This document shows, in pieces, positions 1 through 64,000 of a stretch of DNA of 64,000 bases. The position numbers were made by a program, and so were the translations under genes. The first letter of the stretch is position 1. Each line of letters begins with the position of its first letter. The notes under the pieces were generated by a model that made no database searches, had not been told where the DNA came from, and saw only the letters and a program-made list of their open reading frames with translations. The stretch is from Plebeiibacterium marinum (GTDB lineage: Bacteria > Bacteroidota > Bacteroidia > Bacteroidales > Marinilabiliaceae): the NCBI RefSeq assembly GCF_026013615.1, contig NZ_JAPDPI010000010.1:62001-126000 (forward strand). Direction: 5' to 3'.

Positions 1-1
1 T

Positions 2-1300
2 ACTGATTTGGTTCTTCTTTGTAGCGAGGTTTATGATTCCTTTAAAGACATGGCGTCACGGAATGAGGTAAACTACCTTTTTAATAGCAATAACAATCAC
101 TTTTTCTCAGCACTTGATAAAGAAAAAATTGAAGCAGTACTGTACAACTTACTGAGCAATGCCTTCAAATACACACCATCCGGCGGTGTTATAAAAATGG
201 AGGTCACTACTCCTTCGAGCACTATGAATCAGGAAATAAAAGTGAGCATTTCAGACTCAGGTGCTGGAATTGGAACCAACGATCTGGAAAAGATTTTTGA
301 TCGTTTTTACCAGTCGGGCAAACAAAATTTGAAACATGGAACAGGCATAGGACTAGCCATGGCGCAACAATATGCCCTCTTACACCAGGGGAATATATCT
401 GTAAACAGCCAATTAGGCCAAGGGAGTATATTCACCCTAACATTCCCTGCAGTACAAGAAGAAAACATATTAACAGAAACGCAGCAGCCCAAAGCGAATA
501 CAAAAACAGAGTCCCCCATTGACAACATATCCAATCCGCAACAAAAACATTTGCTAATTATAGATGACAACCCGGATATCCTGGATTATGTTGAAATGAA
601 CTTGCAAACCGAATTCAATATCAGTAAAGCAACAAACGGGGAAACAGGATATGAGCTTGCCCAAAAAGAAAAACCTGATATTATAGTATCTGATATAATG
701 ATGCCTGTTATGGATGGCATTGAAATGTGCACAAAAATAAAGCACAATGAAACGCTTCAGCGGATTCCTGTGATATTGCTAACGGCAAAAAGTCTTGATG
801 TGCAAAAAACAGAAGGGATTCAAAGCGGCGCCAACATGTACATTACCAAACCTTTTGATATCAACTATTTAAAAGCCTGTATCTACAACCTATTAAATAG
901 TGAAGAACAGCTATACAATTATATCCGCAAAGAACTGCTCGTTGCTCCCAAAGAACCTACCGACCAGAAAAACAACCAGGATGAGCAGTTTATAAAAAGA
1001 GTAATGGAAATAATTTCAGAAAACATTAGCAACCCGGAATTATCGGTTGATATGATCAGTGCCCAAATGGGTATGAGTTCCACCCATCTTTACCGGAAAA
1101 CCAAGGCTATTACAAATCAATCCACAAAGGATATACTTAAAAACTACCGGCTACAAAAAGCTGCCCAGATGATTAAAAACAAAGAAGGAAATATAACAGA
1201 AATCATGTACCATGTTGGCTTTAACAGCCTGTCCAGCTTTTCGAAGAGTTTTAAAGCGGTGTTTGGTGTTTCGCCAAGTGAGTATGGAAAGGAAGGCTGA
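2..1300 (+). CDS. Hybrid two-component system regulator (HTCS), C-terminal part, cut by window edge
   Basis: The reading frame is open from base 2, so the sensor and His-phosphoacceptor parts lie outside the window; the first in-frame TTG at 8 is not the true start. Visible domains in order are: the end of the HATPase_c domain (N-box NLLSNAFKYTPSGG, G1 box DSGAGIG, G2 box GTGIGLA); a receiver domain (acidic pocket IIDDN, phospho-acceptor Asp in IIVSDIMMP, Lys in TKPF); and an AraC-type double helix-turn-helix ending in GVSPSEYGK. Full HTCS proteins are inner-membrane sensors with a periplasmic beta-propeller that bind an oligosaccharide and activate a neighbouring PUL. The target is not visible; the gene points convergently at the rhamnosidase gene. 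The family call is certain, the inducer unknown. Confidence 0.93.
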   Translation, partial: TDLVLLCSEVYDSFKDMASRNEVNYLFNSNNNHFFSALDKEKIEAVLYNLLSNAFKYTPSGGVIKMEVTTPSSTMNQEIKVSISDSGAGIGTNDLEKIFDRFYQSGKQNLKHGTGIGLAMAQQYALLHQGNISVNSQLGQGSIFTLTFPAVQEENILTETQQPKANTKTESPIDNISNPQQKHLLIIDDNPDILDYVEMNLQTEFNISKATNGETGYELAQKEKPDIIVSDIMMPVMDGIEMCTKIKHNETLQRIPVILLTAKSLDVQKTEGIQSGANMYITKPFDINYLKACIYNLLNSEEQLYNYIRKELLVAPKEPTDQKNNQDEQFIKRVMEIISENISNPELSVDMISAQMGMSSTHLYRKTKAITNQSTKDILKNYRLQKAAQMIKNKEGNITEIMYHVGFNSLSSFSKSFKAVFGVSPSEYGKEG

Positions 1301-1380
1301 TACATAATTTAACCAGGATAACCAGGAAGAAGTACAATGACACTGGTATCAAGTAAGGTTTTTTGTACTTTTTGTGCAAT

Positions 1381-1431
1381 TTCTTCGCATATGCTATACA
1401 TTTCTTCGCACCGTCTTCGCATTTCTTCGCA
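1381..1431. repeat. Cluster of four TTCTTCGCA direct repeats
   Basis: TTCTTCGCA occurs at 1381-1389, 1402-1410 and 1423-1431, and the shorter TCTTCGCA at 1414-1421. The three full copies start exactly 21 bp apart (two helical turns). The function is unknown. A decayed minisatellite or a protein-binding array are both possible. Confidence 0.65.
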
Positions 1432-1437
1432 AAACCT

Positions 1438-1454
1438 ATGCATACCGTATGCAT
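1438..1454. repeat. Perfect 17-bp palindrome
   Basis: ATGCATAC (1438-1445) and GTATGCAT (1447-1454) are exact reverse complements around one base, directly after the TTCTTCGCA cluster. With a one-base centre it is a better candidate for a dimeric protein site than for an RNA hairpin. Confidence 0.6.
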
Positions 1455-1537
1455 TTTAATGCTTCTGCTTTGGGTTTGCTATGGAACATCTATGGGCCTT
1501 CTATGAACCACGTTGGCCTTTTTACACAGAGGCAACA

Positions 1538-1592
1538 CAGGTTAATCGCAAGTTTTTCGCCCTAAGAGTGTGAAGAACTTGCGTATAACCTG
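1538..1592. terminator. Imperfect 21-bp inverted repeat, possible bidirectional terminator
   Basis: Arms at 1538-1558 and 1572-1592 pair over 21 positions with three mismatches around a 13-nt loop; the core is CGCAAGTT against AACTTGCG. A small TCACC/GGTGA hairpin follows. The site lies between the convergent HTCS and GH78 genes, about 75 bp past the GH78 stop. There is no clear U tract on either strand, so the terminator call is tentative. Confidence 0.4.
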
Positions 1593-1666
1593 CGATCACC
1601 CCGTGGTGAATTGAAAACTTGTATAAAGGCAGGGTAAAAGAAGGGTAAAGGGAGGTATATCCGGAT

Positions 1667-4600
1667 TTATAACACATCGAATTCAAACTCCCCTGATTTC
1701 AAAGTATACACGACTCTTCCTTTTTCCTTTCTTAAAAACATTAAACTCTTATTTTTAAGTAATTTTTTATTAAAAAGTACTTTTTGATTATCTCCAACTG
1801 GAATATATAACCTAGCCGTTGTATTGGCTGGCACCACAAAACGATAATGACAGGTATCATTTTCATTTTTCCAACTACTCTCTATTCGTCCATACATAGA
1901 ATCATAATATCCTTTTGCATAAGTCATCTCTCCTGTAGGATCTGGCTCTGGTTGCAAAATAAAATGCTTGAATCCTGGATAATCTTCATCTCTAATAATT
2001 CCTAACGAATAATTATACATCCAGGCACCAACTGCACCAAAAGAATAATGATTAAAAGAATTCATATGGTTATTCCCTCCAAAACCGTTGTTATGGGTAT
2101 ACGAATTTAAACGTTCCCAAATAGTGGTTGCTCCTTGTGTAACAGGATATAACCATGATGGATAAGAAGTTTGTTGCAGCAGTCTGTAGGCTATATTTGA
2201 ATAACCATTATCGCTCAAAGCCTTACTAATCCAGGCCGTTGAAATAAACCCGGTCATTAGTGAATAGGGCTCACACATGGGACCATTATCTATTTTATTC
2301 TCCCTTGTGACAGAGTTAACAAAATGACCCAATACATTATTCTTATTTTTCTCATTTATAATATTGAATGCAAGTGGGAGTACGTACGATCCTTGTGTGT
2401 CTATTACTCTATCTCCAAAAACAGTTTTTCCGTTTTCTTCACATATATAGGTATGATTAAAGAATTTTTTTCGTTCTGTATGAAGTCCTTCAAAATATCT
2501 TTGATCTTCATTTTTACCAAGGACAGAGGCTACCTTTGACATGATTTCCAAATCATAAATAAAGTAACACTCCCAAAGAAGCGTTTTCTCATTTCTACTG
2601 TCTTCTAGCGACAGCCAATCTCCAAGCGCCCACCATTGATTGCGTTCATCTTCACATAAAATGCCTGATTCTGAATTTATTCGGGTTGCCAGATAATCTA
2701 TATAATGTTTCATGGCATCGTAATGGACTTTTAATAATTCAAGATCTCCATATTGTTGAAATGATTCCCAGGCGACAGTAATGCCAGCACTACCCCAAAG
2801 TGTTTCTCCAAAACCAACATCCAAAGGCGCAACATTCGGGAAATGCCCATCTGCACGCTGAAGATCACGCATTGCCAACATATGCCTGCGTAAAAACAAG
2901 GGAAGATCTGCTAAATAAGTTGCTGTTCTTGAAAAAACAGAGATATCTCCGCTCCAGCCAAGTCTTTCGTTACGCTGGGGACAATCAGTAGGTATCGACA
3001 AAAAATTACCCCATGTTGACCATGTGATATTCTCCCACAGTTTATTAACCTGAGGATTTGATGTTTCATAATATGAATTAAATTTATGAACAGAACTCAA
3101 AACCATACCTTTTACATCACTGAGGGGCAAGGGGCTGGTGATACCTGTTATCTCTATATATCTATAGCCATGATACGTAAAACCGGGTTGTATTATTTCT
3201 TGCTTTGATCCTTTTGTTATATAAATATCCTGAGCCATGGCTGCCCTGATATTTTCCAGCATTAGCATTTTTTCTTTCGACTCATACTCTTCTAATTCGG
3301 GATATAACACTTCTGAAAAGCGGAGTTTAATCTCCTTTCCCTCTGTAGTATTATGTAATATTATTTTAGGAACACCCACCATGTTTTGCCCCATATCATA
3401 TATGAAAACACCCGGGCGAACTTCAAAAACACTTACCGAGGTTAATTCCTTCACTTGCTGAACCGAAGGCCCTATTTGTCCCTTTAATTTTGCGTCTGCA
3501 AAATCATTAAAATCCGGCCAATTGGCATTATGCTCTTTACTTACAGTACCATCTTCTTTTATTACCGAAGCCGGATGCCAGTTGGATGCATCATAAGATG
3601 CCATACTCCACCCTTCTATGTTCTTCTCCTTACGGGCATCATAAACTTCACCCTGGAATATACTACCATAAATAACTGGCCCCTGGTTGTAATAACTCCA
3701 GGTATCAGGCTTGGTAACAATCTCCTTTTTACTGCCATCCTCATATGTAACAACCAATTCGGCAAGCAATGATTGACGGTCTCCATAGTAATTCCAATAT
3801 TCACCCTGATAAGTTATTCCACCACTCCACCATCCTTCACCTAACTTTGCCCCCAATGCATTTTTGCCACTATTTACAAATTCTGTTACATCATATGATT
3901 GATATAGTTGGGTTTTGTTATACTGTGTATTCTCTGGTGCAAAATAGCTGTTACCAATCCTGTTACCATTTAAATACATTTCATAAATTCCTCTTGCAGA
4001 AACATATAAACGAGCTTTTTTGACTTTAGAACCAGCTTCAAAAGTTGTACGTAATAAAGGCATCGAATTCTTACTGGGATTTGCAACAATCATGGCTCCG
4101 CCTTCCCCTCCTTTTATAACATACGAACTGTCTTCTATTCCAAATAAACCATTATTTTTTGCAAATATTCCTTTATAATTTTCATTGCTAAGATCTTCAC
4201 TAAAAATCACATTGGAAGGTAATCTAAAATGAGAAATATTCACATTAGAGAACAAGGCTGTATTATACTTTGGAACATGGAATCCAATATCACCTACTAC
4301 CGGGAAAGCGATATAATCTCCACCTCCCCGTCCTACAGGATTTAAGTTTACATTGCAGATTTTATTCTCATTTTTTAATCCATCAATAAAGATTGTAGTA
4401 ATACCTAAATTAGATTGAATAGTAACGCTATGCGAAAGGTATTTATTTTCATTGCTAATAATTCCATCATTAATTTGGTATGACTTAAAAGGCACCCCTT
4501 TTTTATCATCGGGATGATAACCAACCCTATAAATATTGAGCAATGCATTTCCTCCTGATTCCAGCGGTAAAAGATCCAATTCAATTTTTACATACGATCC

Positions 4601-5212
4601 GTCTTTTTCATTTTCAATATTGTAGATGTTTTTATTACGATCCAATAGCCTACTATCATTTGCTCCATATATAAAAGCGGCTTTTGTTGATTTTGTTTCT
4701 TCACCTAATTTAATAGTATAGTCAATTTTAAATACAGGAAGATAATGGGAGTATAATACCATATCCTCATTATTCCCACCAATCCAACAAGCACCATCCC
4801 ATGCAGGCGACTTATAATCAGGATTTATCAGACCCGTTTCAAACCATGAGCTTGATTTATGCTTTTTATTGTGATTGTCCCAAACTGTAACTTCCCAAAA
4901 ATACCTATGTGTTGAAGATAAAGGCTCTCCCTCATATTTTATATTCAGTGACACGCCACATTCTACCTTACCTGAATTCCATACTGAACGACCAGTCTCA
5001 TTTACAACACTTAACTGATAAGCTTTCTGCGAACAACCAGTTTGTTCTTTAGAAGCCTGCATCTGCCAGCTAAAATGAGGTTTGTCAACATCTATACCCA
5101 ATGGAGTGTGGACATATTCTACTTTAAGATTAACGATTTTTACTTCTGCTTTCAATATTGAAATTGAAGCAATTAAGATTAAAGGAATTATTATTAGCTT
5201 ATTCATCAACAT
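1667..5212 (-). CDS. GH78 alpha-L-rhamnosidase, exported, with an extra N-terminal insert
   Basis: Hydrolyses terminal alpha-L-rhamnose, probably in the periplasm: the first ~22 residues form a signal peptide and there is no lipobox. Order: Fn3-like domain (~24-128), an insert of ~240 residues (~145-385), the Bac_rhamnosid_N/CBM67-like domain (~395-530, GEGWWSGG), a concanavalin-like domain, the catalytic (alpha/alpha)6 barrel (~710-1090) and a C-terminal beta domain. The GH78 motif DCPQRNERLGWSGD lies at ~743-756 with the general acid Glu at ~749, and NSFNHYSFG is the late conserved motif. At 1181 residues it is longer than the common ~900 because of the insert, which looks like a jelly-roll (SHSVTIQ, TTIFIDG). 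It lies 165 bp after SusD, beyond a hairpin. The start MLMNKL could equally be the second Met. Confidence 0.93.
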   Translation of the reverse strand: MLMNKLIIIPLILIASISILKAEVKIVNLKVEYVHTPLGIDVDKPHFSWQMQASKEQTGCSQKAYQLSVVNETGRSVWNSGKVECGVSLNIKYEGEPLSSTHRYFWEVTVWDNHNKKHKSSSWFETGLINPDYKSPAWDGACWIGGNNEDMVLYSHYLPVFKIDYTIKLGEETKSTKAAFIYGANDSRLLDRNKNIYNIENEKDGSYVKIELDLLPLESGGNALLNIYRVGYHPDDKKGVPFKSYQINDGIISNENKYLSHSVTIQSNLGITTIFIDGLKNENKICNVNLNPVGRGGGDYIAFPVVGDIGFHVPKYNTALFSNVNISHFRLPSNVIFSEDLSNENYKGIFAKNNGLFGIEDSSYVIKGGEGGAMIVANPSKNSMPLLRTTFEAGSKVKKARLYVSARGIYEMYLNGNRIGNSYFAPENTQYNKTQLYQSYDVTEFVNSGKNALGAKLGEGWWSGGITYQGEYWNYYGDRQSLLAELVVTYEDGSKKEIVTKPDTWSYYNQGPVIYGSIFQGEVYDARKEKNIEGWSMASYDASNWHPASVIKEDGTVSKEHNANWPDFNDFADAKLKGQIGPSVQQVKELTSVSVFEVRPGVFIYDMGQNMVGVPKIILHNTTEGKEIKLRFSEVLYPELEEYESKEKMLMLENIRAAMAQDIYITKGSKQEIIQPGFTYHGYRYIEITGITSPLPLSDVKGMVLSSVHKFNSYYETSNPQVNKLWENITWSTWGNFLSIPTDCPQRNERLGWSGDISVFSRTATYLADLPLFLRRHMLAMRDLQRADGHFPNVAPLDVGFGETLWGSAGITVAWESFQQYGDLELLKVHYDAMKHYIDYLATRINSESGILCEDERNQWWALGDWLSLEDSRNEKTLLWECYFIYDLEIMSKVASVLGKNEDQRYFEGLHTERKKFFNHTYICEENGKTVFGDRVIDTQGSYVLPLAFNIINEKNKNNVLGHFVNSVTRENKIDNGPMCEPYSLMTGFISTAWISKALSDNGYSNIAYRLLQQTSYPSWLYPVTQGATTIWERLNSYTHNNGFGGNNHMNSFNHYSFGAVGAWMYNYSLGIIRDEDYPGFKHFILQPEPDPTGEMTYAKGYYDSMYGRIESSWKNENDTCHYRFVVPANTTARLYIPVGDNQKVLFNKKLLKNKSLMFLRKEKGRVVYTLKSGEFEFDVL

Positions 5213-5319
5213 CTATATCTTATTATTTCCTGTTTTATTTCACCTACATTTTTTATGCTTTGTAATCCCTATAATTATGGCACAATCAAGACTTTACTTT
5301 GTAAATTTGATTAAACAAC

Positions 5320-5327
5320 CAAAACTA
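5320..5327 (-). promoter_or_regulatory. Candidate -7 box for GH78
   Basis: On the minus strand this reads TAGTTTTG, a match to the Bacteroidota -7 consensus TAnnTTTG, about 108 bp before the GH78 start and just past the SusD hairpin. I see no TTTG -33 element at the right spacing, so it could be a chance match. Confidence 0.25.
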
Positions 5328-5337
5328 CTATTTTAAC

Positions 5338-5369
5338 AGGAGAGAATAAATATCTCATTATTCTCTCCT
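5338..5369 (-). terminator. Hairpin after SusD of the rhamnoside locus
   Basis: AGGAGAGAATAA (5338-5349) and TTATTCTCTCCT (5358-5369) pair perfectly over 12 bp with an 8-nt loop, 9 bp past the SusD stop. It probably ends or weakens the SusCD transcript, or protects its 3' end, before GH78. Confidence 0.65.
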
Positions 5370-5377
5370 TACTAATT

Positions 5378-6844
5378 TTAAAAATACGGGTTCAACTCTG
5401 ATTGTGATGATGGAATTGGAAACAACTGATTAATTGTAGTATAAGAGGAAGGTGAAACACCATATCCTTCAGGGAAGTAATAGTCCTGAGGATTGGCTTT
5501 TACCCTTTCTCCATATTCTTTCATAACAGTTTCTGCAATATTTGTCCGCACTAAATCCAGCCATCTCTTATTTTCAAATGCAAATTCCACTCTCCGCTCA
5601 CGAATAATAGCATCCCTTACTTCATTCTGGCCTGTAGCAGTGCTTCCATCCAGTCCGGCCCGGGCTCTAACCTGATCCAGATATATCAATGCCTCATCTG
5701 TTCTATTTTGTTCATTTAAGGCTTCTGCCAAAAACAACAAAACCTCAGAATAACGATAAACAGGCCAGTTGTCATCAGTATTATTTGTTAAAGAGTGAGG
5801 GTGAGCATACTTTTTAATATAAGGATAATCAACACCACTCGCCGAGATATAACCTATAGTAGCATCCTTTCTCAGGTCATTAACTTCGTAAGCATTAATA
5901 ATATCCGGAGTAGGAATGTTATACCCTTCAATATTTCTTGCCACCTCTGTAATCCCTGTAACAACAGATATCTCATCTGCAGTTATTGGTTGAACCAGGA
6001 AAGTATAAAAGAAATTACTTTGAAAACCTTCAGTTCCTTCTTTATATTGAATTTCGAAAATAGATTCGCTATTATTTTTCATTGAAGGATCAAAAACATC
6101 ATTATAATCAGGTAACAGGCTATATCCCGAGATAGCTTTTAAAACAGTTTCTGCCTCTGACCAATTCTTTTGTACAATATATACGTTTGCCAATAGCATT
6201 TTGGCAGAGCCTGTAGTAACACGTCCTGTTTCCTGAGTTGCTTTGTCAGGCAATAATTCAGAAGCTAAATCCGCATCGGCTATAATCTGTTTATAAATTT
6301 CATCTACATCAGATAGAGGCAAGGCTGTTTCATCTAAAGTTGCAGCTGGCGTAAGGTGTAATGGTACTGCCCCAAAATATTGAACTAAATCAAAATAACA
6401 GAATGCTCTTAAAAACAATGCCTGTCCTTTAATATTATTTTTATCATCTACATCAAAATCCACACCATCAATCAAATCCAGAATTTGATTTACACGGGCT
6501 ATAACATAATAATTATTGGCGTACTTAGTATCCAGTATACCATTTGAACTTTCTTCTATAAAATCAGCAATATATTCGCCCTGGATCGTCCCCCTGTCAT
6601 TGGGATTATACTTATAGGTAGAATTATCACTTCTCAGCTCACCCATTGCCCATGCGCCATAAGTACCATTATAAAGAGACCTAAGAGGAGCATATGCTCC
6701 ATTTATGGCTTGTTCAAAATCACTTTGTGTATTAAAATATATAGGTGTACTTAAAGTTGTTTCCGAAGGAATCTCAACGAAGCTTTCATCACAACTAATA
6801 AAACAAAGCATCCCTAAAATTGATAATATTATTAAATTCTTCAT
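5378..6844 (-). CDS. SusD/RagB family outer-membrane lipoprotein (rhamnoside locus)
   Basis: Surface glycan-binding lid for the SusC channel encoded just upstream. The N-terminus has a lipoprotein signal with the lipobox Cys at ~19 (CFISCDES). The body is alpha-helical with TPR-like repeats, as in SusD_RagB (for example RAFCYFDLVQYFGAVPL and RRVEFAFENKRWLDLVR, both classic SusD motifs), and the C-terminus has NQLFPIPSSQSELNPYF, typical of the family. The length, 488 aa, is normal. The gap to SusC is 24 bp, so the two are co-transcribed. The ligand is inferred to be a rhamnose-containing glycan because GH78 is the only enzyme in the locus. Confidence 0.95.
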   Translation of the reverse strand: MKNLIILSILGMLCFISCDESFVEIPSETTLSTPIYFNTQSDFEQAINGAYAPLRSLYNGTYGAWAMGELRSDNSTYKYNPNDRGTIQGEYIADFIEESSNGILDTKYANNYYVIARVNQILDLIDGVDFDVDDKNNIKGQALFLRAFCYFDLVQYFGAVPLHLTPAATLDETALPLSDVDEIYKQIIADADLASELLPDKATQETGRVTTGSAKMLLANVYIVQKNWSEAETVLKAISGYSLLPDYNDVFDPSMKNNSESIFEIQYKEGTEGFQSNFFYTFLVQPITADEISVVTGITEVARNIEGYNIPTPDIINAYEVNDLRKDATIGYISASGVDYPYIKKYAHPHSLTNNTDDNWPVYRYSEVLLFLAEALNEQNRTDEALIYLDQVRARAGLDGSTATGQNEVRDAIIRERRVEFAFENKRWLDLVRTNIAETVMKEYGERVKANPQDYYFPEGYGVSPSSYTTINQLFPIPSSQSELNPYF

Positions 6845-6868
6845 CTCATTATATTTTTAACTTTCAAA

Positions 6869-9800
6869 CTATTTTAAATTCACATTTACACCAAAGGTGA
6901 ATGTTCTGGGAACCGGATATGCTGAGAAATCAATACCCTGAGTGGTTGAACTTGGCTGATTTCCATTAAAATCAACCCCTACTTCAGGGTTTCCATACTT
7001 ATAATTTGTAAAAACAAAAGCTTGTTGTACACTGGCATAAACACGCAGGCTTTGTATAAAACTTGCAATTTTAGATGGAACGGTATATCCTAGAGTAATG
7101 TTTTTGATAGTAAAGTAACTACCATCTTTTACATATCTGGAATGAAAATCATCACGATCGTGTGAAGTGGAACCTGTTGTTTTACCATATAACCCGGCAC
7201 CTGGATTTTCTTCTGACCGCCATCTGTCTTCCACATCTCTCAACACATTAAATACGCCATCCAGATTAACCATTCCCTGCTCTAAGGCAGCAACAACTTT
7301 GTTTCCATAGGAGCCCTTTGCTACTATGGACAAATCAAGGTTCTTATATTTAAAATTATTTGTAAATCCATAAACAAACTTAGGAAATGGGTTTCCGATT
7401 TCTGTTCTATCGTCATTTTCTGTTACCCCTGTTGTTATTACTCCATCACCGTTTACATCTTTAAACTTAATTGTTCCTACTTCTGAATCTACAAGTTTTG
7501 GAGAGCTGTCAAAATCAGCCTGATTTTTATAAACACCTTCTTGTTTCAATCCAAAGTACTGGCCTATCCTTCCTCCAACTTTCGTTCTTGTAGACACAAA
7601 TCCCTGCCATACAATTAACTGGTCGCTCAATGAGGATAATGCCAATACCTTATTGTCACTAAAAGAAATATTAAAATTGGAACTCCATTTAAACTTTCCC
7701 ACTAAATTGTCGGAGTTAATATTGAATTCGTGCCCCCAAAAACGAATCTTACCAACATTACCTGTAAATGAAGAAAAGCCTGATTCTATAGGAACTGAAA
7801 GAGTATACAATAAATTTGAAGTTTCTTTTTTATAATAATCATAAGTCAATGCTACACGATCTTTAAAAAATGCAAGATCAACCCCCAGGTCAAATTCCTT
7901 GGTTTTTTCCCATCCCAAATCATCATTACCCAGGTTTGTAACCGCACTACCACTGTAAGTAGTATTATTAAAGGTTGTATTTACATCTCCCTCAACTGTA
8001 CTATATTGGGTGTAATTACCAATATTATTATTACCTGTAACACCATAGCTACTTCTTACTTTCAAAAACGACACCCAATCAAACTTACTCATAAAAGGCT
8101 CCTCACTAACTACCCATCCCACTGCAACAGCAGGAAAGTTCCCCCACTTATTATCTTTACCAAAACGCGAAGATCCATCACGCCTGATACTGGCAGTTAA
8201 TAAATACTTACTCTTATAATCGTAACTTAACCTGGTAAGATATGACAACATACTCCACTCCTGAATATCCATTGTTGGATTGTTTTTTACCAATGCAGCA
8301 TCAATAGTTTCAACCCTGTCATCAGTATAATTATATCCACTTATTACGCTTTGATCATATCGGTACTTTTGAGAGGTAAATCCTGCAAGAACATCTAAAT
8401 TGTGTCCATTGATTTCTTTAGAATACTCCATGGTGTTTTCTGTCAACCAGGTCCAAAAACGTCTGTTGGTTTCTCTAAGGTTGGCAGTAAGCTGACCTGG
8501 AGCACTTGCAAAAGCCCTGCCTGCTGTTGAGGGTTGAAAATAATGTACTAATGTTTGAACCAATTCCACATTTGCTGCAGACTTTAGTTTTAATCCATCC
8601 AACACTTCATATTGGATGTATTCATTTGCTATTAAACGCGTATCTATGGTTTTATTTGTGATTTCCTTAATTGATCTGACCCAGTTAGGCGTTGGAAATG
8701 AAGTTACCCCGGGAGTAGTAACAGTTACAGGATAGCTGCCATCTGCATTTTTGTACGAAAGGATTGGAGGAGTAAGAGTGGCATTTGACAACATTCCACC
8801 GCCGCTAAAAAACTGACCATCAGTTGATGGAGAATTATCAATATTGTATGTAGGTGCAAGGTTTACGCCTATTGTCAGTTTATCACTAAGATCATATTTT
8901 ACATTTGTACGTAATGAAAAACGGGTATAATCAGAATTGAGCATTACCCCTTTTTGCTTAAAATACCCCCCAACAACCGAACTACTTAATTTTCCTTTAC
9001 TAGAACTTATCGTTAAACTATAATCATTAATAGTACCAGTCCTTAACATAGCATCATACCAGTCATAACCTTTACCATATTGTTCCGGATTCTGATAAGC
9101 TTCCGGCACAGATTGTCCCAAATCCTCATAATATTCCTTTTTAAACCGGGCCCATTCTGTTCCATTCATAACATCCGGCCTTCCCTTATCCGGAACTATT
9201 TGAAAACCGGAATAAGCATTAATGGAAATATTTGATTTACCTGATTTTGCTTTCTTTGTTGTGATTAAAACTACTCCAAATGCAGCTCTGGAACCATACA
9301 ATGAGGTTGATGCTGCATCTTTAAGTATAGATATTGATTCTATTTCATTGGGATTAAGATCTATCACACCCCCCGAAACTGGAAAACCATCTATAACACA
9401 TAAAGGAGATGAGTTGGTAGATAAAGAAGCTGCCCCGCGAATCTGGATATTCAATCCCTGCCCGGGCTTCCCTGTTCCCTGTGAAATATTTACGCCTGCA
9501 AATTTGCCCTGTAGCTTTTGTGTAAACTGAGTAACAGGAATATCTGTCAATTCCTTTGATTTAATGGATTGTAACGATCCGGTGGATTTTCGTTGCGTAG
9601 TATTTCCGTATGCAATTGCAACAACTTCATCTAACCCAATGCTCTGATCATCTAAAACAACATTAATCTGCAATTGGTCTGAAACCATGATCTCTTTCGT
9701 TTTCATACCAATAAAAGAGAAAACAACGATTCCATCATTTGGAACTTGAGCTAAAACATATTTCCCATCTATATCTGTTATAGTGCCGATACTGGTGTTT

Positions 9801-10027
9801 TTAATAAACACAGATACGCCGGGAATAGGTAAGTTAGCTTTATCAACCACTGTACCACTAATTGTTTTTGTCGCCAAAGAATTCTGCCCGTGCAAAGTGC
9901 TTTGTGTAATTTGCAACAAATTCAGAAACACAATAACAAACAGCAACTTTGGGATTAAATTTAACAGATAATTTTTCTTTGGATTCAAATTTGAACCCAT
10001 TCTGATTTTTTCATTCATGATTAACAA
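6869..10027 (-). CDS. SusC/RagA TonB-dependent outer-membrane transporter (rhamnoside locus)
   Basis: Imports oligosaccharides across the outer membrane with its SusD partner, powered by TonB/ExbBD. Order: signal peptide, CarboxypepD_reg-like domain (TISGTVVDKANLPIPGVSV, ~58-140), a TonB-box-like stretch (LDEVVAIAYG), the plug domain (~150-260, ending near SLYGSRAAFGVVLITTKK) and a 22-strand barrel ending FTFGVNVNLK. The length, 1052 aa, is usual. Several in-frame Met codons (MLIMNEKIRMGSN) leave the exact start uncertain by up to ~9 codons. It is the first gene of the operon and diverges from the HTCS at 10251. Confidence 0.95.
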   Translation of the reverse strand: MLIMNEKIRMGSNLNPKKNYLLNLIPKLLFVIVFLNLLQITQSTLHGQNSLATKTISGTVVDKANLPIPGVSVFIKNTSIGTITDIDGKYVLAQVPNDGIVVFSFIGMKTKEIMVSDQLQINVVLDDQSIGLDEVVAIAYGNTTQRKSTGSLQSIKSKELTDIPVTQFTQKLQGKFAGVNISQGTGKPGQGLNIQIRGAASLSTNSSPLCVIDGFPVSGGVIDLNPNEIESISILKDAASTSLYGSRAAFGVVLITTKKAKSGKSNISINAYSGFQIVPDKGRPDVMNGTEWARFKKEYYEDLGQSVPEAYQNPEQYGKGYDWYDAMLRTGTINDYSLTISSSKGKLSSSVVGGYFKQKGVMLNSDYTRFSLRTNVKYDLSDKLTIGVNLAPTYNIDNSPSTDGQFFSGGGMLSNATLTPPILSYKNADGSYPVTVTTPGVTSFPTPNWVRSIKEITNKTIDTRLIANEYIQYEVLDGLKLKSAANVELVQTLVHYFQPSTAGRAFASAPGQLTANLRETNRRFWTWLTENTMEYSKEINGHNLDVLAGFTSQKYRYDQSVISGYNYTDDRVETIDAALVKNNPTMDIQEWSMLSYLTRLSYDYKSKYLLTASIRRDGSSRFGKDNKWGNFPAVAVGWVVSEEPFMSKFDWVSFLKVRSSYGVTGNNNIGNYTQYSTVEGDVNTTFNNTTYSGSAVTNLGNDDLGWEKTKEFDLGVDLAFFKDRVALTYDYYKKETSNLLYTLSVPIESGFSSFTGNVGKIRFWGHEFNINSDNLVGKFKWSSNFNISFSDNKVLALSSLSDQLIVWQGFVSTRTKVGGRIGQYFGLKQEGVYKNQADFDSSPKLVDSEVGTIKFKDVNGDGVITTGVTENDDRTEIGNPFPKFVYGFTNNFKYKNLDLSIVAKGSYGNKVVAALEQGMVNLDGVFNVLRDVEDRWRSEENPGAGLYGKTTGSTSHDRDDFHSRYVKDGSYFTIKNITLGYTVPSKIASFIQSLRVYASVQQAFVFTNYKYGNPEVGVDFNGNQPSSTTQGIDFSAYPVPRTFTFGVNVNLK

Positions 10028-10064
10028 TTTTCTTAATACTATTATTGACTTTTAAGGAACACAT

Positions 10065-10072
10065 CAAAATTA
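10065..10072 (-). promoter_or_regulatory. Candidate -7 box of the rhamnoside SusCD operon
   Basis: The minus strand reads TAATTTTG, matching TAnnTTTG, 38 bp before the SusC start. No -33 TTTG lies at normal spacing, which would fit a promoter that depends on an activator such as the divergent HTCS. That dependence is inference. Confidence 0.35.
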
Positions 10073-10221
10073 GTTTGAGAAGAGACTAAAGGGGGGATGC
10101 TATTTTACTTACAAAGAACTCTTTTCATATTTAACAGAACTTTATTTCACTAATTGTGGACGGTATTTTACCACTCGAAAAAATCAGGCTATACAGGCTT
10201 CATTTTAAGAACAAAAGGATT

Positions 10222-10229
10222 TATCTTTG
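10222..10229 (+). promoter_or_regulatory. Candidate -7 box for the divergent HTCS
   Basis: The plus strand reads TATCTTTG, a full match to TAnnTTTG, 21 bp before the ATG at 10251. It overlaps the upstream in-frame TTG at 10227, which argues that the TTG is promoter sequence and not the start codon. Confidence 0.45.
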
Positions 10230-10250
10230 TTAAGAACTCAAACAGTACTA

Positions 10251-13200
10251 ATGAAGGAATTGCTAACACCTTTTTATAAGTTCACCAATATTTCAAAATT
10301 TACAGGCTTGTATTTATTCAATATTAAAAAGCTGGTTTTTATCATTCTAATTTTATTTATAGTTATAGATTCATTTTCACAAAACACAACAACTATTGAT
10401 AAAATAAATACTTCGCATGGCCTATCAGATAACTACATCCTAAGTATCAATCAGGACGAAAATGGTTTTATGTGGTTTGGAACTGAATGGGGGCTGAATA
10501 GGTTTGACAGTAAAACTTTTAACGTATACAAAGCCAAGCCATCCAATAAGTTTACGGTAAACCACAATGGTACTAATAAGATTTTGGTGGATACAGTTGA
10601 TCATTTAATATGGATTGGAACTAAGGGTGGTGGATTAAACGTACTTGATCAGAAAACGCAAGAATTTTATAAATATCCAACTTCACCTGATGAGGCCAAC
10701 AGTACAAAAACATCAGGAATCACTGATTTACAACTCGATAAAGAAGGCAATTTATGGATTGCAACCTATAATCATGGCATTAAAAAACTCGATAAGAAAA
10801 ACAACACCATTAGTGACATTAATTTAAGAAACATATCTCTCCCTGAAAATTACAAAATCAAGTGCATATTAGACGATCACCAAGGTAATTTATATATTGG
10901 ACACTGGGGAAATGGCTTTACGGTTCTTTCTACCGAAAAACTTACCACAAAACACTTTGAATATGATCCAAACACTCCTGATGGGCTTTCTGGTAATGAA
11001 GTTATGAGCATTTTTATGGATTCTTTCCATAATGTATGGGTTGGCACACATAATGGTCTTGCAATATATGACCCTAAAAAAGATACATTTACCAATTTCC
11101 ATCATAACCCGGAACATTTAAATGGCTTGTCTGATGATGACATTCATGTAATAAAAGAAATAGATGAGCAGCTTTGGATAGGGACCTGGAAAGGAGGAAT
11201 AAATATTCTGGACCTAAAAACGGCTAATTTACAAGATACTAAAAGCGTACACTTCAAACACATCTTGTCAAATGACTTACCTTCAGGACTATCCTCGCCT
11301 TCTATTGAAGATATTTTCCAGGATTCGTATGGCAATATTTGGATAGGCACTTCCGGTGAAGGTATAAATGTAATAAGTCACATAAAACCATACTTTAACA
11401 AGCTATCTTATTCGCCAATAAAAGGTTATACAAATAGTCTAAGTGATAAAACTGTAAATTGCGTAAAAATAGATTCGAACAACAATTTATGGGTTGGTCT
11501 TGGGAATGGGTATGTTGACCTGTATAAAAAGAATACTACAACAGGGGTTTATAACAAGTATAAAAGCATTTTTCTCGACAATTATATTCTTTGCTCAATG
11601 GAAGACCATGATGGCAACATGTGGTTTGGCAGAAATATGGATGGCATTATATTTTATAATCCCCAAACCGGACTCTTAAAAAAAATTGATGTATTTAATA
11701 ACGAGGAACAAATCGAATACATTAGTTCTCTTTACGAAGATCAAAACCAAAACATTTGGATTGGAACAAACTATGGCATCATTGTTTATAATTTAAATGA
11801 TAATTCTATCACTAAATATGATGGAAAAGCCATTGGTCTGGGTGATAATTATATTAGAGATATTGTTCAGGATATCAATGGGAATTTCTGGATCGGGAGT
11901 GCAATAAATGGAGTTAGCGTAGTAACTCAGGATTTTGAACTGATTCGGAACTTTAATACATCAAATCGCTTACATTCAAATATTATCAGCCATATCTATG
12001 CAGATTCTCAGAATCAGATATGGATATGTACAAATAATGGGATAAGTATCTTTCCCCATATTAAAGAAAAAGATTATGACTACATCGAATTTATTAATGA
12101 TAGTAATGGTATTAGCGACAACTACACCCATTCAATAAGCGAAGGCAAAAATGGTGAAATGTGGATATCAACAAATTCAGGTATCTCCAAATACATTACC
12201 AATTCCGGCCGGATAGAAAATTATACCAATAGTGACGGGATCCTTACCGGAACTTTTAAAAATGGAGCGGTTACAAAATCTTTGGATGGGACTATATATT
12301 TCGGGTCTCAAAACGGCATTTGCTATTTTAATTCAAGCGATAGTATTATTCAAAAAAAAATACCTCCGGTTGTAATAACAAACATCGACATATATGACTC
12401 TAAAGATGAAATCACTATTAAAAAGGCCCATCTCCCCATTAATAGGATTAAAAAATTAAAATATTCACAAAATACAATATCCATTGATTTTAACATTCTT
12501 GATTATGGATTAAAAAAACAAGTTGAGTATGCTTTTCTTTTAGAAGGGATGGAAGACTGCACCTGGCATCAAACTCAAATGCAAAACAATGTCACTTTCC
12601 GAAATTTATCTCCCGGGGAATACACATTTTTAGTAAAAGCAAAAATTCATAACCAATATTGGTCTGATCAGGCAGAGAGCATTTCATTTAAAATCTATCC
12701 TCCCTTATGGCTTTCCTGGTGGGCAAAAGTTCTGTATTCTTTTACTTTTATGATTATAGCTTTTGCCATTGTGTTTTTTTTCAGACATAAGCTAAAACTT
12801 GAAAACCAGTTAATTCTGCAAAAACAAAGTAACATACAAGAACATGAACTTCATGCCGAAAAAATGCAGTTCTTCACCAATATTACCCATGAACTAAAAA
12901 CACCATTAACTCTGATAATTGGTCCACTGGAAGATATATTACAAAACAGTACAGAAAATCAGAAAAAACTATCCCTTATTCACAAAAACGCGATTCGCCT
13001 TCTGCATTTAATCAATCAACTCATGGAATTCAGAAAAAGCGAAACCAACCATAGAAAACTGACTGTTGCAAAAGATGATATTACTTTTATTTTGCAGGAT
13101 ATAGTATTAAAATTTAAAGATCTAAATAAAAATGAAAAAGTATCAATTGATTTACTAATAGAGGATTCTGAAACAGTACATTTTGACAAGGAAGTTGTTT

Positions 13201-14348
13201 CGATTATTATGGATAATTTAATATCCAATTCCATAAAAAACACACAGGAAGGATCTGTTTTAGTTAAGGTTCGCATTATTAATAAGGTTGATACAAAATA
13301 CCTGGAAATTGAAGTTGCTGATACTGGGTTGGGTATTCCGGAAGAAGATTTAGAGCATATTTTCGACAGGTATTACCAGGTAAAAAGAAACAAACAGATT
13401 TCCGGCACCGGTATTGGCTTGGCATTGGTTAAAAATCTGGTTAAATTACACAAGGGCTCCATTTCGATCAAAAGTAAATTAAATCAGGGCACTCATGTTT
13501 TTGTTCAGTTTAAGGTGAATGAATTTTATCCTGAAGCTGAGCATATACAACCTGATTATATACCCAAAGAAACGAATAAGATTTTTACAAAACGCTTATT
13601 AATTGTAGAAGATGATGAGGATATATTGGATTACATTTCTGAAATCTTCAGTGATTCCTTTGAAATAATTACCGCAGTAAATGGCCAGAATGCTTTTGAA
13701 TTAGCAAAAAAGAACATCCCTGACATTATTGTTAGTGATGTTATGATGCCCATTATGGATGGCATTGAATTGTGTAATGCTATTAAAAATAATATACTCA
13801 CTTCCCATATCCCTATAGTGTTATTAACAGCAAAAGATTCTACCACAGATCAAACAGAAGGATATTTAATTGGTGCGGATTCATACCTGACCAAACCTTT
13901 TAGCGCCAGTTTACTCAAATCCAGAATCATAAACTTATTACAAGGCAGAGAAAAATTATCTAAATATTACACTTCAAATATCTATAAAACAGATATTATA
14001 TCCAATTCAATCTCTGATCTGGATGATAGTTTTATAAAAAAAACGATTTCGATTATTGAAGAAAATCTAGGGCAGGAAAAAATTAGTGTTTCTTTTCTGG
14101 CGGGCCAACATAATATGAGCTATTCCTCATTCTCAAGGAAAATAAAAGCTGTAACAGGCATTACTGCCAACGAATTTGTCAAGGATATTAAATTAAACAA
14201 TGCAGAACAGCTCATATTATCCAGGAAATATTCCATTTCTGAAATTGCTCTACTAATAGGTTACAATAGTATGTCCTATTTTAGGGATGCTTTTAAAGAA
14301 AAATTCGGGTGCTTGCCATCCGATTATATACACAGGATCCAAAAATGA
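10251..14348 (+). CDS. HTCS regulator of the rhamnoside locus
   Basis: Full-length hybrid sensor/response regulator in the inner membrane. Order: signal segment (KLVFIILILFIVIDSFSQ); a periplasmic two-bladed propeller of Reg_prop repeats (many copies of GxxWIGT-like motifs, ~45-690); a Y_Y_Y domain (~700-815); one membrane segment (~820-845); HisKA with phospho-His in THELKTPLT (~880); HATPase (ADTGLGIP, GTGIGLAL); a receiver with Asp in IIVSDVMMP (~1162); and an AraC-type HTH ending FGCLPSDYI. I prefer ATG 10251 over TTG 10227 because the TTG sits inside a -7-like box. It diverges from SusC and is inferred to activate it on sensing a rhamnose-containing oligosaccharide. Confidence 0.95.
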   Translation: MKELLTPFYKFTNISKFTGLYLFNIKKLVFIILILFIVIDSFSQNTTTIDKINTSHGLSDNYILSINQDENGFMWFGTEWGLNRFDSKTFNVYKAKPSNKFTVNHNGTNKILVDTVDHLIWIGTKGGGLNVLDQKTQEFYKYPTSPDEANSTKTSGITDLQLDKEGNLWIATYNHGIKKLDKKNNTISDINLRNISLPENYKIKCILDDHQGNLYIGHWGNGFTVLSTEKLTTKHFEYDPNTPDGLSGNEVMSIFMDSFHNVWVGTHNGLAIYDPKKDTFTNFHHNPEHLNGLSDDDIHVIKEIDEQLWIGTWKGGINILDLKTANLQDTKSVHFKHILSNDLPSGLSSPSIEDIFQDSYGNIWIGTSGEGINVISHIKPYFNKLSYSPIKGYTNSLSDKTVNCVKIDSNNNLWVGLGNGYVDLYKKNTTTGVYNKYKSIFLDNYILCSMEDHDGNMWFGRNMDGIIFYNPQTGLLKKIDVFNNEEQIEYISSLYEDQNQNIWIGTNYGIIVYNLNDNSITKYDGKAIGLGDNYIRDIVQDINGNFWIGSAINGVSVVTQDFELIRNFNTSNRLHSNIISHIYADSQNQIWICTNNGISIFPHIKEKDYDYIEFINDSNGISDNYTHSISEGKNGEMWISTNSGISKYITNSGRIENYTNSDGILTGTFKNGAVTKSLDGTIYFGSQNGICYFNSSDSIIQKKIPPVVITNIDIYDSKDEITIKKAHLPINRIKKLKYSQNTISIDFNILDYGLKKQVEYAFLLEGMEDCTWHQTQMQNNVTFRNLSPGEYTFLVKAKIHNQYWSDQAESISFKIYPPLWLSWWAKVLYSFTFMIIAFAIVFFFRHKLKLENQLILQKQSNIQEHELHAEKMQFFTNITHELKTPLTLIIGPLEDILQNSTENQKKLSLIHKNAIRLLHLINQLMEFRKSETNHRKLTVAKDDITFILQDIVLKFKDLNKNEKVSIDLLIEDSETVHFDKEVVSIIMDNLISNSIKNTQEGSVLVKVRIINKVDTKYLEIEVADTGLGIPEEDLEHIFDRYYQVKRNKQISGTGIGLALVKNLVKLHKGSISIKSKLNQGTHVFVQFKVNEFYPEAEHIQPDYIPKETNKIFTKRLLIVEDDEDILDYISEIFSDSFEIITAVNGQNAFELAKKNIPDIIVSDVMMPIMDGIELCNAIKNNILTSHIPIVLLTAKDSTTDQTEGYLIGADSYLTKPFSASLLKSRIINLLQGREKLSKYYTSNIYKTDIISNSISDLDDSFIKKTISIIEENLGQEKISVSFLAGQHNMSYSSFSRKIKAVTGITANEFVKDIKLNNAEQLILSRKYSISEIALLIGYNSMSYFRDAFKEKFGCLPSDYIHRIQK

Positions 14349-14361
14349 GCTTGCATCCTGT

Positions 14362-14610
14362 GCTGTTATTATTTTTAGAGACAATGCCGGAGCCACCAGA
14401 ACTGCTACACTCTATTCACTTGCTATCAATAATATAAATACATTTTCCTATTTCAAGGATGTAATACAGCGTGTGGCTAAAAGCCCAAGGATGACAAATG
14501 AAGGAGTCCGCAACTTACTCCCTGATAGGTGGGCTTTTGGGGGAGATGGCAATGCGGAGACGATTAGTTTGAATTTAGTTCCCTTAAATAAAAACCAAGC
14601 CACTCTGTAA
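14362..14610 (+). pseudogene. IS66-family transposase C-terminal relic
   Basis: Just after the HTCS stop, the frame of 14287-14610 leaves the HTCS frame and encodes VIIFRDNAGATRTATLYSL, then NTFSYFKDVIQRV and NLLPDRWA. This follows the end of IS66 TnpC transposases: an N-A-G-x-x-x-A-x-x-YSL block, then a Y-x-x-D-V block, then LLPxxW. Only the last ~80 residues remain. The DDE catalytic domain, TnpA/TnpB and terminal repeats are absent, so it cannot move. It has no start of its own. The match is from family memory, not a search. Confidence 0.6.
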
Positions 14611-14624
14611 AAAGGAGTAGCTTG
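14596..14624 (-). terminator. Rho-independent terminator of mannan PUL A
   Basis: CAAGCCACTC (14596-14605) and GAGTAGCTTG (14615-14624) form a 10-bp stem with one mismatch and a 9-nt loop, 16 bp past the stop of the last PUL A gene. On the minus strand the stem is followed by GTTTTTATTT, a proper U tract. It overlaps the end of the IS66 relic. Confidence 0.75.
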
Positions 14625-14640
14625 ATACATTACATCATTC

Positions 14641-17022
14641 TTAATCAACCAATAACTTCTTGTATAATAATTGATTTTTAAAGTTTATGCTTAATAGATA
14701 GCAACCACTTGTAAATTCATTAAGCCTAATTTTGATAATTTCACCACCTAAAACAACTTCTCTGTATAGACATCTACCCTTTAAGTCCATTATAAAAACA
14801 TTTCCTATCTCTCCTTCATAAGCTGACAAATCTAAATTTACATAATCTTTTGCAGGATTTGGATATACTCTGCAATTTCTAATAGTGCTTTTCTCAGCCT
14901 GAAGAATATCAGTATTGCTACTTAATGATGCTGATTTTAACCCGATTAATTCAATTTGCCATTGTTGATAGGCATCACCAGTATAATCATGCTGTTCTAC
15001 AGGAATGCCATTATTCTTTCTTTTTGAAGGAATAGCTAAAGCCTTACCACTGTTTTGGTTTACGATTTTATAGTAACCATCCCCAAGCGATTCAATATTC
15101 CATAATTGACTTTGATTAGCAAGATTATCCCATTGCACAACTGCTGCCCCCTCTAAAGTCGAACTACCATCAACTTCTAAAGCTTTACCACTGTGTTTGG
15201 CCAACAGCTTGTATGATCCATTACCACCATCTATAAATTCCCATCGCTGATTATCATAACCAGCATCTGAATTCTGCTGTATTACTGCACCATTATCCTG
15301 AGATGCACTATTCACTTCAAGTACTTTTCCACTATAACGGAGAGTTAATTTATAAATACTACCATATTGAAATTCAGCTGTACTTATTGTATAGTCGGCT
15401 GTAGCAATATTAGAATCCTCCAAACCAGCAGCAGTTGCAAATACTCTAATAGTAGTTGTACTAGCAACATCTATAGGAGCATTGTATATTAAAGAGGAGG
15501 TAGATGGTACGGAACCATCTAAAGTATAGTAAATGGTCGCCCCTGAGGTGGTGGTTGTTAGTTCTATCGACTGAGCTTCCAAATATATTCCACCAGGAAT
15601 ATTAAACTCAGGAGTAGCAACTGAAGGATTCTGATAAGAAGGACAATTCTCAATAGTTAAAGCATATGAGTGGTTATACATATCTATAATATGTTGTGTT
15701 TCATTATTAGAAGCCAACATTTCATTCCAGGCACAGAACCACGACCATCTTGCATCTAAGTCAATCGCATCACCAATTTCAGGGATTGGTCCATTCTCTG
15801 TCATAGCCACAATTTTACTACCATTCCCTAATTCATGAAAAGTATCAAACATGCTTTTTTGAATTGTGTAGTTATATGCTCCAGGGTAAGAATCAAAGCC
15901 AAGAATGTCAACTTTATTATCTCCAGGGTACCATTCTGATTCAGGGGTAGACCAGCACCAGATTAAATTATGAAGACCATGATAATTAGTTAATCTGTCT
16001 CTTACCATATCCCAAAGAGCCAAACAAGGTTCAGCACCTTTAGCCCCCCACCAAAACCAACCTCCTCCAGCTTCATGAAGAGGACGCCAGATTACAGGGA
16101 TGCCTGCATCCCGAATACGAATTAGTTGCTCCGCAACCGCATCTATATCACGCAACGCATCAGTATTCTCTTGCGTGCCAGAGATTACCGCTAAAGAAAC
16201 ATCAAAAGTTGTTTCTGAAGTAAAGAATGTACTTGTACCAGCAACGCCACCTGACGGAGAATACCAATGCCAATGGATTTCGACAACTCCTTTTTGGCCA
16301 GTCGTATTATACCAGTTAATTACCTTATCCGTTTCTCCATTGTCAACAGCCCCAAAAGCATGACCACTACCATCCCAATAGTATGGATACATTGGGGTAT
16401 AAGTCATCAAATCAAAACCTCTAACTAACGGATTCTTACCAGTTATACTTACGACATCATCATAATAATCAGATGTCTGTCCAGTCATTATTTTTAAACC
16501 ATACTGAGACCTTATAAAATCATATAAATTCTGAGCCGAATTTTCTATCTGAGAATCAGAAAGTGTTGATGTAATATTATATGAATTTGCAGCCTTAGAA
16601 TAAACAGAAAACTTATCCACATCAACATAACCCCAATTTTTTACAATTTCGATGGTATTTGTACCAGCATTGAGAACGACTGCAATTGATGTCATATCCT
16701 CAAAATTGGCATTAGCTGTAAAACCCACGCTTGACCAATAAGTACCATTAACATATAAGTCATTAAATTTATCTCCAAATAATGACCTATACCTAATTAC
16801 CAAATCATAAGTTCCGGCATTTGCTATATCAACGGTAACAGAAACTTTATCACCATCTTCATCAAAGCCTGTAACAAACTGCCCACTAGAAGTCCCTTCG
16901 GGATCTGCAATATAAGTACCCGTCAGGTTCCCATTTTCAGACTCAACCTCTGTAATGAGATTTTGCGCCTGAATACCTAATGTAACAAGCACAAAAAATA
17001 GAATTAAGTAGATTTTTTTCAT
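14641..17022 (-). CDS. Modular GH26 beta-mannanase with CBM35-like and ricin domains and T9SS tail
   Basis: Secreted endo-mannanase candidate. Order: signal peptide (~1-20); CBM35/CBM6-like domain (~22-145, EVESENGNL start); GH26 barrel (~150-460); chitobiase-type Ig domain (~472-548, ATIYYTLDGSVPS); a ricin-type beta-trefoil (~553-697, with three internal repeats such as SGKVLEV, SGKALEV and SGKALAI); and a T9SS type A sorting tail (~712-793, VYPNPAKDYVNLDL). The acid/base Glu is ~317 in WRPLHEAGGGWFWWG and the nucleophile Glu ~409 in MTENGP. It is the last gene of PUL A, 107 bp after the next GH26, and ends at a good terminator. The T9SS tail means release or cell-surface anchoring, unlike the lipoprotein GH26 enzymes beside it. 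Confidence 0.93.
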   Translation of the reverse strand: MKKIYLILFFVLVTLGIQAQNLITEVESENGNLTGTYIADPEGTSSGQFVTGFDEDGDKVSVTVDIANAGTYDLVIRYRSLFGDKFNDLYVNGTYWSSVGFTANANFEDMTSIAVVLNAGTNTIEIVKNWGYVDVDKFSVYSKAANSYNITSTLSDSQIENSAQNLYDFIRSQYGLKIMTGQTSDYYDDVVSITGKNPLVRGFDLMTYTPMYPYYWDGSGHAFGAVDNGETDKVINWYNTTGQKGVVEIHWHWYSPSGGVAGTSTFFTSETTFDVSLAVISGTQENTDALRDIDAVAEQLIRIRDAGIPVIWRPLHEAGGGWFWWGAKGAEPCLALWDMVRDRLTNYHGLHNLIWCWSTPESEWYPGDNKVDILGFDSYPGAYNYTIQKSMFDTFHELGNGSKIVAMTENGPIPEIGDAIDLDARWSWFCAWNEMLASNNETQHIIDMYNHSYALTIENCPSYQNPSVATPEFNIPGGIYLEAQSIELTTTTSGATIYYTLDGSVPSTSSLIYNAPIDVASTTTIRVFATAAGLEDSNIATADYTISTAEFQYGSIYKLTLRYSGKVLEVNSASQDNGAVIQQNSDAGYDNQRWEFIDGGNGSYKLLAKHSGKALEVDGSSTLEGAAVVQWDNLANQSQLWNIESLGDGYYKIVNQNSGKALAIPSKRKNNGIPVEQHDYTGDAYQQWQIELIGLKSASLSSNTDILQAEKSTIRNCRVYPNPAKDYVNLDLSAYEGEIGNVFIMDLKGRCLYREVVLGGEIIKIRLNEFTSGCYLLSINFKNQLLYKKLLVD

Positions 17023-17129
17023 AATAACTGATTATTTAAATTAAAAACATATAGTTTGATTAAAGAGTCCTATTCAAAGTATTTATTTGTTTAACATTCC
17101 GTAATGAACAAATCAATAGATTCTCTTCT

Positions 17130-18239
17130 CTATTTTGTTTCATTAAAATCTTTCATCAAGAATATGTGCTTTTGCCCTGTAAAATCCTTAGCATCATCCG
17201 CAGCAGGATGTCCCGGATAAGGAAAAAAGAAATGTGTTTCTGGGTCATTACGCCATATCATCGTATAACTCAATTCTTTCTTAATCAAGGAATCCTGCAA
17301 CACTACACCCAATTTTCGTGTAAACCATAGTGAATCTGGTATATTCTCTGAACCTGTTTCTGTCAAAGCTGCAAGTTTTCTTTTTTCTTTGGCTGCTTCA
17401 ATAACAATGTGTAACTTTCTTATGACTTCCTTCTCTCCTTTATACTGACCAAAATCCCAATAATTATCCATTCCTAAAATATCAACAACATCATCTCCCG
17501 GATACCATTTTAGATACTCCTCTTTGGTATTGAAATTCCGATCTGGTGAATATGCCACTGTCATTTGAGACAGACCTCTCTGATCTCTCAGATATTGGAT
17601 CGTAAACCTAAACAAACTCTTAAATTCTTCTGCAGTACATGAGTTCACACCCCACCAAAACCAACTCCCATCCATTTCATGCCAGGGACGGAAAATAAAT
17701 GGAATGCTTTGTCCTTTTTCATCCTTTAACTGACAAAAAAAATCTGCTACTCGATCTAATTGAACTTTGAAAGCCAAATGATGACTGCACCCTGGCATAA
17801 TATATCTTGCAACAACAGCACCTCCTGTCCATGAACTCACACTATCAATTGGAGAATAAGGATGCCAACTAAAGGTATTAATTCCTCCTCGTTCATGTCC
17901 CCACATTGCTAATTTTTTCATAGTAACAAATGGCACACTATCCAGGTTATGAGTATGATCAAATTCAATACCCCCCAATTCCCATCCAAAAATGGCAGGA
18001 TAATCCCCTGTAACTCTATTTACGTCAGATTCTCCATCTACAAAACTCCATCCCATACCATAGGCTAAATCATCCTGATGCCCCAATAATATACCTTTAC
18101 CTTTAATGCAATTAAGCTGTTTAATTATTGGTTTTTCAAATATTTCCGAACACCCCTTACGCTCATAACCACATGAAACAATAAGACTAGTAGAAATAAG
18201 TATAAAGAATAAGTATATAAATGTTTTATTTTTTTTCAT
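17130..18239 (-). CDS. GH26 lipoprotein, mannobiohydrolase-like (PUL A)
   Basis: Beta-1,4-mannan-degrading lipoprotein with lipobox Cys at ~23 (SLIVSCGYE). A single GH26 barrel fills the rest. The acid/base Glu is ~188 in FRPWHEMDGSWFWWG and the nucleophile Glu ~294 in ALTETGSEN. The compact architecture and motifs such as GHQDDLAYGM and GDYPAIFGWELGGIE resemble the exo-acting mannobiose-releasing GH26 enzymes of Cellvibrio and Bacteroides, so mannobiose release is inferred. It is closely similar along its length to the GH26 at 42378-43490, so the two are paralogues. It lies 352 bp after GH27, with a hairpin in between. Confidence 0.93.
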   Translation of the reverse strand: MKKNKTFIYLFFILISTSLIVSCGYERKGCSEIFEKPIIKQLNCIKGKGILLGHQDDLAYGMGWSFVDGESDVNRVTGDYPAIFGWELGGIEFDHTHNLDSVPFVTMKKLAMWGHERGGINTFSWHPYSPIDSVSSWTGGAVVARYIMPGCSHHLAFKVQLDRVADFFCQLKDEKGQSIPFIFRPWHEMDGSWFWWGVNSCTAEEFKSLFRFTIQYLRDQRGLSQMTVAYSPDRNFNTKEEYLKWYPGDDVVDILGMDNYWDFGQYKGEKEVIRKLHIVIEAAKEKRKLAALTETGSENIPDSLWFTRKLGVVLQDSLIKKELSYTMIWRNDPETHFFFPYPGHPAADDAKDFTGQKHIFLMKDFNETK

Positions 18240-18591
18240 AAACTACGTTTTTTATTTGCAGACAATACATAAAATACGATCTATTATATTTTAGGTGTGA
18301 ATTTGTAGAGATTATCCCGCTATAAAATGAACTTCATTCAGTACCCATTGAATTAAAGAATTTATATAGATGAATTACAAATTTGGTATTATGGCTGAAA
18401 CATTGTCACTATCTACAAATATTCTATAAAATAATAGGGGCAATCAAACTTGCTCTACGACTACAAAGTGATTGCCCCTGATTTTGGCCTATTTAAATCA
18501 ATTCTCCATAGACCTATAGTATGCAGCTTTATTAAATTGATTTATTTCCGGTAAATCACTTATTATTGCATACTATTAATAATGAATAACC
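18240..18591 (-). other. Intercistronic gap between GH27 and GH26
   Basis: 352 bp without an open frame worth calling. The only structure I see is the hairpin at 18436-18479. No TAnnTTTG box is recognisable on the minus strand in front of the GH26. Confidence 0.6.
18436..18479 (-). terminator. Intercistronic hairpin after GH27
   Basis: AGGGGCAATCA (18436-18446) and TGATTGCCCCT (18469-18479) pair perfectly over 11 bp around a 22-nt loop. On the minus strand an AT-rich run (ATTATTTTATAG) follows. It may be a partial terminator or an mRNA-stabilising 3' end for GH27. Confidence 0.55.
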
Positions 18592-19800
18592 TTATTGTTT
18601 GTTAAGTCGAATCATTAAAACATCATGTTGTCCAATTCTTGCATTGAGTGGAGTTGATGTATCACCCAAATCTTTATTATTGAACAAGTCCTGAATTTGA
18701 TAAGTATTATATTTTAACTTAGCAAATTTCTGGCTAACGTCATCTCCTATATCATGTTTCAACCAGTCAAAATACAGCTTCACCTCTTTATCATTCATAT
18801 TAACAAAAACAATAGCCCAGTCTCCATTTATCAATGGTTTAATCCATGTTTCGATACCATACTCATCACTAAAGCGAAATCCTTGGATCCCTAAACTATC
18901 CTGATTAACAGCAACCACACCTTCATTTGATAATGTTTCAATTGTTTTAGGCGTAGCACTACGAATATCATTACCCATAATTAGAGGAGAAGCCAATATA
19001 GACCACATTGCAAAATGACTGCGATTTTCGGCATCTGTCAAATCGTTGCCTACTTCCATCATATCCAAATCATTCCAATGTCCTGGTCCTGCATACTTAC
19101 GAATATCCGTACGCATATTAATAATTTTCCAAATCCCCCAAGAAGACCAGGATCCATGTCCTACTTCACAATTCCAACAGTTAATGATATCACCACTAAC
19201 ACGCCACAAGTGGCCTATTTCTTTACCCCATTTCCAAGGATTACTATCTCCCCATTCACAAATACTAAATACAATTGGCCTTCCTGTTGCATACAATGCA
19301 TCCCTCATGGTTAAATAAGCTCCTTCTGCATTAAGTTTTTCAGTGTTACACCAATCATATTTTAGAAAGTCAACACCCCAATCTGCATAAGTTTGAGCAT
19401 CAATATATTCATAACCTCTACTCCCCGGATAACCTGCACATGTTTTAAAGCCTGCACAATTATAAATTCCAAATTTTAACCCTTTTGAATGAATATAATC
19501 TCCTAGTGCTTTCATTCCATTAGGAAATTTAATTGTATCTCCATATAATCTCCCATTTTCATCACGTTCCATGGCCATCCATCCGTCATCCAATACGAGA
19601 TATTCATATCCTGCATCTCGTAAACCTCTCTCTACCATAGCATCTGCAATTCCCTTAATCAACTCTTCATTGATATCACAACCAAAAGTATTCCAGCTAT
19701 TCCATCCCATAGGAGGTGTTAAAGCTAAATTTTCAGATTTTTGCCCATTAACTAAAGAAATAGCAAAAACCATTAGACTTAAAATCAATAATCTCTTCAT
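18592..19800 (-). CDS. GH27 alpha-galactosidase (PUL A)
   Basis: Removes alpha-1,6-galactose side chains from galactomannan. A signal peptide without lipobox (~1-19, ends VNGQ) suggests the periplasm. The GH27 barrel begins LTPPMGWNSWNTFGC. The nucleophile Asp is ~149 in FLKYDWCN and the acid/base Asp ~204 in WRVSGDI; GPGHWNDLDMMEVGN is also conserved. A C-terminal Ig-like domain follows from ~315. The length, 402 aa, is normal. It is strikingly similar to the GH27 at 37049-38269, with most positions identical by eye, so the pair is a duplication shared by the two mannan PULs. It lies 177 bp after the upstream GH26. Confidence 0.95.
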   Translation of the reverse strand: MKRLLILSLMVFAISLVNGQKSENLALTPPMGWNSWNTFGCDINEELIKGIADAMVERGLRDAGYEYLVLDDGWMAMERDENGRLYGDTIKFPNGMKALGDYIHSKGLKFGIYNCAGFKTCAGYPGSRGYEYIDAQTYADWGVDFLKYDWCNTEKLNAEGAYLTMRDALYATGRPIVFSICEWGDSNPWKWGKEIGHLWRVSGDIINCWNCEVGHGSWSSWGIWKIINMRTDIRKYAGPGHWNDLDMMEVGNDLTDAENRSHFAMWSILASPLIMGNDIRSATPKTIETLSNEGVVAVNQDSLGIQGFRFSDEYGIETWIKPLINGDWAIVFVNMNDKEVKLYFDWLKHDIGDDVSQKFAKLKYNTYQIQDLFNNKDLGDTSTPLNARIGQHDVLMIRLNKQ

Positions 19801-19977
19801 TTTTAAAATTTAATTTTTGTAAAACCATTTACACATAACGCAACTAGGATATTAGCCACGTTTGTCAATTATACTATTCTAACATTAAAAATTCTTATTC
19901 TCGTTTGCTCCCTTTTAAATATGACCATTTGTAGATAACCTGACACAGTTATTGTTTTATTATAAAAAACTCGATTT

Positions 19978-21348
19978 TTACTTCAAATCAGGCATCTCAT
20001 CACGTGTAATAACAAAATCGGAATTTATAGCATCAGCCCACCAATCAGAATTTGCATGCTCATGATCAGGAGATGTAAATGTATTAGAATGAACATCGTT
20101 GGTTCTGTTATAATCGTACCATGGCATAAAATAAGACCATTTAGCTCCATCTGACCATTGGCTAGTTATTCTTGACACATTCCCCATCTCACTCAATGTC
20201 ACCATCTTGTTAGGATAAATTTCTTGTATCATCTCAAACTGTTCTACAAAATAGGTTGTTGTATTATTCCCATAAATATCTCTACCTATAATATCTACAT
20301 ATTTATCACCAGGGTAGTAATCTGCATCCTTAGTTTGTGTAGTCCAAACCCAAATAAGGTTATTTAATCCTTGCGACTCAAAATATTCGAACATATAAAT
20401 CCATAAAAGCTTATACACATCTCCTCCTGCATCTCCCCACCAAAACCATGCAGAGCCACCATTATACTCATATTTATTTCCAGATGCTTCATGAAAGGGG
20501 CGCCAAAGCACAGGAATATTTTTATTTTTAAGTAACTTCAAATAATTAGCTAGTTTTTCGAGGTCTTGTTTTGCTACTTGATTCTCCCAAGTCCCTTCAA
20601 TCAAAACATTAGAAGTTCTAAATGTGGTTTCATCGGGTTTATATGTATATTCTGTTGAACCTTCATACTTTGGAACAACCCAATGCCAGGAAGCTCCTAT
20701 CAAACCATTATTAATCCACCACTCTTCAACAAAATCAGTTTTAGAATAATCAATCCAATTGGCAGGTGAATATGGTAAATGGCCATAATCAAAATTAGCT
20801 ATCACCGGATATTTACCTGTGTGATATTTAACCCATTCAGCTTCATTAAGATTCCATGCTCCACATGCTTGTGTTGCAGACAAACAATTAACACCATAAT
20901 TATCGATAAGAAAATTATAAACATTAACAGCCTCTTTTGATGAATTTTCTCCAACTAAATTGGGATTAATTGTAGTTTCAATAAGATCCTTTGTTGTAAA
21001 CACAATCTTCAATTCTTCTTCAAGCGGGACATTATTGGTGTTTACCAAAGATCCTGCAGGGACTATTATAGTATATGTGGTACTCCCGGATAATTCTGTT
21101 GTAAAAAGTAATTTTGTAAACGAAGTTTCTACTTCAACATCAATATCATTTATGGTTATTCCATGGTTGGGTATGAGTGATATCACCTCATCAAAAACAA
21201 TTTCTATAGAAGTTGTAACAGCTACATCTGTAGCATTATTATCTGGAATACTTGATTTAAAATTTGGAGCTAACCTTTCAACATCTTCACTTTTTGTGCA
21301 AGCCATTAGATACACTAATAGCAAGCAGCTAAATATCATTCTACTCAT
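19978..21348 (-). CDS. GH26 endo-mannanase lipoprotein with N-terminal Ig-like domain
   Basis: Lipobox Cys at ~17 (VYLMACTKS), so it is probably surface- or outer-membrane-anchored. Residues ~28-118 form an SbsA/Big_5-like Ig domain (SSIPDNNATDVAVTTSIEIVF), a common spacer that holds enzymes off the membrane. The GH26 barrel spans ~130-456. The acid/base Glu is ~287 in WRPFHEASG and the nucleophile Glu ~387 in TLSEMGNVS. The sequence SAWFWWGDAGGD follows the acid/base with an insert, unlike the exo-type pair. It is the first enzyme gene after the two surface glycan-binding proteins, past a strong hairpin. An endo-acting surface mannanase is inferred from this position and from the wide differences from the mannobiohydrolase type. 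Confidence 0.92.
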   Translation of the reverse strand: MSRMIFSCLLLVYLMACTKSEDVERLAPNFKSSIPDNNATDVAVTTSIEIVFDEVISLIPNHGITINDIDVEVETSFTKLLFTTELSGSTTYTIIVPAGSLVNTNNVPLEEELKIVFTTKDLIETTINPNLVGENSSKEAVNVYNFLIDNYGVNCLSATQACGAWNLNEAEWVKYHTGKYPVIANFDYGHLPYSPANWIDYSKTDFVEEWWINNGLIGASWHWVVPKYEGSTEYTYKPDETTFRTSNVLIEGTWENQVAKQDLEKLANYLKLLKNKNIPVLWRPFHEASGNKYEYNGGSAWFWWGDAGGDVYKLLWIYMFEYFESQGLNNLIWVWTTQTKDADYYPGDKYVDIIGRDIYGNNTTTYFVEQFEMIQEIYPNKMVTLSEMGNVSRITSQWSDGAKWSYFMPWYDYNRTNDVHSNTFTSPDHEHANSDWWADAINSDFVITRDEMPDLK

Positions 21349-21431
21349 AACTAATCATTTATCCTTTCCCTTATTCACCTGATTTATTAATGGATATGCC
21401 TATATAAATAAGGCATCCTTAGAGCGTATTT

Positions 21432-21464
21432 TCAACAGAGTTGTTTGCAAAACAACTCTGTTGA
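21432..21464 (-). terminator. Strong hairpin between binding-protein and enzyme genes of PUL A
   Basis: TCAACAGAGTTGTTT (21432-21446) and AAACAACTCTGTTGA (21450-21464) form a perfect 15-bp stem with a 3-nt loop, 21 bp past the stop of the six-TIG lipoprotein. No U tract follows on the minus strand. A role as a 3' stabiliser or partial terminator that lets the SusCD/SGBP part be expressed above the enzyme part is inferred. Confidence 0.7.
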
Positions 21465-21484
21465 TTCATTTCAATTATTAAATA

Positions 21485-23584
21485 TTACTTAGGGTCAAAA
21501 CGAAGATTATCGATACTAATACCTCCAGGGATTGGACCTCCATACATACCGTTCGTTCCACTTGAAAGATCAAGAGTTCCTGATAAATTAAGTTGAGCCG
21601 CATCAACAGAAACTGTTATCCAATTTCCGTTTGTGGTTGAAGGGAATAGTCCAGAACCGAACCAATTCCAACTATCTCCTAATACAAATTGCATTGCTGC
21701 ATTATCAGCACCAGTTACTCCCTCCTCTATTCTTATATCTAATTTAATCATGTAATTTTCAACATTATTAATTATTGGCCCGGGAGCACCACTAGATTGA
21801 TGATTACAGTTCATTAACCAGCCATCACCTATAGTTGCATCAACATGCAGATAAGTATTCCCACCTTCTTCAACAATAGAAGTATTACCACTCCATGAAT
21901 TATCCCAATAACCATTATGGTCACCATGTGGCTCATAATCCATAACCATAATTGTTTCTGAAGTTATTGGATCTGTACCCCCAATAAATAATTCAGGCAA
22001 TAGGCCTTCTTCACCTTCATAGGTTATCATTTTTATCTGACCAAATCCTGTTGTAACATCAACCGGCACATAAACTTCAATCTGAGAATCTGTTTTAATG
22101 CCATACTCAGTTGCAGAAATCTCTTCTGGAAATACCAGCTCTTTAATCAACCCCAAATTAGTACCTCTAATAGTAAGGATTTCTCCTGGAGTAGCTTTAT
22201 TTTCCCCATAGGAATCAAAATTCGGTAGGTTCTGAAGAATCTCAATTTCCGTACCTGAAATAACTTCTACCCCATTTATTGCTACTAAAGTTATAACACC
22301 AGTCTCTGCTCCAACAGGAATAGTAACATTCAACTCTGTTGGCAATTGTTGATTTATTACTCCTTCAACGTCACCGGAAAACAATACTTTATCGACTACA
22401 TCAAGGTTATTTCCTGTAATTACAATACTAGTATTAGGTTTTGTTGAAATTGGAGCAAACTCGGTGAATGATGGAGATACTATTGTAATATTTCCACCTG
22501 AAACCAATTTTGAGGAATTTGTAATAAATACAACTTCTCCAGAAACAGCAGCATCAGGTACAACAACCGTTAATTGCGTAGATGAACTGCCATCACCTAT
22601 ACTACCTTCAACACCATCTGCAAAAACAACAGTATTTATCAGGTCCAAATCCTCCCCTGAAACAGTTAATATTTCTCCATTTTTTATCGTAGATGGGGAT
22701 ACACTAAGTGTAGGCATAACTAGATTAAGAACCTCTTCCGAAGTAACTGTAACTCCAGAGGCAAGTCCAAGTAGTAATTTGCCATCCTGAGCATCCATAG
22801 GAACACTTACTTTTATAGAAGTTCCATTTACTTCAGTAAACTCCTGTGTCTGAACACCTCCCCCAAAAGTAATGCTTGTTACCAAATCTAAATTTGTCCC
22901 TGTAAAGTTCAACTCATTACCTGGTTTAACAGGATTGGGCGTTAAACCTCTAAAAGTTGGAATAATTACCTCTAATTCCGATTCTGCATAAATAATTATT
23001 GGATCTTCAGCCCCGTTAGAAATTGCCATTTTTCCTGTTTGGGCTTCCTTAGGAACAACAAGAGTAATTTCCTTACGTGACTTTGAGGTAAACATGGCAC
23101 TATCAACGGTTACTCTATCTGTAAAAATGACCTCTCCAACAAGGTTAAGGTAATCTCCGCTTAATGTTAACACAGCGCCCGGTTTTATAGTAGTTGGAGA
23201 AAATGATTCAATAGAGATTGGTTCATAGTAACCAATCGGTGTTTTTGTAGTAATCACGTTCTCTCCTGCTAACAATTGTACATATCCTTCCTCGGCATCT
23301 TGAGGCACTATTAATTTAATTCCGTTTTTTGATTGTGATACAAATTCAGAACTTGTAATTTCCAAATCTCCAGGTATAATTACAGCATCTACCTGATCCA
23401 AATTTTCACCAATAAAACGCAACTCGGCTCCCCTGGCTATAGGCATTGGCCCATAACTGCTTAGAATTACTTCATCAATACCGTTATTATCATCTTTTTC
23501 ACATGACGACAATACCATACACAGTGCTGTAACAGCAAACAAAAATGATAGTAATGTTGTTTTTATATATTCTTTTAATTGCAT
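21485..23584 (-). CDS. Surface glycan-binding lipoprotein with six TIG/IPT domains (PUL A)
   Basis: Non-catalytic cell-surface protein expected to capture mannan for the SusCD pair. Lipobox Cys at ~28 (VLSSCEKDD). Six consecutive IPT/TIG Ig-like domains of ~80 residues follow (~42-535), each with a KPGxxLxxxGxNLDxV-type start, for example KPGAVLTLSGDYLNLV and KPGNELNFTGTNLDLV. The last ~150 residues form a beta-sandwich rich in Trp (GDSWNWFGSG) ending ISIDNLRFDPK, the same kind of end as its neighbour, and this is the probable glycan-binding domain. The TIG repeats would act as a long stalk. It lies 21 bp after the 413-aa SGBP, so it is co-transcribed. Binding to mannan is inferred from context. 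Confidence 0.88.
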   Translation of the reverse strand: MQLKEYIKTTLLSFLFAVTALCMVLSSCEKDDNNGIDEVILSSYGPMPIARGAELRFIGENLDQVDAVIIPGDLEITSSEFVSQSKNGIKLIVPQDAEEGYVQLLAGENVITTKTPIGYYEPISIESFSPTTIKPGAVLTLSGDYLNLVGEVIFTDRVTVDSAMFTSKSRKEITLVVPKEAQTGKMAISNGAEDPIIIYAESELEVIIPTFRGLTPNPVKPGNELNFTGTNLDLVTSITFGGGVQTQEFTEVNGTSIKVSVPMDAQDGKLLLGLASGVTVTSEEVLNLVMPTLSVSPSTIKNGEILTVSGEDLDLINTVVFADGVEGSIGDGSSSTQLTVVVPDAAVSGEVVFITNSSKLVSGGNITIVSPSFTEFAPISTKPNTSIVITGNNLDVVDKVLFSGDVEGVINQQLPTELNVTIPVGAETGVITLVAINGVEVISGTEIEILQNLPNFDSYGENKATPGEILTIRGTNLGLIKELVFPEEISATEYGIKTDSQIEVYVPVDVTTGFGQIKMITYEGEEGLLPELFIGGTDPITSETIMVMDYEPHGDHNGYWDNSWSGNTSIVEEGGNTYLHVDATIGDGWLMNCNHQSSGAPGPIINNVENYMIKLDIRIEEGVTGADNAAMQFVLGDSWNWFGSGLFPSTTNGNWITVSVDAAQLNLSGTLDLSSGTNGMYGGPIPGGISIDNLRFDPK

Positions 23585-23605
23585 ATCTAATTGTTTTAAA
23601 TATTA

Positions 23606-24847
23606 CTACATTGGTACGATACGAATGTTATCAATACATATATGCACCCTACAATCTTCTCCTTCAACGCCACCATGATATACGAAAAAGGTTAATCCGC
23701 CAAGCATATCGTTTGTTATATTAGCTCCAGCATCTTTACCATCATGATAATAGTGAAATTCTGACATTGGAATTGAAACGGTTACCCAACCATCTGTCTG
23801 GTAACTGCCTGTCAACACCCAAGGATTCCATAATCCACGCATCGTAACATTGTCAGCAATAAAGGCATTTGTTCCACTAACTTCGTAAGGTGTAAAAATC
23901 ATTTGAAGTGCAGAAGCTTTCCATTCTTCTAAAACATTGCACTCAAACTTTAATACTGCGTTATTTAGATCTCCTTCATAAAAAGGATCTTCAGATCTTC
24001 CATTGGAGGCGTTCCATAAATTAAAACTGAAATTGTCCTCGTTCCATGTTCCCCCAATTGAACCAGCCATATCTCCCTCAAAACGTATATAATTACCATT
24101 TATACCTTCCGGTTCAGTATTGGCAATATTTCCAGAACGCCATCCTCCTGCAGCATCTAATTCATCCCAATCCAGGATATAATTGCGATCATCACGAAAA
24201 TAAAAAGTCGAAAGACCAGATCCATATATTGTCTTAACGGTAAGAGGACCAACTCCAGCACCAGAAGGTACAGTTACAGTAATCTCATCATAGTTTTCGC
24301 TTACATTTAGGACTTCTCCTTCCTGATTTCCCGGAAAAAATACACGAAGAGGAACATTTTCATCATTAATAAAATAATTTCCTTTAATAACAGCCTGTTC
24401 TCCATCCGCAATAAATTCACATACCATTGACTTAGGCGCTGGAGGAGGAACTACCACATTGAAATCATATTTTATAGTATCCGTTCCTGCAACCATAAAT
24501 ATTTTATTGGACACTTCTTCCGGTATCTCATTAGGAATAGTAACAAACATTGAGTTTGATGTAATAAAACTTGTATTTAAATAAGCCTGTTTATCATTAA
24601 ACCATACCTCACTAATACTTGTCAAGTTTTCACCTATTAAGGCAATGGTTGAATTTAATGATGCACTTACAATCAATGAATCTGATTTATCAGGATCTGC
24701 AACTCGTATATAATCAATACCAGGAGTCCCATCTGTTATTTCATACTCATGTGGATACTCCTCGCAGGCATTAAAAAGTAATCCTACTAAAACAACCATA
24801 ATTACAAGGAATAAACCATGTTTTCTATTTCTATTATATGCTATCAT
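23606..24847 (-). CDS. Surface glycan-binding lipoprotein with TIG domain (PUL A)
   Basis: Lipobox Cys at ~28 (LLFNACEEY). Two TIG/IPT-like Ig domains (~42-215) precede a C-terminal ~190-residue beta-sandwich (from YILDWDELD) ending CIDNIRIVPM, which resembles the glycan-binding domain of SusE-positioned SGBPs in Bacteroidota (the SGBP-B type). Trp and Tyr residues in that domain (GGTWNEDNF, RGLWNPWVL, FHYYHDG) are candidate sugar-stacking sites. It lies 20 bp after SusD and 21 bp before the six-TIG protein. Non-catalytic mannan binding at the surface is inferred from its place. Confidence 0.88.
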   Translation of the reverse strand: MIAYNRNRKHGLFLVIMVVLVGLLFNACEEYPHEYEITDGTPGIDYIRVADPDKSDSLIVSASLNSTIALIGENLTSISEVWFNDKQAYLNTSFITSNSMFVTIPNEIPEEVSNKIFMVAGTDTIKYDFNVVVPPPAPKSMVCEFIADGEQAVIKGNYFINDENVPLRVFFPGNQEGEVLNVSENYDEITVTVPSGAGVGPLTVKTIYGSGLSTFYFRDDRNYILDWDELDAAGGWRSGNIANTEPEGINGNYIRFEGDMAGSIGGTWNEDNFSFNLWNASNGRSEDPFYEGDLNNAVLKFECNVLEEWKASALQMIFTPYEVSGTNAFIADNVTMRGLWNPWVLTGSYQTDGWVTVSIPMSEFHYYHDGKDAGANITNDMLGGLTFFVYHGGVEGEDCRVHICIDNIRIVPM

Positions 24848-24867
24848 ATTAAACTTCTTTAAGAAAA

Positions 24868-26568
24868 TTAATTATAACCGATTGAACCAAAGTCAAAACT
24901 TATAGGATCATCCATTAAACCTGGGTTTAATGATAAGTCTACTTCTGGGAAAGGAATGCTAAAATCTTCATCTGTTAAACCTGTAACCTTATGACTTTGA
25001 ATTTCAAGACCCGAATTATCATTATGCAAATAAAAATTGTCTAGCCCTAACCAAGTACCTCTTTCCTGAGCTACAATAATGCTTTTAGCAACTTCTGGTT
25101 TGTAATAATGTAATCTTACCAAATCATACCATCGGTCTCCTTCAAAAGCAAATTCCAAACGCCTTTCTTTATATATATCTTCAAAAGTGATACTTGATAC
25201 ATCTTCATGGTTTCCTTTAAGAGCTCGGGCGCGTACAGCGTTAAATGCAGATAAAGCTGAGGCATCATTTGTTGATGTTCCATTCCCTAAGACAGCTTCT
25301 GCATAGATTAAATATACATCCGACAATCTTAACAAATGAGTACTTAATGGCGTGTGCATCCCATCCAATGTTTCATAACCTTGAGCCTTTGCGTCTGCCA
25401 AACGCCCTACAATATGTTTTGCACAATTAGATCCTGTACCACTGACAAAACTGAGTGATCCACCATAAATTCCATCAGATGAATTATCCCAATTATATAT
25501 AAAACCTCCTTTATCTGTCCAGAAGTAATCATAGGTATCACCAACCATCATCATTGTAGCCTTTCTGCGTACATCATAATAATTTCTAGATAGTTTATCT
25601 GCACTTTCACCAAAAGCTGCTTGCAAATCAATTGTTGGATAAACGTAGTTTCCCCATGATCCCACTGCATCTGAGAAGTTTGACAAGGATAAATCTGATT
25701 GAAGGGAATTCTGACTAGTCCATTGTTCCCCTACCGTCCAATGCCATGCCAGCAAGCTCTCATCTAAAAAATTACCTTTAAGTTGGAATATCTCTTCATA
25801 AACAGGATGTAAATTCCTTCCACTTTTTTCAATAACTATTTTTGCATATTTAGCTGCCTCAGATAAGTCACTCTCATTACGGGTACCGCTCATTCCATAC
25901 CCTGATTTTGTTAGATATACCTTAGCTAATAATCCATATGCAGAATACTTATCAATTCGACCTGTCATATTGTCTTCAGGCAACAATTCAATTGCATCTT
26001 TAAGAATTAGAGTTATATATTTATAAACATCCTCAATATTATTGCGTTTCACTGTTGCCGAATTATTGTTAGCTATGGTTGTTGCATTATCATGAATAAT
26101 GGGAACGGCACCAAAGCAGCGGACTAAGAAAAAATAACTCATTGCTTTCCAAACCATTGCCTCTCCTTTGACTGTATTTTTTGCCTTACGAGTTACAGAA
26201 GCTCCAGATTTCAGATCTACATTTTGAATTACTCCATTACAGTAAGCATTGACTGCCCATAACGATGCTGAAACATTAGCAATTTGTTCATCAGAACTAT
26301 TCAGAGTAAAATTAGTATAACCATCTGCGCCATCAAAGACCAGATTTCCGGCCATAACTTCTCCAATTCTCATAAATCCTCGTTGAAAATCATACCATGG
26401 AGAATTATAGATTGGATTTACTGACTGAAACAATTGTTCATCATTCTGATAAAAACTGTCAATTGTATATGTATCCTCTGTTGGACGATCAAGAAAATCA
26501 TCACATGAAACAAATCCGATCGCAACGAGGAAAATCATTACTAAATTTTTTATTCCTTCTATTTTCAT
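24868..26568 (-). CDS. SusD/RagB family outer-membrane lipoprotein (PUL A)
   Basis: Partner of the SusC encoded 12 bp upstream. Lipobox Cys at ~22 (AIGFVSCDD). SusD motifs: FLDRPTEDTYT near the N-terminus, WKAMSYFFLVRCFGAVPII (~155), KERRLEFAFEGDRWYDLVR (~480) and a C-terminal SIPFPEVDLSLNPGL. The length, 566 aa, is at the upper end of the usual range. It would bind manno-oligosaccharides at the mouth of the transporter; the substrate is inferred from the GH26/GH27 enzymes of the locus. Confidence 0.95.
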   Translation of the reverse strand: MKIEGIKNLVMIFLVAIGFVSCDDFLDRPTEDTYTIDSFYQNDEQLFQSVNPIYNSPWYDFQRGFMRIGEVMAGNLVFDGADGYTNFTLNSSDEQIANVSASLWAVNAYCNGVIQNVDLKSGASVTRKAKNTVKGEAMVWKAMSYFFLVRCFGAVPIIHDNATTIANNNSATVKRNNIEDVYKYITLILKDAIELLPEDNMTGRIDKYSAYGLLAKVYLTKSGYGMSGTRNESDLSEAAKYAKIVIEKSGRNLHPVYEEIFQLKGNFLDESLLAWHWTVGEQWTSQNSLQSDLSLSNFSDAVGSWGNYVYPTIDLQAAFGESADKLSRNYYDVRRKATMMMVGDTYDYFWTDKGGFIYNWDNSSDGIYGGSLSFVSGTGSNCAKHIVGRLADAKAQGYETLDGMHTPLSTHLLRLSDVYLIYAEAVLGNGTSTNDASALSAFNAVRARALKGNHEDVSSITFEDIYKERRLEFAFEGDRWYDLVRLHYYKPEVAKSIIVAQERGTWLGLDNFYLHNDNSGLEIQSHKVTGLTDEDFSIPFPEVDLSLNPGLMDDPISFDFGSIGYN

Positions 26569-26580
26569 TACCGTAATTAA

Positions 26581-29500
26581 TTAAAATGAAACATTTAAAC
26601 CGAACGTAAATACCTGAGGTGAGGGATAACGGCCATTGTCCAACCCAAATACATTAGCACTTTGTGTACTAGCTCCTACTTCCGGATCGAAACCACTATA
26701 ATTTGTAAATGTGGCAAGATTCTCTATACTAGTATAAGCCCTTACATTACCAAGATGAATCCTTTTTGTAAGACTTTTAGGTAAAGTATATCCAAGTGTG
26801 ATATTTTTTATACGGATGAACGAACCATCCTCAACATAACGATCTGAAATTCTATCATTATCATTAGGATCCGTCACTACAGCTCTAGGCATATTCGTAT
26901 TAGAATTTGCAACTCTTACATTATTAACATCTTCCCACCAGTTTTCACCGTAAACACCATCTATTGGCTCTAATCTTGCCCTATCTCTTACTACACCTAA
27001 CTGGTTATTCCAAATACTCTTCATGTTCGATAAATTAATGGATGTATAGTTCATTACATCATTACCGTACATTCCATTAATAAAAACGCTCAAATCAAAG
27101 TTTTTATACGAGAATGTATTATTGAAACCAAACGTAAAATCAGGCATAGGAGATCCAATACTCGTGCGATCATAAGCATTAATAATTCCATCCGGTTTTC
27201 CATCAGGCCCACTGATATCTTTATATTTAATATCACCAACATAAGTAGTATTACCAAACATAAAGGATTCTCCATCTGTTGGATATCCTTCTGGTCGTGG
27301 ACTACTTTGAAGATCTTCCAAATCCTGATATATACCGTCAGTTACATAACCGTAGAAATTAAATAACGGATCGCCAATCTCAGTTAAGGAAACTACATCA
27401 TTCCATTGACCATATCCTTCAATATGTGCAGATGGAGAACCATCCAGTGCAATTAACTTATTACGATTAAATGATATTTGAAAATCTGTATCCCATACAA
27501 AACTACCTTTGAAATTATGGGTTGTTACTGATATTTCAAGTCCTTTATTATTGATTTCACCAAAGTTACCCCAAGGCGATTTCATTGCACTGGATACATT
27601 ACCTCTTGTTCCCATGTATGAAGGCAATTGGGATTCCATTAACATATCACTTGAGGTTTTATCATATACCTCGAATACCATATCAATAAAATGAAATAGT
27701 GATAAATCTAATCCAATATTAATTTGTTCTTGTTTCTCCCATTGGATAAATGGATTGGCAATATTTGACTGACGATAACCAGCTCCTAATCCCGTATCCA
27801 TTTTTGAGATGGATGCACCCCATAAATATCCTCCTATATTTTGATTTCCCACTTGTCCCCAACCAAAACGAAGTTTGGCATTCGTCATTACCGGTTCTGC
27901 CCATTCCATAAATGCTTCATTACTGAGCCTCCATGACCCGGCGAAGGAATTAAAACCTGCCCATCGATTTTTAGGCCCAAAATTAGATGAGCCATCTCTA
28001 CGATAGGTATAAGTAAACATATAACGTTCATCATAATTATAGGTTAAGCGACCGAAATATGAAGCATTGGCAGAACTTCCAAATCCATAACCAATTTGTG
28101 GAGTACCTCCACCAAGTTGTGGATTCTGAATATCATTACTTGGTAAGTTTGTATTATATACCCTTTGATATTCATAGGTACTCTCCCACATATCCTGACC
28201 TACCATTAAAGTTGCATTATGCTTTCCTAACTTCTTAGTATAAGTTAAGTAGTTCTTTATTTGCCAAAACACATTCTTATTAACTTGCGAACGCATTGAA
28301 TTTATAGGACGTTCCCAATTGCCATATACAATTCTTGGTCGAAATACCTCTGCTTTAGAATAATCTAAATTCATAGAACCTTCTGAATGCAACACAAGAT
28401 CTTTCATAATATTTGCATCAAAGAAAATTGTTCCTCCTAATGAATTTCTATACAAATAATTATCATCATCCATTGCCTTGCCAATTGCATTAGGCTGTGA
28501 GATCTGGCCTTCTCTAAAAATACTTGCATAACTTCCATCCAAATTGTAAATAGGCATATCCGGGGTGGTTTGAAGTGCAATTCGAATAATACCTGATTCA
28601 GAATCTGCCAACCCCAATCGTTCATCTGTTTGTGTATAATTTAAATTGACTCCCATTTTAAGCCAATCTTTAAGCTGTGTATCCAAATTTGTTCTAAAAG
28701 AAAAGCGTTCGAATTCGGTACCAATTATCGTACCCTCCTGATTCAAATATCCTCCTGATACGTAATAGCTTAACATCTCTCCACCACCCGAAATATTTAC
28801 CTGATGTTGCTGAACCGGTGCCAATTGGAAAATCGCTTCTTGCCAATCTGTGCCATGGCCCAATAATGTAGGATCCATATACTCCAACCTTTCATCACGC
28901 CCATTTGTTTCAGCAGCAACAGCATTGCTATATTCTGCAAATTCCTTCAAATTCATTATATCAATGCTTACAGCCTGCCTCTGAATACCATAAGAACCAT
29001 CATATTCGAATTTTGCATCACCTTTTTTACCTCTTTTAGTAGTAATAATGATGACTCCATTAGCACCTTGCGATCCATAAATGGCTGTAGCAGAAGCATC
29101 CTTTAGAATTTCCATCGACACAATATCACTTGGATTAATCTTTGATAAAGGAGATATTCCAGTTGTTGGCGAATTCCCTAACGCATCTCCGAGTCCCAAT
29201 TCACTGCCACTAGTTCTAGTATTAGTCATGGGTACACCGTCAATTACATACAAGGGCTCAGCTCCTGCATTAATTGTACTTTGACCTCGTACACGAATAC
29301 TTACAGCTCCACCTGGTTGTCCAGATGTAGATACAGCACTAACCCCTGCAGCACGCCCTTGCAAAGCCTGGTCTAAGTTGGCCATACCTGCTGATTTCAA
29401 TTTATCCGCGCTCAACGAAACTGAAGCCCCTGACAAATCACTCTTTTTCATTGTACCATAACCAACAACTACAACCTCATCCAATCCTGCAGTTTCCAAT

Positions 29501-29790
29501 TCCATTTTTACATTTACAATCCTTTTGTTAGTTACATCTATTTTTTGATTAATAAAACCAACAAAAGAAAACTTTAGAACAGATTTTTCAGCAGGTAATT
29601 CAATTGAATAATTACCATTTACATCACTTATAGTTCCCTTTACTGTTCCTTCCACTACAATAGAAACACCTGGTAACGGCTGACCTAAATCATCCGTAAC
29701 AACTCCCGTTACTGATCTTTCTTGTCCAAATACAATGTATTGAGTACACAAAAGGACAATAACACCTATTAAACGTAAATTCACATTCAT
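26581..29790 (-). CDS. SusC/RagA TonB-dependent transporter (PUL A)
   Basis: Outer-membrane importer of oligosaccharides. Order: signal peptide (~1-22), CarboxypepD_reg domain (RSVTGVVTDDLGQPLPGVSI, ~25-100), TonB box (LDEVVVVGYGT), plug (~115-235, ending GSQGANGVIIITTKRGK) and a beta-barrel ending PQVFTFGLNVSF. The length, 1069 aa, is typical. It lies 34 bp downstream of the tandem-repeat secreted protein and 12 bp upstream of SusD, so all share one transcript. Galactomannan oligosaccharides are the inferred cargo. Confidence 0.95.
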   Translation of the reverse strand: MNVNLRLIGVIVLLCTQYIVFGQERSVTGVVTDDLGQPLPGVSIVVEGTVKGTISDVNGNYSIELPAEKSVLKFSFVGFINQKIDVTNKRIVNVKMELETAGLDEVVVVGYGTMKKSDLSGASVSLSADKLKSAGMANLDQALQGRAAGVSAVSTSGQPGGAVSIRVRGQSTINAGAEPLYVIDGVPMTNTRTSGSELGLGDALGNSPTTGISPLSKINPSDIVSMEILKDASATAIYGSQGANGVIIITTKRGKKGDAKFEYDGSYGIQRQAVSIDIMNLKEFAEYSNAVAAETNGRDERLEYMDPTLLGHGTDWQEAIFQLAPVQQHQVNISGGGEMLSYYVSGGYLNQEGTIIGTEFERFSFRTNLDTQLKDWLKMGVNLNYTQTDERLGLADSESGIIRIALQTTPDMPIYNLDGSYASIFREGQISQPNAIGKAMDDDNYLYRNSLGGTIFFDANIMKDLVLHSEGSMNLDYSKAEVFRPRIVYGNWERPINSMRSQVNKNVFWQIKNYLTYTKKLGKHNATLMVGQDMWESTYEYQRVYNTNLPSNDIQNPQLGGGTPQIGYGFGSSANASYFGRLTYNYDERYMFTYTYRRDGSSNFGPKNRWAGFNSFAGSWRLSNEAFMEWAEPVMTNAKLRFGWGQVGNQNIGGYLWGASISKMDTGLGAGYRQSNIANPFIQWEKQEQINIGLDLSLFHFIDMVFEVYDKTSSDMLMESQLPSYMGTRGNVSSAMKSPWGNFGEINNKGLEISVTTHNFKGSFVWDTDFQISFNRNKLIALDGSPSAHIEGYGQWNDVVSLTEIGDPLFNFYGYVTDGIYQDLEDLQSSPRPEGYPTDGESFMFGNTTYVGDIKYKDISGPDGKPDGIINAYDRTSIGSPMPDFTFGFNNTFSYKNFDLSVFINGMYGNDVMNYTSINLSNMKSIWNNQLGVVRDRARLEPIDGVYGENWWEDVNNVRVANSNTNMPRAVVTDPNDNDRISDRYVEDGSFIRIKNITLGYTLPKSLTKRIHLGNVRAYTSIENLATFTNYSGFDPEVGASTQSANVFGLDNGRYPSPQVFTFGLNVSF

Positions 29791-29824
29791 AAATTAATTT
29801 TAAATATTAAATACATAGATTTAT

Positions 29825-30793
29825 TTATTCAACTACTATTTTATTTATACACCTATTGTTTTCACTTCTGACCTCGACTATATAGATTCCATTGTTTTGA
29901 AGAGAGATACTTCTAAAAGAGTCAGATATTACATTTTCCCATATTTTATCCCCATTCAAATTGTATATATGCACCACCCCCTTTGTTGGTAGATTTCGCA
30001 GGAATAATTGTTTATCTTTTACACAAATACTTACCCTTGATACTTCTTTATTAAGATCAGTCCTTGTTGCTAAAGGATCAATAATATATACTCCTTCAAC
30101 AGTATAATTTGCACCACGAACAAGAATTCCATTAGCTTTTAGTTCTGCTAACATGGGAGGTGTAATAGTAAACTCATAATAGGATAATCCGGATAGATCA
30201 ACATATGCTTCCGCATCTATTAAATCGCCCCAACTGCTATTAGACAAGTGTCCTTGAGCATTTTCTCCTACATCTTTAACTTTTACTCTGAGCAAATTCC
30301 CTTCTTGAGAATTGAGAAAACTACCTGCACTAATTGCTTGGTAACCCTCCCAATTACCAATAACTGTTTCCCCTAACCAAATTGCATTCTGTACTTCATA
30401 ATTTCCTTCTCCCGGGAATATATCAACTGATGTAAGTGTGTAATTTTTTCCTCGTACAAGAACTCCATTAGATTGCAATTCAGCTAACATCACAGAGGTA
30501 ATAACAAAGTTGTAACTTTCAGTTCTTAAATTTACCATGCCAGAACCTGCTAAATCAACCCAACTACCATTATTCAATGATAATTGGGCAGAGCTCATAT
30601 CTATATTAGTAGCTGTAATTTGTAATATATCACCAACGTGAGCATTATTGAACTCTATTGCATCTATAGATTGGTAATTATCCCAATTACCAATAACCAA
30701 AGATCCTGTCCATAAATTTTGAGCTGTACATAGTAATGGTAAAAAACTTAAAACCAATACCCATTGCATACATAATACGTGTGTCTTTTTCAT
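29825..30793 (-). CDS. Secreted tandem-repeat protein with T9SS tail, unknown family, possibly glycan-binding
   Basis: I cannot name a family. A signal peptide (~1-24, ends CTAQ) is followed by two tandem ~100-residue repeats (~26-128 and ~137-240) and a T9SS type A-like tail (~250-322, VHIYNLNGDKIWEN). The repeats align over their whole length: LWTGSLVIGNWDNYQSID with IWLGETVIGNWEGYQAIS; LSLNNGSWVDL with GHLSNSSWGDL; MLAELQSNGVLVRGKNYT with MLAELKANGILVRGANYT. Both look like all-beta modules with conserved Trp residues and no catalytic signature, so a carbohydrate-binding role is a reasonable guess. It is the first gene of PUL A, 34 bp before SusC, an unusual place for such a protein. Similar modules may exist unnamed in other Bacteroidota enzymes. 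Confidence 0.8.
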   Translation of the reverse strand: MKKTHVLCMQWVLVLSFLPLLCTAQNLWTGSLVIGNWDNYQSIDAIEFNNAHVGDILQITATNIDMSSAQLSLNNGSWVDLAGSGMVNLRTESYNFVITSVMLAELQSNGVLVRGKNYTLTSVDIFPGEGNYEVQNAIWLGETVIGNWEGYQAISAGSFLNSQEGNLLRVKVKDVGENAQGHLSNSSWGDLIDAEAYVDLSGLSYYEFTITPPMLAELKANGILVRGANYTVEGVYIIDPLATRTDLNKEVSRVSICVKDKQLFLRNLPTKGVVHIYNLNGDKIWENVISDSFRSISLQNNGIYIVEVRSENNRCINKIVVE

Positions 30794-30799
30794 AAAAAA

Positions 30800-30829
30800 T
30801 AGATTTGTTAATAATTCTTAACAAATCTA
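30800..30829 (-). promoter_or_regulatory. Inverted repeat with -7-like box ahead of PUL A
   Basis: TAGATTTGTTA (30800-30810) and TAACAAATCTA (30819-30829) form a perfect 11-bp inverted repeat with an 8-bp spacer, ending 7 bp before the first PUL A gene. Read on the minus strand, the distal arm starts TAGATTTG, a TAnnTTTG match at 30822-30829. If that is the -7 box the leader is short. The repeat may instead be a regulator site or a leader hairpin. Confidence 0.45.
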
Positions 30830-31091
30830 CCTTACTTACAGCTCCACATAGGTATTGCAATCATTCAATAAACATTGACCTGTCAATAGCTGATATATTT
30901 GTCATGCATATATGAAAGATTTATCACTCTTATGCCGAAATCTTAGCAACCAGACTTGATCTAACTATAACCTTAAAAGAATATTTCAACATCCTATTTG
31001 TTTCCTTCTAACCGTTGGTAAATGCTTTTTATAAACACTATCAGTTCAAAAGTTGATTAATTAATATATATTCGACCATAAATTCAATATT

Positions 31092-31604
31092 ATGGAGATT
31101 AGAAGGATAACTGAAAACGATATTAGGAAATTACAAGAAATTGGCAAACAAACTTTTTTTGAAACATTCTCTGCTGAAAATAGTGAGAATAACATGATTA
31201 ACTATCTGGAAACGGAATTTTCAACAGAGAAACTCAGTTGTGAACTCCGTAATCAAAGTTCATTATTCTACTTTGCCGAATCAGATAAAAATGTTATTGG
31301 ATACTTAAAAATTAATTTTGGTGAAGCTCAATCAGAAATGAAAAATATAAATGCTCTTGAAATAGAACGAATTTATGTATTAAAAGAATTTCTCAGAAAA
31401 GGTGTAGGACAAAAGCTTTTGGATATGGCTATTAAAAAAGCAAAAGAACTTAAAAAGGACTATGTTTGGTTAGGTGTTTGGGAGCACAACTCTAGAGCTA
31501 TTAGATTTTATGAGAAAAATGGATTCTTCGCATTTGACAAGCACATATTTAGACTTGGAGAAGACGAACAAACTGACATAATGATGAGATTAGATCCTGT
31601 GTAA
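31092..31604 (+). CDS. GNAT N-acetyltransferase, PaiA-like
   Basis: Single GNAT fold, 170 aa, cytoplasmic. The acetyl-CoA pyrophosphate loop is seen at ~100-108 in LRKGVGQKLLD, preceded by the beta-4 strand ALEIERIYVL. The later LGVWEHNSRAIRFYEKNGF and HIFRLGEDEQTDIMM are typical of the PaiA/spermidine-spermine acetyltransferase-like branch. The substrate is not known. It stands alone on the plus strand between PUL A and the HTCS, with an ordinary ATG. Nothing ties it to mannan use. It converges on the HTCS gene with 18 bp between stops. Confidence 0.9.
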   Translation: MEIRRITENDIRKLQEIGKQTFFETFSAENSENNMINYLETEFSTEKLSCELRNQSSLFYFAESDKNVIGYLKINFGEAQSEMKNINALEIERIYVLKEFLRKGVGQKLLDMAIKKAKELKKDYVWLGVWEHNSRAIRFYEKNGFFAFDKHIFRLGEDEQTDIMMRLDPV

Positions 31605-31622
31605 AAGCTTTAGGTTCATACT

Positions 31623-34600
31623 CTATTTTCTTTTATATTCCGAAGGATTAACTCCGAATTCTTTTTTGAAGCACCTTCTAAAATATTGTATATCATTAAA
31701 ACCCACCATATACGACACCTCATTAATCGTTAAACCAGGATCATTTTTAAGGAATTCTGCAGCCTTTTTTACCTTTATCACTTTGATAAATTCTATTGGT
31801 GTCATACCTGCATATTTTTTTATCTTCCGATATAAGCTAATTTGAGTAACTCCTATTTTTTGAGCTAGAAGTTCTACTGAAATTTTATCGTCTATTAAAT
31901 TATCCTCAATAAAATGAATTGCTTTTTTCAAAAAATCCTCATCTTTTGTACTTGCTGTAACTATTGAAGGTTGAACTAGATTTCTTTTTTCGAATTTTTC
32001 ATTTAGTTTTTGCTGGCCACTTATTATATTCTCTACTTTGGTCAGTAGAATATGAGGATCAAACGGTTTTTCAATAAAATCAATAGCTCCGCTATTCAAG
32101 GCATCCATAACAAATTTTTTCTCATCATAAGCTGTGATTATTATCACTGGAATAAAATCTATTGATGAATCCTTTTTTATACGTTTACAAAAATCAATCC
32201 CATTCATTAAAGGCATCATTATATCTGCAATTACAAGATTAGGTTTGTACTTTTTAACACTAATCAATCCTTCTTTTCCGTTAGATGCTTCAATTATTTG
32301 ATACTTTGAAGACAACAAACTATTTAAAAACATTCTAATTTCATCATTATCTTCAATAATCAATACAGTACCGTGAAATTCATTTAAGGATTCTTTGCCT
32401 GATATAGTATCCTGAATACCTAAATCATTAAAGTCTTCTTTTAAATAATTTTCAATACTTTTCGACACTGACACTTCTAACTCATCTTTCTCATCCTGCT
32501 CTAAAACAACCCTTTGAGGCAAAGTAACCACAAATTTAGTTCCTTCATTAAGCTTACTAGAAACCTCTATTGTTCCTCCTTGCAGGTCAACTAATTTCTT
32601 TGTTAAAGAAAGTCCGACACCCCCTCCTTTGGATTTAGAAATTTTATGCGTAGCCGAACTATAAAAGAGGTCAAAAATATTAGGTAGTTCTTCTTTTGAT
32701 ATACCTACCCCTGAATCCTCAATAATAATCTGAATATTATTTGAACTATGTTTAACCAAAACATTTATCTTTCCACCAGACTCTGTGTTTTTAAAAGCAT
32801 TTGATATCAAATTGTATAATATTTTTTCAATTTTATCATAATCAAAAGCCATAATATAACTACCAGAAGTACTTTCTATGCTAAATTGAATGTTTTTTTC
32901 CTCTGCCAAATAACTGAAAACATCATAGATTTCATGAATAGCCTTAATTATATCACCATTTCTAAGATTAAGCTTTAATACTTCTGACTCTATCATCCTA
33001 AATTCAAGCAATTGATTTACCAATCGCTGCATTCGATTGGCATTTTTTAAAATAATATCATATAAGGGATTGCTTTTATTTTCTGTTTTCAGTTTTTCTA
33101 ACGGACCAATAATAAGAGTAAGAGGCGTACGGAATTCGTGGCTTACATTTGTGAAAAAACGATATTTCATTTCATTAATTTCTTTATCCTTTTGTCTCTT
33201 AATTTCCTTAGTTACAAGTTCATTTTTAAGCTTTATTTTTATTATGGAGTATCTTTTAAATATCCATAGCAAAAGAAATAATATCAGGGTATAAAGCATA
33301 TATGCATACCACTTTTGCCATAAAGGAGGCAAAATTTTTACGTCTATCGATACTTCTTTACTATCACTCTGTTTTGCCAGTTTAACTTTAAATTCATAAT
33401 TGCCTGACCCTAAATTTGTATAAGTTGCACTTCGTTTGTTTCCAACTTTTTGCCACTCGTTATCAAATCCCTCTAATTTGTAAAGAAATTCATCATGTTC
33501 AGGATCAATAAAATTTAAAGCTGTGTATTCAAATGTAATGACATTTTGAGCATGATTAATTTTTAAGGAATTCTTGTCTTTTGTTAGAGACTTTTCTATT
33601 AAGTTACTATTGAATATTGACTTATTCAACAACTTAACATCAGTCATGACGATATCGTATTTTTGAACAAAGTCCTTAATCGCTGAAGGAGCAAATTGAA
33701 TAATTCCAATATTACTTCCTAGATAAATATTTCCCTCTCCATCTTTATTCCAGACATTCTCATCAAATTCAATTATCGTTTTCGAATCATATTGCTTATA
33801 ACTTTTAATGCTATAATCATGCAGATTCATAGCGCACAGTCCTTTTTTAGTAGCTATCCATACTTCCTGATTATAACCTTCAACAATAGAACAGACATAA
33901 TTACTCGGCAATCCGTAATTATTATCAATTGTTTCAAAGGTGAAATCCTCATTGAATTTATTTAATCCATATCTGGTACAAATCCACAAATTACCGTTTT
34001 GATCTTCATTTATGGAGTTTATTATATTATTACTAATGCTGGCATTATTATGTTCGCTATACAAAAACTTCCTGCATCTTTCCGTTCTAATATCAATTAG
34101 ATTTAATCCCCAGTATGTTCCAATCCAAATTCTATTGTTTTTATCTATATATAAGCAAGTTATATGGTTACTTGAAAGATTACTGTTTTCTATATTAAAG
34201 TTCGTAATTTTTCCTTTGATTTTATCATATACATAAAGTCCATTTCCATTTGACCCAACCAATAGTTTATCTCCGTATTCAACAATTGCACTAATCGGGA
34301 AGGTACTATTCTGATTTCCAACACTGATTATATCAGAATAATCAACCAGCCCATTTTCCTGATCATATGAAAATAGTGACTTATTATACGTGCCAAACCA
34401 TAAATTATTCGAGGCATCCATACATGTTGATGTTATAACAATATCAACCCCTTTAAAAGCAGGGATATCAAAGTTTAGTCTGGAATAAGTTTGCATTTCA
34501 TTATTAAAATAATATAATCCATCTCCACCTGAACCTGCATACAAATCTTTTTGATTTCCTACCGAAATTGATGTATAAAATTTACTTAAACTATCTCCAA

Positions 34601-35663
34601 ATAAATCATTGTATATTTTAAATGAATTTATACTTGATTGATATAATAATTTCACACCAACTTTTCCTGAACTGACCCATATATTGTTATTCCTATCAGC
34701 AAAAATATCATCAATGCAACAATAATCTTTATAGCGCTCAACTTCTAGTAATATTTCCCCTTGTTTATTCCCTCTTAAAATTTGATTTATATCATCAAAA
34801 TAGTATAATCCGGCACCTGAACCTACCCATAATAAATTTTTATCATCAGCAAAAACTGTTTTAATATCACTAAGCATTTCTTTTGATTGTTTTTCAACGA
34901 TAGAAACTTCATAAACCTTATCATCCTGATATGGCAAAAAGTAATTTGCATTAGTACTACTTACCCAAATCCCACTAGTTATTTCTTTAATACAATTTAT
35001 ATAGGACGAATGGTTAATCTCGGAATAATTATGAACATTAGCTGTTGTAATAGAGTCTTCAAACGCAATTTTATAGACTCCTTCACGACCCGTTAGCCAG
35101 ATATTTTTGTACTTATCTATACACAGATCTTTTACCTCAAAGTTAATATCCCGATTAAACAAATCGTCTTCAAAAGACCCTTTGTTAAGATTATAAATAA
35201 ACAATCCTTTATTTGTCCCAATCCAAAGATTATTCCAGTCATCAATGAGCAATTTATTAACAACGACCTCTAATTCCTGACCGTTATATATTAAAGGCAT
35301 AAAAATAATCTTACCACCATCAGCCTCTATTTTATTCAAACCATTGACTGTTCCTATATATAAATTCAAATCTGCATCCTGAATAATATCATAGATTATA
35401 CTACTTGACAAACAGTTATTATCATGAGGCCTGTACTGATAATTATTAAAATGTATCCCATCGTACTTCGACAAACCATTTTCCGTTCCAATCCAGATAT
35501 AACCATGTTTGTCTTGGTAAATTTTATTGACTAAACTACTTAATAAGCCATCTTCGATAGTTAATTCTTTAGCATGATAATCAATTTCTGAAGCGTATAA
35601 GAAAATGGAAACTGTACTTAACCATATTATTAAAAACATAGTTCTAAAAGAATAATTACTCAT
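31623..35663 (-). CDS. HTCS regulator, probably for mannan PUL A
   Basis: Full-length hybrid sensor/regulator, 1346 aa. Order: signal peptide; periplasmic Reg_prop propeller (~30-650, repeated GYIWIGT, LWIGTNKGL, IWIGTYWGL motifs); Y_Y_Y domain (~690-765); membrane segment (~778-800, YMLYTLILFLLLWIF); HisKA with phospho-His ~842 in SHEFRTPLT; HATPase (EDSGVGIS, GGGVGLSL); receiver with Asp ~1147 in VIADIMMP; AraC HTH ending FGVNPSEYKRK. It lies beside PUL A, the nearest PUL without another regulator, so control of PUL A is inferred. In other bacteria mannan HTCS proteins sense manno-oligosaccharides. Confidence 0.94.
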   Translation of the reverse strand: MSNYSFRTMFLIIWLSTVSIFLYASEIDYHAKELTIEDGLLSSLVNKIYQDKHGYIWIGTENGLSKYDGIHFNNYQYRPHDNNCLSSSIIYDIIQDADLNLYIGTVNGLNKIEADGGKIIFMPLIYNGQELEVVVNKLLIDDWNNLWIGTNKGLFIYNLNKGSFEDDLFNRDINFEVKDLCIDKYKNIWLTGREGVYKIAFEDSITTANVHNYSEINHSSYINCIKEITSGIWVSSTNANYFLPYQDDKVYEVSIVEKQSKEMLSDIKTVFADDKNLLWVGSGAGLYYFDDINQILRGNKQGEILLEVERYKDYCCIDDIFADRNNNIWVSSGKVGVKLLYQSSINSFKIYNDLFGDSLSKFYTSISVGNQKDLYAGSGGDGLYYFNNEMQTYSRLNFDIPAFKGVDIVITSTCMDASNNLWFGTYNKSLFSYDQENGLVDYSDIISVGNQNSTFPISAIVEYGDKLLVGSNGNGLYVYDKIKGKITNFNIENSNLSSNHITCLYIDKNNRIWIGTYWGLNLIDIRTERCRKFLYSEHNNASISNNIINSINEDQNGNLWICTRYGLNKFNEDFTFETIDNNYGLPSNYVCSIVEGYNQEVWIATKKGLCAMNLHDYSIKSYKQYDSKTIIEFDENVWNKDGEGNIYLGSNIGIIQFAPSAIKDFVQKYDIVMTDVKLLNKSIFNSNLIEKSLTKDKNSLKINHAQNVITFEYTALNFIDPEHDEFLYKLEGFDNEWQKVGNKRSATYTNLGSGNYEFKVKLAKQSDSKEVSIDVKILPPLWQKWYAYMLYTLILFLLLWIFKRYSIIKIKLKNELVTKEIKRQKDKEINEMKYRFFTNVSHEFRTPLTLIIGPLEKLKTENKSNPLYDIILKNANRMQRLVNQLLEFRMIESEVLKLNLRNGDIIKAIHEIYDVFSYLAEEKNIQFSIESTSGSYIMAFDYDKIEKILYNLISNAFKNTESGGKINVLVKHSSNNIQIIIEDSGVGISKEELPNIFDLFYSSATHKISKSKGGGVGLSLTKKLVDLQGGTIEVSSKLNEGTKFVVTLPQRVVLEQDEKDELEVSVSKSIENYLKEDFNDLGIQDTISGKESLNEFHGTVLIIEDNDEIRMFLNSLLSSKYQIIEASNGKEGLISVKKYKPNLVIADIMMPLMNGIDFCKRIKKDSSIDFIPVIIITAYDEKKFVMDALNSGAIDFIEKPFDPHILLTKVENIISGQQKLNEKFEKRNLVQPSIVTASTKDEDFLKKAIHFIEDNLIDDKISVELLAQKIGVTQISLYRKIKKYAGMTPIEFIKVIKVKKAAEFLKNDPGLTINEVSYMVGFNDIQYFRRCFKKEFGVNPSEYKRK

Positions 35664-36033
35664 GCCTGACTCCCTGATTAAAATATAAATTTAGCTATTA
35701 TTAACAGATAATTACAAATTACTTATAGCAAAAAATAGGAATTTGATTTATGAGAAAGATATCTATTAACCTATTTTTTTACATAATCCTTTTAGCTACT
35801 AGAGTATTTATTTGAATAATATATTAGGCAATGGCAATGAAAATAATTTTCTATGTTCTTCAGGCATACTCAACTAATGGGGAGTCTTGTCAATACAAAT
35901 AGCTGTTGAGAAATAAAATTTTATAAATTGGCTTCCTCTTATCATTGAAATAAAGAACATGCACAACCTTTGTGCTACGATTTAAAGATATGAAATAAAC
36001 AATGGCACTATGGTTTACAGACTGTTCATCTTT
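35664..36033. other. Leader region of HTCS, no gene seen
   Basis: 370 bp of AT-rich DNA with stops in all frames. The only structure noticed is a 15-bp palindrome, GCACAA (35961-35966) and TTGTGC (35970-35975) around CCT. I see no further HTCS-like or enzyme-like coding sequence here, and no full TAnnTTTG match on the minus strand. Confidence 0.5.
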
Positions 36034-36256
36034 TTACACAAGGTTTAAGTGTCCCAGGCCTATATTGTTGCTATCAACTTTCCCATCATACCTGTTTAAA
36101 CCATAAAAAACCATATTCATCCTGAATAATTGAAGTTACTTCATTTTGAGAAAGTCCTTCTAAAGTGGAAAGACTGGAAACTGAATATTGAGCAGATGCT
36201 CTAATACTAAATACAATTGAAAAAACCAGTAAAGCAAAATATATCTTCAAAATCAA
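36034..36256 (-). pseudogene. Broken 5' end of an HTCS gene
   Basis: From a TTG at 36256 the minus strand encodes a signal peptide (LKIYFALLVFSIVFSIRASA) followed by QYSVSSLSTLEGLSQNEV, then TSIIQDEYGFLWF, the standard opening of an HTCS propeller. The frame then runs into a TGA at 36086-36088. In the next frame GLNRYDGKVDSNN continues, which is what normally follows (GFLWFGTxxGLNRYDG) in intact family members, up to a TAA at 36034-36036. So a short stretch between LWF and GLNRYDG is missing and the frame is shifted. Nothing further of the gene remains. It is on the same strand as, and 371 bp upstream of, the intact HTCS. Confidence 0.7.
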
Positions 36257-36503
36257 TAATTTTTATAAATTCTAAACTATATAACCAATATCAAAATATA
36301 CAGTTCCAAACTATACTAACCATTTGTGTCTCTAATTATTTCAGGATAAATATAAGGATAATAGTTACATCTTATAATTAACATAAAACATCTGTTTGAA
36401 AAATTTACAAAGATTACCCTGTTGAAGATATTATAACCTTATTGAAAAGATTATTTTACACAACTAACACACCTCATTCAAACACATCACATGTAACAAT
36501 CCA

Positions 36504-36661
36504 TTAAAAAACTCCTTTTCCGGAAATCTCAATTTCCTTAGTTTCGCCGGGCAATAAAGCTAAAATGGTATTTTTTGTTAACACTCAACATATAATTTCA
36601 ATAATTTTTCTGTTTCTGATTTGATTGCAACCTGCTCAATACATAATTTAACCTGAACCAG
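36504..36661 (-). pseudogene. C-terminal remnant of a glycoside hydrolase-like protein
   Basis: The minus strand encodes, in one frame, VAIKSETEKLLKLYVEC then a stop. In a shifted frame it gives NTILALLPGETKEIEISGK followed by GVF and a stop at 36504-36506. The LLPGETKxIxI ending after a strand-rich segment is characteristic of the last Ig-like domain of GH2-type beta-mannosidases/galactosidases and related exported enzymes. The frameshift and the lack of any upstream catalytic domain show it is dead. Assignment to GH2 is tentative and was made by eye. Confidence 0.4.
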
Positions 36662-37048
36662 CTAAAACAAAACAGAGTATTAGCCAGCCCAGGTCAGGCT
36701 TCTTAGATATATGCTTACACTAACGTGTGACTAAAATATATTCTTCAGACTTACATTACCTTTGTCTCAAGCCGACGGGCTTTTACTTTCTTCCTACAGC
36801 TGAAGAAAGTAAACAAAGAAAGCCGCCGCTGACATGAAAAAGCTAAAAATCACTGCTCTCCGCTAAAAGAAAAGAACTCATTGCGTTCAAACAGCTTTTC
36901 TTTCTTAACGCTTCGTTTACTGATTTTTTTAACGCTTTTACATGAAGGCGGTTTAGATACCCTAACATATCGCTCATTATCGTATAACCTTTATTAATAT
37001 ATACAAAATGCATACTCTTATATTTATTCTCAGTCAATAGTGATTGAT
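36662..37048. other. Non-coding stretch with a hairpin repeat
   Basis: No convincing gene; a 64-codon open frame at 36842-37037 (minus) has no recognisable features. The main structure is the hairpin at 36768-36827. More CTTTCTT- and AACGCTT-like short repeats follow to about 36940. Confidence 0.5.
36768..36827. repeat. Long hairpin, likely an interspersed repeat unit
   Basis: TTTACTTTCTTC (36782-36793) and GAAGAAAGTAAA (36802-36813) pair perfectly over 12 bp with an 8-nt loop. With a bulge the pairing extends outward to GCC-GACGGGC on one side and AGCCGCCGC on the other. The GC-rich ends and the T/A-rich core look unlike the surrounding DNA, as expected of a dispersed repeat. Copies elsewhere in the genome cannot be checked from this window. 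Confidence 0.45.
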
Positions 37049-38269
37049 TTATTCAACCTTACTTTTACTGATATGAACCATTAAAACATCATGAACACCG
37101 ATAACAGCATTTAATGGTTTTGAGGTATCTCCCAGTTTTTTATCATTAAACAAGTCTTTAATCTTGTACGTATCTTGTTTAAAATTGATAAATCGCTGAT
37201 TCAGGTCATCACCCATTTCATGTTTCAACCAGTTAAATTCCAAATTAAAATCCGCATCATTTTTATTCACAAATGCAATAGCCCAATCGCCGTCGGCTAA
37301 AGGCTTGATCCATGTTTCAATATTAAATTCGTTGCTAAATCTAAATCCCTGAATACCCAAGCTATCCTGATTAACAGCGATTACGCCTTCATTTGTGAGC
37401 GTTTTAATGGTTTCCTGACTTGCTGTTCGAATATCATTACCCATGATTAATGGAGTGGCCAACATAGCCCACATGGCAAAATGGCTACGATTTTCTGCAT
37501 CAGAAAACTCATTGCCCACTTCCATCATATCAAAATCATTCCAATGTCCCGGACCAGCATATTTACGGATGTCTTTGCGCATATCAATAATCTTCCACAA
37601 CCCCCATGAAGACCAGGTACCGTGTCCTACTTCACAGTCCCAACAATTGATGATATCCCCGGTTACTCTCCAAAGATGCCCCATCTCTTTTCCCCATTTC
37701 CATGGTTTATTATCGCCCCATTCGCAAATACTAAATACAATTGGACGTCCTGTTTTATAAAGCGCATCTCTCATGGTATGATACGCCCCTTTGGCATTTA
37801 AATTTTCAGTATTGCACCAGTCGTATTTCAGATAATCCACTCCCCAATCGGCATAACACTGCGCATCAATATACTCATATCCTCTGCTTCCGGGGTATCC
37901 ACCACAGGTTTTACTTCCGGCACAATTGTAAATACCAAACTTTAATCCTTTTGAATGAATATAATCGCCCAATGCTTTCATCCCACTTGGGAAACGTTTG
38001 GGATCGCCATAAAGCTTTCCTTCCTCATTTCTTTCTTTGGCCATCCACCCATCATCAAGATTTAAATAGATATACCCGGCATCTCTCAATCCCAATTCAA
38101 CCATGGCATCAGCGATATCTTTAATCATATCCTCATTTATATCACAACCAAATGTATTCCAGCTGTTCCACCCCATTGGAGGGGTCATTGCCAATCCTTC
38201 ATACTTTTGACTAAAGCCGTTTAAACAAATCGCAACAAGAAATGCGATTACCATGTATTTTTTCATCAT
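37049..38269 (-). CDS. GH27 alpha-galactosidase (PUL B)
   Basis: Second alpha-galactosidase, 406 aa, paralogue of the one at 18592-19800. Signal peptide ~1-20 (ends NGFSQ) and no lipobox, so probably periplasmic. The barrel starts MTPPMGWNSWNTFGC. The nucleophile Asp is ~150 in YLKYDWCN and the acid/base Asp ~205 in WRVTGDI. A C-terminal Ig-like domain follows. It is the last gene of PUL B, 137 bp after the GPH symporter and beyond a hairpin. The start could be either of the two leading Met codons. It would remove galactose from imported galactomanno-oligosaccharides. Confidence 0.95.
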   Translation of the reverse strand: MMKKYMVIAFLVAICLNGFSQKYEGLAMTPPMGWNSWNTFGCDINEDMIKDIADAMVELGLRDAGYIYLNLDDGWMAKERNEEGKLYGDPKRFPSGMKALGDYIHSKGLKFGIYNCAGSKTCGGYPGSRGYEYIDAQCYADWGVDYLKYDWCNTENLNAKGAYHTMRDALYKTGRPIVFSICEWGDNKPWKWGKEMGHLWRVTGDIINCWDCEVGHGTWSSWGLWKIIDMRKDIRKYAGPGHWNDFDMMEVGNEFSDAENRSHFAMWAMLATPLIMGNDIRTASQETIKTLTNEGVIAVNQDSLGIQGFRFSNEFNIETWIKPLADGDWAIAFVNKNDADFNLEFNWLKHEMGDDLNQRFINFKQDTYKIKDLFNDKKLGDTSKPLNAVIGVHDVLMVHISKSKVE

Positions 38270-38329
38270 TTATGTATTTTATAGATTTATACTTTATTTG
38301 TAAATAATGCCAATCAAGGTTTGATTGTA

Positions 38330-38371
38330 CGACTCCGCTGCCTGTCCGGCAACAGACAAGCAGAGGAGTCG
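38330..38371 (-). terminator. Intercistronic hairpin between symporter and GH27
   Basis: Bases 38330-38346 and 38355-38371 pair over 17 positions with two mismatches (core CGACTCC/GGAGTCG and TGTC/GACA) around an 8-nt loop. On the plus strand a T7 run follows; on the minus strand, where the genes are read, there is no U tract. It may be a repeat inserted in the operon or a processing/stability hairpin. Confidence 0.55.
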
Positions 38372-38406
38372 AACGTTTTTTTGAAACCTGGATTCGCATA
38401 AAAATT

Positions 38407-39783
38407 TTATTTCTTCCTTCTTAGAGACAGCTCGTTGGTAATTCCGAGCATATAATTATCGGTAAGTTTATATAATAACAGCAAGGCACCTGACAATCCG
38501 GCGGTAATTCCCGGAAAAACACTTATCATCAAGCGAATACCCTCTAAGGATCTGGCTGTTTGTTCAGCATTTGCTTCAAAACCATATGTTCCCAGAATAT
38601 ATAAAGGAAGGACTCCCCCTGCCATCAGACCTAATTTCTGCGACATGGATGAAGACGAGAACAGCAGACCTGTTGCCCTGCGTCCGGTTTTCCATTCTGA
38701 ATAATCGGCAATATCGGCATACATCGACCAAACAAGAGGCAACACAATTCCGGCACTAATTCCGTTTATAAGATTCAAGACAAAAATCAAGAACACCTGT
38801 TGCGGATTCAACCAATACAATAAAACACTAAGTATGGCAGATAAAAACATGGCTATAATAAAGGTATTTTTCTTTCCAATCCGGTTTGACACCGGGATCG
38901 CCAGCAAAACACCCAACATATTGGCCACCAACCATATCGTCATGTACATACCCGACAGCTTTCCCCAGCTCACATCACCCAAAACAGGCAACGTTTGATC
39001 TTGCACAAAATACTTAAAGTAATACATTATACTGGACTCCCTGAAGGTTAAAAACACAAGCATTAAAACCCCGGCTCCAAGCATGATAAACCATTGTGCG
39101 TTTTTAGCCAGGTCTTTTAAATCACTCCACACAGAGTTGTTTTCTTTAATGGCTTTTACATGCTCCTTTGTCCATAGATAAGTCATCACAAAAAAGAAAG
39201 CCGCAACAACAGCATAGATTGTAACCATATATTGGTAGCTTTTTGCATCACTCGCCCCTGCATTTTTAAAGAATTCCAGAATAAAAGGTGCTGAAGCCGT
39301 CATGGCAATACCCCCGGAATAGGCACCTATAAACCTGAAGGAAGCTAAACTGGTACGTTCTTTTGGGTTGTCCGTCATAACTGCCATTAAGGAACCATAG
39401 GGAACATTGATTGCCGTATACACCATCATCATTAAGGTATATGTAATGTAAGCATATATCAATTTGCCCGATGGCCCAAACTCCGGAACGGAAAATGTGA
39501 GTACTCCGATTATTCCAAAAGGTATGGCTATCCATAAAAGGTAAGGACGAAACTTTCCTTTTGAGGTGTTAGTCCTGTCGGAAATAATACCCATCAACGG
39601 ATCGTTTAATCCGTCCCATAACCTTACCATGATAAACATAAATGCTACCGATTCCGGCGACAGCTCAACTATATCTGTATAGAAGAACGTCAGGTACATG
39701 GCAAATATCTTCCAGAACATGGAAGATGCAAAGTCACCAAACCCGTAACCTATTTTTTCTTTAATATGTAGTTTTCCTGACAT
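38407..39783 (-). CDS. GPH-family sugar:cation symporter (PUL B)
   Basis: Inner-membrane MFS transporter of the glycoside-pentoside-hexuronide type, 458 aa, about 12 membrane segments. Family marks: KIGYGFGDFASSMFW at the N-terminus, RLWDGLNDPLMGIISDRT (the GPH loop 2-3 signature) and GKFRPYLLW after it. It lies between the epimerase (25 bp) and GH27, matching the known Bacteroides fragilis-type mannan locus where this symporter brings mannobiose into the cytoplasm. The substrate is inferred from the adjacent epimerase and GH130. Cation use is a family property. Confidence 0.93.
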   Translation of the reverse strand: MSGKLHIKEKIGYGFGDFASSMFWKIFAMYLTFFYTDIVELSPESVAFMFIMVRLWDGLNDPLMGIISDRTNTSKGKFRPYLLWIAIPFGIIGVLTFSVPEFGPSGKLIYAYITYTLMMMVYTAINVPYGSLMAVMTDNPKERTSLASFRFIGAYSGGIAMTASAPFILEFFKNAGASDAKSYQYMVTIYAVVAAFFFVMTYLWTKEHVKAIKENNSVWSDLKDLAKNAQWFIMLGAGVLMLVFLTFRESSIMYYFKYFVQDQTLPVLGDVSWGKLSGMYMTIWLVANMLGVLLAIPVSNRIGKKNTFIIAMFLSAILSVLLYWLNPQQVFLIFVLNLINGISAGIVLPLVWSMYADIADYSEWKTGRRATGLLFSSSSMSQKLGLMAGGVLPLYILGTYGFEANAEQTARSLEGIRLMISVFPGITAGLSGALLLLYKLTDNYMLGITNELSLRRKK

Positions 39784-39808
39784 AGTATTTGATTTATAAA
39801 GACACTAT

Positions 39809-41041
39809 TCAATTATTTAATTTCCCTATGCGCACAATAAATTCCATCAAAGCCCTGCAATTGTGATAAGGACATTTCCAAAAGCCTACTTTATCTTCTT
39901 CAATATGCGGAACCCCTTTTTCGTTTACACTCCAGTACCATTCCCCGTTCACTTTATCAACCAGCTTATTTTTAATAAATTTCCATAGCTTTTCAATCGC
40001 AAACAAATAATCTTTATTTCCTGAAATTTCCCAGGCATCAAACAGACCTACCATGGCTTCTGCCTGTGGCCACCAATGCTTATCTGTATCTAAATGATCA
40101 CCATCCTTTTCATTAAATAAAGAACCATCTTTATCTACCCCTTCTTCCAAAGTAATATAGACAAGGTTTAATGCTGTTTGCTGTACACTTCTTATTATTT
40201 TTTCATCGCCTGTTACTTCTGCTGCCTCATGCATCAGCCAGGCACCTTCAATATCATGTCCAAATGAAATAGCTTTAGACTTTTGAGACCAGTCCATATC
40301 AAAAAACAAATTAAAATGGCCGGTCTTTTTATCAATAATTTTATCCTGAAATATCTTAATAAGTGATATGATACTTTGCTTTAACTGCAGATCTGGCCAA
40401 ATACGGTACAAATTTGCATAGGGCTCAAGAATATGTAAATGGGTGTTCATCGATTTGGGCAAGTTGGCATCTTTATCGCTAAGTCGCATATCTTCAAGTT
40501 TTGACCAGTCCCTTTTTAAGGCTTCGATATAACCACCATGTTCCTTGTCCCAATATTTATTCTCGATAATATAATATAACTGCCGGGCATATTCCAATGC
40601 CTGGGCATTACCTGTTGCCCTGTTGTATTCGGCCAGGGCATATATCCCAAATCCCTGTGCATAAGTCTGTTTCCTGTCACTCGCTACATTTCCCTTATAA
40701 TCTAAAGCCCATACAAAACCTCCATCTTTCTTGTCCCAAAACTGATTTATCAGATAATGAAAAGCCAAATCGGCTATATCCTTATAATTTTCTTGTTTGG
40801 TTATTCGATAAGCAGCCGCAAAAGTCCACAAAATACGTGCATTCAACACAACACCTTTTATTGCCTTGGGATATTTATTTCCAAAATGATCAATTCTACC
40901 AATAAACCCTCCATGAACATGATCTATCGCAACACTACTCCAATAATTCAAAAGTCGCGTTAGTTCAGCCTTCATTTCCTCGCTCAAGGCCAACATATCC
41001 GACTTGATTATTTCGTCTTTTAATTCTATTATTTTGCTCAT
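39809..41041 (-). CDS. AGE-family mannobiose (cellobiose) 2-epimerase
   Basis: Converts beta-1,4-mannobiose to 4-O-beta-mannosyl-glucose in the cytoplasm (no signal peptide). It is an (alpha/alpha)6 barrel of 410 aa, the usual length. Conserved motifs include HGGFIGRID (~42), NARILWTFAAAYR (~68), FGHDIEGAWL (~242) and HWWPQAEAMVGLFDAW (~310), with a late CPYHNCRALME; these contain the catalytic and substrate-binding His residues of the family. Sitting between GH130 and the symporter, it completes the known epimerase-phosphorylase mannan pathway. Cellobiose as substrate cannot be excluded from sequence alone, but context favours mannobiose. Confidence 0.93.
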   Translation of the reverse strand: MSKIIELKDEIIKSDMLALSEEMKAELTRLLNYWSSVAIDHVHGGFIGRIDHFGNKYPKAIKGVVLNARILWTFAAAYRITKQENYKDIADLAFHYLINQFWDKKDGGFVWALDYKGNVASDRKQTYAQGFGIYALAEYNRATGNAQALEYARQLYYIIENKYWDKEHGGYIEALKRDWSKLEDMRLSDKDANLPKSMNTHLHILEPYANLYRIWPDLQLKQSIISLIKIFQDKIIDKKTGHFNLFFDMDWSQKSKAISFGHDIEGAWLMHEAAEVTGDEKIIRSVQQTALNLVYITLEEGVDKDGSLFNEKDGDHLDTDKHWWPQAEAMVGLFDAWEISGNKDYLFAIEKLWKFIKNKLVDKVNGEWYWSVNEKGVPHIEEDKVGFWKCPYHNCRALMEFIVRIGKLNN

Positions 41042-41073
41042 GCCATCCTACTTATTACTTTAAATTTGCAATA

Positions 41074-41118
41074 GCACCAGGTACACATCATAATCCCAGA
41101 AAAAAGCATACCCGGTGC
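41074..41118 (-). repeat. Intercistronic inverted repeat between GH130 and epimerase
   Basis: GCACCAGGTA (41074-41083) and TACCCGGTGC (41109-41118) pair with one mismatch around a 25-nt loop, 20 bp before the GH130 stop side of the 97-bp gap. No U tract. It may be an mRNA processing or stability element. Confidence 0.4.
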
Positions 41119-41138
41119 CTGCCCTATAATAAAGAACT

Positions 41139-42341
41139 CTAAATCATTTTTATGAATTCGTTATTCTTATCAATTAGTTCATTAATGGTTTCCACAGAAA
41201 GGTGCGAATGCAATTTATCCTGAGGAGAATTGATACAGTAATCAACCAATTGTTCTACTGTTGATGTAGCTACATGCATTCTTGTATCAGAAGATGCATA
41301 ATAGATATACACTTTCCTCTGCCCATCAGGCAGACAGGCATCATCATCTGTTATCCAGCCATTGGCAAATACAACATTGGATACATCACCCACTCTTTCC
41401 TCTTTTAAAGGAGCTATAAAATGCCCATGTGGTTTATGCGTTACAATCCACGGTTTTTCTAAATCTGTCATAAACAGGTACAGAGTATATCTTAAACCTG
41501 CTGCTGTATTACGCACCCCATGAGCCAGTTGCAACCATCCATGTTCCGTTTTAATGGGAGCAGGCCCTAAACCATTTTTTACTTCATAAATAGTGTGATA
41601 AGTCTTTGCATCAACAATTACCTCCTCTTTTACTTCCGGGTTTTCAATAGTTTCAGATAATCCAAAACCAACACCCCCTCCTTTACCTGTATCAATAAAT
41701 CCATCTTGAGGACGGGTATAGAAAGCATATTTACCTTCAATCAAATGGGGAAACAATACTACGTTACGCTGCTGCCCGCTGGTAGAAATTAAGTCAGGAA
41801 GTCTTTCCCACTCCACCAAATCTTTTGTCCTGGCAATTCCTGCTGCAGCAACTGCGCTGGAAGTATCGCCTTCCGGAGCATTAGGATCTTTGCGCTCAGT
41901 ACAAAATACGCCATAGATATAACCATCATCATGCTGCGTTAAACGCATATCGTACACATTGATATCCGGGTTTTCGGTTTGGGGCAAGGTGATCGGGCGA
42001 TCCCAGAATTTAAAGTTATCGATTCCGTTAGGACTTTCTGCTACAGCAAAAAATGATTTACGGTCGTTCCCCTCTACACGAACAACCAACAGGTATTTAC
42101 CATTTATTTTAATAGCTCCGGAATTCAAAGTTGCATTAAAACCTATGCGCTCCATTAAAAAAGGATTGGTTTCTTTGTTTAAATCATACCGCCAATGCAA
42201 GGGAATATGGTCCCTTGTTATAATCGGATTTTTAAAGCGCGCATAAACCCCGTTCACACTAAATTCCTCTTCATTCTTCTTCTCAATTAAGGTTTTATGC
42301 TCTGCCTTAATTCTTTTCAACCTATCTTCAAACAATTGCAT
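41139..42341 (-). CDS. GH130 4-O-beta-D-mannosyl-D-glucose phosphorylase
   Basis: Cytoplasmic phosphorylase that splits mannosyl-glucose to alpha-mannose-1-phosphate and glucose. No signal peptide; five-bladed propeller of 400 aa, the length of subfamily GH130_1. Signature stretches: ARFKNPIITRDHIPLHWRYD (~34), GFNATLNSGAI (~68), the catalytic-Asp region NVYDMRLTQHDDGYIYGVF (~128), FPHLIEGKYAFYTRPQDG and a C-terminal ASSDTRMHVATSTVEQL. The 36-bp gap to the GH26 upstream and the epimerase downstream match the characterised Bacteroides fragilis mannan operon. GH130_1 specificity is inferred from these motifs and from the epimerase next door. Confidence 0.94.
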   Translation of the reverse strand: MQLFEDRLKRIKAEHKTLIEKKNEEEFSVNGVYARFKNPIITRDHIPLHWRYDLNKETNPFLMERIGFNATLNSGAIKINGKYLLVVRVEGNDRKSFFAVAESPNGIDNFKFWDRPITLPQTENPDINVYDMRLTQHDDGYIYGVFCTERKDPNAPEGDTSSAVAAAGIARTKDLVEWERLPDLISTSGQQRNVVLFPHLIEGKYAFYTRPQDGFIDTGKGGGVGFGLSETIENPEVKEEVIVDAKTYHTIYEVKNGLGPAPIKTEHGWLQLAHGVRNTAAGLRYTLYLFMTDLEKPWIVTHKPHGHFIAPLKEERVGDVSNVVFANGWITDDDACLPDGQRKVYIYYASSDTRMHVATSTVEQLVDYCINSPQDKLHSHLSVETINELIDKNNEFIKMI

Positions 42342-42377
42342 TTTTATTATCTTTTTATAAATAACACCCTTAAAAAT

Positions 42378-43490
42378 CTACTTTTCACCTAACCCTTTAT
42401 AATCTTTCAGCAACAAAATATTTTTCCCTGCACAAAATGCTTTGGCATCCTCCTCTGCAGGATGGCCGGGATAAGGAAAAAAGAAATGTACTTTAGGATC
42501 GTTGCGCCAAACCATGGCATAACTAAGCTCCCTGCTGATGATTGAATCGTTTAATACTTTGCCCAGCTTTTGTGTAAACCATACCGAATCGGTAACATTG
42601 TCAAGACCGGTTTCGGTTAATGCTGCCAGTTTATTCTTTACATTTGCTAAATGAATAATGGTATGTAACTTATCGATTACCACTGTTTCTCCATTCTCCA
42701 TTTTAAAATCATGATAGTTGTCCAAACCAAGAATATCAACAACATCATCACCCGGATACCAGGTAAGGTATTCATCCTCACCGCTAAAATTTCTATCGGG
42801 AGAGTAGGCAACTGCCATGTTCGACAATCCTTTTATATCCCTTAAATATTCAATAGTAAAACGGAATAATTTCTTAAACTCATCTGAAGAACAAGCTTTG
42901 CTTCCCCACCAGAACCAATCGCCATCCATCTCGTGCCAGGGGCGAAAAATAAACGGAATCGCATTTCCTTTTTCATCTTTTAAAGAAGTAAAGAAGTTTG
43001 CTACTATATCCAGCTGCTTTTTAAAAGCTTCATGATATGCACCTCCCGGTAAAATGTGTTTTACTACTACAGAATCACCATTCCATGCACTCACGGTGTC
43101 AATCACGGAATAAGGATGCCAGCTAAAAGTATTCACACCTCCTTTATCATGTCCCCAGATGGCCAACCTCTTGATTGCAGAAAAAGGCACGCTATCTAAA
43201 TTATGGGTATGATTAAATTCAATACCTCCAAGTTCCCAACCAAATAAGGCGGGGTAATCACCGGTAACCCTATTCACATCTGATTCACCATCGATATAAC
43301 TCCATTGCATACCATAGGCCAAATCATCCTGATGACCAAAAAGAATACCTTCTCCCTTTATTGATTTTAGTGTTTCAATAATTGGGTTTTCTTTACTTAC
43401 AACACCTTTCTTTACAGTAGTCTGGCAAGAGAAAAATGACATTGTTGATACCAGCAAACCGTAGGTTATATTTTTAAATTTCATTTTCAA
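42378..43490 (-). CDS. GH26 lipoprotein, mannobiohydrolase-like (PUL B)
   Basis: Paralogue of the GH26 at 17130-18239 with almost the same length (370 aa) and matching motifs throughout. Lipobox Cys ~22 (SFFSCQTT). The acid/base Glu is ~187 in FRPWHEMDGDWFWWG and the nucleophile Glu ~293 in ALTETGLDN. It lies 20 bp after the PKD-GH26 gene and 36 bp before GH130. Release of mannobiose, exactly what the next enzymes use, is inferred from similarity to exo-acting GH26 enzymes and from this gene order. Periplasm-facing attachment is plausible. Confidence 0.94.
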   Translation of the reverse strand: MKMKFKNITYGLLVSTMSFFSCQTTVKKGVVSKENPIIETLKSIKGEGILFGHQDDLAYGMQWSYIDGESDVNRVTGDYPALFGWELGGIEFNHTHNLDSVPFSAIKRLAIWGHDKGGVNTFSWHPYSVIDTVSAWNGDSVVVKHILPGGAYHEAFKKQLDIVANFFTSLKDEKGNAIPFIFRPWHEMDGDWFWWGSKACSSDEFKKLFRFTIEYLRDIKGLSNMAVAYSPDRNFSGEDEYLTWYPGDDVVDILGLDNYHDFKMENGETVVIDKLHTIIHLANVKNKLAALTETGLDNVTDSVWFTQKLGKVLNDSIISRELSYAMVWRNDPKVHFFFPYPGHPAEEDAKAFCAGKNILLLKDYKGLGEK

Positions 43491-43510
43491 TATTTTAAAT
43501 TACTGTTGTT

Positions 43511-45451
43511 TTAATCATAGATATTCAGTTCCTTAACATCTTCCTGAAACAGGGTTAGCTGATCATTCTTAAATAAAATGAATTCATCTTTTGCATTTTG
43601 AGGACTATCGCTATTAGGTATATACAGATCGCTTTGTGAGCTTGTCCATGGGGCATTAAACCATGCCAAAACCCATGCAATTCGGATGTCGTCAGAACCT
43701 TCTTTTATGGCATCTAAAACATTATCGTTCCAAAACTCCGGCTTGGTATTGATGTAATCATTACGATATCCGGTTTCGGCCAGAACAGCTATTTTGTTAT
43801 GCTCTAAAGCAAATGAAGAAAGATCTACAAGTGAACTTTTCAATGTAGCTTTTGTGGGTTCATAAATATCAACTCCCACTATATCTACATAAGCATCACC
43901 CGGATAGTAACTTTCATCTAAAGGATAATTGGGCGACCATGCAAACAACACCAAATCAGATTTTTCTTTGATGTAATCAACAGCCAACTGATAAAAATTT
44001 ATGTATAAATCACTGCTATGGTAGGTGGCTTCACTTCCCCACCAAAACCAGCCTCCACCCATTTCATGGTAAAGTCGCCAAACAACAGGAAACCCAAGAT
44101 CATTATTTATGATATCAATAATGGCATCCAACTCTTCATAAAACCAGATACGTGCCCCGTTATTGTTGTTTACGATATCGTACAGCAAAGTTTTATCTGT
44201 TTCCCATGTAATTTCGCTCATATATATCTTATTATCGGTACGGCTTTGCTGATGAAAATCAAAAGTCACCACTGCCCCATTTTGATAAGCCTCCTTCGCT
44301 TCATCAATATGTAATTGCTTTTCCGTGTCAGACTTGTAGAGCATATAATGAGGATCGATACCATAAACTCCTGGATGATCACCGGTGACATCCTTACAAT
44401 CAGAAGTAGTTAAATCGTAACTGAGTGCGTTTAATTTAAACGACAGGGGAAATTCCTGACCGAAGATAAATTGGTCACTATTGGCAATATTCCCCAGGTT
44501 GCTTAGCAAATTTTTAGTTTCCTGAGTTGCATTTTCATCAATGGGCACATAACTGCCCGACATAAGCACATTTATTACAACCTCGTCACTGGCCGTTGCT
44601 CCTGCTGCATCTGTTACCGTAAGGGTAATTGTATATTCACCTTCAGACAAAGCAACCTCTGCTGTTTTTATTGTTGCTAGTGTTTCGCTTCCATTATTCC
44701 ACTCGTAAGCAGCTATTTCTCCTTCCACATCCGAAGACCCGGTAGCATCTAAGCTTACCAAAGCACTTGAACTTCCCTGGGGGATATAATACGTTTTATC
44801 TTCCCCTGCATCGGCTACCGGCAATACGTTATCTGCTTCTGTTATAGTAACCGTGTAGCTTTTTTCTTTGTTGGCCGATTGTAATTTATATGATAATGGA
44901 TTTGTAAAATCATTGGTTGTTTCTTCCGACACCTGCTTAACATCACCTATAAACAGTTCTGATTCTTCAGATACCGTAAACTTTGCAGTTAATACAGATA
45001 AATCACTACCATATAAAACCGTTGCCGTAATATTGTTTTCGTCAATAGAAAAAATAGTATTGGGTAATTCAACAATACTGTAGCTTTTAATAACTATATC
45101 TGTGTAAATGATTACTGTATATTCATTTGTAGTTCCATCTTCCGCTACTATACGATACACTACTTCATCCGAGAAATCCTTTTTTGTATAACCCGAACCT
45201 TGTACTTGCATGCCTACATATGCTTTAGCCCCCTGTGATATAGTAAAAACAGCCGTTAAACTACTCAGACTTGTACCATCCAGCACTGTTGCTTCTATCT
45301 TATTTTCGGCAGTTATTGCAAATTCAATATCAGGTAGTTCCTCTATAGCAAACTCCTCTATAATGGCCAGGCTACTTTTTGCTTCTTCTTTTTTGCATGA
45401 AAAAGAAAAAAACAACAGAACGATAACCATTACACACCCAAAATATCTCAT
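43511..45451 (-). CDS. GH26 endo-mannanase lipoprotein with two beta-sandwich and one PKD domain
   Basis: I start at the ATG at 45451, not the further Met at 45520, because only this gives a clean lipoprotein signal with lipobox Cys ~19 (FFSFSCKKE). Order (646 aa): two related ~90-residue DUF5018/cadherin-like sandwiches (~27-118 and ~120-205; both with IEATVLDGTSLSSLTAVF- or ITATVLYGSDLSVLTAKF-like cores), a PKD domain (~212-296, PVADAGEDKTYYIPQGSSS) and a GH26 barrel (~305-646). The acid/base Glu is ~463 in WRLYHEMGGGWFWWG and the nucleophile Glu ~559 in VLAETGYRND. The long Ig-like stalk fits a cell-surface endo-mannanase. It follows the SGBP after a hairpin. Confidence 0.9.
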   Translation of the reverse strand: MRYFGCVMVIVLLFFSFSCKKEEAKSSLAIIEEFAIEELPDIEFAITAENKIEATVLDGTSLSSLTAVFTISQGAKAYVGMQVQGSGYTKKDFSDEVVYRIVAEDGTTNEYTVIIYTDIVIKSYSIVELPNTIFSIDENNITATVLYGSDLSVLTAKFTVSEESELFIGDVKQVSEETTNDFTNPLSYKLQSANKEKSYTVTITEADNVLPVADAGEDKTYYIPQGSSSALVSLDATGSSDVEGEIAAYEWNNGSETLATIKTAEVALSEGEYTITLTVTDAAGATASDEVVINVLMSGSYVPIDENATQETKNLLSNLGNIANSDQFIFGQEFPLSFKLNALSYDLTTSDCKDVTGDHPGVYGIDPHYMLYKSDTEKQLHIDEAKEAYQNGAVVTFDFHQQSRTDNKIYMSEITWETDKTLLYDIVNNNNGARIWFYEELDAIIDIINNDLGFPVVWRLYHEMGGGWFWWGSEATYHSSDLYINFYQLAVDYIKEKSDLVLFAWSPNYPLDESYYPGDAYVDIVGVDIYEPTKATLKSSLVDLSSFALEHNKIAVLAETGYRNDYINTKPEFWNDNVLDAIKEGSDDIRIAWVLAWFNAPWTSSQSDLYIPNSDSPQNAKDEFILFKNDQLTLFQEDVKELNIYD

Positions 45452-45588
45452 ACAATTATTTTTTTTGATTATATGTTCATTTATCGAACAGAAAGGAAAT
45501 AACAAGATAGATGCACCCAATTGTGAGTCAACTCCTATTATAATATCAGTTATCTGTTTCTTGCCAGAATATGATTAAACTTTCTAAA

Positions 45589-45615
45589 ACCTAACAGGCA
45601 CCAGGCCTGTTAGGT
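45589..45615 (-). terminator. Hairpin between SGBP and enzyme genes of PUL B
   Basis: ACCTAACAGGC (45589-45599) and GCCTGTTAGGT (45605-45615) form a perfect 11-bp stem with a 5-nt loop, 28 bp past the SGBP stop. On the minus strand TTTAGAAAGTTTAATC follows, weakly U-rich. Its place mirrors the hairpin at 21432-21464 in PUL A. Confidence 0.65.
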
Positions 45616-45642
45616 ATAATAATTCTCCAAGTATAATTTTAA

Positions 45643-47343
45643 CTACCACATTGGACCATCAGTGATATAAACATCATCGATACTTATTTCATAGGTGCCG
45701 CTTTCTACATTACCTGTAGTAAATCCAAATTTCACATAATCAATGGCAACTGAAGGGTCAAATTCAGATGCGTCACCTCCCCAATTACCTAAAATATCAG
45801 AAAGCCTAAGCGAAACAGGTTCCCAACCGGATGTCTCTATGTAGTAATTGACATTATCAATACTACCTCCCCATTTCGTGTCATTCTGATAGGTTTCCAC
45901 CTGAATCATTCCTTTATTTCCATTGGTGTTAGCAATGAAACTAATATGAGGATCTGACATAGAACTCAAATCAATGGAATTATAGTTACCTATTGCTCCC
46001 ATCCAATTCCATGATCCCGGTACATTATCAACCTTAACAGTATAATAGCCCTCTCCTGCTCCTAAATCAATATCGGCCACATTTAATCCATAGCTGGCTC
46101 CTGCCACATTCTCTTCCCAGGTTGGTTCTGCATCTTCAAAATCAAAGACCTTAGCAACCGGGTTTACAGGACCATCTGTAATCATAATCTGATCCACATG
46201 AATCTCAAAATCTTCAGGATCTCCATTTGCCACATTACCGGTAATAAAACGCATGGCTACATCGTCAAACACTCCTGTAGCATTAAAGTCGACAAATAAC
46301 TTTTCAATTGGATATGAACGCCATTCCCATCCATCAGTTTGAACTGCATAATCGTCACCATATTTTAATCCTTCATTGGCATTGGCATTTGTTAAATGAT
46401 TATCCTTTTCACTGCCCCCCTGAGTCATAAATGGATTAATATATCCTCGTTTGCCGTTTGTATTTACAAGGAAGGTAATATTTGGCTCATGAAATTCCGA
46501 CAAGTCAACAGACTGTCCGTACCTGATATAGAAATATGTTTTCCATCCTGAAGTTTCACCATTATTAATCACAGAATAATAATGGTTTCCACGAGCTTTT
46601 GTAAGTCCGCCAAGATTTAGACCCGCTTGCTGAGGTGCATTCTCAACATCTTGCATCACAGGCTCGCCTGATTCAAAATCCCAAAGAATAATGGGTGCAG
46701 CAGGTTCAAACACATCCGTTGGCTCCTCAATAGGAATGCCGGATCTTTGATTATCTGCAATCTCACCAAGCCCTTCGATGACTATCGTAGCTGTTTCCCC
46801 GGGAACAAGGACCAACCCTGCTGTTGGCACAGTAATTTTTCCTGTTTCGGAAGGATTTGAGATGGATACAACTTGTTCATTGATGGAAACAGACGTAATT
46901 AAATCCACATTATCCCCTTCTATAGTAAAAGCCTCTCCGGAAACAATTTTATTTGGCCATCCGGTTACAACAACATCAGGATAACTTACTTTTATGGTTG
47001 CATCCTCATATGAATATTCCCGGTCATACAAGTTTGTTAACGAAAGAAACCCTGTTGTTGCCCTGCGTCCAACTACAAATTGAATTTGACTTTCTGTTGC
47101 AGAACCCTCTACAACAACACACTCTCTTCCTGACAGATAGACTTTATGAACTTTATCCAGGTTACTTCCTGAAACCGTTACTACATCGTCAATCATCACG
47201 TCATCAGCACTTATGGAATTTATGGTTGACACAGGCCATTCTATATCAAAATCTTCACCCCATTGTTTGTCCTCACAGCCAGAAATAAATACCATCATGG
47301 CTGCAAAAACAAGTAGATATATAACTTGATTCATCTTCTTCAT
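45643..47343 (-). CDS. Surface glycan-binding lipoprotein with TIG domains and two C-terminal sandwich repeats (PUL B)
   Basis: Non-catalytic surface protein, 566 aa. Lipobox Cys ~23 (VFISGCEDK). Two TIG/IPT-like domains (~38-205) are followed by two tandem ~165-residue beta-sandwiches (~218-395 and ~398-566) that align with each other: ILWDFESGEPVMQDVENAP with KVFDFEDAEPTWEENVAGA; FLVNTNGKRGYI with FIANTNGNKGMI; HVDQIMITDGP with SIDDVYITDGP. Such a duplication would give two glycan sites. It lies 16 bp after SusD. Mannan binding is inferred from context. The start could be Met-4 instead. Confidence 0.86.
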   Translation of the reverse strand: MKKMNQVIYLLVFAAMMVFISGCEDKQWGEDFDIEWPVSTINSISADDVMIDDVVTVSGSNLDKVHKVYLSGRECVVVEGSATESQIQFVVGRRATTGFLSLTNLYDREYSYEDATIKVSYPDVVVTGWPNKIVSGEAFTIEGDNVDLITSVSINEQVVSISNPSETGKITVPTAGLVLVPGETATIVIEGLGEIADNQRSGIPIEEPTDVFEPAAPIILWDFESGEPVMQDVENAPQQAGLNLGGLTKARGNHYYSVINNGETSGWKTYFYIRYGQSVDLSEFHEPNITFLVNTNGKRGYINPFMTQGGSEKDNHLTNANANEGLKYGDDYAVQTDGWEWRSYPIEKLFVDFNATGVFDDVAMRFITGNVANGDPEDFEIHVDQIMITDGPVNPVAKVFDFEDAEPTWEENVAGASYGLNVADIDLGAGEGYYTVKVDNVPGSWNWMGAIGNYNSIDLSSMSDPHISFIANTNGNKGMIQVETYQNDTKWGGSIDNVNYYIETSGWEPVSLRLSDILGNWGGDASEFDPSVAIDYVKFGFTTGNVESGTYEISIDDVYITDGPMW

Positions 47344-47359
47344 AACAATTTAGATTTTA

Positions 47360-49015
47360 TTAGTATCCATTATTTTGTTGTAGCCCCCAATCCTGAACCT
47401 CAGATAACGGAATAGGTAACAAGGGTACTTTATTTCCGTTAGGACCATCGATACATTTAGGTAAACAATTCCCTCTTAAATCAACATTTTCATAGCGAAG
47501 GGTTGAACCATCCGATACAGTAAAAGTTGCCTTTTTAAGATCAAGGACATCAAAATAATTACCAGTCCTCACCAAATCCCAGTAACGGAATCCTTCAACA
47601 GCCAATTCAATCCTTCTTTCGTGATAAATATCCTCAAGCAAATCCTCTCCCGACGAGGTGATTTCTGGTAGATTTCCACTAAATCCGGTTACAACATAAG
47701 ACAACTCACCTTCTATTGAACCTTTGGCGTATGTACTGGTTCTTGCTCTTGATCTAATTGCTTCGAGCATTGTTTTCGCTGTGGTTTCATCTCCCAGGTG
47801 ATATGATGCTTCGGCATGCATCAATAAAACCTCGGCATAACGCGCCTTACGTATATTAGCCGGACTACTGGTGCTGTTAGAAGGTCGGTATCCTGGCTCC
47901 AGGGCTGCTTTCCTGCTTAGATAAGGAGTCATTTGCTGACTTAAATCAAATTCCTGAGTAACACCATGAACTACACCACCTTGAATACTCTCACCATACA
48001 AACTACAACTTAAACGAGGATCATTGTCTTCATAAGCATCAAATAAATTAACTGTAGGATTGTTGAATCCCCAACCCCAATCCATCCTGTTACCCTGGAA
48101 CTGATTGCTGTTTGTACCTGTTTTACCAGGGGCTGTACCTGTAGAACCCACTTCCATTTGCAATTCAAAAATGGACTCTGAATTATTCTCTCCTTCCATT
48201 TCAAAAATGGTGGCATAATTGCTTACTAAGGTATACTCATTACTTGATATCACTGCATTTGTCTGATCAAACACATCCTGCCAAGTTGCCTCTCCCAGTG
48301 CATCCATACCAATTTGATACATTAATGCCCGGGCAAGGAATGTACGTGCAGCTCCTTTTGTTGCACGTCCTAAATCGGTTGAACCATAAGCACTTTTTTC
48401 AGGGAGCAAGTCAACTGCTGCAGTAAAATCAGCAATAACCTGCTCAAATGTTTCATGATAAGAGGCCCTGTCAATCTGGCCAAATTGCTCAGGTGTTACA
48501 GGGGTTGTAAACACAGGTACCCCACCAAATACTTTAACCAGGTAGAAGTAAAAGTAGCCCCTGATAAAAGATGCCTCACCTTTAAGCCTGTTCAGCAAAT
48601 CTTCATCCAACTCACTGTTTTCTAACTGAAGCAACACATTATTTGCCCGGTAAATACCATCGTAACATTTAATCCAAAGCGAAACAACAATTGGGTTATC
48701 ACTTGTTGTCCTCCATTCTATAATATCTTGTATTTCGGTAAAGTCAGCTTCTGTACTGCCTTTTTCAGAATCATCGCTCAGCAGATCGCCAAAGAACCAC
48801 TCGTAATTGTGAGTTAACCATTGATCATCCGGTCCGGGACCTTCTGTCATACCAATCAAATCATAACATGCATTAACAGCGTACACTGCATTTTCCGGAG
48901 TATCAAAGAAATTACTTTCAGTTTCCGCAGCAATAGGGTCAACTTCTAAAAAATCAGAGCAACTACTAATTAATAAAGTCAGCCCCAATAACCATATTGA
49001 ATAAAATATTTTCAT
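47360..49015 (-). CDS. SusD/RagB family outer-membrane lipoprotein (PUL B)
   Basis: Binding partner of the SusC encoded 20 bp upstream. Lipobox Cys ~19 (TLLISSCSD) followed by DFLEVDPIAAETESNFF. Further SusD marks: GEASFIRGYFYFYLVKVFGG (~142), YHERRIELAVEGFRYWDLVR (~485) and C-terminal PLLPIPLSEVQDWGLQQN. The length, 551 aa, is normal. A role in uptake of manno-oligosaccharides follows from the locus. Confidence 0.95.
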   Translation of the reverse strand: MKIFYSIWLLGLTLLISSCSDFLEVDPIAAETESNFFDTPENAVYAVNACYDLIGMTEGPGPDDQWLTHNYEWFFGDLLSDDSEKGSTEADFTEIQDIIEWRTTSDNPIVVSLWIKCYDGIYRANNVLLQLENSELDEDLLNRLKGEASFIRGYFYFYLVKVFGGVPVFTTPVTPEQFGQIDRASYHETFEQVIADFTAAVDLLPEKSAYGSTDLGRATKGAARTFLARALMYQIGMDALGEATWQDVFDQTNAVISSNEYTLVSNYATIFEMEGENNSESIFELQMEVGSTGTAPGKTGTNSNQFQGNRMDWGWGFNNPTVNLFDAYEDNDPRLSCSLYGESIQGGVVHGVTQEFDLSQQMTPYLSRKAALEPGYRPSNSTSSPANIRKARYAEVLLMHAEASYHLGDETTAKTMLEAIRSRARTSTYAKGSIEGELSYVVTGFSGNLPEITSSGEDLLEDIYHERRIELAVEGFRYWDLVRTGNYFDVLDLKKATFTVSDGSTLRYENVDLRGNCLPKCIDGPNGNKVPLLPIPLSEVQDWGLQQNNGY

Positions 49016-49035
49016 CGTTGTAATTACTTTAAAAA

Positions 49036-52000
49036 TTAAAAAGTGATATTAATACCTCCGGTTAATATTGTAGGTATTGGATAAGTAGCACCATCAACAC
49101 CGGCACGAAGGGCATCCCCCTGGAAATTTCCAATTTCCGGATTCCAGCCAGAATAGTCTGTAAGCGTAAACAGGTTATCCGCAGAACAGTAAATTCTTAG
49201 TTTTGAAAGACCTATTTTACTAACCAGGTTTTTAGGCAGCGTATATCCTAACTGCAGGTTTCTTAACCGAAGATATGTACCATCCTCAACATATCGGTCT
49301 GAGAAACGGTCGTTATTGTTCGGATCGCTGGCGGTCATTCTTGGTTCATTGTTTTCCGGAGTTTCTGCAGTCCAACGCTTTAATCGATCTGTGGAATAAT
49401 TTGACAAAACACCCCCTGTTTGATACCAGAATGCAGGTCCGTTTACAATTTCATTACCCACTGACGCATAAAAGAAGGCTTTAAAATCGAATCCTTTATA
49501 TCCCATGGTAATATTTAAGCCGGCAGTAAAATCCGGAAAAGCACTACCTAATTTTACCAGGTCGTTATCATCAATAACACCATCTTCATGAGAATCAACA
49601 AACTTCACATCACCCAGTTGTGCTTTTTCACCCGGCAGCATGGCCAGATACTCATCCAGTTCCTGTTGTGTATTGATAATCCCATCGGTTTTCATTCCAT
49701 AAAAATAGGCCAGCTCGTCCCCTTCCACAGTGCGGGTTGTTGATGTAAAACCAGATACTCCATCATCTCTCAGTTCTCCCCCTTCTGCCATTTTGGTAAC
49801 TTCATTTTTTACCGTACTAATATTTAAGCCAACAGAATACTGAAACCCTGAATCAAACTGTTCTCTCCATGTTAAAGCCACATCATAACCAATATTTTCC
49901 ATTGAAGCGGCATTTACATATGGACGTTGAGCTCCTACGTAATAAGGAATCGGAGCATCCATTAACATGTCCTTAGTTTTCCTGTTAAAATAATCCAACG
50001 ACACATCCAGTCTTTGATTTAAAAAACTCAGGTCAACACCAATGTTGGTCTGATCAGAAGTTTCCCATTTTAAATCGGGGTTTGCCAAACGTTTAGCCAC
50101 AGCTCCATCAACAATGGAACCTCCAAAAACATAAGTATACCCATTAACCATTGTCGTTACGTAGTTAAAGTTACCTGCCGACTGCTCATTACCTACCTGT
50201 CCCCAACCTGCACGAACTTTAAATCTATCCAGAAAATCCACATTTTGCATAAAAGCCTCTTCCTTCACGTTCCATCCTGCAGAAAATGATGGAAACACTC
50301 CCCATTTGTTGTCATCAAGAAACTTAGATGATCCATCTGCACGAACAGTTGCTGTAAACAAATAACGGCTTTTATATGAATAATTAGCCCTTGCAAAATA
50401 CGACAGCAAGGTATTTTTAGATGCACCTCCATTAATCTCCATCATATCAACATTGGTGGCAAGTCCCAGGTACATTAAGTCTTTATTTGAAGAAACCCCG
50501 TAACCCCTTGCAGAAATATCATTTGAAGAAAAAACCTGGGCTTCTGCCCCTGCCATTGCATTGATACTATGATCACCAGACACCTTATTGTAGTTGAAGT
50601 AGCCATTCCAGGTATAATTGATCATTTGTTCCCTCTCCTCATACAATTCACTTTCATCACGCTTTTGATCCACATCCGCATAATAGGCTGGAGAATAAAT
50701 CTTTTCGCTATTAAACTTTAAATCAGCGCCAAACATAGTAGTAAAGCTCAAACCTTCAAGAAATAAATCATCCACCTTTAAATTAAAATTACCTACAATC
50801 TTATGATCTCCCCTGGTTTGATATTTTGCTTCATCAATAAACCTTGCAGGATTACCAAGTACAGTACCTCCAATAACACGACTTCCGTAATCATTTTTAT
50901 AATCATCCCAGGCCGCAGTTAATGGATCAATCTGCAACGCCACAGGCAATGCCCCGGTCCATGCATTATCATTATGAATATTCTTTTTGTAAGTTGAATA
51001 CGCAATTTTTGCACCCACTTTTACTTTCTTACTTATTTTATACTCATTGTTTGCCCACAAGAACAACTTATCCATTCCACTATTATCAACAATACCCTCT
51101 TGCTGAAAAAAGGTAGCTCCTACATTATAACTTACATTTTCGCTACCGCCCCGTATTGAAAGATTGTAGTTTTGAATAGGTGCGACCTGTAGCAATTCAT
51201 CCTGCCAATCCGTTCCTTTCAGGTTGTTATTGATAACATAATTAAGCTTAGCCATATCAGACTCTGAAATCAAACTCAGCTTATTATCATTTTCGTAGGC
51301 CTCTAACCGAAGGGTTGCATATTCCGAAGAATTAGTCAAATCTATTGTATTATTAACATACTGAACCCCGGCAAAAGCATTTGCTTCAATAACTGCTTTA
51401 CCTGACTTACCTTGTTTTGTAGTTACCAATACAACACCATTAGCTCCCCTTGAACCATAAATCGCTGTTGCAGAAGCATCTTTTAATATTTCGATACTTT
51501 GAATATTTGAAGGATCCAGATTACTAATATCATTGGTTGGAAAACCATCCACCACATAAATAGGGTTACTTTCGCCCCAGGAACCAACACCACGGATCCT
51601 GATTTTTACACCAGATCCAGGTTCTCCGGAATTGGCCACCACATCAACACCGGCCACTTTACCTTGTAACGTTTGCACAACATCAGTAGTCGCTACCTGT
51701 TGAAGATCATCACCTCCAACTTTTGATACCGCACCGGTTAAATCACTTTTTCTGATAGTACCATATCCAACTACCACCACTTCATCAATATCCTGTACGG
51801 AAGCTACCATTGTAACATTTATGTTTAAACTCCCTTCCACCTTAACTTCCTGGGTATCATAACCAATAAATGAGAAGACTAAAACCTTTTCTCCATCCCC
51901 TATTGATAATAGATAATTACCATCAATATCTGTAATAGTACCATTGGTTGTACCTTTTACAACTATTGATACGCCCGGCAAAGACTCTCCTGTTGAATCT

Positions 52001-52095
52001 ATTACCTTTCCGCTAATTGATCGCTGCTGGGCTTTAGCAACCCAAAATGCCGAAAGCATAAACAGCATCATAAAAATTCGCAGACCACTTTTCAT
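49036..52095 (-). CDS. SusC/RagA TonB-dependent transporter (PUL B)
   Basis: First gene of PUL B. Order: signal peptide (~1-22), CarboxypepD_reg domain (RSISGKVIDSTGESLPGVSI), TonB box (IDEVVVVGYGT), plug (~110-230, ending GSRGANGVVLVTTKQGK) and a beta-barrel ending ILTGGINITF. The length, 1019 aa, is typical. A promoter with both -33 and -7 boxes lies 70-101 bp upstream, directly behind a repeated element shared with the divergent araC-type gene, so direct activation by that regulator is likely. Mannan oligosaccharides are the inferred cargo. Confidence 0.95.
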   Translation of the reverse strand: MKSGLRIFMMLFMLSAFWVAKAQQRSISGKVIDSTGESLPGVSIVVKGTTNGTITDIDGNYLLSIGDGEKVLVFSFIGYDTQEVKVEGSLNINVTMVASVQDIDEVVVVGYGTIRKSDLTGAVSKVGGDDLQQVATTDVVQTLQGKVAGVDVVANSGEPGSGVKIRIRGVGSWGESNPIYVVDGFPTNDISNLDPSNIQSIEILKDASATAIYGSRGANGVVLVTTKQGKSGKAVIEANAFAGVQYVNNTIDLTNSSEYATLRLEAYENDNKLSLISESDMAKLNYVINNNLKGTDWQDELLQVAPIQNYNLSIRGGSENVSYNVGATFFQQEGIVDNSGMDKLFLWANNEYKISKKVKVGAKIAYSTYKKNIHNDNAWTGALPVALQIDPLTAAWDDYKNDYGSRVIGGTVLGNPARFIDEAKYQTRGDHKIVGNFNLKVDDLFLEGLSFTTMFGADLKFNSEKIYSPAYYADVDQKRDESELYEEREQMINYTWNGYFNYNKVSGDHSINAMAGAEAQVFSSNDISARGYGVSSNKDLMYLGLATNVDMMEINGGASKNTLLSYFARANYSYKSRYLFTATVRADGSSKFLDDNKWGVFPSFSAGWNVKEEAFMQNVDFLDRFKVRAGWGQVGNEQSAGNFNYVTTMVNGYTYVFGGSIVDGAVAKRLANPDLKWETSDQTNIGVDLSFLNQRLDVSLDYFNRKTKDMLMDAPIPYYVGAQRPYVNAASMENIGYDVALTWREQFDSGFQYSVGLNISTVKNEVTKMAEGGELRDDGVSGFTSTTRTVEGDELAYFYGMKTDGIINTQQELDEYLAMLPGEKAQLGDVKFVDSHEDGVIDDNDLVKLGSAFPDFTAGLNITMGYKGFDFKAFFYASVGNEIVNGPAFWYQTGGVLSNYSTDRLKRWTAETPENNEPRMTASDPNNNDRFSDRYVEDGTYLRLRNLQLGYTLPKNLVSKIGLSKLRIYCSADNLFTLTDYSGWNPEIGNFQGDALRAGVDGATYPIPTILTGGINITF

Positions 52096-52164
52096 AAATA
52101 CTTGTTTTAAAAAGATTTAATTATACCTTGATTCAATCTGATTTCCGGAAATAAATCATCAATA

Positions 52165-52196
52165 CAAAAATATATCCTATCAACACCCTTATCAAA
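52165..52196 (-). promoter_or_regulatory. Promoter of PUL B (-33 and -7 boxes)
   Basis: On the minus strand TTTG (52193-52196) is followed after 20 bp by TATTTTTG (52165-52172). This matches the Bacteroidota consensus TTTG, about 19 bp, then TAnnTTTG. Transcription would start near 52158, giving a leader of about 63 nt. The operator copy 52201-52230 lies 4 bp upstream of the -33 box. Confidence 0.65.
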
Positions 52197-52200
52197 TAGT

Positions 52201-52230
52201 TTTATATCACTTAATGATACTTTTTTATCA
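52201..52230 (-). promoter_or_regulatory. Candidate operator, copy 1 (PUL B side)
   Basis: TTTATATCA (52201-52209), one base, then TTAATGATACTTTTTTATCA (52211-52230). The second part contains the inverted pair TGATA-N6-TATCA. It abuts the -33 box of PUL B, the usual place for an AraC-type activator. A second copy is at 52396-52436. Confidence 0.6.
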
Positions 52231-52395
52231 AATATATTTCACTTACCATTAACACATATTACCTTTTAAAAAATCAACAACCTCTAACAAAACACTCTTA
52301 TTCCTTTCTCACAGCCACTTAGGATCTTTTTAAGAAATTAAAACACTGCGCTTTTATACACTTTTTAACTTTTGTCAGTGAATTATTTTTATATT

Positions 52396-52436
52396 TTTAT
52401 ATCATATCATCATTTTTTAATGATACTTTTATATCA
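52396..52436 (+). promoter_or_regulatory. Candidate operator, copy 2 (araC side)
   Basis: TTTATATCA (52396-52404), then 12 bases, then TTAATGATACTTTTATATCA (52417-52436), which differs from copy 1 at one base in 20. It ends 29 bp before the araC-type start codon, so it could serve autoregulation. The spacer is 11 bp longer than in copy 1, about one helical turn. Confidence 0.6.
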
Positions 52437-52465
52437 TCTTCAAAATACCAATAGAACATATCACC

Positions 52466-53344
52466 ATGAAAGATCAAATTCACCGCGAAATAACTCCATT
52501 AAAAGAGAATGATTGTTTTTTAATATTTGACAGAGAAAGAAAAGGTTTTACTTTCCCGATTCATTTTCATCCAGAATTTGAGATCAACTACATAGCTAAT
52601 GCAGTTGGGGCCAAACGGGTTGTAGGGGACCATATTGGAGAAGCTGAAGAACGAGAATTGGTTATGGTTGGCCCTAACCTTTACCATGGGTGGGAAAATG
52701 GAAACTATAATCCGAACGATATGCTTCACGAAATAACAATACAGTTTCCTCGCGAACTATTTGACGAAGCGCTATTCAACCGCAACCTCCTAAAACCCAT
52801 AAAAGAACTTTTTGGGAACGCAAACCGGGGTATTCTTTTTTCACAGGACACTATCAGACTTATTGAACCCAAATTACTGGAACTTAGTAAAAAAAGAGGA
52901 TTTGACAGCTTCCTGGAATTCCAATCACTACTATACGACCTGGCAATTTCGCGCGACCAGCAATTATTAACCAACGTAGCTTTTCAGCGCCAAAGTGACT
53001 TCCACAACAGCGAACGTATAGAAACTGTATATAATTATATTAAAGAAAACTATGCTTTAAAACTGAAAGTTGAAGATGCAGCACAGCTCGTCAACATGTC
53101 TGTCGTTTCCTTTAGTCGCTTAATAAAGCAACGCACCGGAAAATCATTTGTTGATTTTGTTAACGAGATAAGATTAGGAATTGCCACCAGGTCACTTATT
53201 GAAACCAACAAAAGTGTTTCTGAAATTTGTTTTGAATGTGGTTTTAACAACATATCCAATTTTAACAGAATCTTCAGAAAGAAACAGAATTGTACACCAA
53301 GTGAATTCAGGACAAATTTCACCGGGGTCAGGAACGTTCTTTAA
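52466..53344 (+). CDS. AraC-family regulator with cupin sensor, divergent to PUL B
   Basis: 292 aa, cytoplasmic. The N-terminal cupin-like domain (~1-140; FPIHFHPEFEINYI carries the usual His/Glu pattern, then GPNLYHGW) would bind a sugar. The C-terminal AraC double HTH (~190-285) shows AAQLVNMSVVSFSRLIKQRT and ends CGFNNISNFNRIFRKKQNC, then TPSEFR. It diverges from SusC of PUL B across a 370-bp region with two copies of one element, so it is the likely regulator of PUL B and of itself. Use of a soluble AraC sensor in place of an HTCS implies a cytoplasmic inducer such as mannobiose, mannosyl-glucose or mannose; that is inference. Confidence 0.93.
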   Translation: MKDQIHREITPLKENDCFLIFDRERKGFTFPIHFHPEFEINYIANAVGAKRVVGDHIGEAEERELVMVGPNLYHGWENGNYNPNDMLHEITIQFPRELFDEALFNRNLLKPIKELFGNANRGILFSQDTIRLIEPKLLELSKKRGFDSFLEFQSLLYDLAISRDQQLLTNVAFQRQSDFHNSERIETVYNYIKENYALKLKVEDAAQLVNMSVVSFSRLIKQRTGKSFVDFVNEIRLGIATRSLIETNKSVSEICFECGFNNISNFNRIFRKKQNCTPSEFRTNFTGVRNVL

Positions 53345-53388
53345 ACACTTATATATCGAGCAGAGGATGTTCTGAATGTGACAGCCCT

Positions 53389-54909
53389 TTATTTCAGCCC
53401 TTTCATCATCTTTTTAAGCCATGGGCTTATCAAAAACAATATAACCGCAGCAAAGGCTGTTTCTATAGCGATAAACCAAAATACGGGAACTTCTCTGCCC
53501 AAAGAGGCGCCAATACTGTGAGATATAGCCTTCATTTGTGAAGCAAACAGGTTACCGGCTGCTATGGATCCCATCCATACTCCCATCATGGTGGAGACAA
53601 TTTTAACGGGGGAAAGCTTGGTAATCATGGAAAGCCCGATAGGCGACAGGCATAATTCCCCCCATGTATGAATTACAAATACAGTAATTAACCACATAGG
53701 GTTTATCAATACAGATCCTTTTTGAGTCAAGTCATTGGCATAAGCCATTACTACAAAACCCAAACTCAACAGCACAATACCCCATGCAAACTTGAGTGGC
53801 GTATTGGGATTAAGTTTTACAGCATCTAAACGAACCCACAACACACTAAATACAGGCGCAAAAACAACAATTGAAATAGCGCTCACCATTTGAAACCATG
53901 CAGTAGGAATAGTCCAGCCTCCAATAGTTCTGTCCAGGTTATCACGGGCAAAAAGGTTAAAAAGTCCGCCAGCCTGCTCATAACCGCTCCAAAAAACAAT
54001 GTTAAACACCACCAGCACCAAAATGACCCCTACCCGGCTCCATTCTGTTTTACCTTTTGTATTTCGGATGATATCTTGCAATAAATAAAGAGCTCCCAAA
54101 ATCAATACGCCATATACAAACACATTTCTTGTTGTGGCCGGAACTAACTTACCGAGTAAAACACCTCCAACTACCATTACTACAATGGCAACTACATAAA
54201 CTAATACATCAATATTATCCTTTGCTGTTAGCTTACTCTTTTGTCCTTTATATTTGGGAGGCATCCCTGCCGTTCCCAATTCTGAACGCGACAGGTAAAA
54301 CCACAGAAATCCAATGATCATTCCTAAAGCTGCAGCAAAGAAACCATATTGCCATTTTCCAAACAGATCATTTTCCACCAACCATCCTGTAACAAATGGC
54401 CCCAACATTGCCCCCACATTAATGCCCATATAAAAAATAGTAAAAGCTCCATCCCTACGTTGGTCATTTGCATCATACAACTCTCCCACAAGGGTGGAAA
54501 TATTGGGCTTAAAAAAACCATTACCGAATATAAGAATACCCAGCCCCATATAAAACACATTTTCTTTTAAGCCTATATTGTGGCCCGAAACAATGGCTGA
54601 GTATGCCAGCAATACCTGACCAATAGCCATAGTCAACGCCCCTATGTATATGGTTTTACGTTGACCTAAAAACTTATCAGCCAAAATGCCACCTAAAATT
54701 GGGGTTATATAAACCAACGAAGTAAAAATACCGTATATTATCAAAGCAGAATCGGTATCCATTCCAAATCCACCACTTGCCAGGTTTCCTGTTAAAAAAA
54801 CAATCAGCAATGCGCGCATCCCATAATAATTGAAACGCTCCCACATTTCTGTTGCAGAGAGCGTAAATAAAGCTTTAGGATGTCCTAAAAAAGTTTTTTC
54901 CTTTACCAT
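53389..54909 (-). CDS. POT/PTR2-family di-/tripeptide transporter
   Basis: Proton-coupled peptide symporter in the inner membrane, 506 aa, ~12-14 membrane segments. The POT signature EMWERFNYYG (ExxERFxYY) is at ~20, and FTIFYMGINVGAMLGPFVTG (the PTR2 signature) follows at ~150. The FIHTWGELCLSPIGLSMI segment near the C-terminus is also typical. It is followed 130 bp upstream by two Xaa-Pro peptidase genes, so imported Pro-containing peptides are a plausible cargo. It converges on the araC-type gene and is not part of PUL B. Confidence 0.94.
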   Translation of the reverse strand: MVKEKTFLGHPKALFTLSATEMWERFNYYGMRALLIVFLTGNLASGGFGMDTDSALIIYGIFTSLVYITPILGGILADKFLGQRKTIYIGALTMAIGQVLLAYSAIVSGHNIGLKENVFYMGLGILIFGNGFFKPNISTLVGELYDANDQRRDGAFTIFYMGINVGAMLGPFVTGWLVENDLFGKWQYGFFAAALGMIIGFLWFYLSRSELGTAGMPPKYKGQKSKLTAKDNIDVLVYVVAIVVMVVGGVLLGKLVPATTRNVFVYGVLILGALYLLQDIIRNTKGKTEWSRVGVILVLVVFNIVFWSGYEQAGGLFNLFARDNLDRTIGGWTIPTAWFQMVSAISIVVFAPVFSVLWVRLDAVKLNPNTPLKFAWGIVLLSLGFVVMAYANDLTQKGSVLINPMWLITVFVIHTWGELCLSPIGLSMITKLSPVKIVSTMMGVWMGSIAAGNLFASQMKAISHSIGASLGREVPVFWFIAIETAFAAVILFLISPWLKKMMKGLK

Positions 54910-55039
54910 TACAATTTATTTAGGATGCTAAAAATAGCAAATCATTTTTTTAGTAAAACAATTACCAAGCGGCAAATCAATAGTCCTTCAAGATCATGAC
55001 CGCCATAGCCATTCAAATACTATTTTGTCAAATATCTTA

Positions 55040-56425
55040 TCAACCTTTACGTTTTTGTTCTACTTCGCTAATTGTTTTCGGACAAAGTTTACCAAGTAAT
55101 CTGGCGCCCTGAGGTGTTATCAGAAAATCTTCTTCATTTCTGATGCCACCAAAATTTTTAAACTTTACTATTTGTTCATAATTCAGGAAGTCTGAATATT
55201 TATTCTCAGCCTTCCACATATCAATCAGTTCTGGAATAAAATAAATGCCCGGTTCTATGGTTAATACATGCCCTGGCTGTAGTTTTTTTGCCAGGCGGAG
55301 CGATTTCAATCCAAACTGGGTACTTTTCTCTTCTCCATTGTAACCAACCCATTTTTCACCAAAGTTTTCCATATCATGTACATCTAACCCCATCATATGA
55401 CCTAAACCACATGGGAAAAACAAGGCATGAGCACCCATAATCAAAGCCTCTTCGGTATCTCCTTTCATCAAACCAATGGCTTTCATATCTTCGATAATTG
55501 ACCGACAGGCCTCAAGGTGAATATCGGCAAAAGGAATTCCGGGCTGAAGCAGGCTAATAGCCCTTTCGTGGGCATTGAGACTTATTTGGTATATTTCTTT
55601 CTGTTCCTCGGTAAAGGTTTGAGATACAGGAAACGTAGAAGACAAATCACCACAATAGCCCATAGCTGTCTGTGCACCTGCATCTACCAATATCATATCT
55701 CCCTGATTAATGATGTTGGAATGATTATGGTTGTGCAGGGTTTGACCATTTTTTGTGGCTATAATAGGAAATGCTATATCTCCTCCTGATGCCAGTGCCA
55801 CTTTATGTATCTCGGCAGCAATCTGAGCCTCTGTCATACCTGGCCGTGCCATTTGCATAGCTGCCACATGCATGTCTACAGAAATATCCACTGCCTTTTC
55901 TATTTCAACAATTTCTTCTTCGCTTTTAATTTCGCGCAGGGCAACTACTGATTGAACCAAATGAACCGAAAACTTTTGCTGCAGCTGAGCAGGCGAAAAG
56001 CCTAATAATTCATTTAATTTCCACATATGATCGTGACGGTATGGCGGCAAGAAATGAATTTCCCTTCCTGATCCTTTAGCCTTTTCAATGTAGCTGACCA
56101 AATCCTTTAATGGCCTGACCTCCTCAATCCCCGATTTGGCAGCATATTCTGAAAGAACGGGCTGACTCCCCATCCACACTATCATATCCATGGTTAGATC
56201 ATCCCCAAACAATATGTCTTTTCCTTCATCTACATCAAAAACGGTTATTAATGAAGGTACCTGAAGTCCCACGAAATACAAAAAAGTACTGTCCTGACGG
56301 AATGGATAAGTATTGTCCTCATAATTCATCGGACTTTCATTATTGCCCAACAACAGGATTATTCCACTCCCTACTTTATGCTTTAATGCCTTGCGGCGGT
56401 TTATATATACTTCTTTTTTAAACAT
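55040..56425 (-). CDS. pepP: Xaa-Pro aminopeptidase (M24B)
   Basis: Removes the N-terminal residue before proline; cytoplasmic, 461 aa, no signal peptide. The N-terminal AMP_N domain (~1-150; NYEDNTYPFRQDSTFLYFVG) is followed by the pita-bread M24 domain (~175-455). Metal ligands: Asp in LVDAGAQ and GDLSSTFPV, His in GLGHMMGLDVHD, Glu in TIEPGIYF and Glu in IRNEEDFL, a complete set. It is 60 bp downstream of a second M24 gene. The two share a fold but differ in length and N-domain, so they probably differ in substrate size. Confidence 0.94.
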   Translation of the reverse strand: MFKKEVYINRRKALKHKVGSGIILLLGNNESPMNYEDNTYPFRQDSTFLYFVGLQVPSLITVFDVDEGKDILFGDDLTMDMIVWMGSQPVLSEYAAKSGIEEVRPLKDLVSYIEKAKGSGREIHFLPPYRHDHMWKLNELLGFSPAQLQQKFSVHLVQSVVALREIKSEEEIVEIEKAVDISVDMHVAAMQMARPGMTEAQIAAEIHKVALASGGDIAFPIIATKNGQTLHNHNHSNIINQGDMILVDAGAQTAMGYCGDLSSTFPVSQTFTEEQKEIYQISLNAHERAISLLQPGIPFADIHLEACRSIIEDMKAIGLMKGDTEEALIMGAHALFFPCGLGHMMGLDVHDMENFGEKWVGYNGEEKSTQFGLKSLRLAKKLQPGHVLTIEPGIYFIPELIDMWKAENKYSDFLNYEQIVKFKNFGGIRNEEDFLITPQGARLLGKLCPKTISEVEQKRKG

Positions 56426-56485
56426 ATCTAAATTGTTTGACTTGATTTAAGTTAATAACCAAGTGCTATTATAAATGGCCCATCG

Positions 56486-57559
56486 TTAAATTTCGAGCAG
56501 ATCCCTGCTGAACTTATTAAGCGGGTCACAACCTTTGTCGTGAATAAGAATGGAATCTTCCTCTCTCATTCCACCCCAACCAGGAATATAGAGTCCCGGT
56601 TCAATAGTTAAAACCATTCCCGACCTAAGCTCTTCGTTATTACCTTGTTTTATAAATGGTTCTTCATGAATCTGAAGACCAGTTCCATGTCCGATACCGG
56701 GATAAAAATATTCAAGATAATCCTTAGGTATGGCATTTCTAACAACCCTGTCTACTTCGGCAGTAGACCCACCGTTACGCAAAACGTCCAAAACCCCAAG
56801 GCCGGCTGTATTTACTATTTGATGTACTTTTTTCTGTTCTTCGGAAGCTTTTCCACACACAAAAACCCGGCTTATATCAGCATGGTAGCCTTTATACAAC
56901 GCACCAAAGTCAAAAAGTATGGTATCGCCCTCCTTCAATTTCCTAGAGCCCGGCTTGCCATGCAAAAGAGAGGTTCGTTCGCCAAACAATATCATTGTTT
57001 CAAACGAAATATCATCTGCCCCACTTCTTTTTATGGCATACTCCAGTTCGGCAACCAGATCAAGTTCTGAAACACCAGGCTTTATAAACCCAACAATACT
57101 CTCCAATGATTCATCCGACAAAGAAGCCGCTTTACGAAGACAATCAATCTCCACCGCACTCTTCACTTGTCTGAATTCTTCCACCACACCATTACAATTC
57201 TGCAAAAGTACAGACTCTATCTTTTGAAGCTCTTCGTACTCACTAAAACTAAGGTTACCTCCTTCAAATCCTAATCTTTGCACCCTGCTTTGAGTACATA
57301 AGTACCAATATGTCAAGGCCTGGTATCTCTGGTCTTTTATCCAGGTAAAAACCTGAATACCCGTTCCGCACTCCTGTTCGGCTTGCTCACGGTATCTGCC
57401 ATCCGTTATTAAATACGATCCATCAGGTGTAATAAGCAACCTGGATGAATCTCCTGTAAATCCAGTTAAATACCTAATATTTTCCTCTGAGCTTACAAAA
57501 AGAGCATCCAGGTTTAACTGTTCTAATTTATTTAGCACCTTATTCTGAATCAATTCCAC
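56486..57559 (-). CDS. M24B Xaa-Pro peptidase (PepP/PepQ-like)
   Basis: 357 aa, cytoplasmic. The N-terminal creatinase-type domain (~1-125; LDALFVSSEENIRYLTGFTG) precedes an M24 domain (~130-350). All five metal ligands are visible: Asp in LFDFGALY and YHADISRVF, His in GIGHGTGLQIHEEP, Glu in TIEPGLYIP and Glu in REEDSILI. The short form is that of the YqhT/PepQ group and may be a dipeptidase (prolidase) or aminopeptidase; sequence alone does not decide. It lies 45 bp after the Crp/Fnr gene and 60 bp before pepP. Confidence 0.93.
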   Translation of the reverse strand: MELIQNKVLNKLEQLNLDALFVSSEENIRYLTGFTGDSSRLLITPDGSYLITDGRYREQAEQECGTGIQVFTWIKDQRYQALTYWYLCTQSRVQRLGFEGGNLSFSEYEELQKIESVLLQNCNGVVEEFRQVKSAVEIDCLRKAASLSDESLESIVGFIKPGVSELDLVAELEYAIKRSGADDISFETMILFGERTSLLHGKPGSRKLKEGDTILFDFGALYKGYHADISRVFVCGKASEEQKKVHQIVNTAGLGVLDVLRNGGSTAEVDRVVRNAIPKDYLEYFYPGIGHGTGLQIHEEPFIKQGNNEELRSGMVLTIEPGLYIPGWGGMREEDSILIHDKGCDPLNKFSRDLLEI

Positions 57560-57604
57560 GGATAATCAATATTTTTAAAATAAACAACCTTGCTTTATAA
57601 TATA

Positions 57605-58345
57605 TTAAAACTTACAATGTTGGCGGTACATCTGAAAATCGGCTATTTCCCTTAAGCGTCCTGAATTTAAGATTTTAATCTGCCGTCCATCCAGCTCTAT
57701 CAAATTCTCATTTTCGAACGCCTTTAATACCCGTATAACCGATTCTGTTGCAGTACCAATATTGTTGGCTAGCTCTACCCTTGTTATCCTGATTTTTAAG
57801 GTATTATCAAAGTCAATCCCAAATTCATCTTTAAAATACAAAAGTATTTCAGCCGTTCTTTCCCTTACAGATTTTTGTGCAATTTCAGTCACCAAACAGT
57901 TGACCTCATTCAATTCCTTACACATCATCCGCATCATATACTGCCTGAATTTCCAATTTCTTTCAAACAGCTCCATCAACACAGCATATGGTATATTGCA
58001 TACCTCGGCATCTTCAGTAACCTTAGCTGAAGTACATGCGATTTCATTGGTTAACAACGACCGGTATGCAATAACGTCACCTTTATGTGCAAATCTAAGA
58101 ATTTGCTCTTTCCCAAGGCAACCCATCTTAAAAATCTTTACAACTCCTTTTAAGACACAGTATATGCCCGAATGCCTTTTCCCTTCATAATAAATAATCG
58201 TTCCTCGTTTAAACCTATATCGGGAACTATTTCTTTCCAATAGCATCTTTTCCTCATCTGTTAGTAGATTAAACAGCGAGATATCTGATAAAACAGGGTT
58301 TACTATGAAATTTTCGTATGACTTTCTTTCTACTTGACTAAGCAC
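57605..58345 (-). CDS. Crp/Fnr-family transcriptional regulator
   Basis: 246 aa. Cyclic-nucleotide-type beta-roll (~22-140; FKRGTIIYYEGKRHSGIYCV, then GDVIAYRSLL) and a Crp winged helix (~170-235; ITRVELANNIGTATESVIRV as recognition HTH, then LIELDGRQIKIL). There is no clear cysteine set of an Fnr iron-sulphur cluster, and the effector is unknown. It lies between the GH127 gene (50 bp) and the short M24 gene (45 bp), on the same strand, so it may be co-transcribed with either. Control of the peptide genes is inferred from position only. Confidence 0.92.
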   Translation of the reverse strand: MLSQVERKSYENFIVNPVLSDISLFNLLTDEEKMLLERNSSRYRFKRGTIIYYEGKRHSGIYCVLKGVVKIFKMGCLGKEQILRFAHKGDVIAYRSLLTNEIACTSAKVTEDAEVCNIPYAVLMELFERNWKFRQYMMRMMCKELNEVNCLVTEIAQKSVRERTAEILLYFKDEFGIDFDNTLKIRITRVELANNIGTATESVIRVLKAFENENLIELDGRQIKILNSGRLREIADFQMYRQHCKF

Positions 58346-58395
58346 TTTACTTAAAATTATTCAAAAGACGATTCCTTTGATGGTTAATAGTAACA

Positions 58396-60777
58396 TTACC
58401 TTTTAATAACTCTGGCACTAGATACTGGCCCTGCCCTATGTCCATCAAAAGGAACCAGCTTAACTGTAATTTTACCACCAGAAACGGTTAAGTTATCCGG
58501 TAAATCATAAACCTGGTTAAAAAACTGTCCTGAGTTTCTATTTGAAAGGTTCTCTGTGGCCAGTTTATGTCCGTTTACAAATACATCAAATGTACGTGAT
58601 CCCGGTAAACCTCCATAATACTCTAACACCAATGCCATTGGCTGACCAGCATAAGTATTCATTTCAAACGAGAACCATCCGCCTCTGTCTGCCTCACGAT
58701 ATTTAATACGTTTCAATTCCTCAACCCAACACTTATGCTCTTTGAAGTTATGATCACGTTCCGGTTGCATTTCACCCATTTTAAAGTAATCAATGGTCAT
58801 CTCCTGCATCTTTTTCAGCTGACGTTGTTTTTCAAGGTATTCAGCTTTTTGCTTGTCCCATTTCTCCTCAGTAAACAAGTCAAAGTATACGGAATACACT
58901 CTTTCATGAACCCCATAAAATGGTCGGAACAATACATCTTTTGGTCTGCCAATACCATCTGAAACAAAAGTATTTACTTTTCCATCCACCTTGTTCAGCC
59001 ACTTCTCTGGATTTCTTTCCGGAGTCATAAGTACAGGCACATACAACAATTCATTAGATTCCGGATCGTTTTCAGGACCCAGGTCACCTGCCAATACTAA
59101 AGGACCATACATAACGGCCACTCTGTTTTTGTCATCAGGCATCGACTCCAGTCTTAAGTTGAAAGGGAAAGATATTTTCACTACATCTCCCGATTTCCAT
59201 TCTCTTTTTATAGCGATAAAACTCTGTGGTTTTTCAGTGATTTTAACCGGTTTATCATTTACGGTAATAGAAATCCCCTTTTCTGACCAACCCGGATAGC
59301 GCACATTTAAGGCAAACTCAGCAGGTTTTTCACAATCGAATACCAAAGTTGATCCCTGCTCTTCAGGATATTTTGTTTTCTGTACGATTTTAACCCCTTT
59401 ATCCTTCCAGTTAAGTTCTGAAGCAATATATTGTGCTACAAAAAGCTCTTCATTATTGTGATAGTATATATTTTTTCCATACTTGGCATGGTTTTCCATC
59501 CCGGTACCCACACAACAAGTAAACCATTGCGGATCCTGGTAAACTTTATATCCACCCATTTCTAACGAAAGATTATAAATAACCCTTCCATCCTTTGGGT
59601 GTTGAGAAGATAAAATATGGTTGAACAACGCTCTTTCATAATAATCGGCAACCTCAGCCTTAGCCTCCCATTGAAACAAATGCTTTGAAAGCTTTAACAT
59701 GTTATACACATTACATGTTTCAGTTGTACCATCACTCAACCTGTCGCGAAGTGTATCTGGCTGTCCGAAATACTCATGATTACAGTTTCCTCCTGTAACA
59801 TAAGAATGGTGATGAACAACCCTATCCCAAAAATATTCAGAAGCATCATAATCACTTACATCTCCGGTAAGCTCATATCTCCTTGCTGTTCCTACAAATT
59901 TAGGTATTTGTGTGTTGGCATGTGTTCCTGCCAAAATATCATTATGGTTTGCCAAAGAATCAATAATACACTTATGATGGAAAATCTTTGACATTTCAAG
60001 GTATTTACTATTATCGGTAAGCCCATATAATTCAGCAAGCACTTCGTTTATACCACCATGCTCGCAATGCAACATTTCCTGAATTTGCGCATCATTAAGG
60101 TCTTTAACAATGGTATACAACCAATCTGTAAATTTAGTAGCTACCTCAAGTGCCTTTTTGTTGCCACAAATTTTATAGGCATGAATTAAACCATCAAGCA
60201 CTTTATGCTGGGTATAATAAGGAACCCATATTCCATTCAAATCAAACCCTTTTGCTCGTATATCCCCTTTTGCAACCTGCTCTTCCAGAATTTTCTCACC
60301 ATTTTCAAAAGCCCCGACATACCCAAAATCATCAGCATTTTGACATTCGGCCAGCTCCTTTACAATATAGTCTGCCCTTTCTTTAAATACACTTTCACCT
60401 GATGTTTCGTACATCAAACAAATTGCAGTCAGGTAATGTCCCAAACTATGGCCGGCAATAGTATTATCTTCCCAACCATGATACTGTTCTGCCTTTGGTT
60501 CAAGACCTGCTTCTATGCGGAAGCGCGCTAAAAACCGGTCTGGCTCATAGTTTAACAACACTTTTTTATTAAGATCAGTGGCATGTTTAAATGGGCCATC
60601 CAACAGTTTAACATCTTTAATATCAAAAGTTACTGCCCTAAAAGGAATCACTTCCGACTCATGACCCTGTATCGTAGGTTTTTGTGTTGCTGACTGACAC
60701 CCCTTTAATCCTATCATTGCAACTATAGCGATTATAAAAACACTGACAATTTTCATCTCTGTAAATTTTTTCTTCAA
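58396..60777 (-). CDS. GH127 beta-L-arabinofuranosidase-like lipoprotein
   Basis: 793 aa exported enzyme. Lipobox Cys ~27 (MIGLKGCQS). The GH127 (former DUF1680) (alpha/alpha)6 barrel begins with FLARFRIEAGL and GHSLGHYLTA. The zinc-site residues of characterised GH127 are present: Glu and Cys in TTETCNVYNML (~353-356) and the Cys pair in WFTCCVGTG (~427-428), supporting an active enzyme with a cysteine nucleophile. The C-terminal ~200 residues are beta-rich accessory domains. GH127 family members also include other activities, so removal of beta-L-arabinofuranose is the best guess. No SusCD pair is nearby, and the neighbours are peptidase genes, an odd context for this enzyme; hydroxyproline-linked arabinans (plant glycoproteins) would link both. 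Confidence 0.9.
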   Translation of the reverse strand: MKKKFTEMKIVSVFIIAIVAMIGLKGCQSATQKPTIQGHESEVIPFRAVTFDIKDVKLLDGPFKHATDLNKKVLLNYEPDRFLARFRIEAGLEPKAEQYHGWEDNTIAGHSLGHYLTAICLMYETSGESVFKERADYIVKELAECQNADDFGYVGAFENGEKILEEQVAKGDIRAKGFDLNGIWVPYYTQHKVLDGLIHAYKICGNKKALEVATKFTDWLYTIVKDLNDAQIQEMLHCEHGGINEVLAELYGLTDNSKYLEMSKIFHHKCIIDSLANHNDILAGTHANTQIPKFVGTARRYELTGDVSDYDASEYFWDRVVHHHSYVTGGNCNHEYFGQPDTLRDRLSDGTTETCNVYNMLKLSKHLFQWEAKAEVADYYERALFNHILSSQHPKDGRVIYNLSLEMGGYKVYQDPQWFTCCVGTGMENHAKYGKNIYYHNNEELFVAQYIASELNWKDKGVKIVQKTKYPEEQGSTLVFDCEKPAEFALNVRYPGWSEKGISITVNDKPVKITEKPQSFIAIKREWKSGDVVKISFPFNLRLESMPDDKNRVAVMYGPLVLAGDLGPENDPESNELLYVPVLMTPERNPEKWLNKVDGKVNTFVSDGIGRPKDVLFRPFYGVHERVYSVYFDLFTEEKWDKQKAEYLEKQRQLKKMQEMTIDYFKMGEMQPERDHNFKEHKCWVEELKRIKYREADRGGWFSFEMNTYAGQPMALVLEYYGGLPGSRTFDVFVNGHKLATENLSNRNSGQFFNQVYDLPDNLTVSGGKITVKLVPFDGHRAGPVSSARVIKR

Positions 60778-60832
60778 CTTATTTTAATACCTGATATTCT
60801 GAACTTTATAGAAATAACTTTTCAGTTACACA

Positions 60833-61654
60833 TTATTCACCTTTGTAATTATTGATTCCCGCATGACATGATGGTGATGTTTCAAATGCAGAAAAATATT
60901 TTGAAAGCAAATTGTATAAATCCGGATCATATTTTTTCATATCATCCCTGGTATTCACCCAATTGTGCTTTCCATCAGTTGTTTCCACTTCTGCATTAAC
61001 ATTAAACCAGTTTTGTACCCCCTCGGCCCAATATTCATAAATATTAGATTTAGCATAAGTATTCGCATACTTTCCTTCGGCAACGGCCTTATCCAACAAT
61101 CGCTGAAGCTCTTTATCAAACTCCTTATCTATGGGAGCAATTCCAATAAGGTGGATACTGTGAGCAAATTCGTGGATGGTAATATCCTCAGCATGGTACT
61201 TATCAATCTGGTAACACAACAAATTTTCTTCTGCGCATGTAGACATAGGCAATTCCAAATCACCTCCTAAACCACGAGCCCTTAAATCCCAATTTAAGGT
61301 TGTATCACTTTCAAGGTGTGCATGTTCCGGAATATCGGTTGTTCCTTCATATCGGGCCATCACGCCTACGCGAGCACCTTCTTTTTGCATATTTTTAAGC
61401 ACCTTTGCAGGCAAATCATTGGTCATAAAATATATAATCTCCCAGGCTTTTACCAAGGCTGAATCCGGCACCCTATGAGAACTAATCACCGGTATTCCAT
61501 TGGCATCCATATATTTTTTATAAAATGGATCAAGTTTTAATTTTGCCGGAGGAGTGGTTATATCAGGAACATTTAAAGCACTTTCCTGAGCCAATACACC
61601 CATACTGCAAAATAATACAACTATTAAGACTGATACTACGTTTCTTTTTTTCAT
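60833..61654 (-). CDS. Secreted HEXXH (gluzincin-like) putative metalloprotein, unknown family
   Basis: 273 aa; signal peptide ~1-22 (ends VLAQ). A zinc motif HEFAHSIHL (~163-171) is followed ~47 residues later by YEYWAEGVQNWF, whose Glu could be the third ligand, as in gluzincins; the layout resembles anthrax-lethal-factor-like metalloproteases. I cannot name a precise family. The Cys residues near the motif (STCAEENLLC) may form a disulphide in the periplasm. It lies 21 bp after the DPP IV-like gene and 55 bp before GH127, so it is likely in the same operon. A peptidase role is inferred; no substrate is known. Confidence 0.8.
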   Translation of the reverse strand: MKKRNVVSVLIVVLFCSMGVLAQESALNVPDITTPPAKLKLDPFYKKYMDANGIPVISSHRVPDSALVKAWEIIYFMTNDLPAKVLKNMQKEGARVGVMARYEGTTDIPEHAHLESDTTLNWDLRARGLGGDLELPMSTCAEENLLCYQIDKYHAEDITIHEFAHSIHLIGIAPIDKEFDKELQRLLDKAVAEGKYANTYAKSNIYEYWAEGVQNWFNVNAEVETTDGKHNWVNTRDDMKKYDPDLYNLLSKYFSAFETSPSCHAGINNYKGE

Positions 61655-61675
61655 AACAACTTATGTATATGATGA

Positions 61676-63907
61676 TTATTTACTATTTCTATCCGGAGAC
61701 AATTGCTTATAAAAGCATTCCACAAAAAAGTCCCGTCGCTTCATTTCACCGTAATTACCTCCCAATGTATGGCCAACACCCGGTAAAACTACCAATTCAA
61801 AATCCTTACCTGCTTTAATCAGGGCATCTGCCAATTGCATGGTTGATGAAGGATCTACATTATCATCAAGTTCTCCCAGAATCAGCATTAAGTCTCCTTT
61901 AAGCCTATAGGCATTTTCTATATTTGAACACTCTTTATAATGGTCTCCATCAGGTAATCCCATCCATTGTTCATTCCACCACATTTTATCCATCCTATTA
62001 TCGTGGCACCCACATGATGACACTGCAGCTTTATAAAACTCAGGATGAAACAATAAAGCAGCTGTTGAGTTTTGGCCACCAGCCGAACCGCCAAATATCC
62101 CCACACGTGTTGTATCCATAAAAGCATGCTTTTCGGCAGCAGCTTTTATCCATTTGATGCGATCAGGAAAACCCGCATCTTTTAAGTTTTTAAAACAAAC
62201 ATCATGAAATGCTTTTGAACGATATGAGGTACCCATTCCATCCATCTGTACCACAATGAAACCCAATTCTGCCAATCCTGAAAAAGCATAATTATAAGCC
62301 CTAAAACTTTTTTGCGAAAAGGCTGCCTGCGGACCGGCATATATATACTCTATAATCGGATATTTTTTATTCGGATCGAAATTAGTAGGGTAGTAAATAT
62401 TTCCCCAAATATCTGTTTTCCCATCACGGGCTTTGGCTACAAACACTTCCGGAAAACGGAAGTCTTCTGCCAGTAAATCTTTAATATCGGTTTGTTCAAG
62501 ATCCATAGACTTGCCTCCATCCAAAGTGTTTCTCAAAACACTTACCGGAGCAACATCAACCTTTGAATAGGTATCAGTAAACCATTTAAAATCCTGAGAG
62601 AAAACAGCATCATGATTCATTTCTTCCGGAGTAAGATCTGTTAACCCGGAACCATCAAATTTTACTTTGTAATAATGTACAAAATACGGATCCTCGTTTT
62701 TATTTTTACCACTACCTCTAAATATGATAGTCTGATCCTCTTCGTTGATGTATTCAACGCCCCTAACAACCCATTCTCCTTTAGTTATTTGGTTTATTAC
62801 ATTGCCGTTGGCCGCATCAATCAGGTAAAGATGATTCCATCCATCTCGTTCCGAAGCCCAAATAATTTTGGTATCATCCTGCGTGTCAAAACGATAATAC
62901 TTTCCACTGTAATCAATAAAAGTATCCGATTGTTCATTTACTATAACTGAGTACCCGCCGGTTTTGGCATTTACTTTTACAACCTGATATACCTGATGCC
63001 CTCTTTGGTTAAACTCAAACGTGAAGTATTTGCTGTTGCTATTCCACTTAATCTTGTCTAAACTATATTGTTGGTCAAAGGCGGTACCGTCAATTTCTAT
63101 TTGTTTTAAACCCTCAACATCAAACAAACACGGTTTGGCAATTGGCAAAGCATCACCCGGCTTTAAGTACTCGCGCTTTAATAACTTAGGTTCAAGCCTG
63201 TCGTTAGGCGATGATTCTATTAAATGAATATAGTGTTTCGTATTATTACGAATCCTGCGTGCTGCTATTTTCTTTGAATCGGGCGACCAAAACAATTCTC
63301 CTGAGTAAAATTCACCTAAGCAACCATCGTAGCTTAACTGATGCTCCTTACCTGTTTTAACATCCTTAACAAAAACATTATAGTCTTTTATATAGGCCAG
63401 ATAACAAGAATCCGGAGCATAAAATGGCTCGAAGTCATAAGCTCCGTCGGTCCATCCCCAATGTTTATCCGGATGCCCCTTAACTTCACCCGTAGATTCA
63501 AATACATACTTTTTAAGGTCGCACTTATATTTGGTTCCTTCATACTCAAAATGCAATCCTTTTAAATCTTTAGAAACAGAAATATTCCGCAAGCTGTATT
63601 TCCTGATTTTTATTTCTTTACCAAGGAATTTCCCAAACTCAATTTCAAATTTTTCTGTATTAAACAAAGGCTTTACTCTCTGCTTATCTGCATCAACCAG
63701 TTTAAATTCAATCCCTTTGCGCAATTTTACTTCATACCAAAACAAATGGCTATCTTCAATCCAATGTACATTGGTCATGTTTCCATAAACCAAATCATTA
63801 AACCTGGATAAAGAATCTGCCCGTTCAAAATCAGCTTCTGATACTTGAGCAAATAAACAATACTGACTAAAAAACAGTAGAATAAAACCTAATATAATTT
63901 TCTTCAT
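61676..63907 (-). CDS. Dipeptidyl peptidase IV-like S9 serine peptidase
   Basis: 743 aa, signal peptide ~1-21 (ends LFAQ). The N-terminal eight-bladed DPPIV_N propeller (~100-480; YDFEPFYAPDSCYLAYIKDY, then SYDGC) precedes the S9 alpha/beta-hydrolase domain (~490-740). Catalytic triad: Ser in GIFGGSAGGQ (~615), Asp in GELDDNVD (~690) and His in LPGVGHTLGG (~722). The usual DPP IV Glu motif in the propeller is not clearly seen, so it could be a DPP IV, prolyl-tripeptidyl or related exopeptidase. It would feed di-/tripeptides to the POT transporter. Confidence 0.92.
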   Translation of the reverse strand: MKKIILGFILLFFSQYCLFAQVSEADFERADSLSRFNDLVYGNMTNVHWIEDSHLFWYEVKLRKGIEFKLVDADKQRVKPLFNTEKFEIEFGKFLGKEIKIRKYSLRNISVSKDLKGLHFEYEGTKYKCDLKKYVFESTGEVKGHPDKHWGWTDGAYDFEPFYAPDSCYLAYIKDYNVFVKDVKTGKEHQLSYDGCLGEFYSGELFWSPDSKKIAARRIRNNTKHYIHLIESSPNDRLEPKLLKREYLKPGDALPIAKPCLFDVEGLKQIEIDGTAFDQQYSLDKIKWNSNSKYFTFEFNQRGHQVYQVVKVNAKTGGYSVIVNEQSDTFIDYSGKYYRFDTQDDTKIIWASERDGWNHLYLIDAANGNVINQITKGEWVVRGVEYINEEDQTIIFRGSGKNKNEDPYFVHYYKVKFDGSGLTDLTPEEMNHDAVFSQDFKWFTDTYSKVDVAPVSVLRNTLDGGKSMDLEQTDIKDLLAEDFRFPEVFVAKARDGKTDIWGNIYYPTNFDPNKKYPIIEYIYAGPQAAFSQKSFRAYNYAFSGLAELGFIVVQMDGMGTSYRSKAFHDVCFKNLKDAGFPDRIKWIKAAAEKHAFMDTTRVGIFGGSAGGQNSTAALLFHPEFYKAAVSSCGCHDNRMDKMWWNEQWMGLPDGDHYKECSNIENAYRLKGDLMLILGELDDNVDPSSTMQLADALIKAGKDFELVVLPGVGHTLGGNYGEMKRRDFFVECFYKQLSPDRNSK

Positions 63908-63925
63908 AATATCCGGATTGTTATC

Positions 63926-64000
63926 TTATAAATGCAATCGCACCATTAAAACTCCATGCGGAGGTATCGTTTTCTTTAATTTCTCATTAGTTTTCCCAAC
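63926..64000 (-). CDS. C-terminal end of a gene cut by window edge, perhaps a glycosidase
   Basis: The minus strand encodes KLKKTIPPHGVLMVRLHL before a TAA at 63926-63928. Endings of the form IPPHGVxxxRL are common in GH27-type and related alpha-galactosidase/glycosidase C-terminal domains (compare IGQHDVLMIRL in the GH27 at 18592-19800). With 24 codons this is only suggestive. It lies 18 bp upstream of the DPP IV-like gene, so probably one operon. Confidence 0.5.
   Translation of the reverse strand, partial: VGKTNEKLKKTIPPHGVLMVRLHL

Follow-up and report, generated by a model that had tools for sequence, protein, structure and literature searches.

The window (the whole 64-kb stretch of DNA that was analysed) contains a divergent region at 52096-52465, with susC of a PUL, here called PUL B, on its minus-strand side and a gene for a 292-amino-acid AraC-family regulator on its plus-strand side. 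PUL B starts with the susC homolog (49036-52095, TIGR04056, E 2e-283). The minus strand then carries a susD homolog (47360-49015, SusD_RagB, E 6.7e-35), a surface-protein-like gene matching no Pfam family (45643-47343), a GH26 gene of the mannanase family with a PKD-like domain (43511-45520, Glyco_hydro_26, E 1.8e-33), another GH26 gene (42378-43490, Glyco_hydro_26, E 8.6e-40) and a member of the GH130 mannoside phosphorylase family (41139-42341, Glyco_hydro_130, E 2.3e-22). Next on the same strand are a cellobiose/mannobiose 2-epimerase-like gene (39809-41041), whose best NCBIfam match was EpiA at 378 bits, below the cut-off of 800, and an ORF for a transporter (38407-39783), which we take from its look to be of the MFS type and whose homologs adjoin the ortholog's PUL. 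The predicted gene content of PUL B is a beta-mannan set. A second mannan-like locus, PUL A (14641-35663; susC, susD, several GH26, GH27), lies next to a full HTCS gene (31623-35663). PUL A has none of the regulatory modules described below, and the two adjoining loci appear to answer to regulators of different kinds.

The regulator (52466-53344, plus strand) matched Pfam HTH_18 (E 1.7e-22) and HTH_AraC (E 5.5e-18). Pfam found HTH domains only in the 292 residues, with no family over the N-terminal domain and no kinase or receiver domains, so the protein is not an HTCS. As predicted by AlphaFold (mean pLDDT 85.1, pTM 0.69, alignment of 34 sequences), it consists of an N-terminal jelly roll (strands 19-94), presumably for sugar binding and dimerisation, linking helices (101-160) and two HTH motifs. 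When the model was searched with Foldseek, the DNA-binding domain matched AraC (2k9s; TM 0.80 of target, 27% identity) and the N-terminal domain matched the regulatory domain of RhaR (5u93; TM 0.64 of target). Over the full length, the model matched regulators of the AraC family, ToxT among them (TM 0.53 of query). The two predicted AraC-type HTH motifs and the modelled N-terminal jelly roll, as in AraC and RhaR, place the regulator in the AraC/XylS family.

The initial annotation had described a bipartite repeated operator in this region, a half-site followed by a 20-mer. All its numbers were reproduced by direct reading. Copy 1 is TTTATATCA (52201-52209), 1 bp and TTAATGATACTTTTTTATCA (52211-52230), and copy 2 is TTTATATCA (52396-52404), 12 bp and TTAATGATACTTTTATATCA (52417-52436). 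The two 20-mers differ at one of 20 bases and their starts are 206 bp apart, and 29 bp lie between the end of copy 2 at 52436 and the regulator ATG at 52466. With up to three mismatches, the pattern matched the 64-kb window at these two places only (0.09 matches expected), and two matches were obtained in 0 of 100 shuffles. With no mismatch allowed, they were the only matches in the whole 5.62-Mb assembly. At up to three mismatches the assembly gave 18 matches versus 11 for the reversed control, so the looser matches mean little. The repeat itself is thus confirmed as real and above chance, but not the anatomy given to it. In both copies TTTATATCA forms the 3' portion of a complete box, CAAATAGTTTTATATCA (52193-52209) in copy 1 and TTTATATTTTTATATCA (52388-52404) in copy 2. 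The structure is therefore box-box, with periods of 21 bp and 32 bp, and not half-site plus 20-mer.

The repeated unit is a box of about 17 bp, approximately ATDRTAYTATTNTATCA. It was learned from the 450 bp upstream of 44 distinct regulator orthologs of at least 64% identity, 18 pairs of identical duplicates having been removed before orthologs were counted. Unguided expectation-maximisation on these 44 regions returned a 17-bp box, ATTATACTATTTTATCA at its simplest, of 16.4 bits, with a log-likelihood of 261 compared with 61-74 in 12 shuffled sets. Shuffles were dinucleotide-preserving or first-order Markov draws, and five per-cent shuffle figures come from small sets (12 shuffled sets). The orthologs are related to each other, so counts among them are not independent. 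A held-out matrix was then built from 37 orthologs, none of them of the window's genus; its matches in these 37 are no test. Over all positions and both strands of the 64 kb, this matrix ranked 52214-52230 first, 52420-52436 third and 52388-52404 eighth (ninth with smoothing). The second rank fell to 20106-20122, inside a GH26 gene, and the fourth to 19868-19884, before a GH27 gene. Seventy-eight more distant homologs (37-61% identity, many from Flavobacteriaceae, all outside the training) were taken as a second set. An unprompted search of this set alone gave the same box, and the held-out matrix exceeded 10 bits in 42 of the 78, where 1.5 were expected. The pattern to which the initial annotation had drawn attention is thus conserved upstream of homologous regulators, at the 44 orthologs and again at the 78 distant homologs.

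A palindromic operator was also considered, since an inverted repeat, the dyad TGATA-N6-TATCA, can be read in the two strong boxes. It was dropped: the motif learned from orthologs is asymmetric, and the second element is a same-strand repeat. With one mismatch, the dyad occurred 13 times in the window versus 5.5 times in shuffles.

At the susC promoter the boxes stand in tandem, both on the plus strand. Box II (52214-52230, core 52218-52230) is strong and promoter-distal, with 16.9 bits. Box I (52193-52209, core 52197-52209), 21 bp away, is promoter-proximal and weak, with 5.1 bits by the held-out matrix. The single-position chance at that score is 0.0015, and the box I score falls below zero in some orthologs. 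The -7 promoter element of susC (52165-52172) reads TATTTTTG on the minus strand, where the consensus is TAnnTTTG (-7/-33 promoter consensus as given in excerpts of PMC7366714). Core I starts 32 bp on from this element, at 52197, and core II at 52218. The -33-like element of susC, TTTG on the minus strand at 52193-52196, overlaps the first bases of box I. The initial annotation was thus right to place copy 1 at the -33 element of this promoter, which is the position of an activator. The spacing of copy 1 from the -7 element is fixed.

Evidence for this fixed spacing comes from the 35 boxes located more than 125 bp from araC in the orthologs, the susC/PUL-side set. When all offsets around these boxes were compared, a second box peaked at -21 bp (z 8.8). 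CAAAnnTA, which is TAnnTTTG on the other strand, stood exactly -49 bp from the strong-box start at 15 of the 35 sites. We defined a module from this arrangement: CAAAnnTA (the -7 element), 24 bp, core, 8 bp, core, with 28 fixed positions. With up to four mismatches allowed, 21 of the 44 orthologs had the module upstream of the regulator, where shuffles gave an expectation of 0.0, and the other 23 had no match there. Box II outscored box I in 17 of the 21, the exceptions being L011, L015, L032 and L092. The bases at the -33 place in these 21 were CAAG in 11, CAAA in 3, CAAC in 3 and others in 4; a -33 motif was not found in Flavobacterium johnsoniae, according to excerpts of PMC7366714. A candidate operator of direct repeats spaced by about 21 bp is thus present at copy 1 and at orthologous PUL promoters, whereas copy 2 has 32 bp instead.

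The strong box of copy 2 (52420-52436, plus strand), which ends 29 bp before the araC start, is the presumed autorepression site. An upstream box (52388-52404, plus strand) of 12.3 bits stands 32 bp from it and overlaps a -7-like sequence, TATATTTT (52390-52397). Twenty-seven of the 44 orthologs have an araC-side box scoring at least 9, outside the module and within 125 bp of the start codon. In 18 of the 44, TAnnTTTG stands 22-28 bp beyond the start of this box, so that the box covers the -33 region and spacer of an araC-ward promoter, a repressor position. The autoregulatory role that had been suggested for copy 2 fits this placement in 18 orthologs, as far as promoters can be predicted. No TAnnTTTG follows the araC-side box in the window's genus, and the araC promoter there is consequently unplaced. 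One ortholog (L015) has TACTTTTG before the box instead, and another (L010), with a regulator 91% identical, has no scoring araC-side box. The box is retained where the module is elsewhere, for example in L019, L020 and L038-L040, which indicates that each site can act without the other.

The gene divergent from araC in the fetched neighbourhoods was susC in five loci (L150, L151, L155-L157) and a GH26-GH130 operon in L152-L154, L158, L162, L072-L074, L076, L078 and L089. Scanning 71 genomes of the family at up to three mismatches, we found 38 modules in 30 genomes, and the reversed control gave 0. Thirty-four of the 38 precede homologs of susC (23), GH26 (10) or GH130 (1) on the expected strand. 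The remaining four precede a SASA-family esterase gene, a GH43 gene, a UDP-glucose dehydrogenase gene, where the match is probably due to chance, and a contig end. Judged by position, araC is not adjacent to 22 of the modules, and 18 of these 22 still precede susC, GH26 or GH130 homologs. In three genomes of one genus (loci L296, L297 and L298, genus g7), the module lies within a conserved extended sequence, GACTAATACTATTTTATCC..., before an unlinked susC homolog of 34-36% identity, which is likely to be a further member of the predicted regulon.

The module follows the regulator across the family. Of the 34 genomes whose ortholog is close (68% or more), 24 had the module. It was also present in 4 of 14 genomes with an ortholog of 44-53% identity and in 2 of 23 where none exceeded 40% (Fisher p 7e-5, uncorrected for kinship). 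Nine genomes (G021-G024, G037, G038, G040, G042 and G053) lack it upstream of the regulator and have it elsewhere in the genome. One of these, G053, has a regulator without an upstream box and carries the module between araC and the susC downstream of araC. Nine of the 34 close-ortholog genomes (G001-G005, G025, G036, G039 and G041) have no module at up to three mismatches, and G048, of the window's genus, has it at four mismatches only. In G036, an HTCS gene is located between the araC ortholog and a tandem site beside susC (L235), and that tandem site is without CAAAnnTA. Among 395 genomes of the phylum, seven had the module at up to two mismatches, one of them being the window. The other six all adjoin an araC homolog of 40-49% identity, with susC next in five.

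The tandem pattern taken without the -7 box is a noisy predictor. At up to two mismatches it was found in 40 of 71 genomes, compared with 8 matches in 8 genomes for the control. Of 40 loci that were fetched and inspected, eight had CAAAnnTA in place, all before susC or GH130 homologs, one of them (L252) inside a predicted frame. The rest mostly have no PUL gene downstream, as is also the case for most matches away from araC. Within the window's own genome (G000), the module at up to three mismatches occurs once, at PUL B, and none was found at PUL A. The tandem pattern at up to three mismatches matched this genome 8 times, equal to the 8 of the reversed control; the window copy was alone at zero mismatches, the pattern having been composed with that copy in view. 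Single boxes gave 110 matches versus 73 for the control and are therefore uninformative for the regulon of this genome.

We consider it probable (about 0.8) that the repeat comprises the operators of the one-component AraC protein encoded next to it, which would activate the mannan genes from the tandem site and repress itself from the other. The proposal that the copies are operator-like sites of this regulator is well supported by the held-out ranks, by the conservation of the box and by the co-occurrence of module and ortholog. An inducer-bound dimer would fill box I and box II, direct repeats 21 bp or two helical turns apart, and would contact RNA polymerase at -33, switching on the mannan operon of PUL B. 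The regulator at the site before its own gene would limit its own synthesis. The inducer may be a manno-oligosaccharide, a guess made from the enzymes of the PUL. Binding, activation and autorepression are what we infer from the sites, their geometry, their conservation and their co-occurrence with the regulator. Against this reading stand the nine close-ortholog genomes without the module and the weakness of box I.

A rival model, built on the initial annotation, is a bipartite operator that tolerates a one-turn change of spacer; copy 1 would serve for activation, and a DNA loop to copy 2 would bring about autorepression. The periods of 21 and 32 bp do differ by about one turn, and a box like 52388-52404 would arise by chance in a 23-position stretch with a probability of 0.00125. 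The 206 bp between the copies resemble the loop of the ara system. However, while 21 bp recurs at mannan promoters, 32 bp is not kept at the araC side: L011 has a second box scoring at least 9 at 24 bp, L072 has one at 23 bp, and such a box is lacking in most orthologs. With these spacings, and with the overlap of the upstream box with the -7-like sequence, we do not accept the one-turn change as a conserved feature. As to looping, site-to-site distances in 14 orthologs range from 151 to 230 bp. A helical repeat of 10.5 bp gave them no shared phase (Rayleigh p about 0.30). A repeat of 11.0 bp gave a nominal phase, which speaks for the loop (p 0.008, uncorrected for the four periods tried and with near-identical sequences counted). 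Many orthologs do not have the two sites side by side, and as seen above the sites can work apart. We regard the looping operator as improbable. One might also suppose that the boxes serve another regulator with an AraC-type domain, such as an HTCS, and that the AraC protein has its sites in other places. The direct repeats bound by HTCSs have an average spacing of 21 bp (excerpts of PMC3878776), and HTCS genes are found in the window (31623-35663) and near some orthologs. Yet the box stands upstream of AraC homologs down to 37-61% identity, module and ortholog go together across genomes (the module is in 28 of 48 genomes with the ortholog versus 2 of 23 without), and no module was found at PUL A, which adjoins the window's HTCS gene. 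It would be surprising if such a regulator were the one that reads the boxes. That there is no operator here at all, and that the copies are AT-rich repeats of low complexity or stem from an ancestral duplication between the genes, agrees with the AT-rich region and the short shared segment. This is hardly credible against the held-out prediction, the fixed promoter spacing and the occurrence before unlinked PUL genes. A bolder extension of the operator reading is that one box pair has two registers in this species, 21 bp for activation and about 32 bp, or three turns, at the own promoter, so that a flexible dimer would read spacing as a switch, and that the cassette of -7 element and tandem boxes is a portable module between PUL genes across Bacteroidota. 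We think this rather unlikely, though conceivable.

Like araI1-araI2 of E. coli, in which direct-repeat boxes of about 17 bp have a 21-bp period with the weak box over -35 and the strong box upstream, copy 1 has a weak box over -33 and a strong box one 21-bp period upstream (5.1 and 16.9 bits). The regulator also resembles E. coli AraC in being a one-component protein with modelled jelly-roll and two-HTH domains. The locus is unlike the E. coli system in the sequence of the box, in the TAnnTTTG-type promoter, in having a susC/GH26 operon as target and in that a phased loop is unsupported. AraC-family members are the main group binding direct repeats, according to excerpts of PMC9723621.

Bacteroides HTCSs combine an AraC-type HTH, direct repeats averaging 21 bp and control of SusC/SusD PULs (Ravcheev et al. 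2013, PMC3878776, in excerpt). The present locus shares these three features with HTCS regulons at the level of layout. HTCSs are membrane sensors with kinase and receiver domains, unlike the 292-residue regulator, which by Pfam has neither. The claim that the locus departs from the HTCS control common for mannan loci is fair as regards the protein. However, the excerpted sources already give an AraC-type protein in a beta-mannan PUL (PMC9860051) and repeats of about 21 bp for HTCSs (PMC3878776). This published AraC-type protein is FG28_RS02325 of Muricauda sp. MAR_2010_75, in a PUL with GH26, GH130 and SusC/D. According to the same excerpts of PMC9860051, the proteins of this PUL, the HTCS excepted, rose on galactomannan; a binding site for FG28_RS02325 is not among what they describe. 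Our regulator is like FG28_RS02325 in being an AraC-type protein inside a beta-mannan PUL, a likeness at the level of description. FG28_RS02325 may be an ortholog of the regulator; Flagellimonas pacifica (L087) carries one at 69%. CgrA (ZGAL_3159) of Zobellia galactanivorans, an AraC-family positive regulator of the carrageenan PUL whose deletion slows growth on carrageenan (PMC5698469, in excerpt), is likewise, by description, an AraC-family regulator of a marine PUL. Unlike PUL B, the CgrA cluster is for carrageenan and, in the excerpted text of PMC5698469, is without susCD; an operator for CgrA does not appear in that text.

In a search of open-access literature, mostly at the level of titles and listings, we met with no binding site described for a mannan-PUL regulator of AraC type from Bacteroidota. 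Switches of this kind are known, and this particular one appears to be undescribed. PUL control in these groups has mostly been described through HTCSs. Here a candidate binding site and a regulon rule are given for a one-component AraC protein of mannan PULs in Marinilabiliaceae, of which Flavobacteriaceae have a more remote version. By this rule (CAAAnnTA, 24 bp, core, 8 bp, core), PUL genes can be predicted to belong to the regulon also where the regulator gene lies elsewhere. It also offers a likely layout for an activator-dependent TAnnTTTG promoter, in which the activator box lies over a poorly conserved -33 element.

Some further features were seen in the window. The box-like sequence ATTATACTATTCTAACA at 19868-19884 precedes the GH27 gene of PUL A (18592-19800). 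It has no partner at -21 and, by eye, no fitting -7 box, and it was not counted in the regulon; it could be a lone site or chance. Another box-like sequence, CAAATACTATTTTGTCA (55014-55030, 11.4 bits), precedes a transporter gene (53389-54909) named by eye as POT-type. The expected susC leader contains GATTTCCGGAAATAAATC (52140-52157), with the perfect palindrome ATTTCCGGAAAT. This is possibly another operator or an RNA feature. TTTCCGGAAA of this leader occurs once in the own genome at up to two mismatches. It is absent from L017 and stands at the same place in 5 of 44 orthologs (L009, L010, L011, L015 and L016), all of them susC-divergent.
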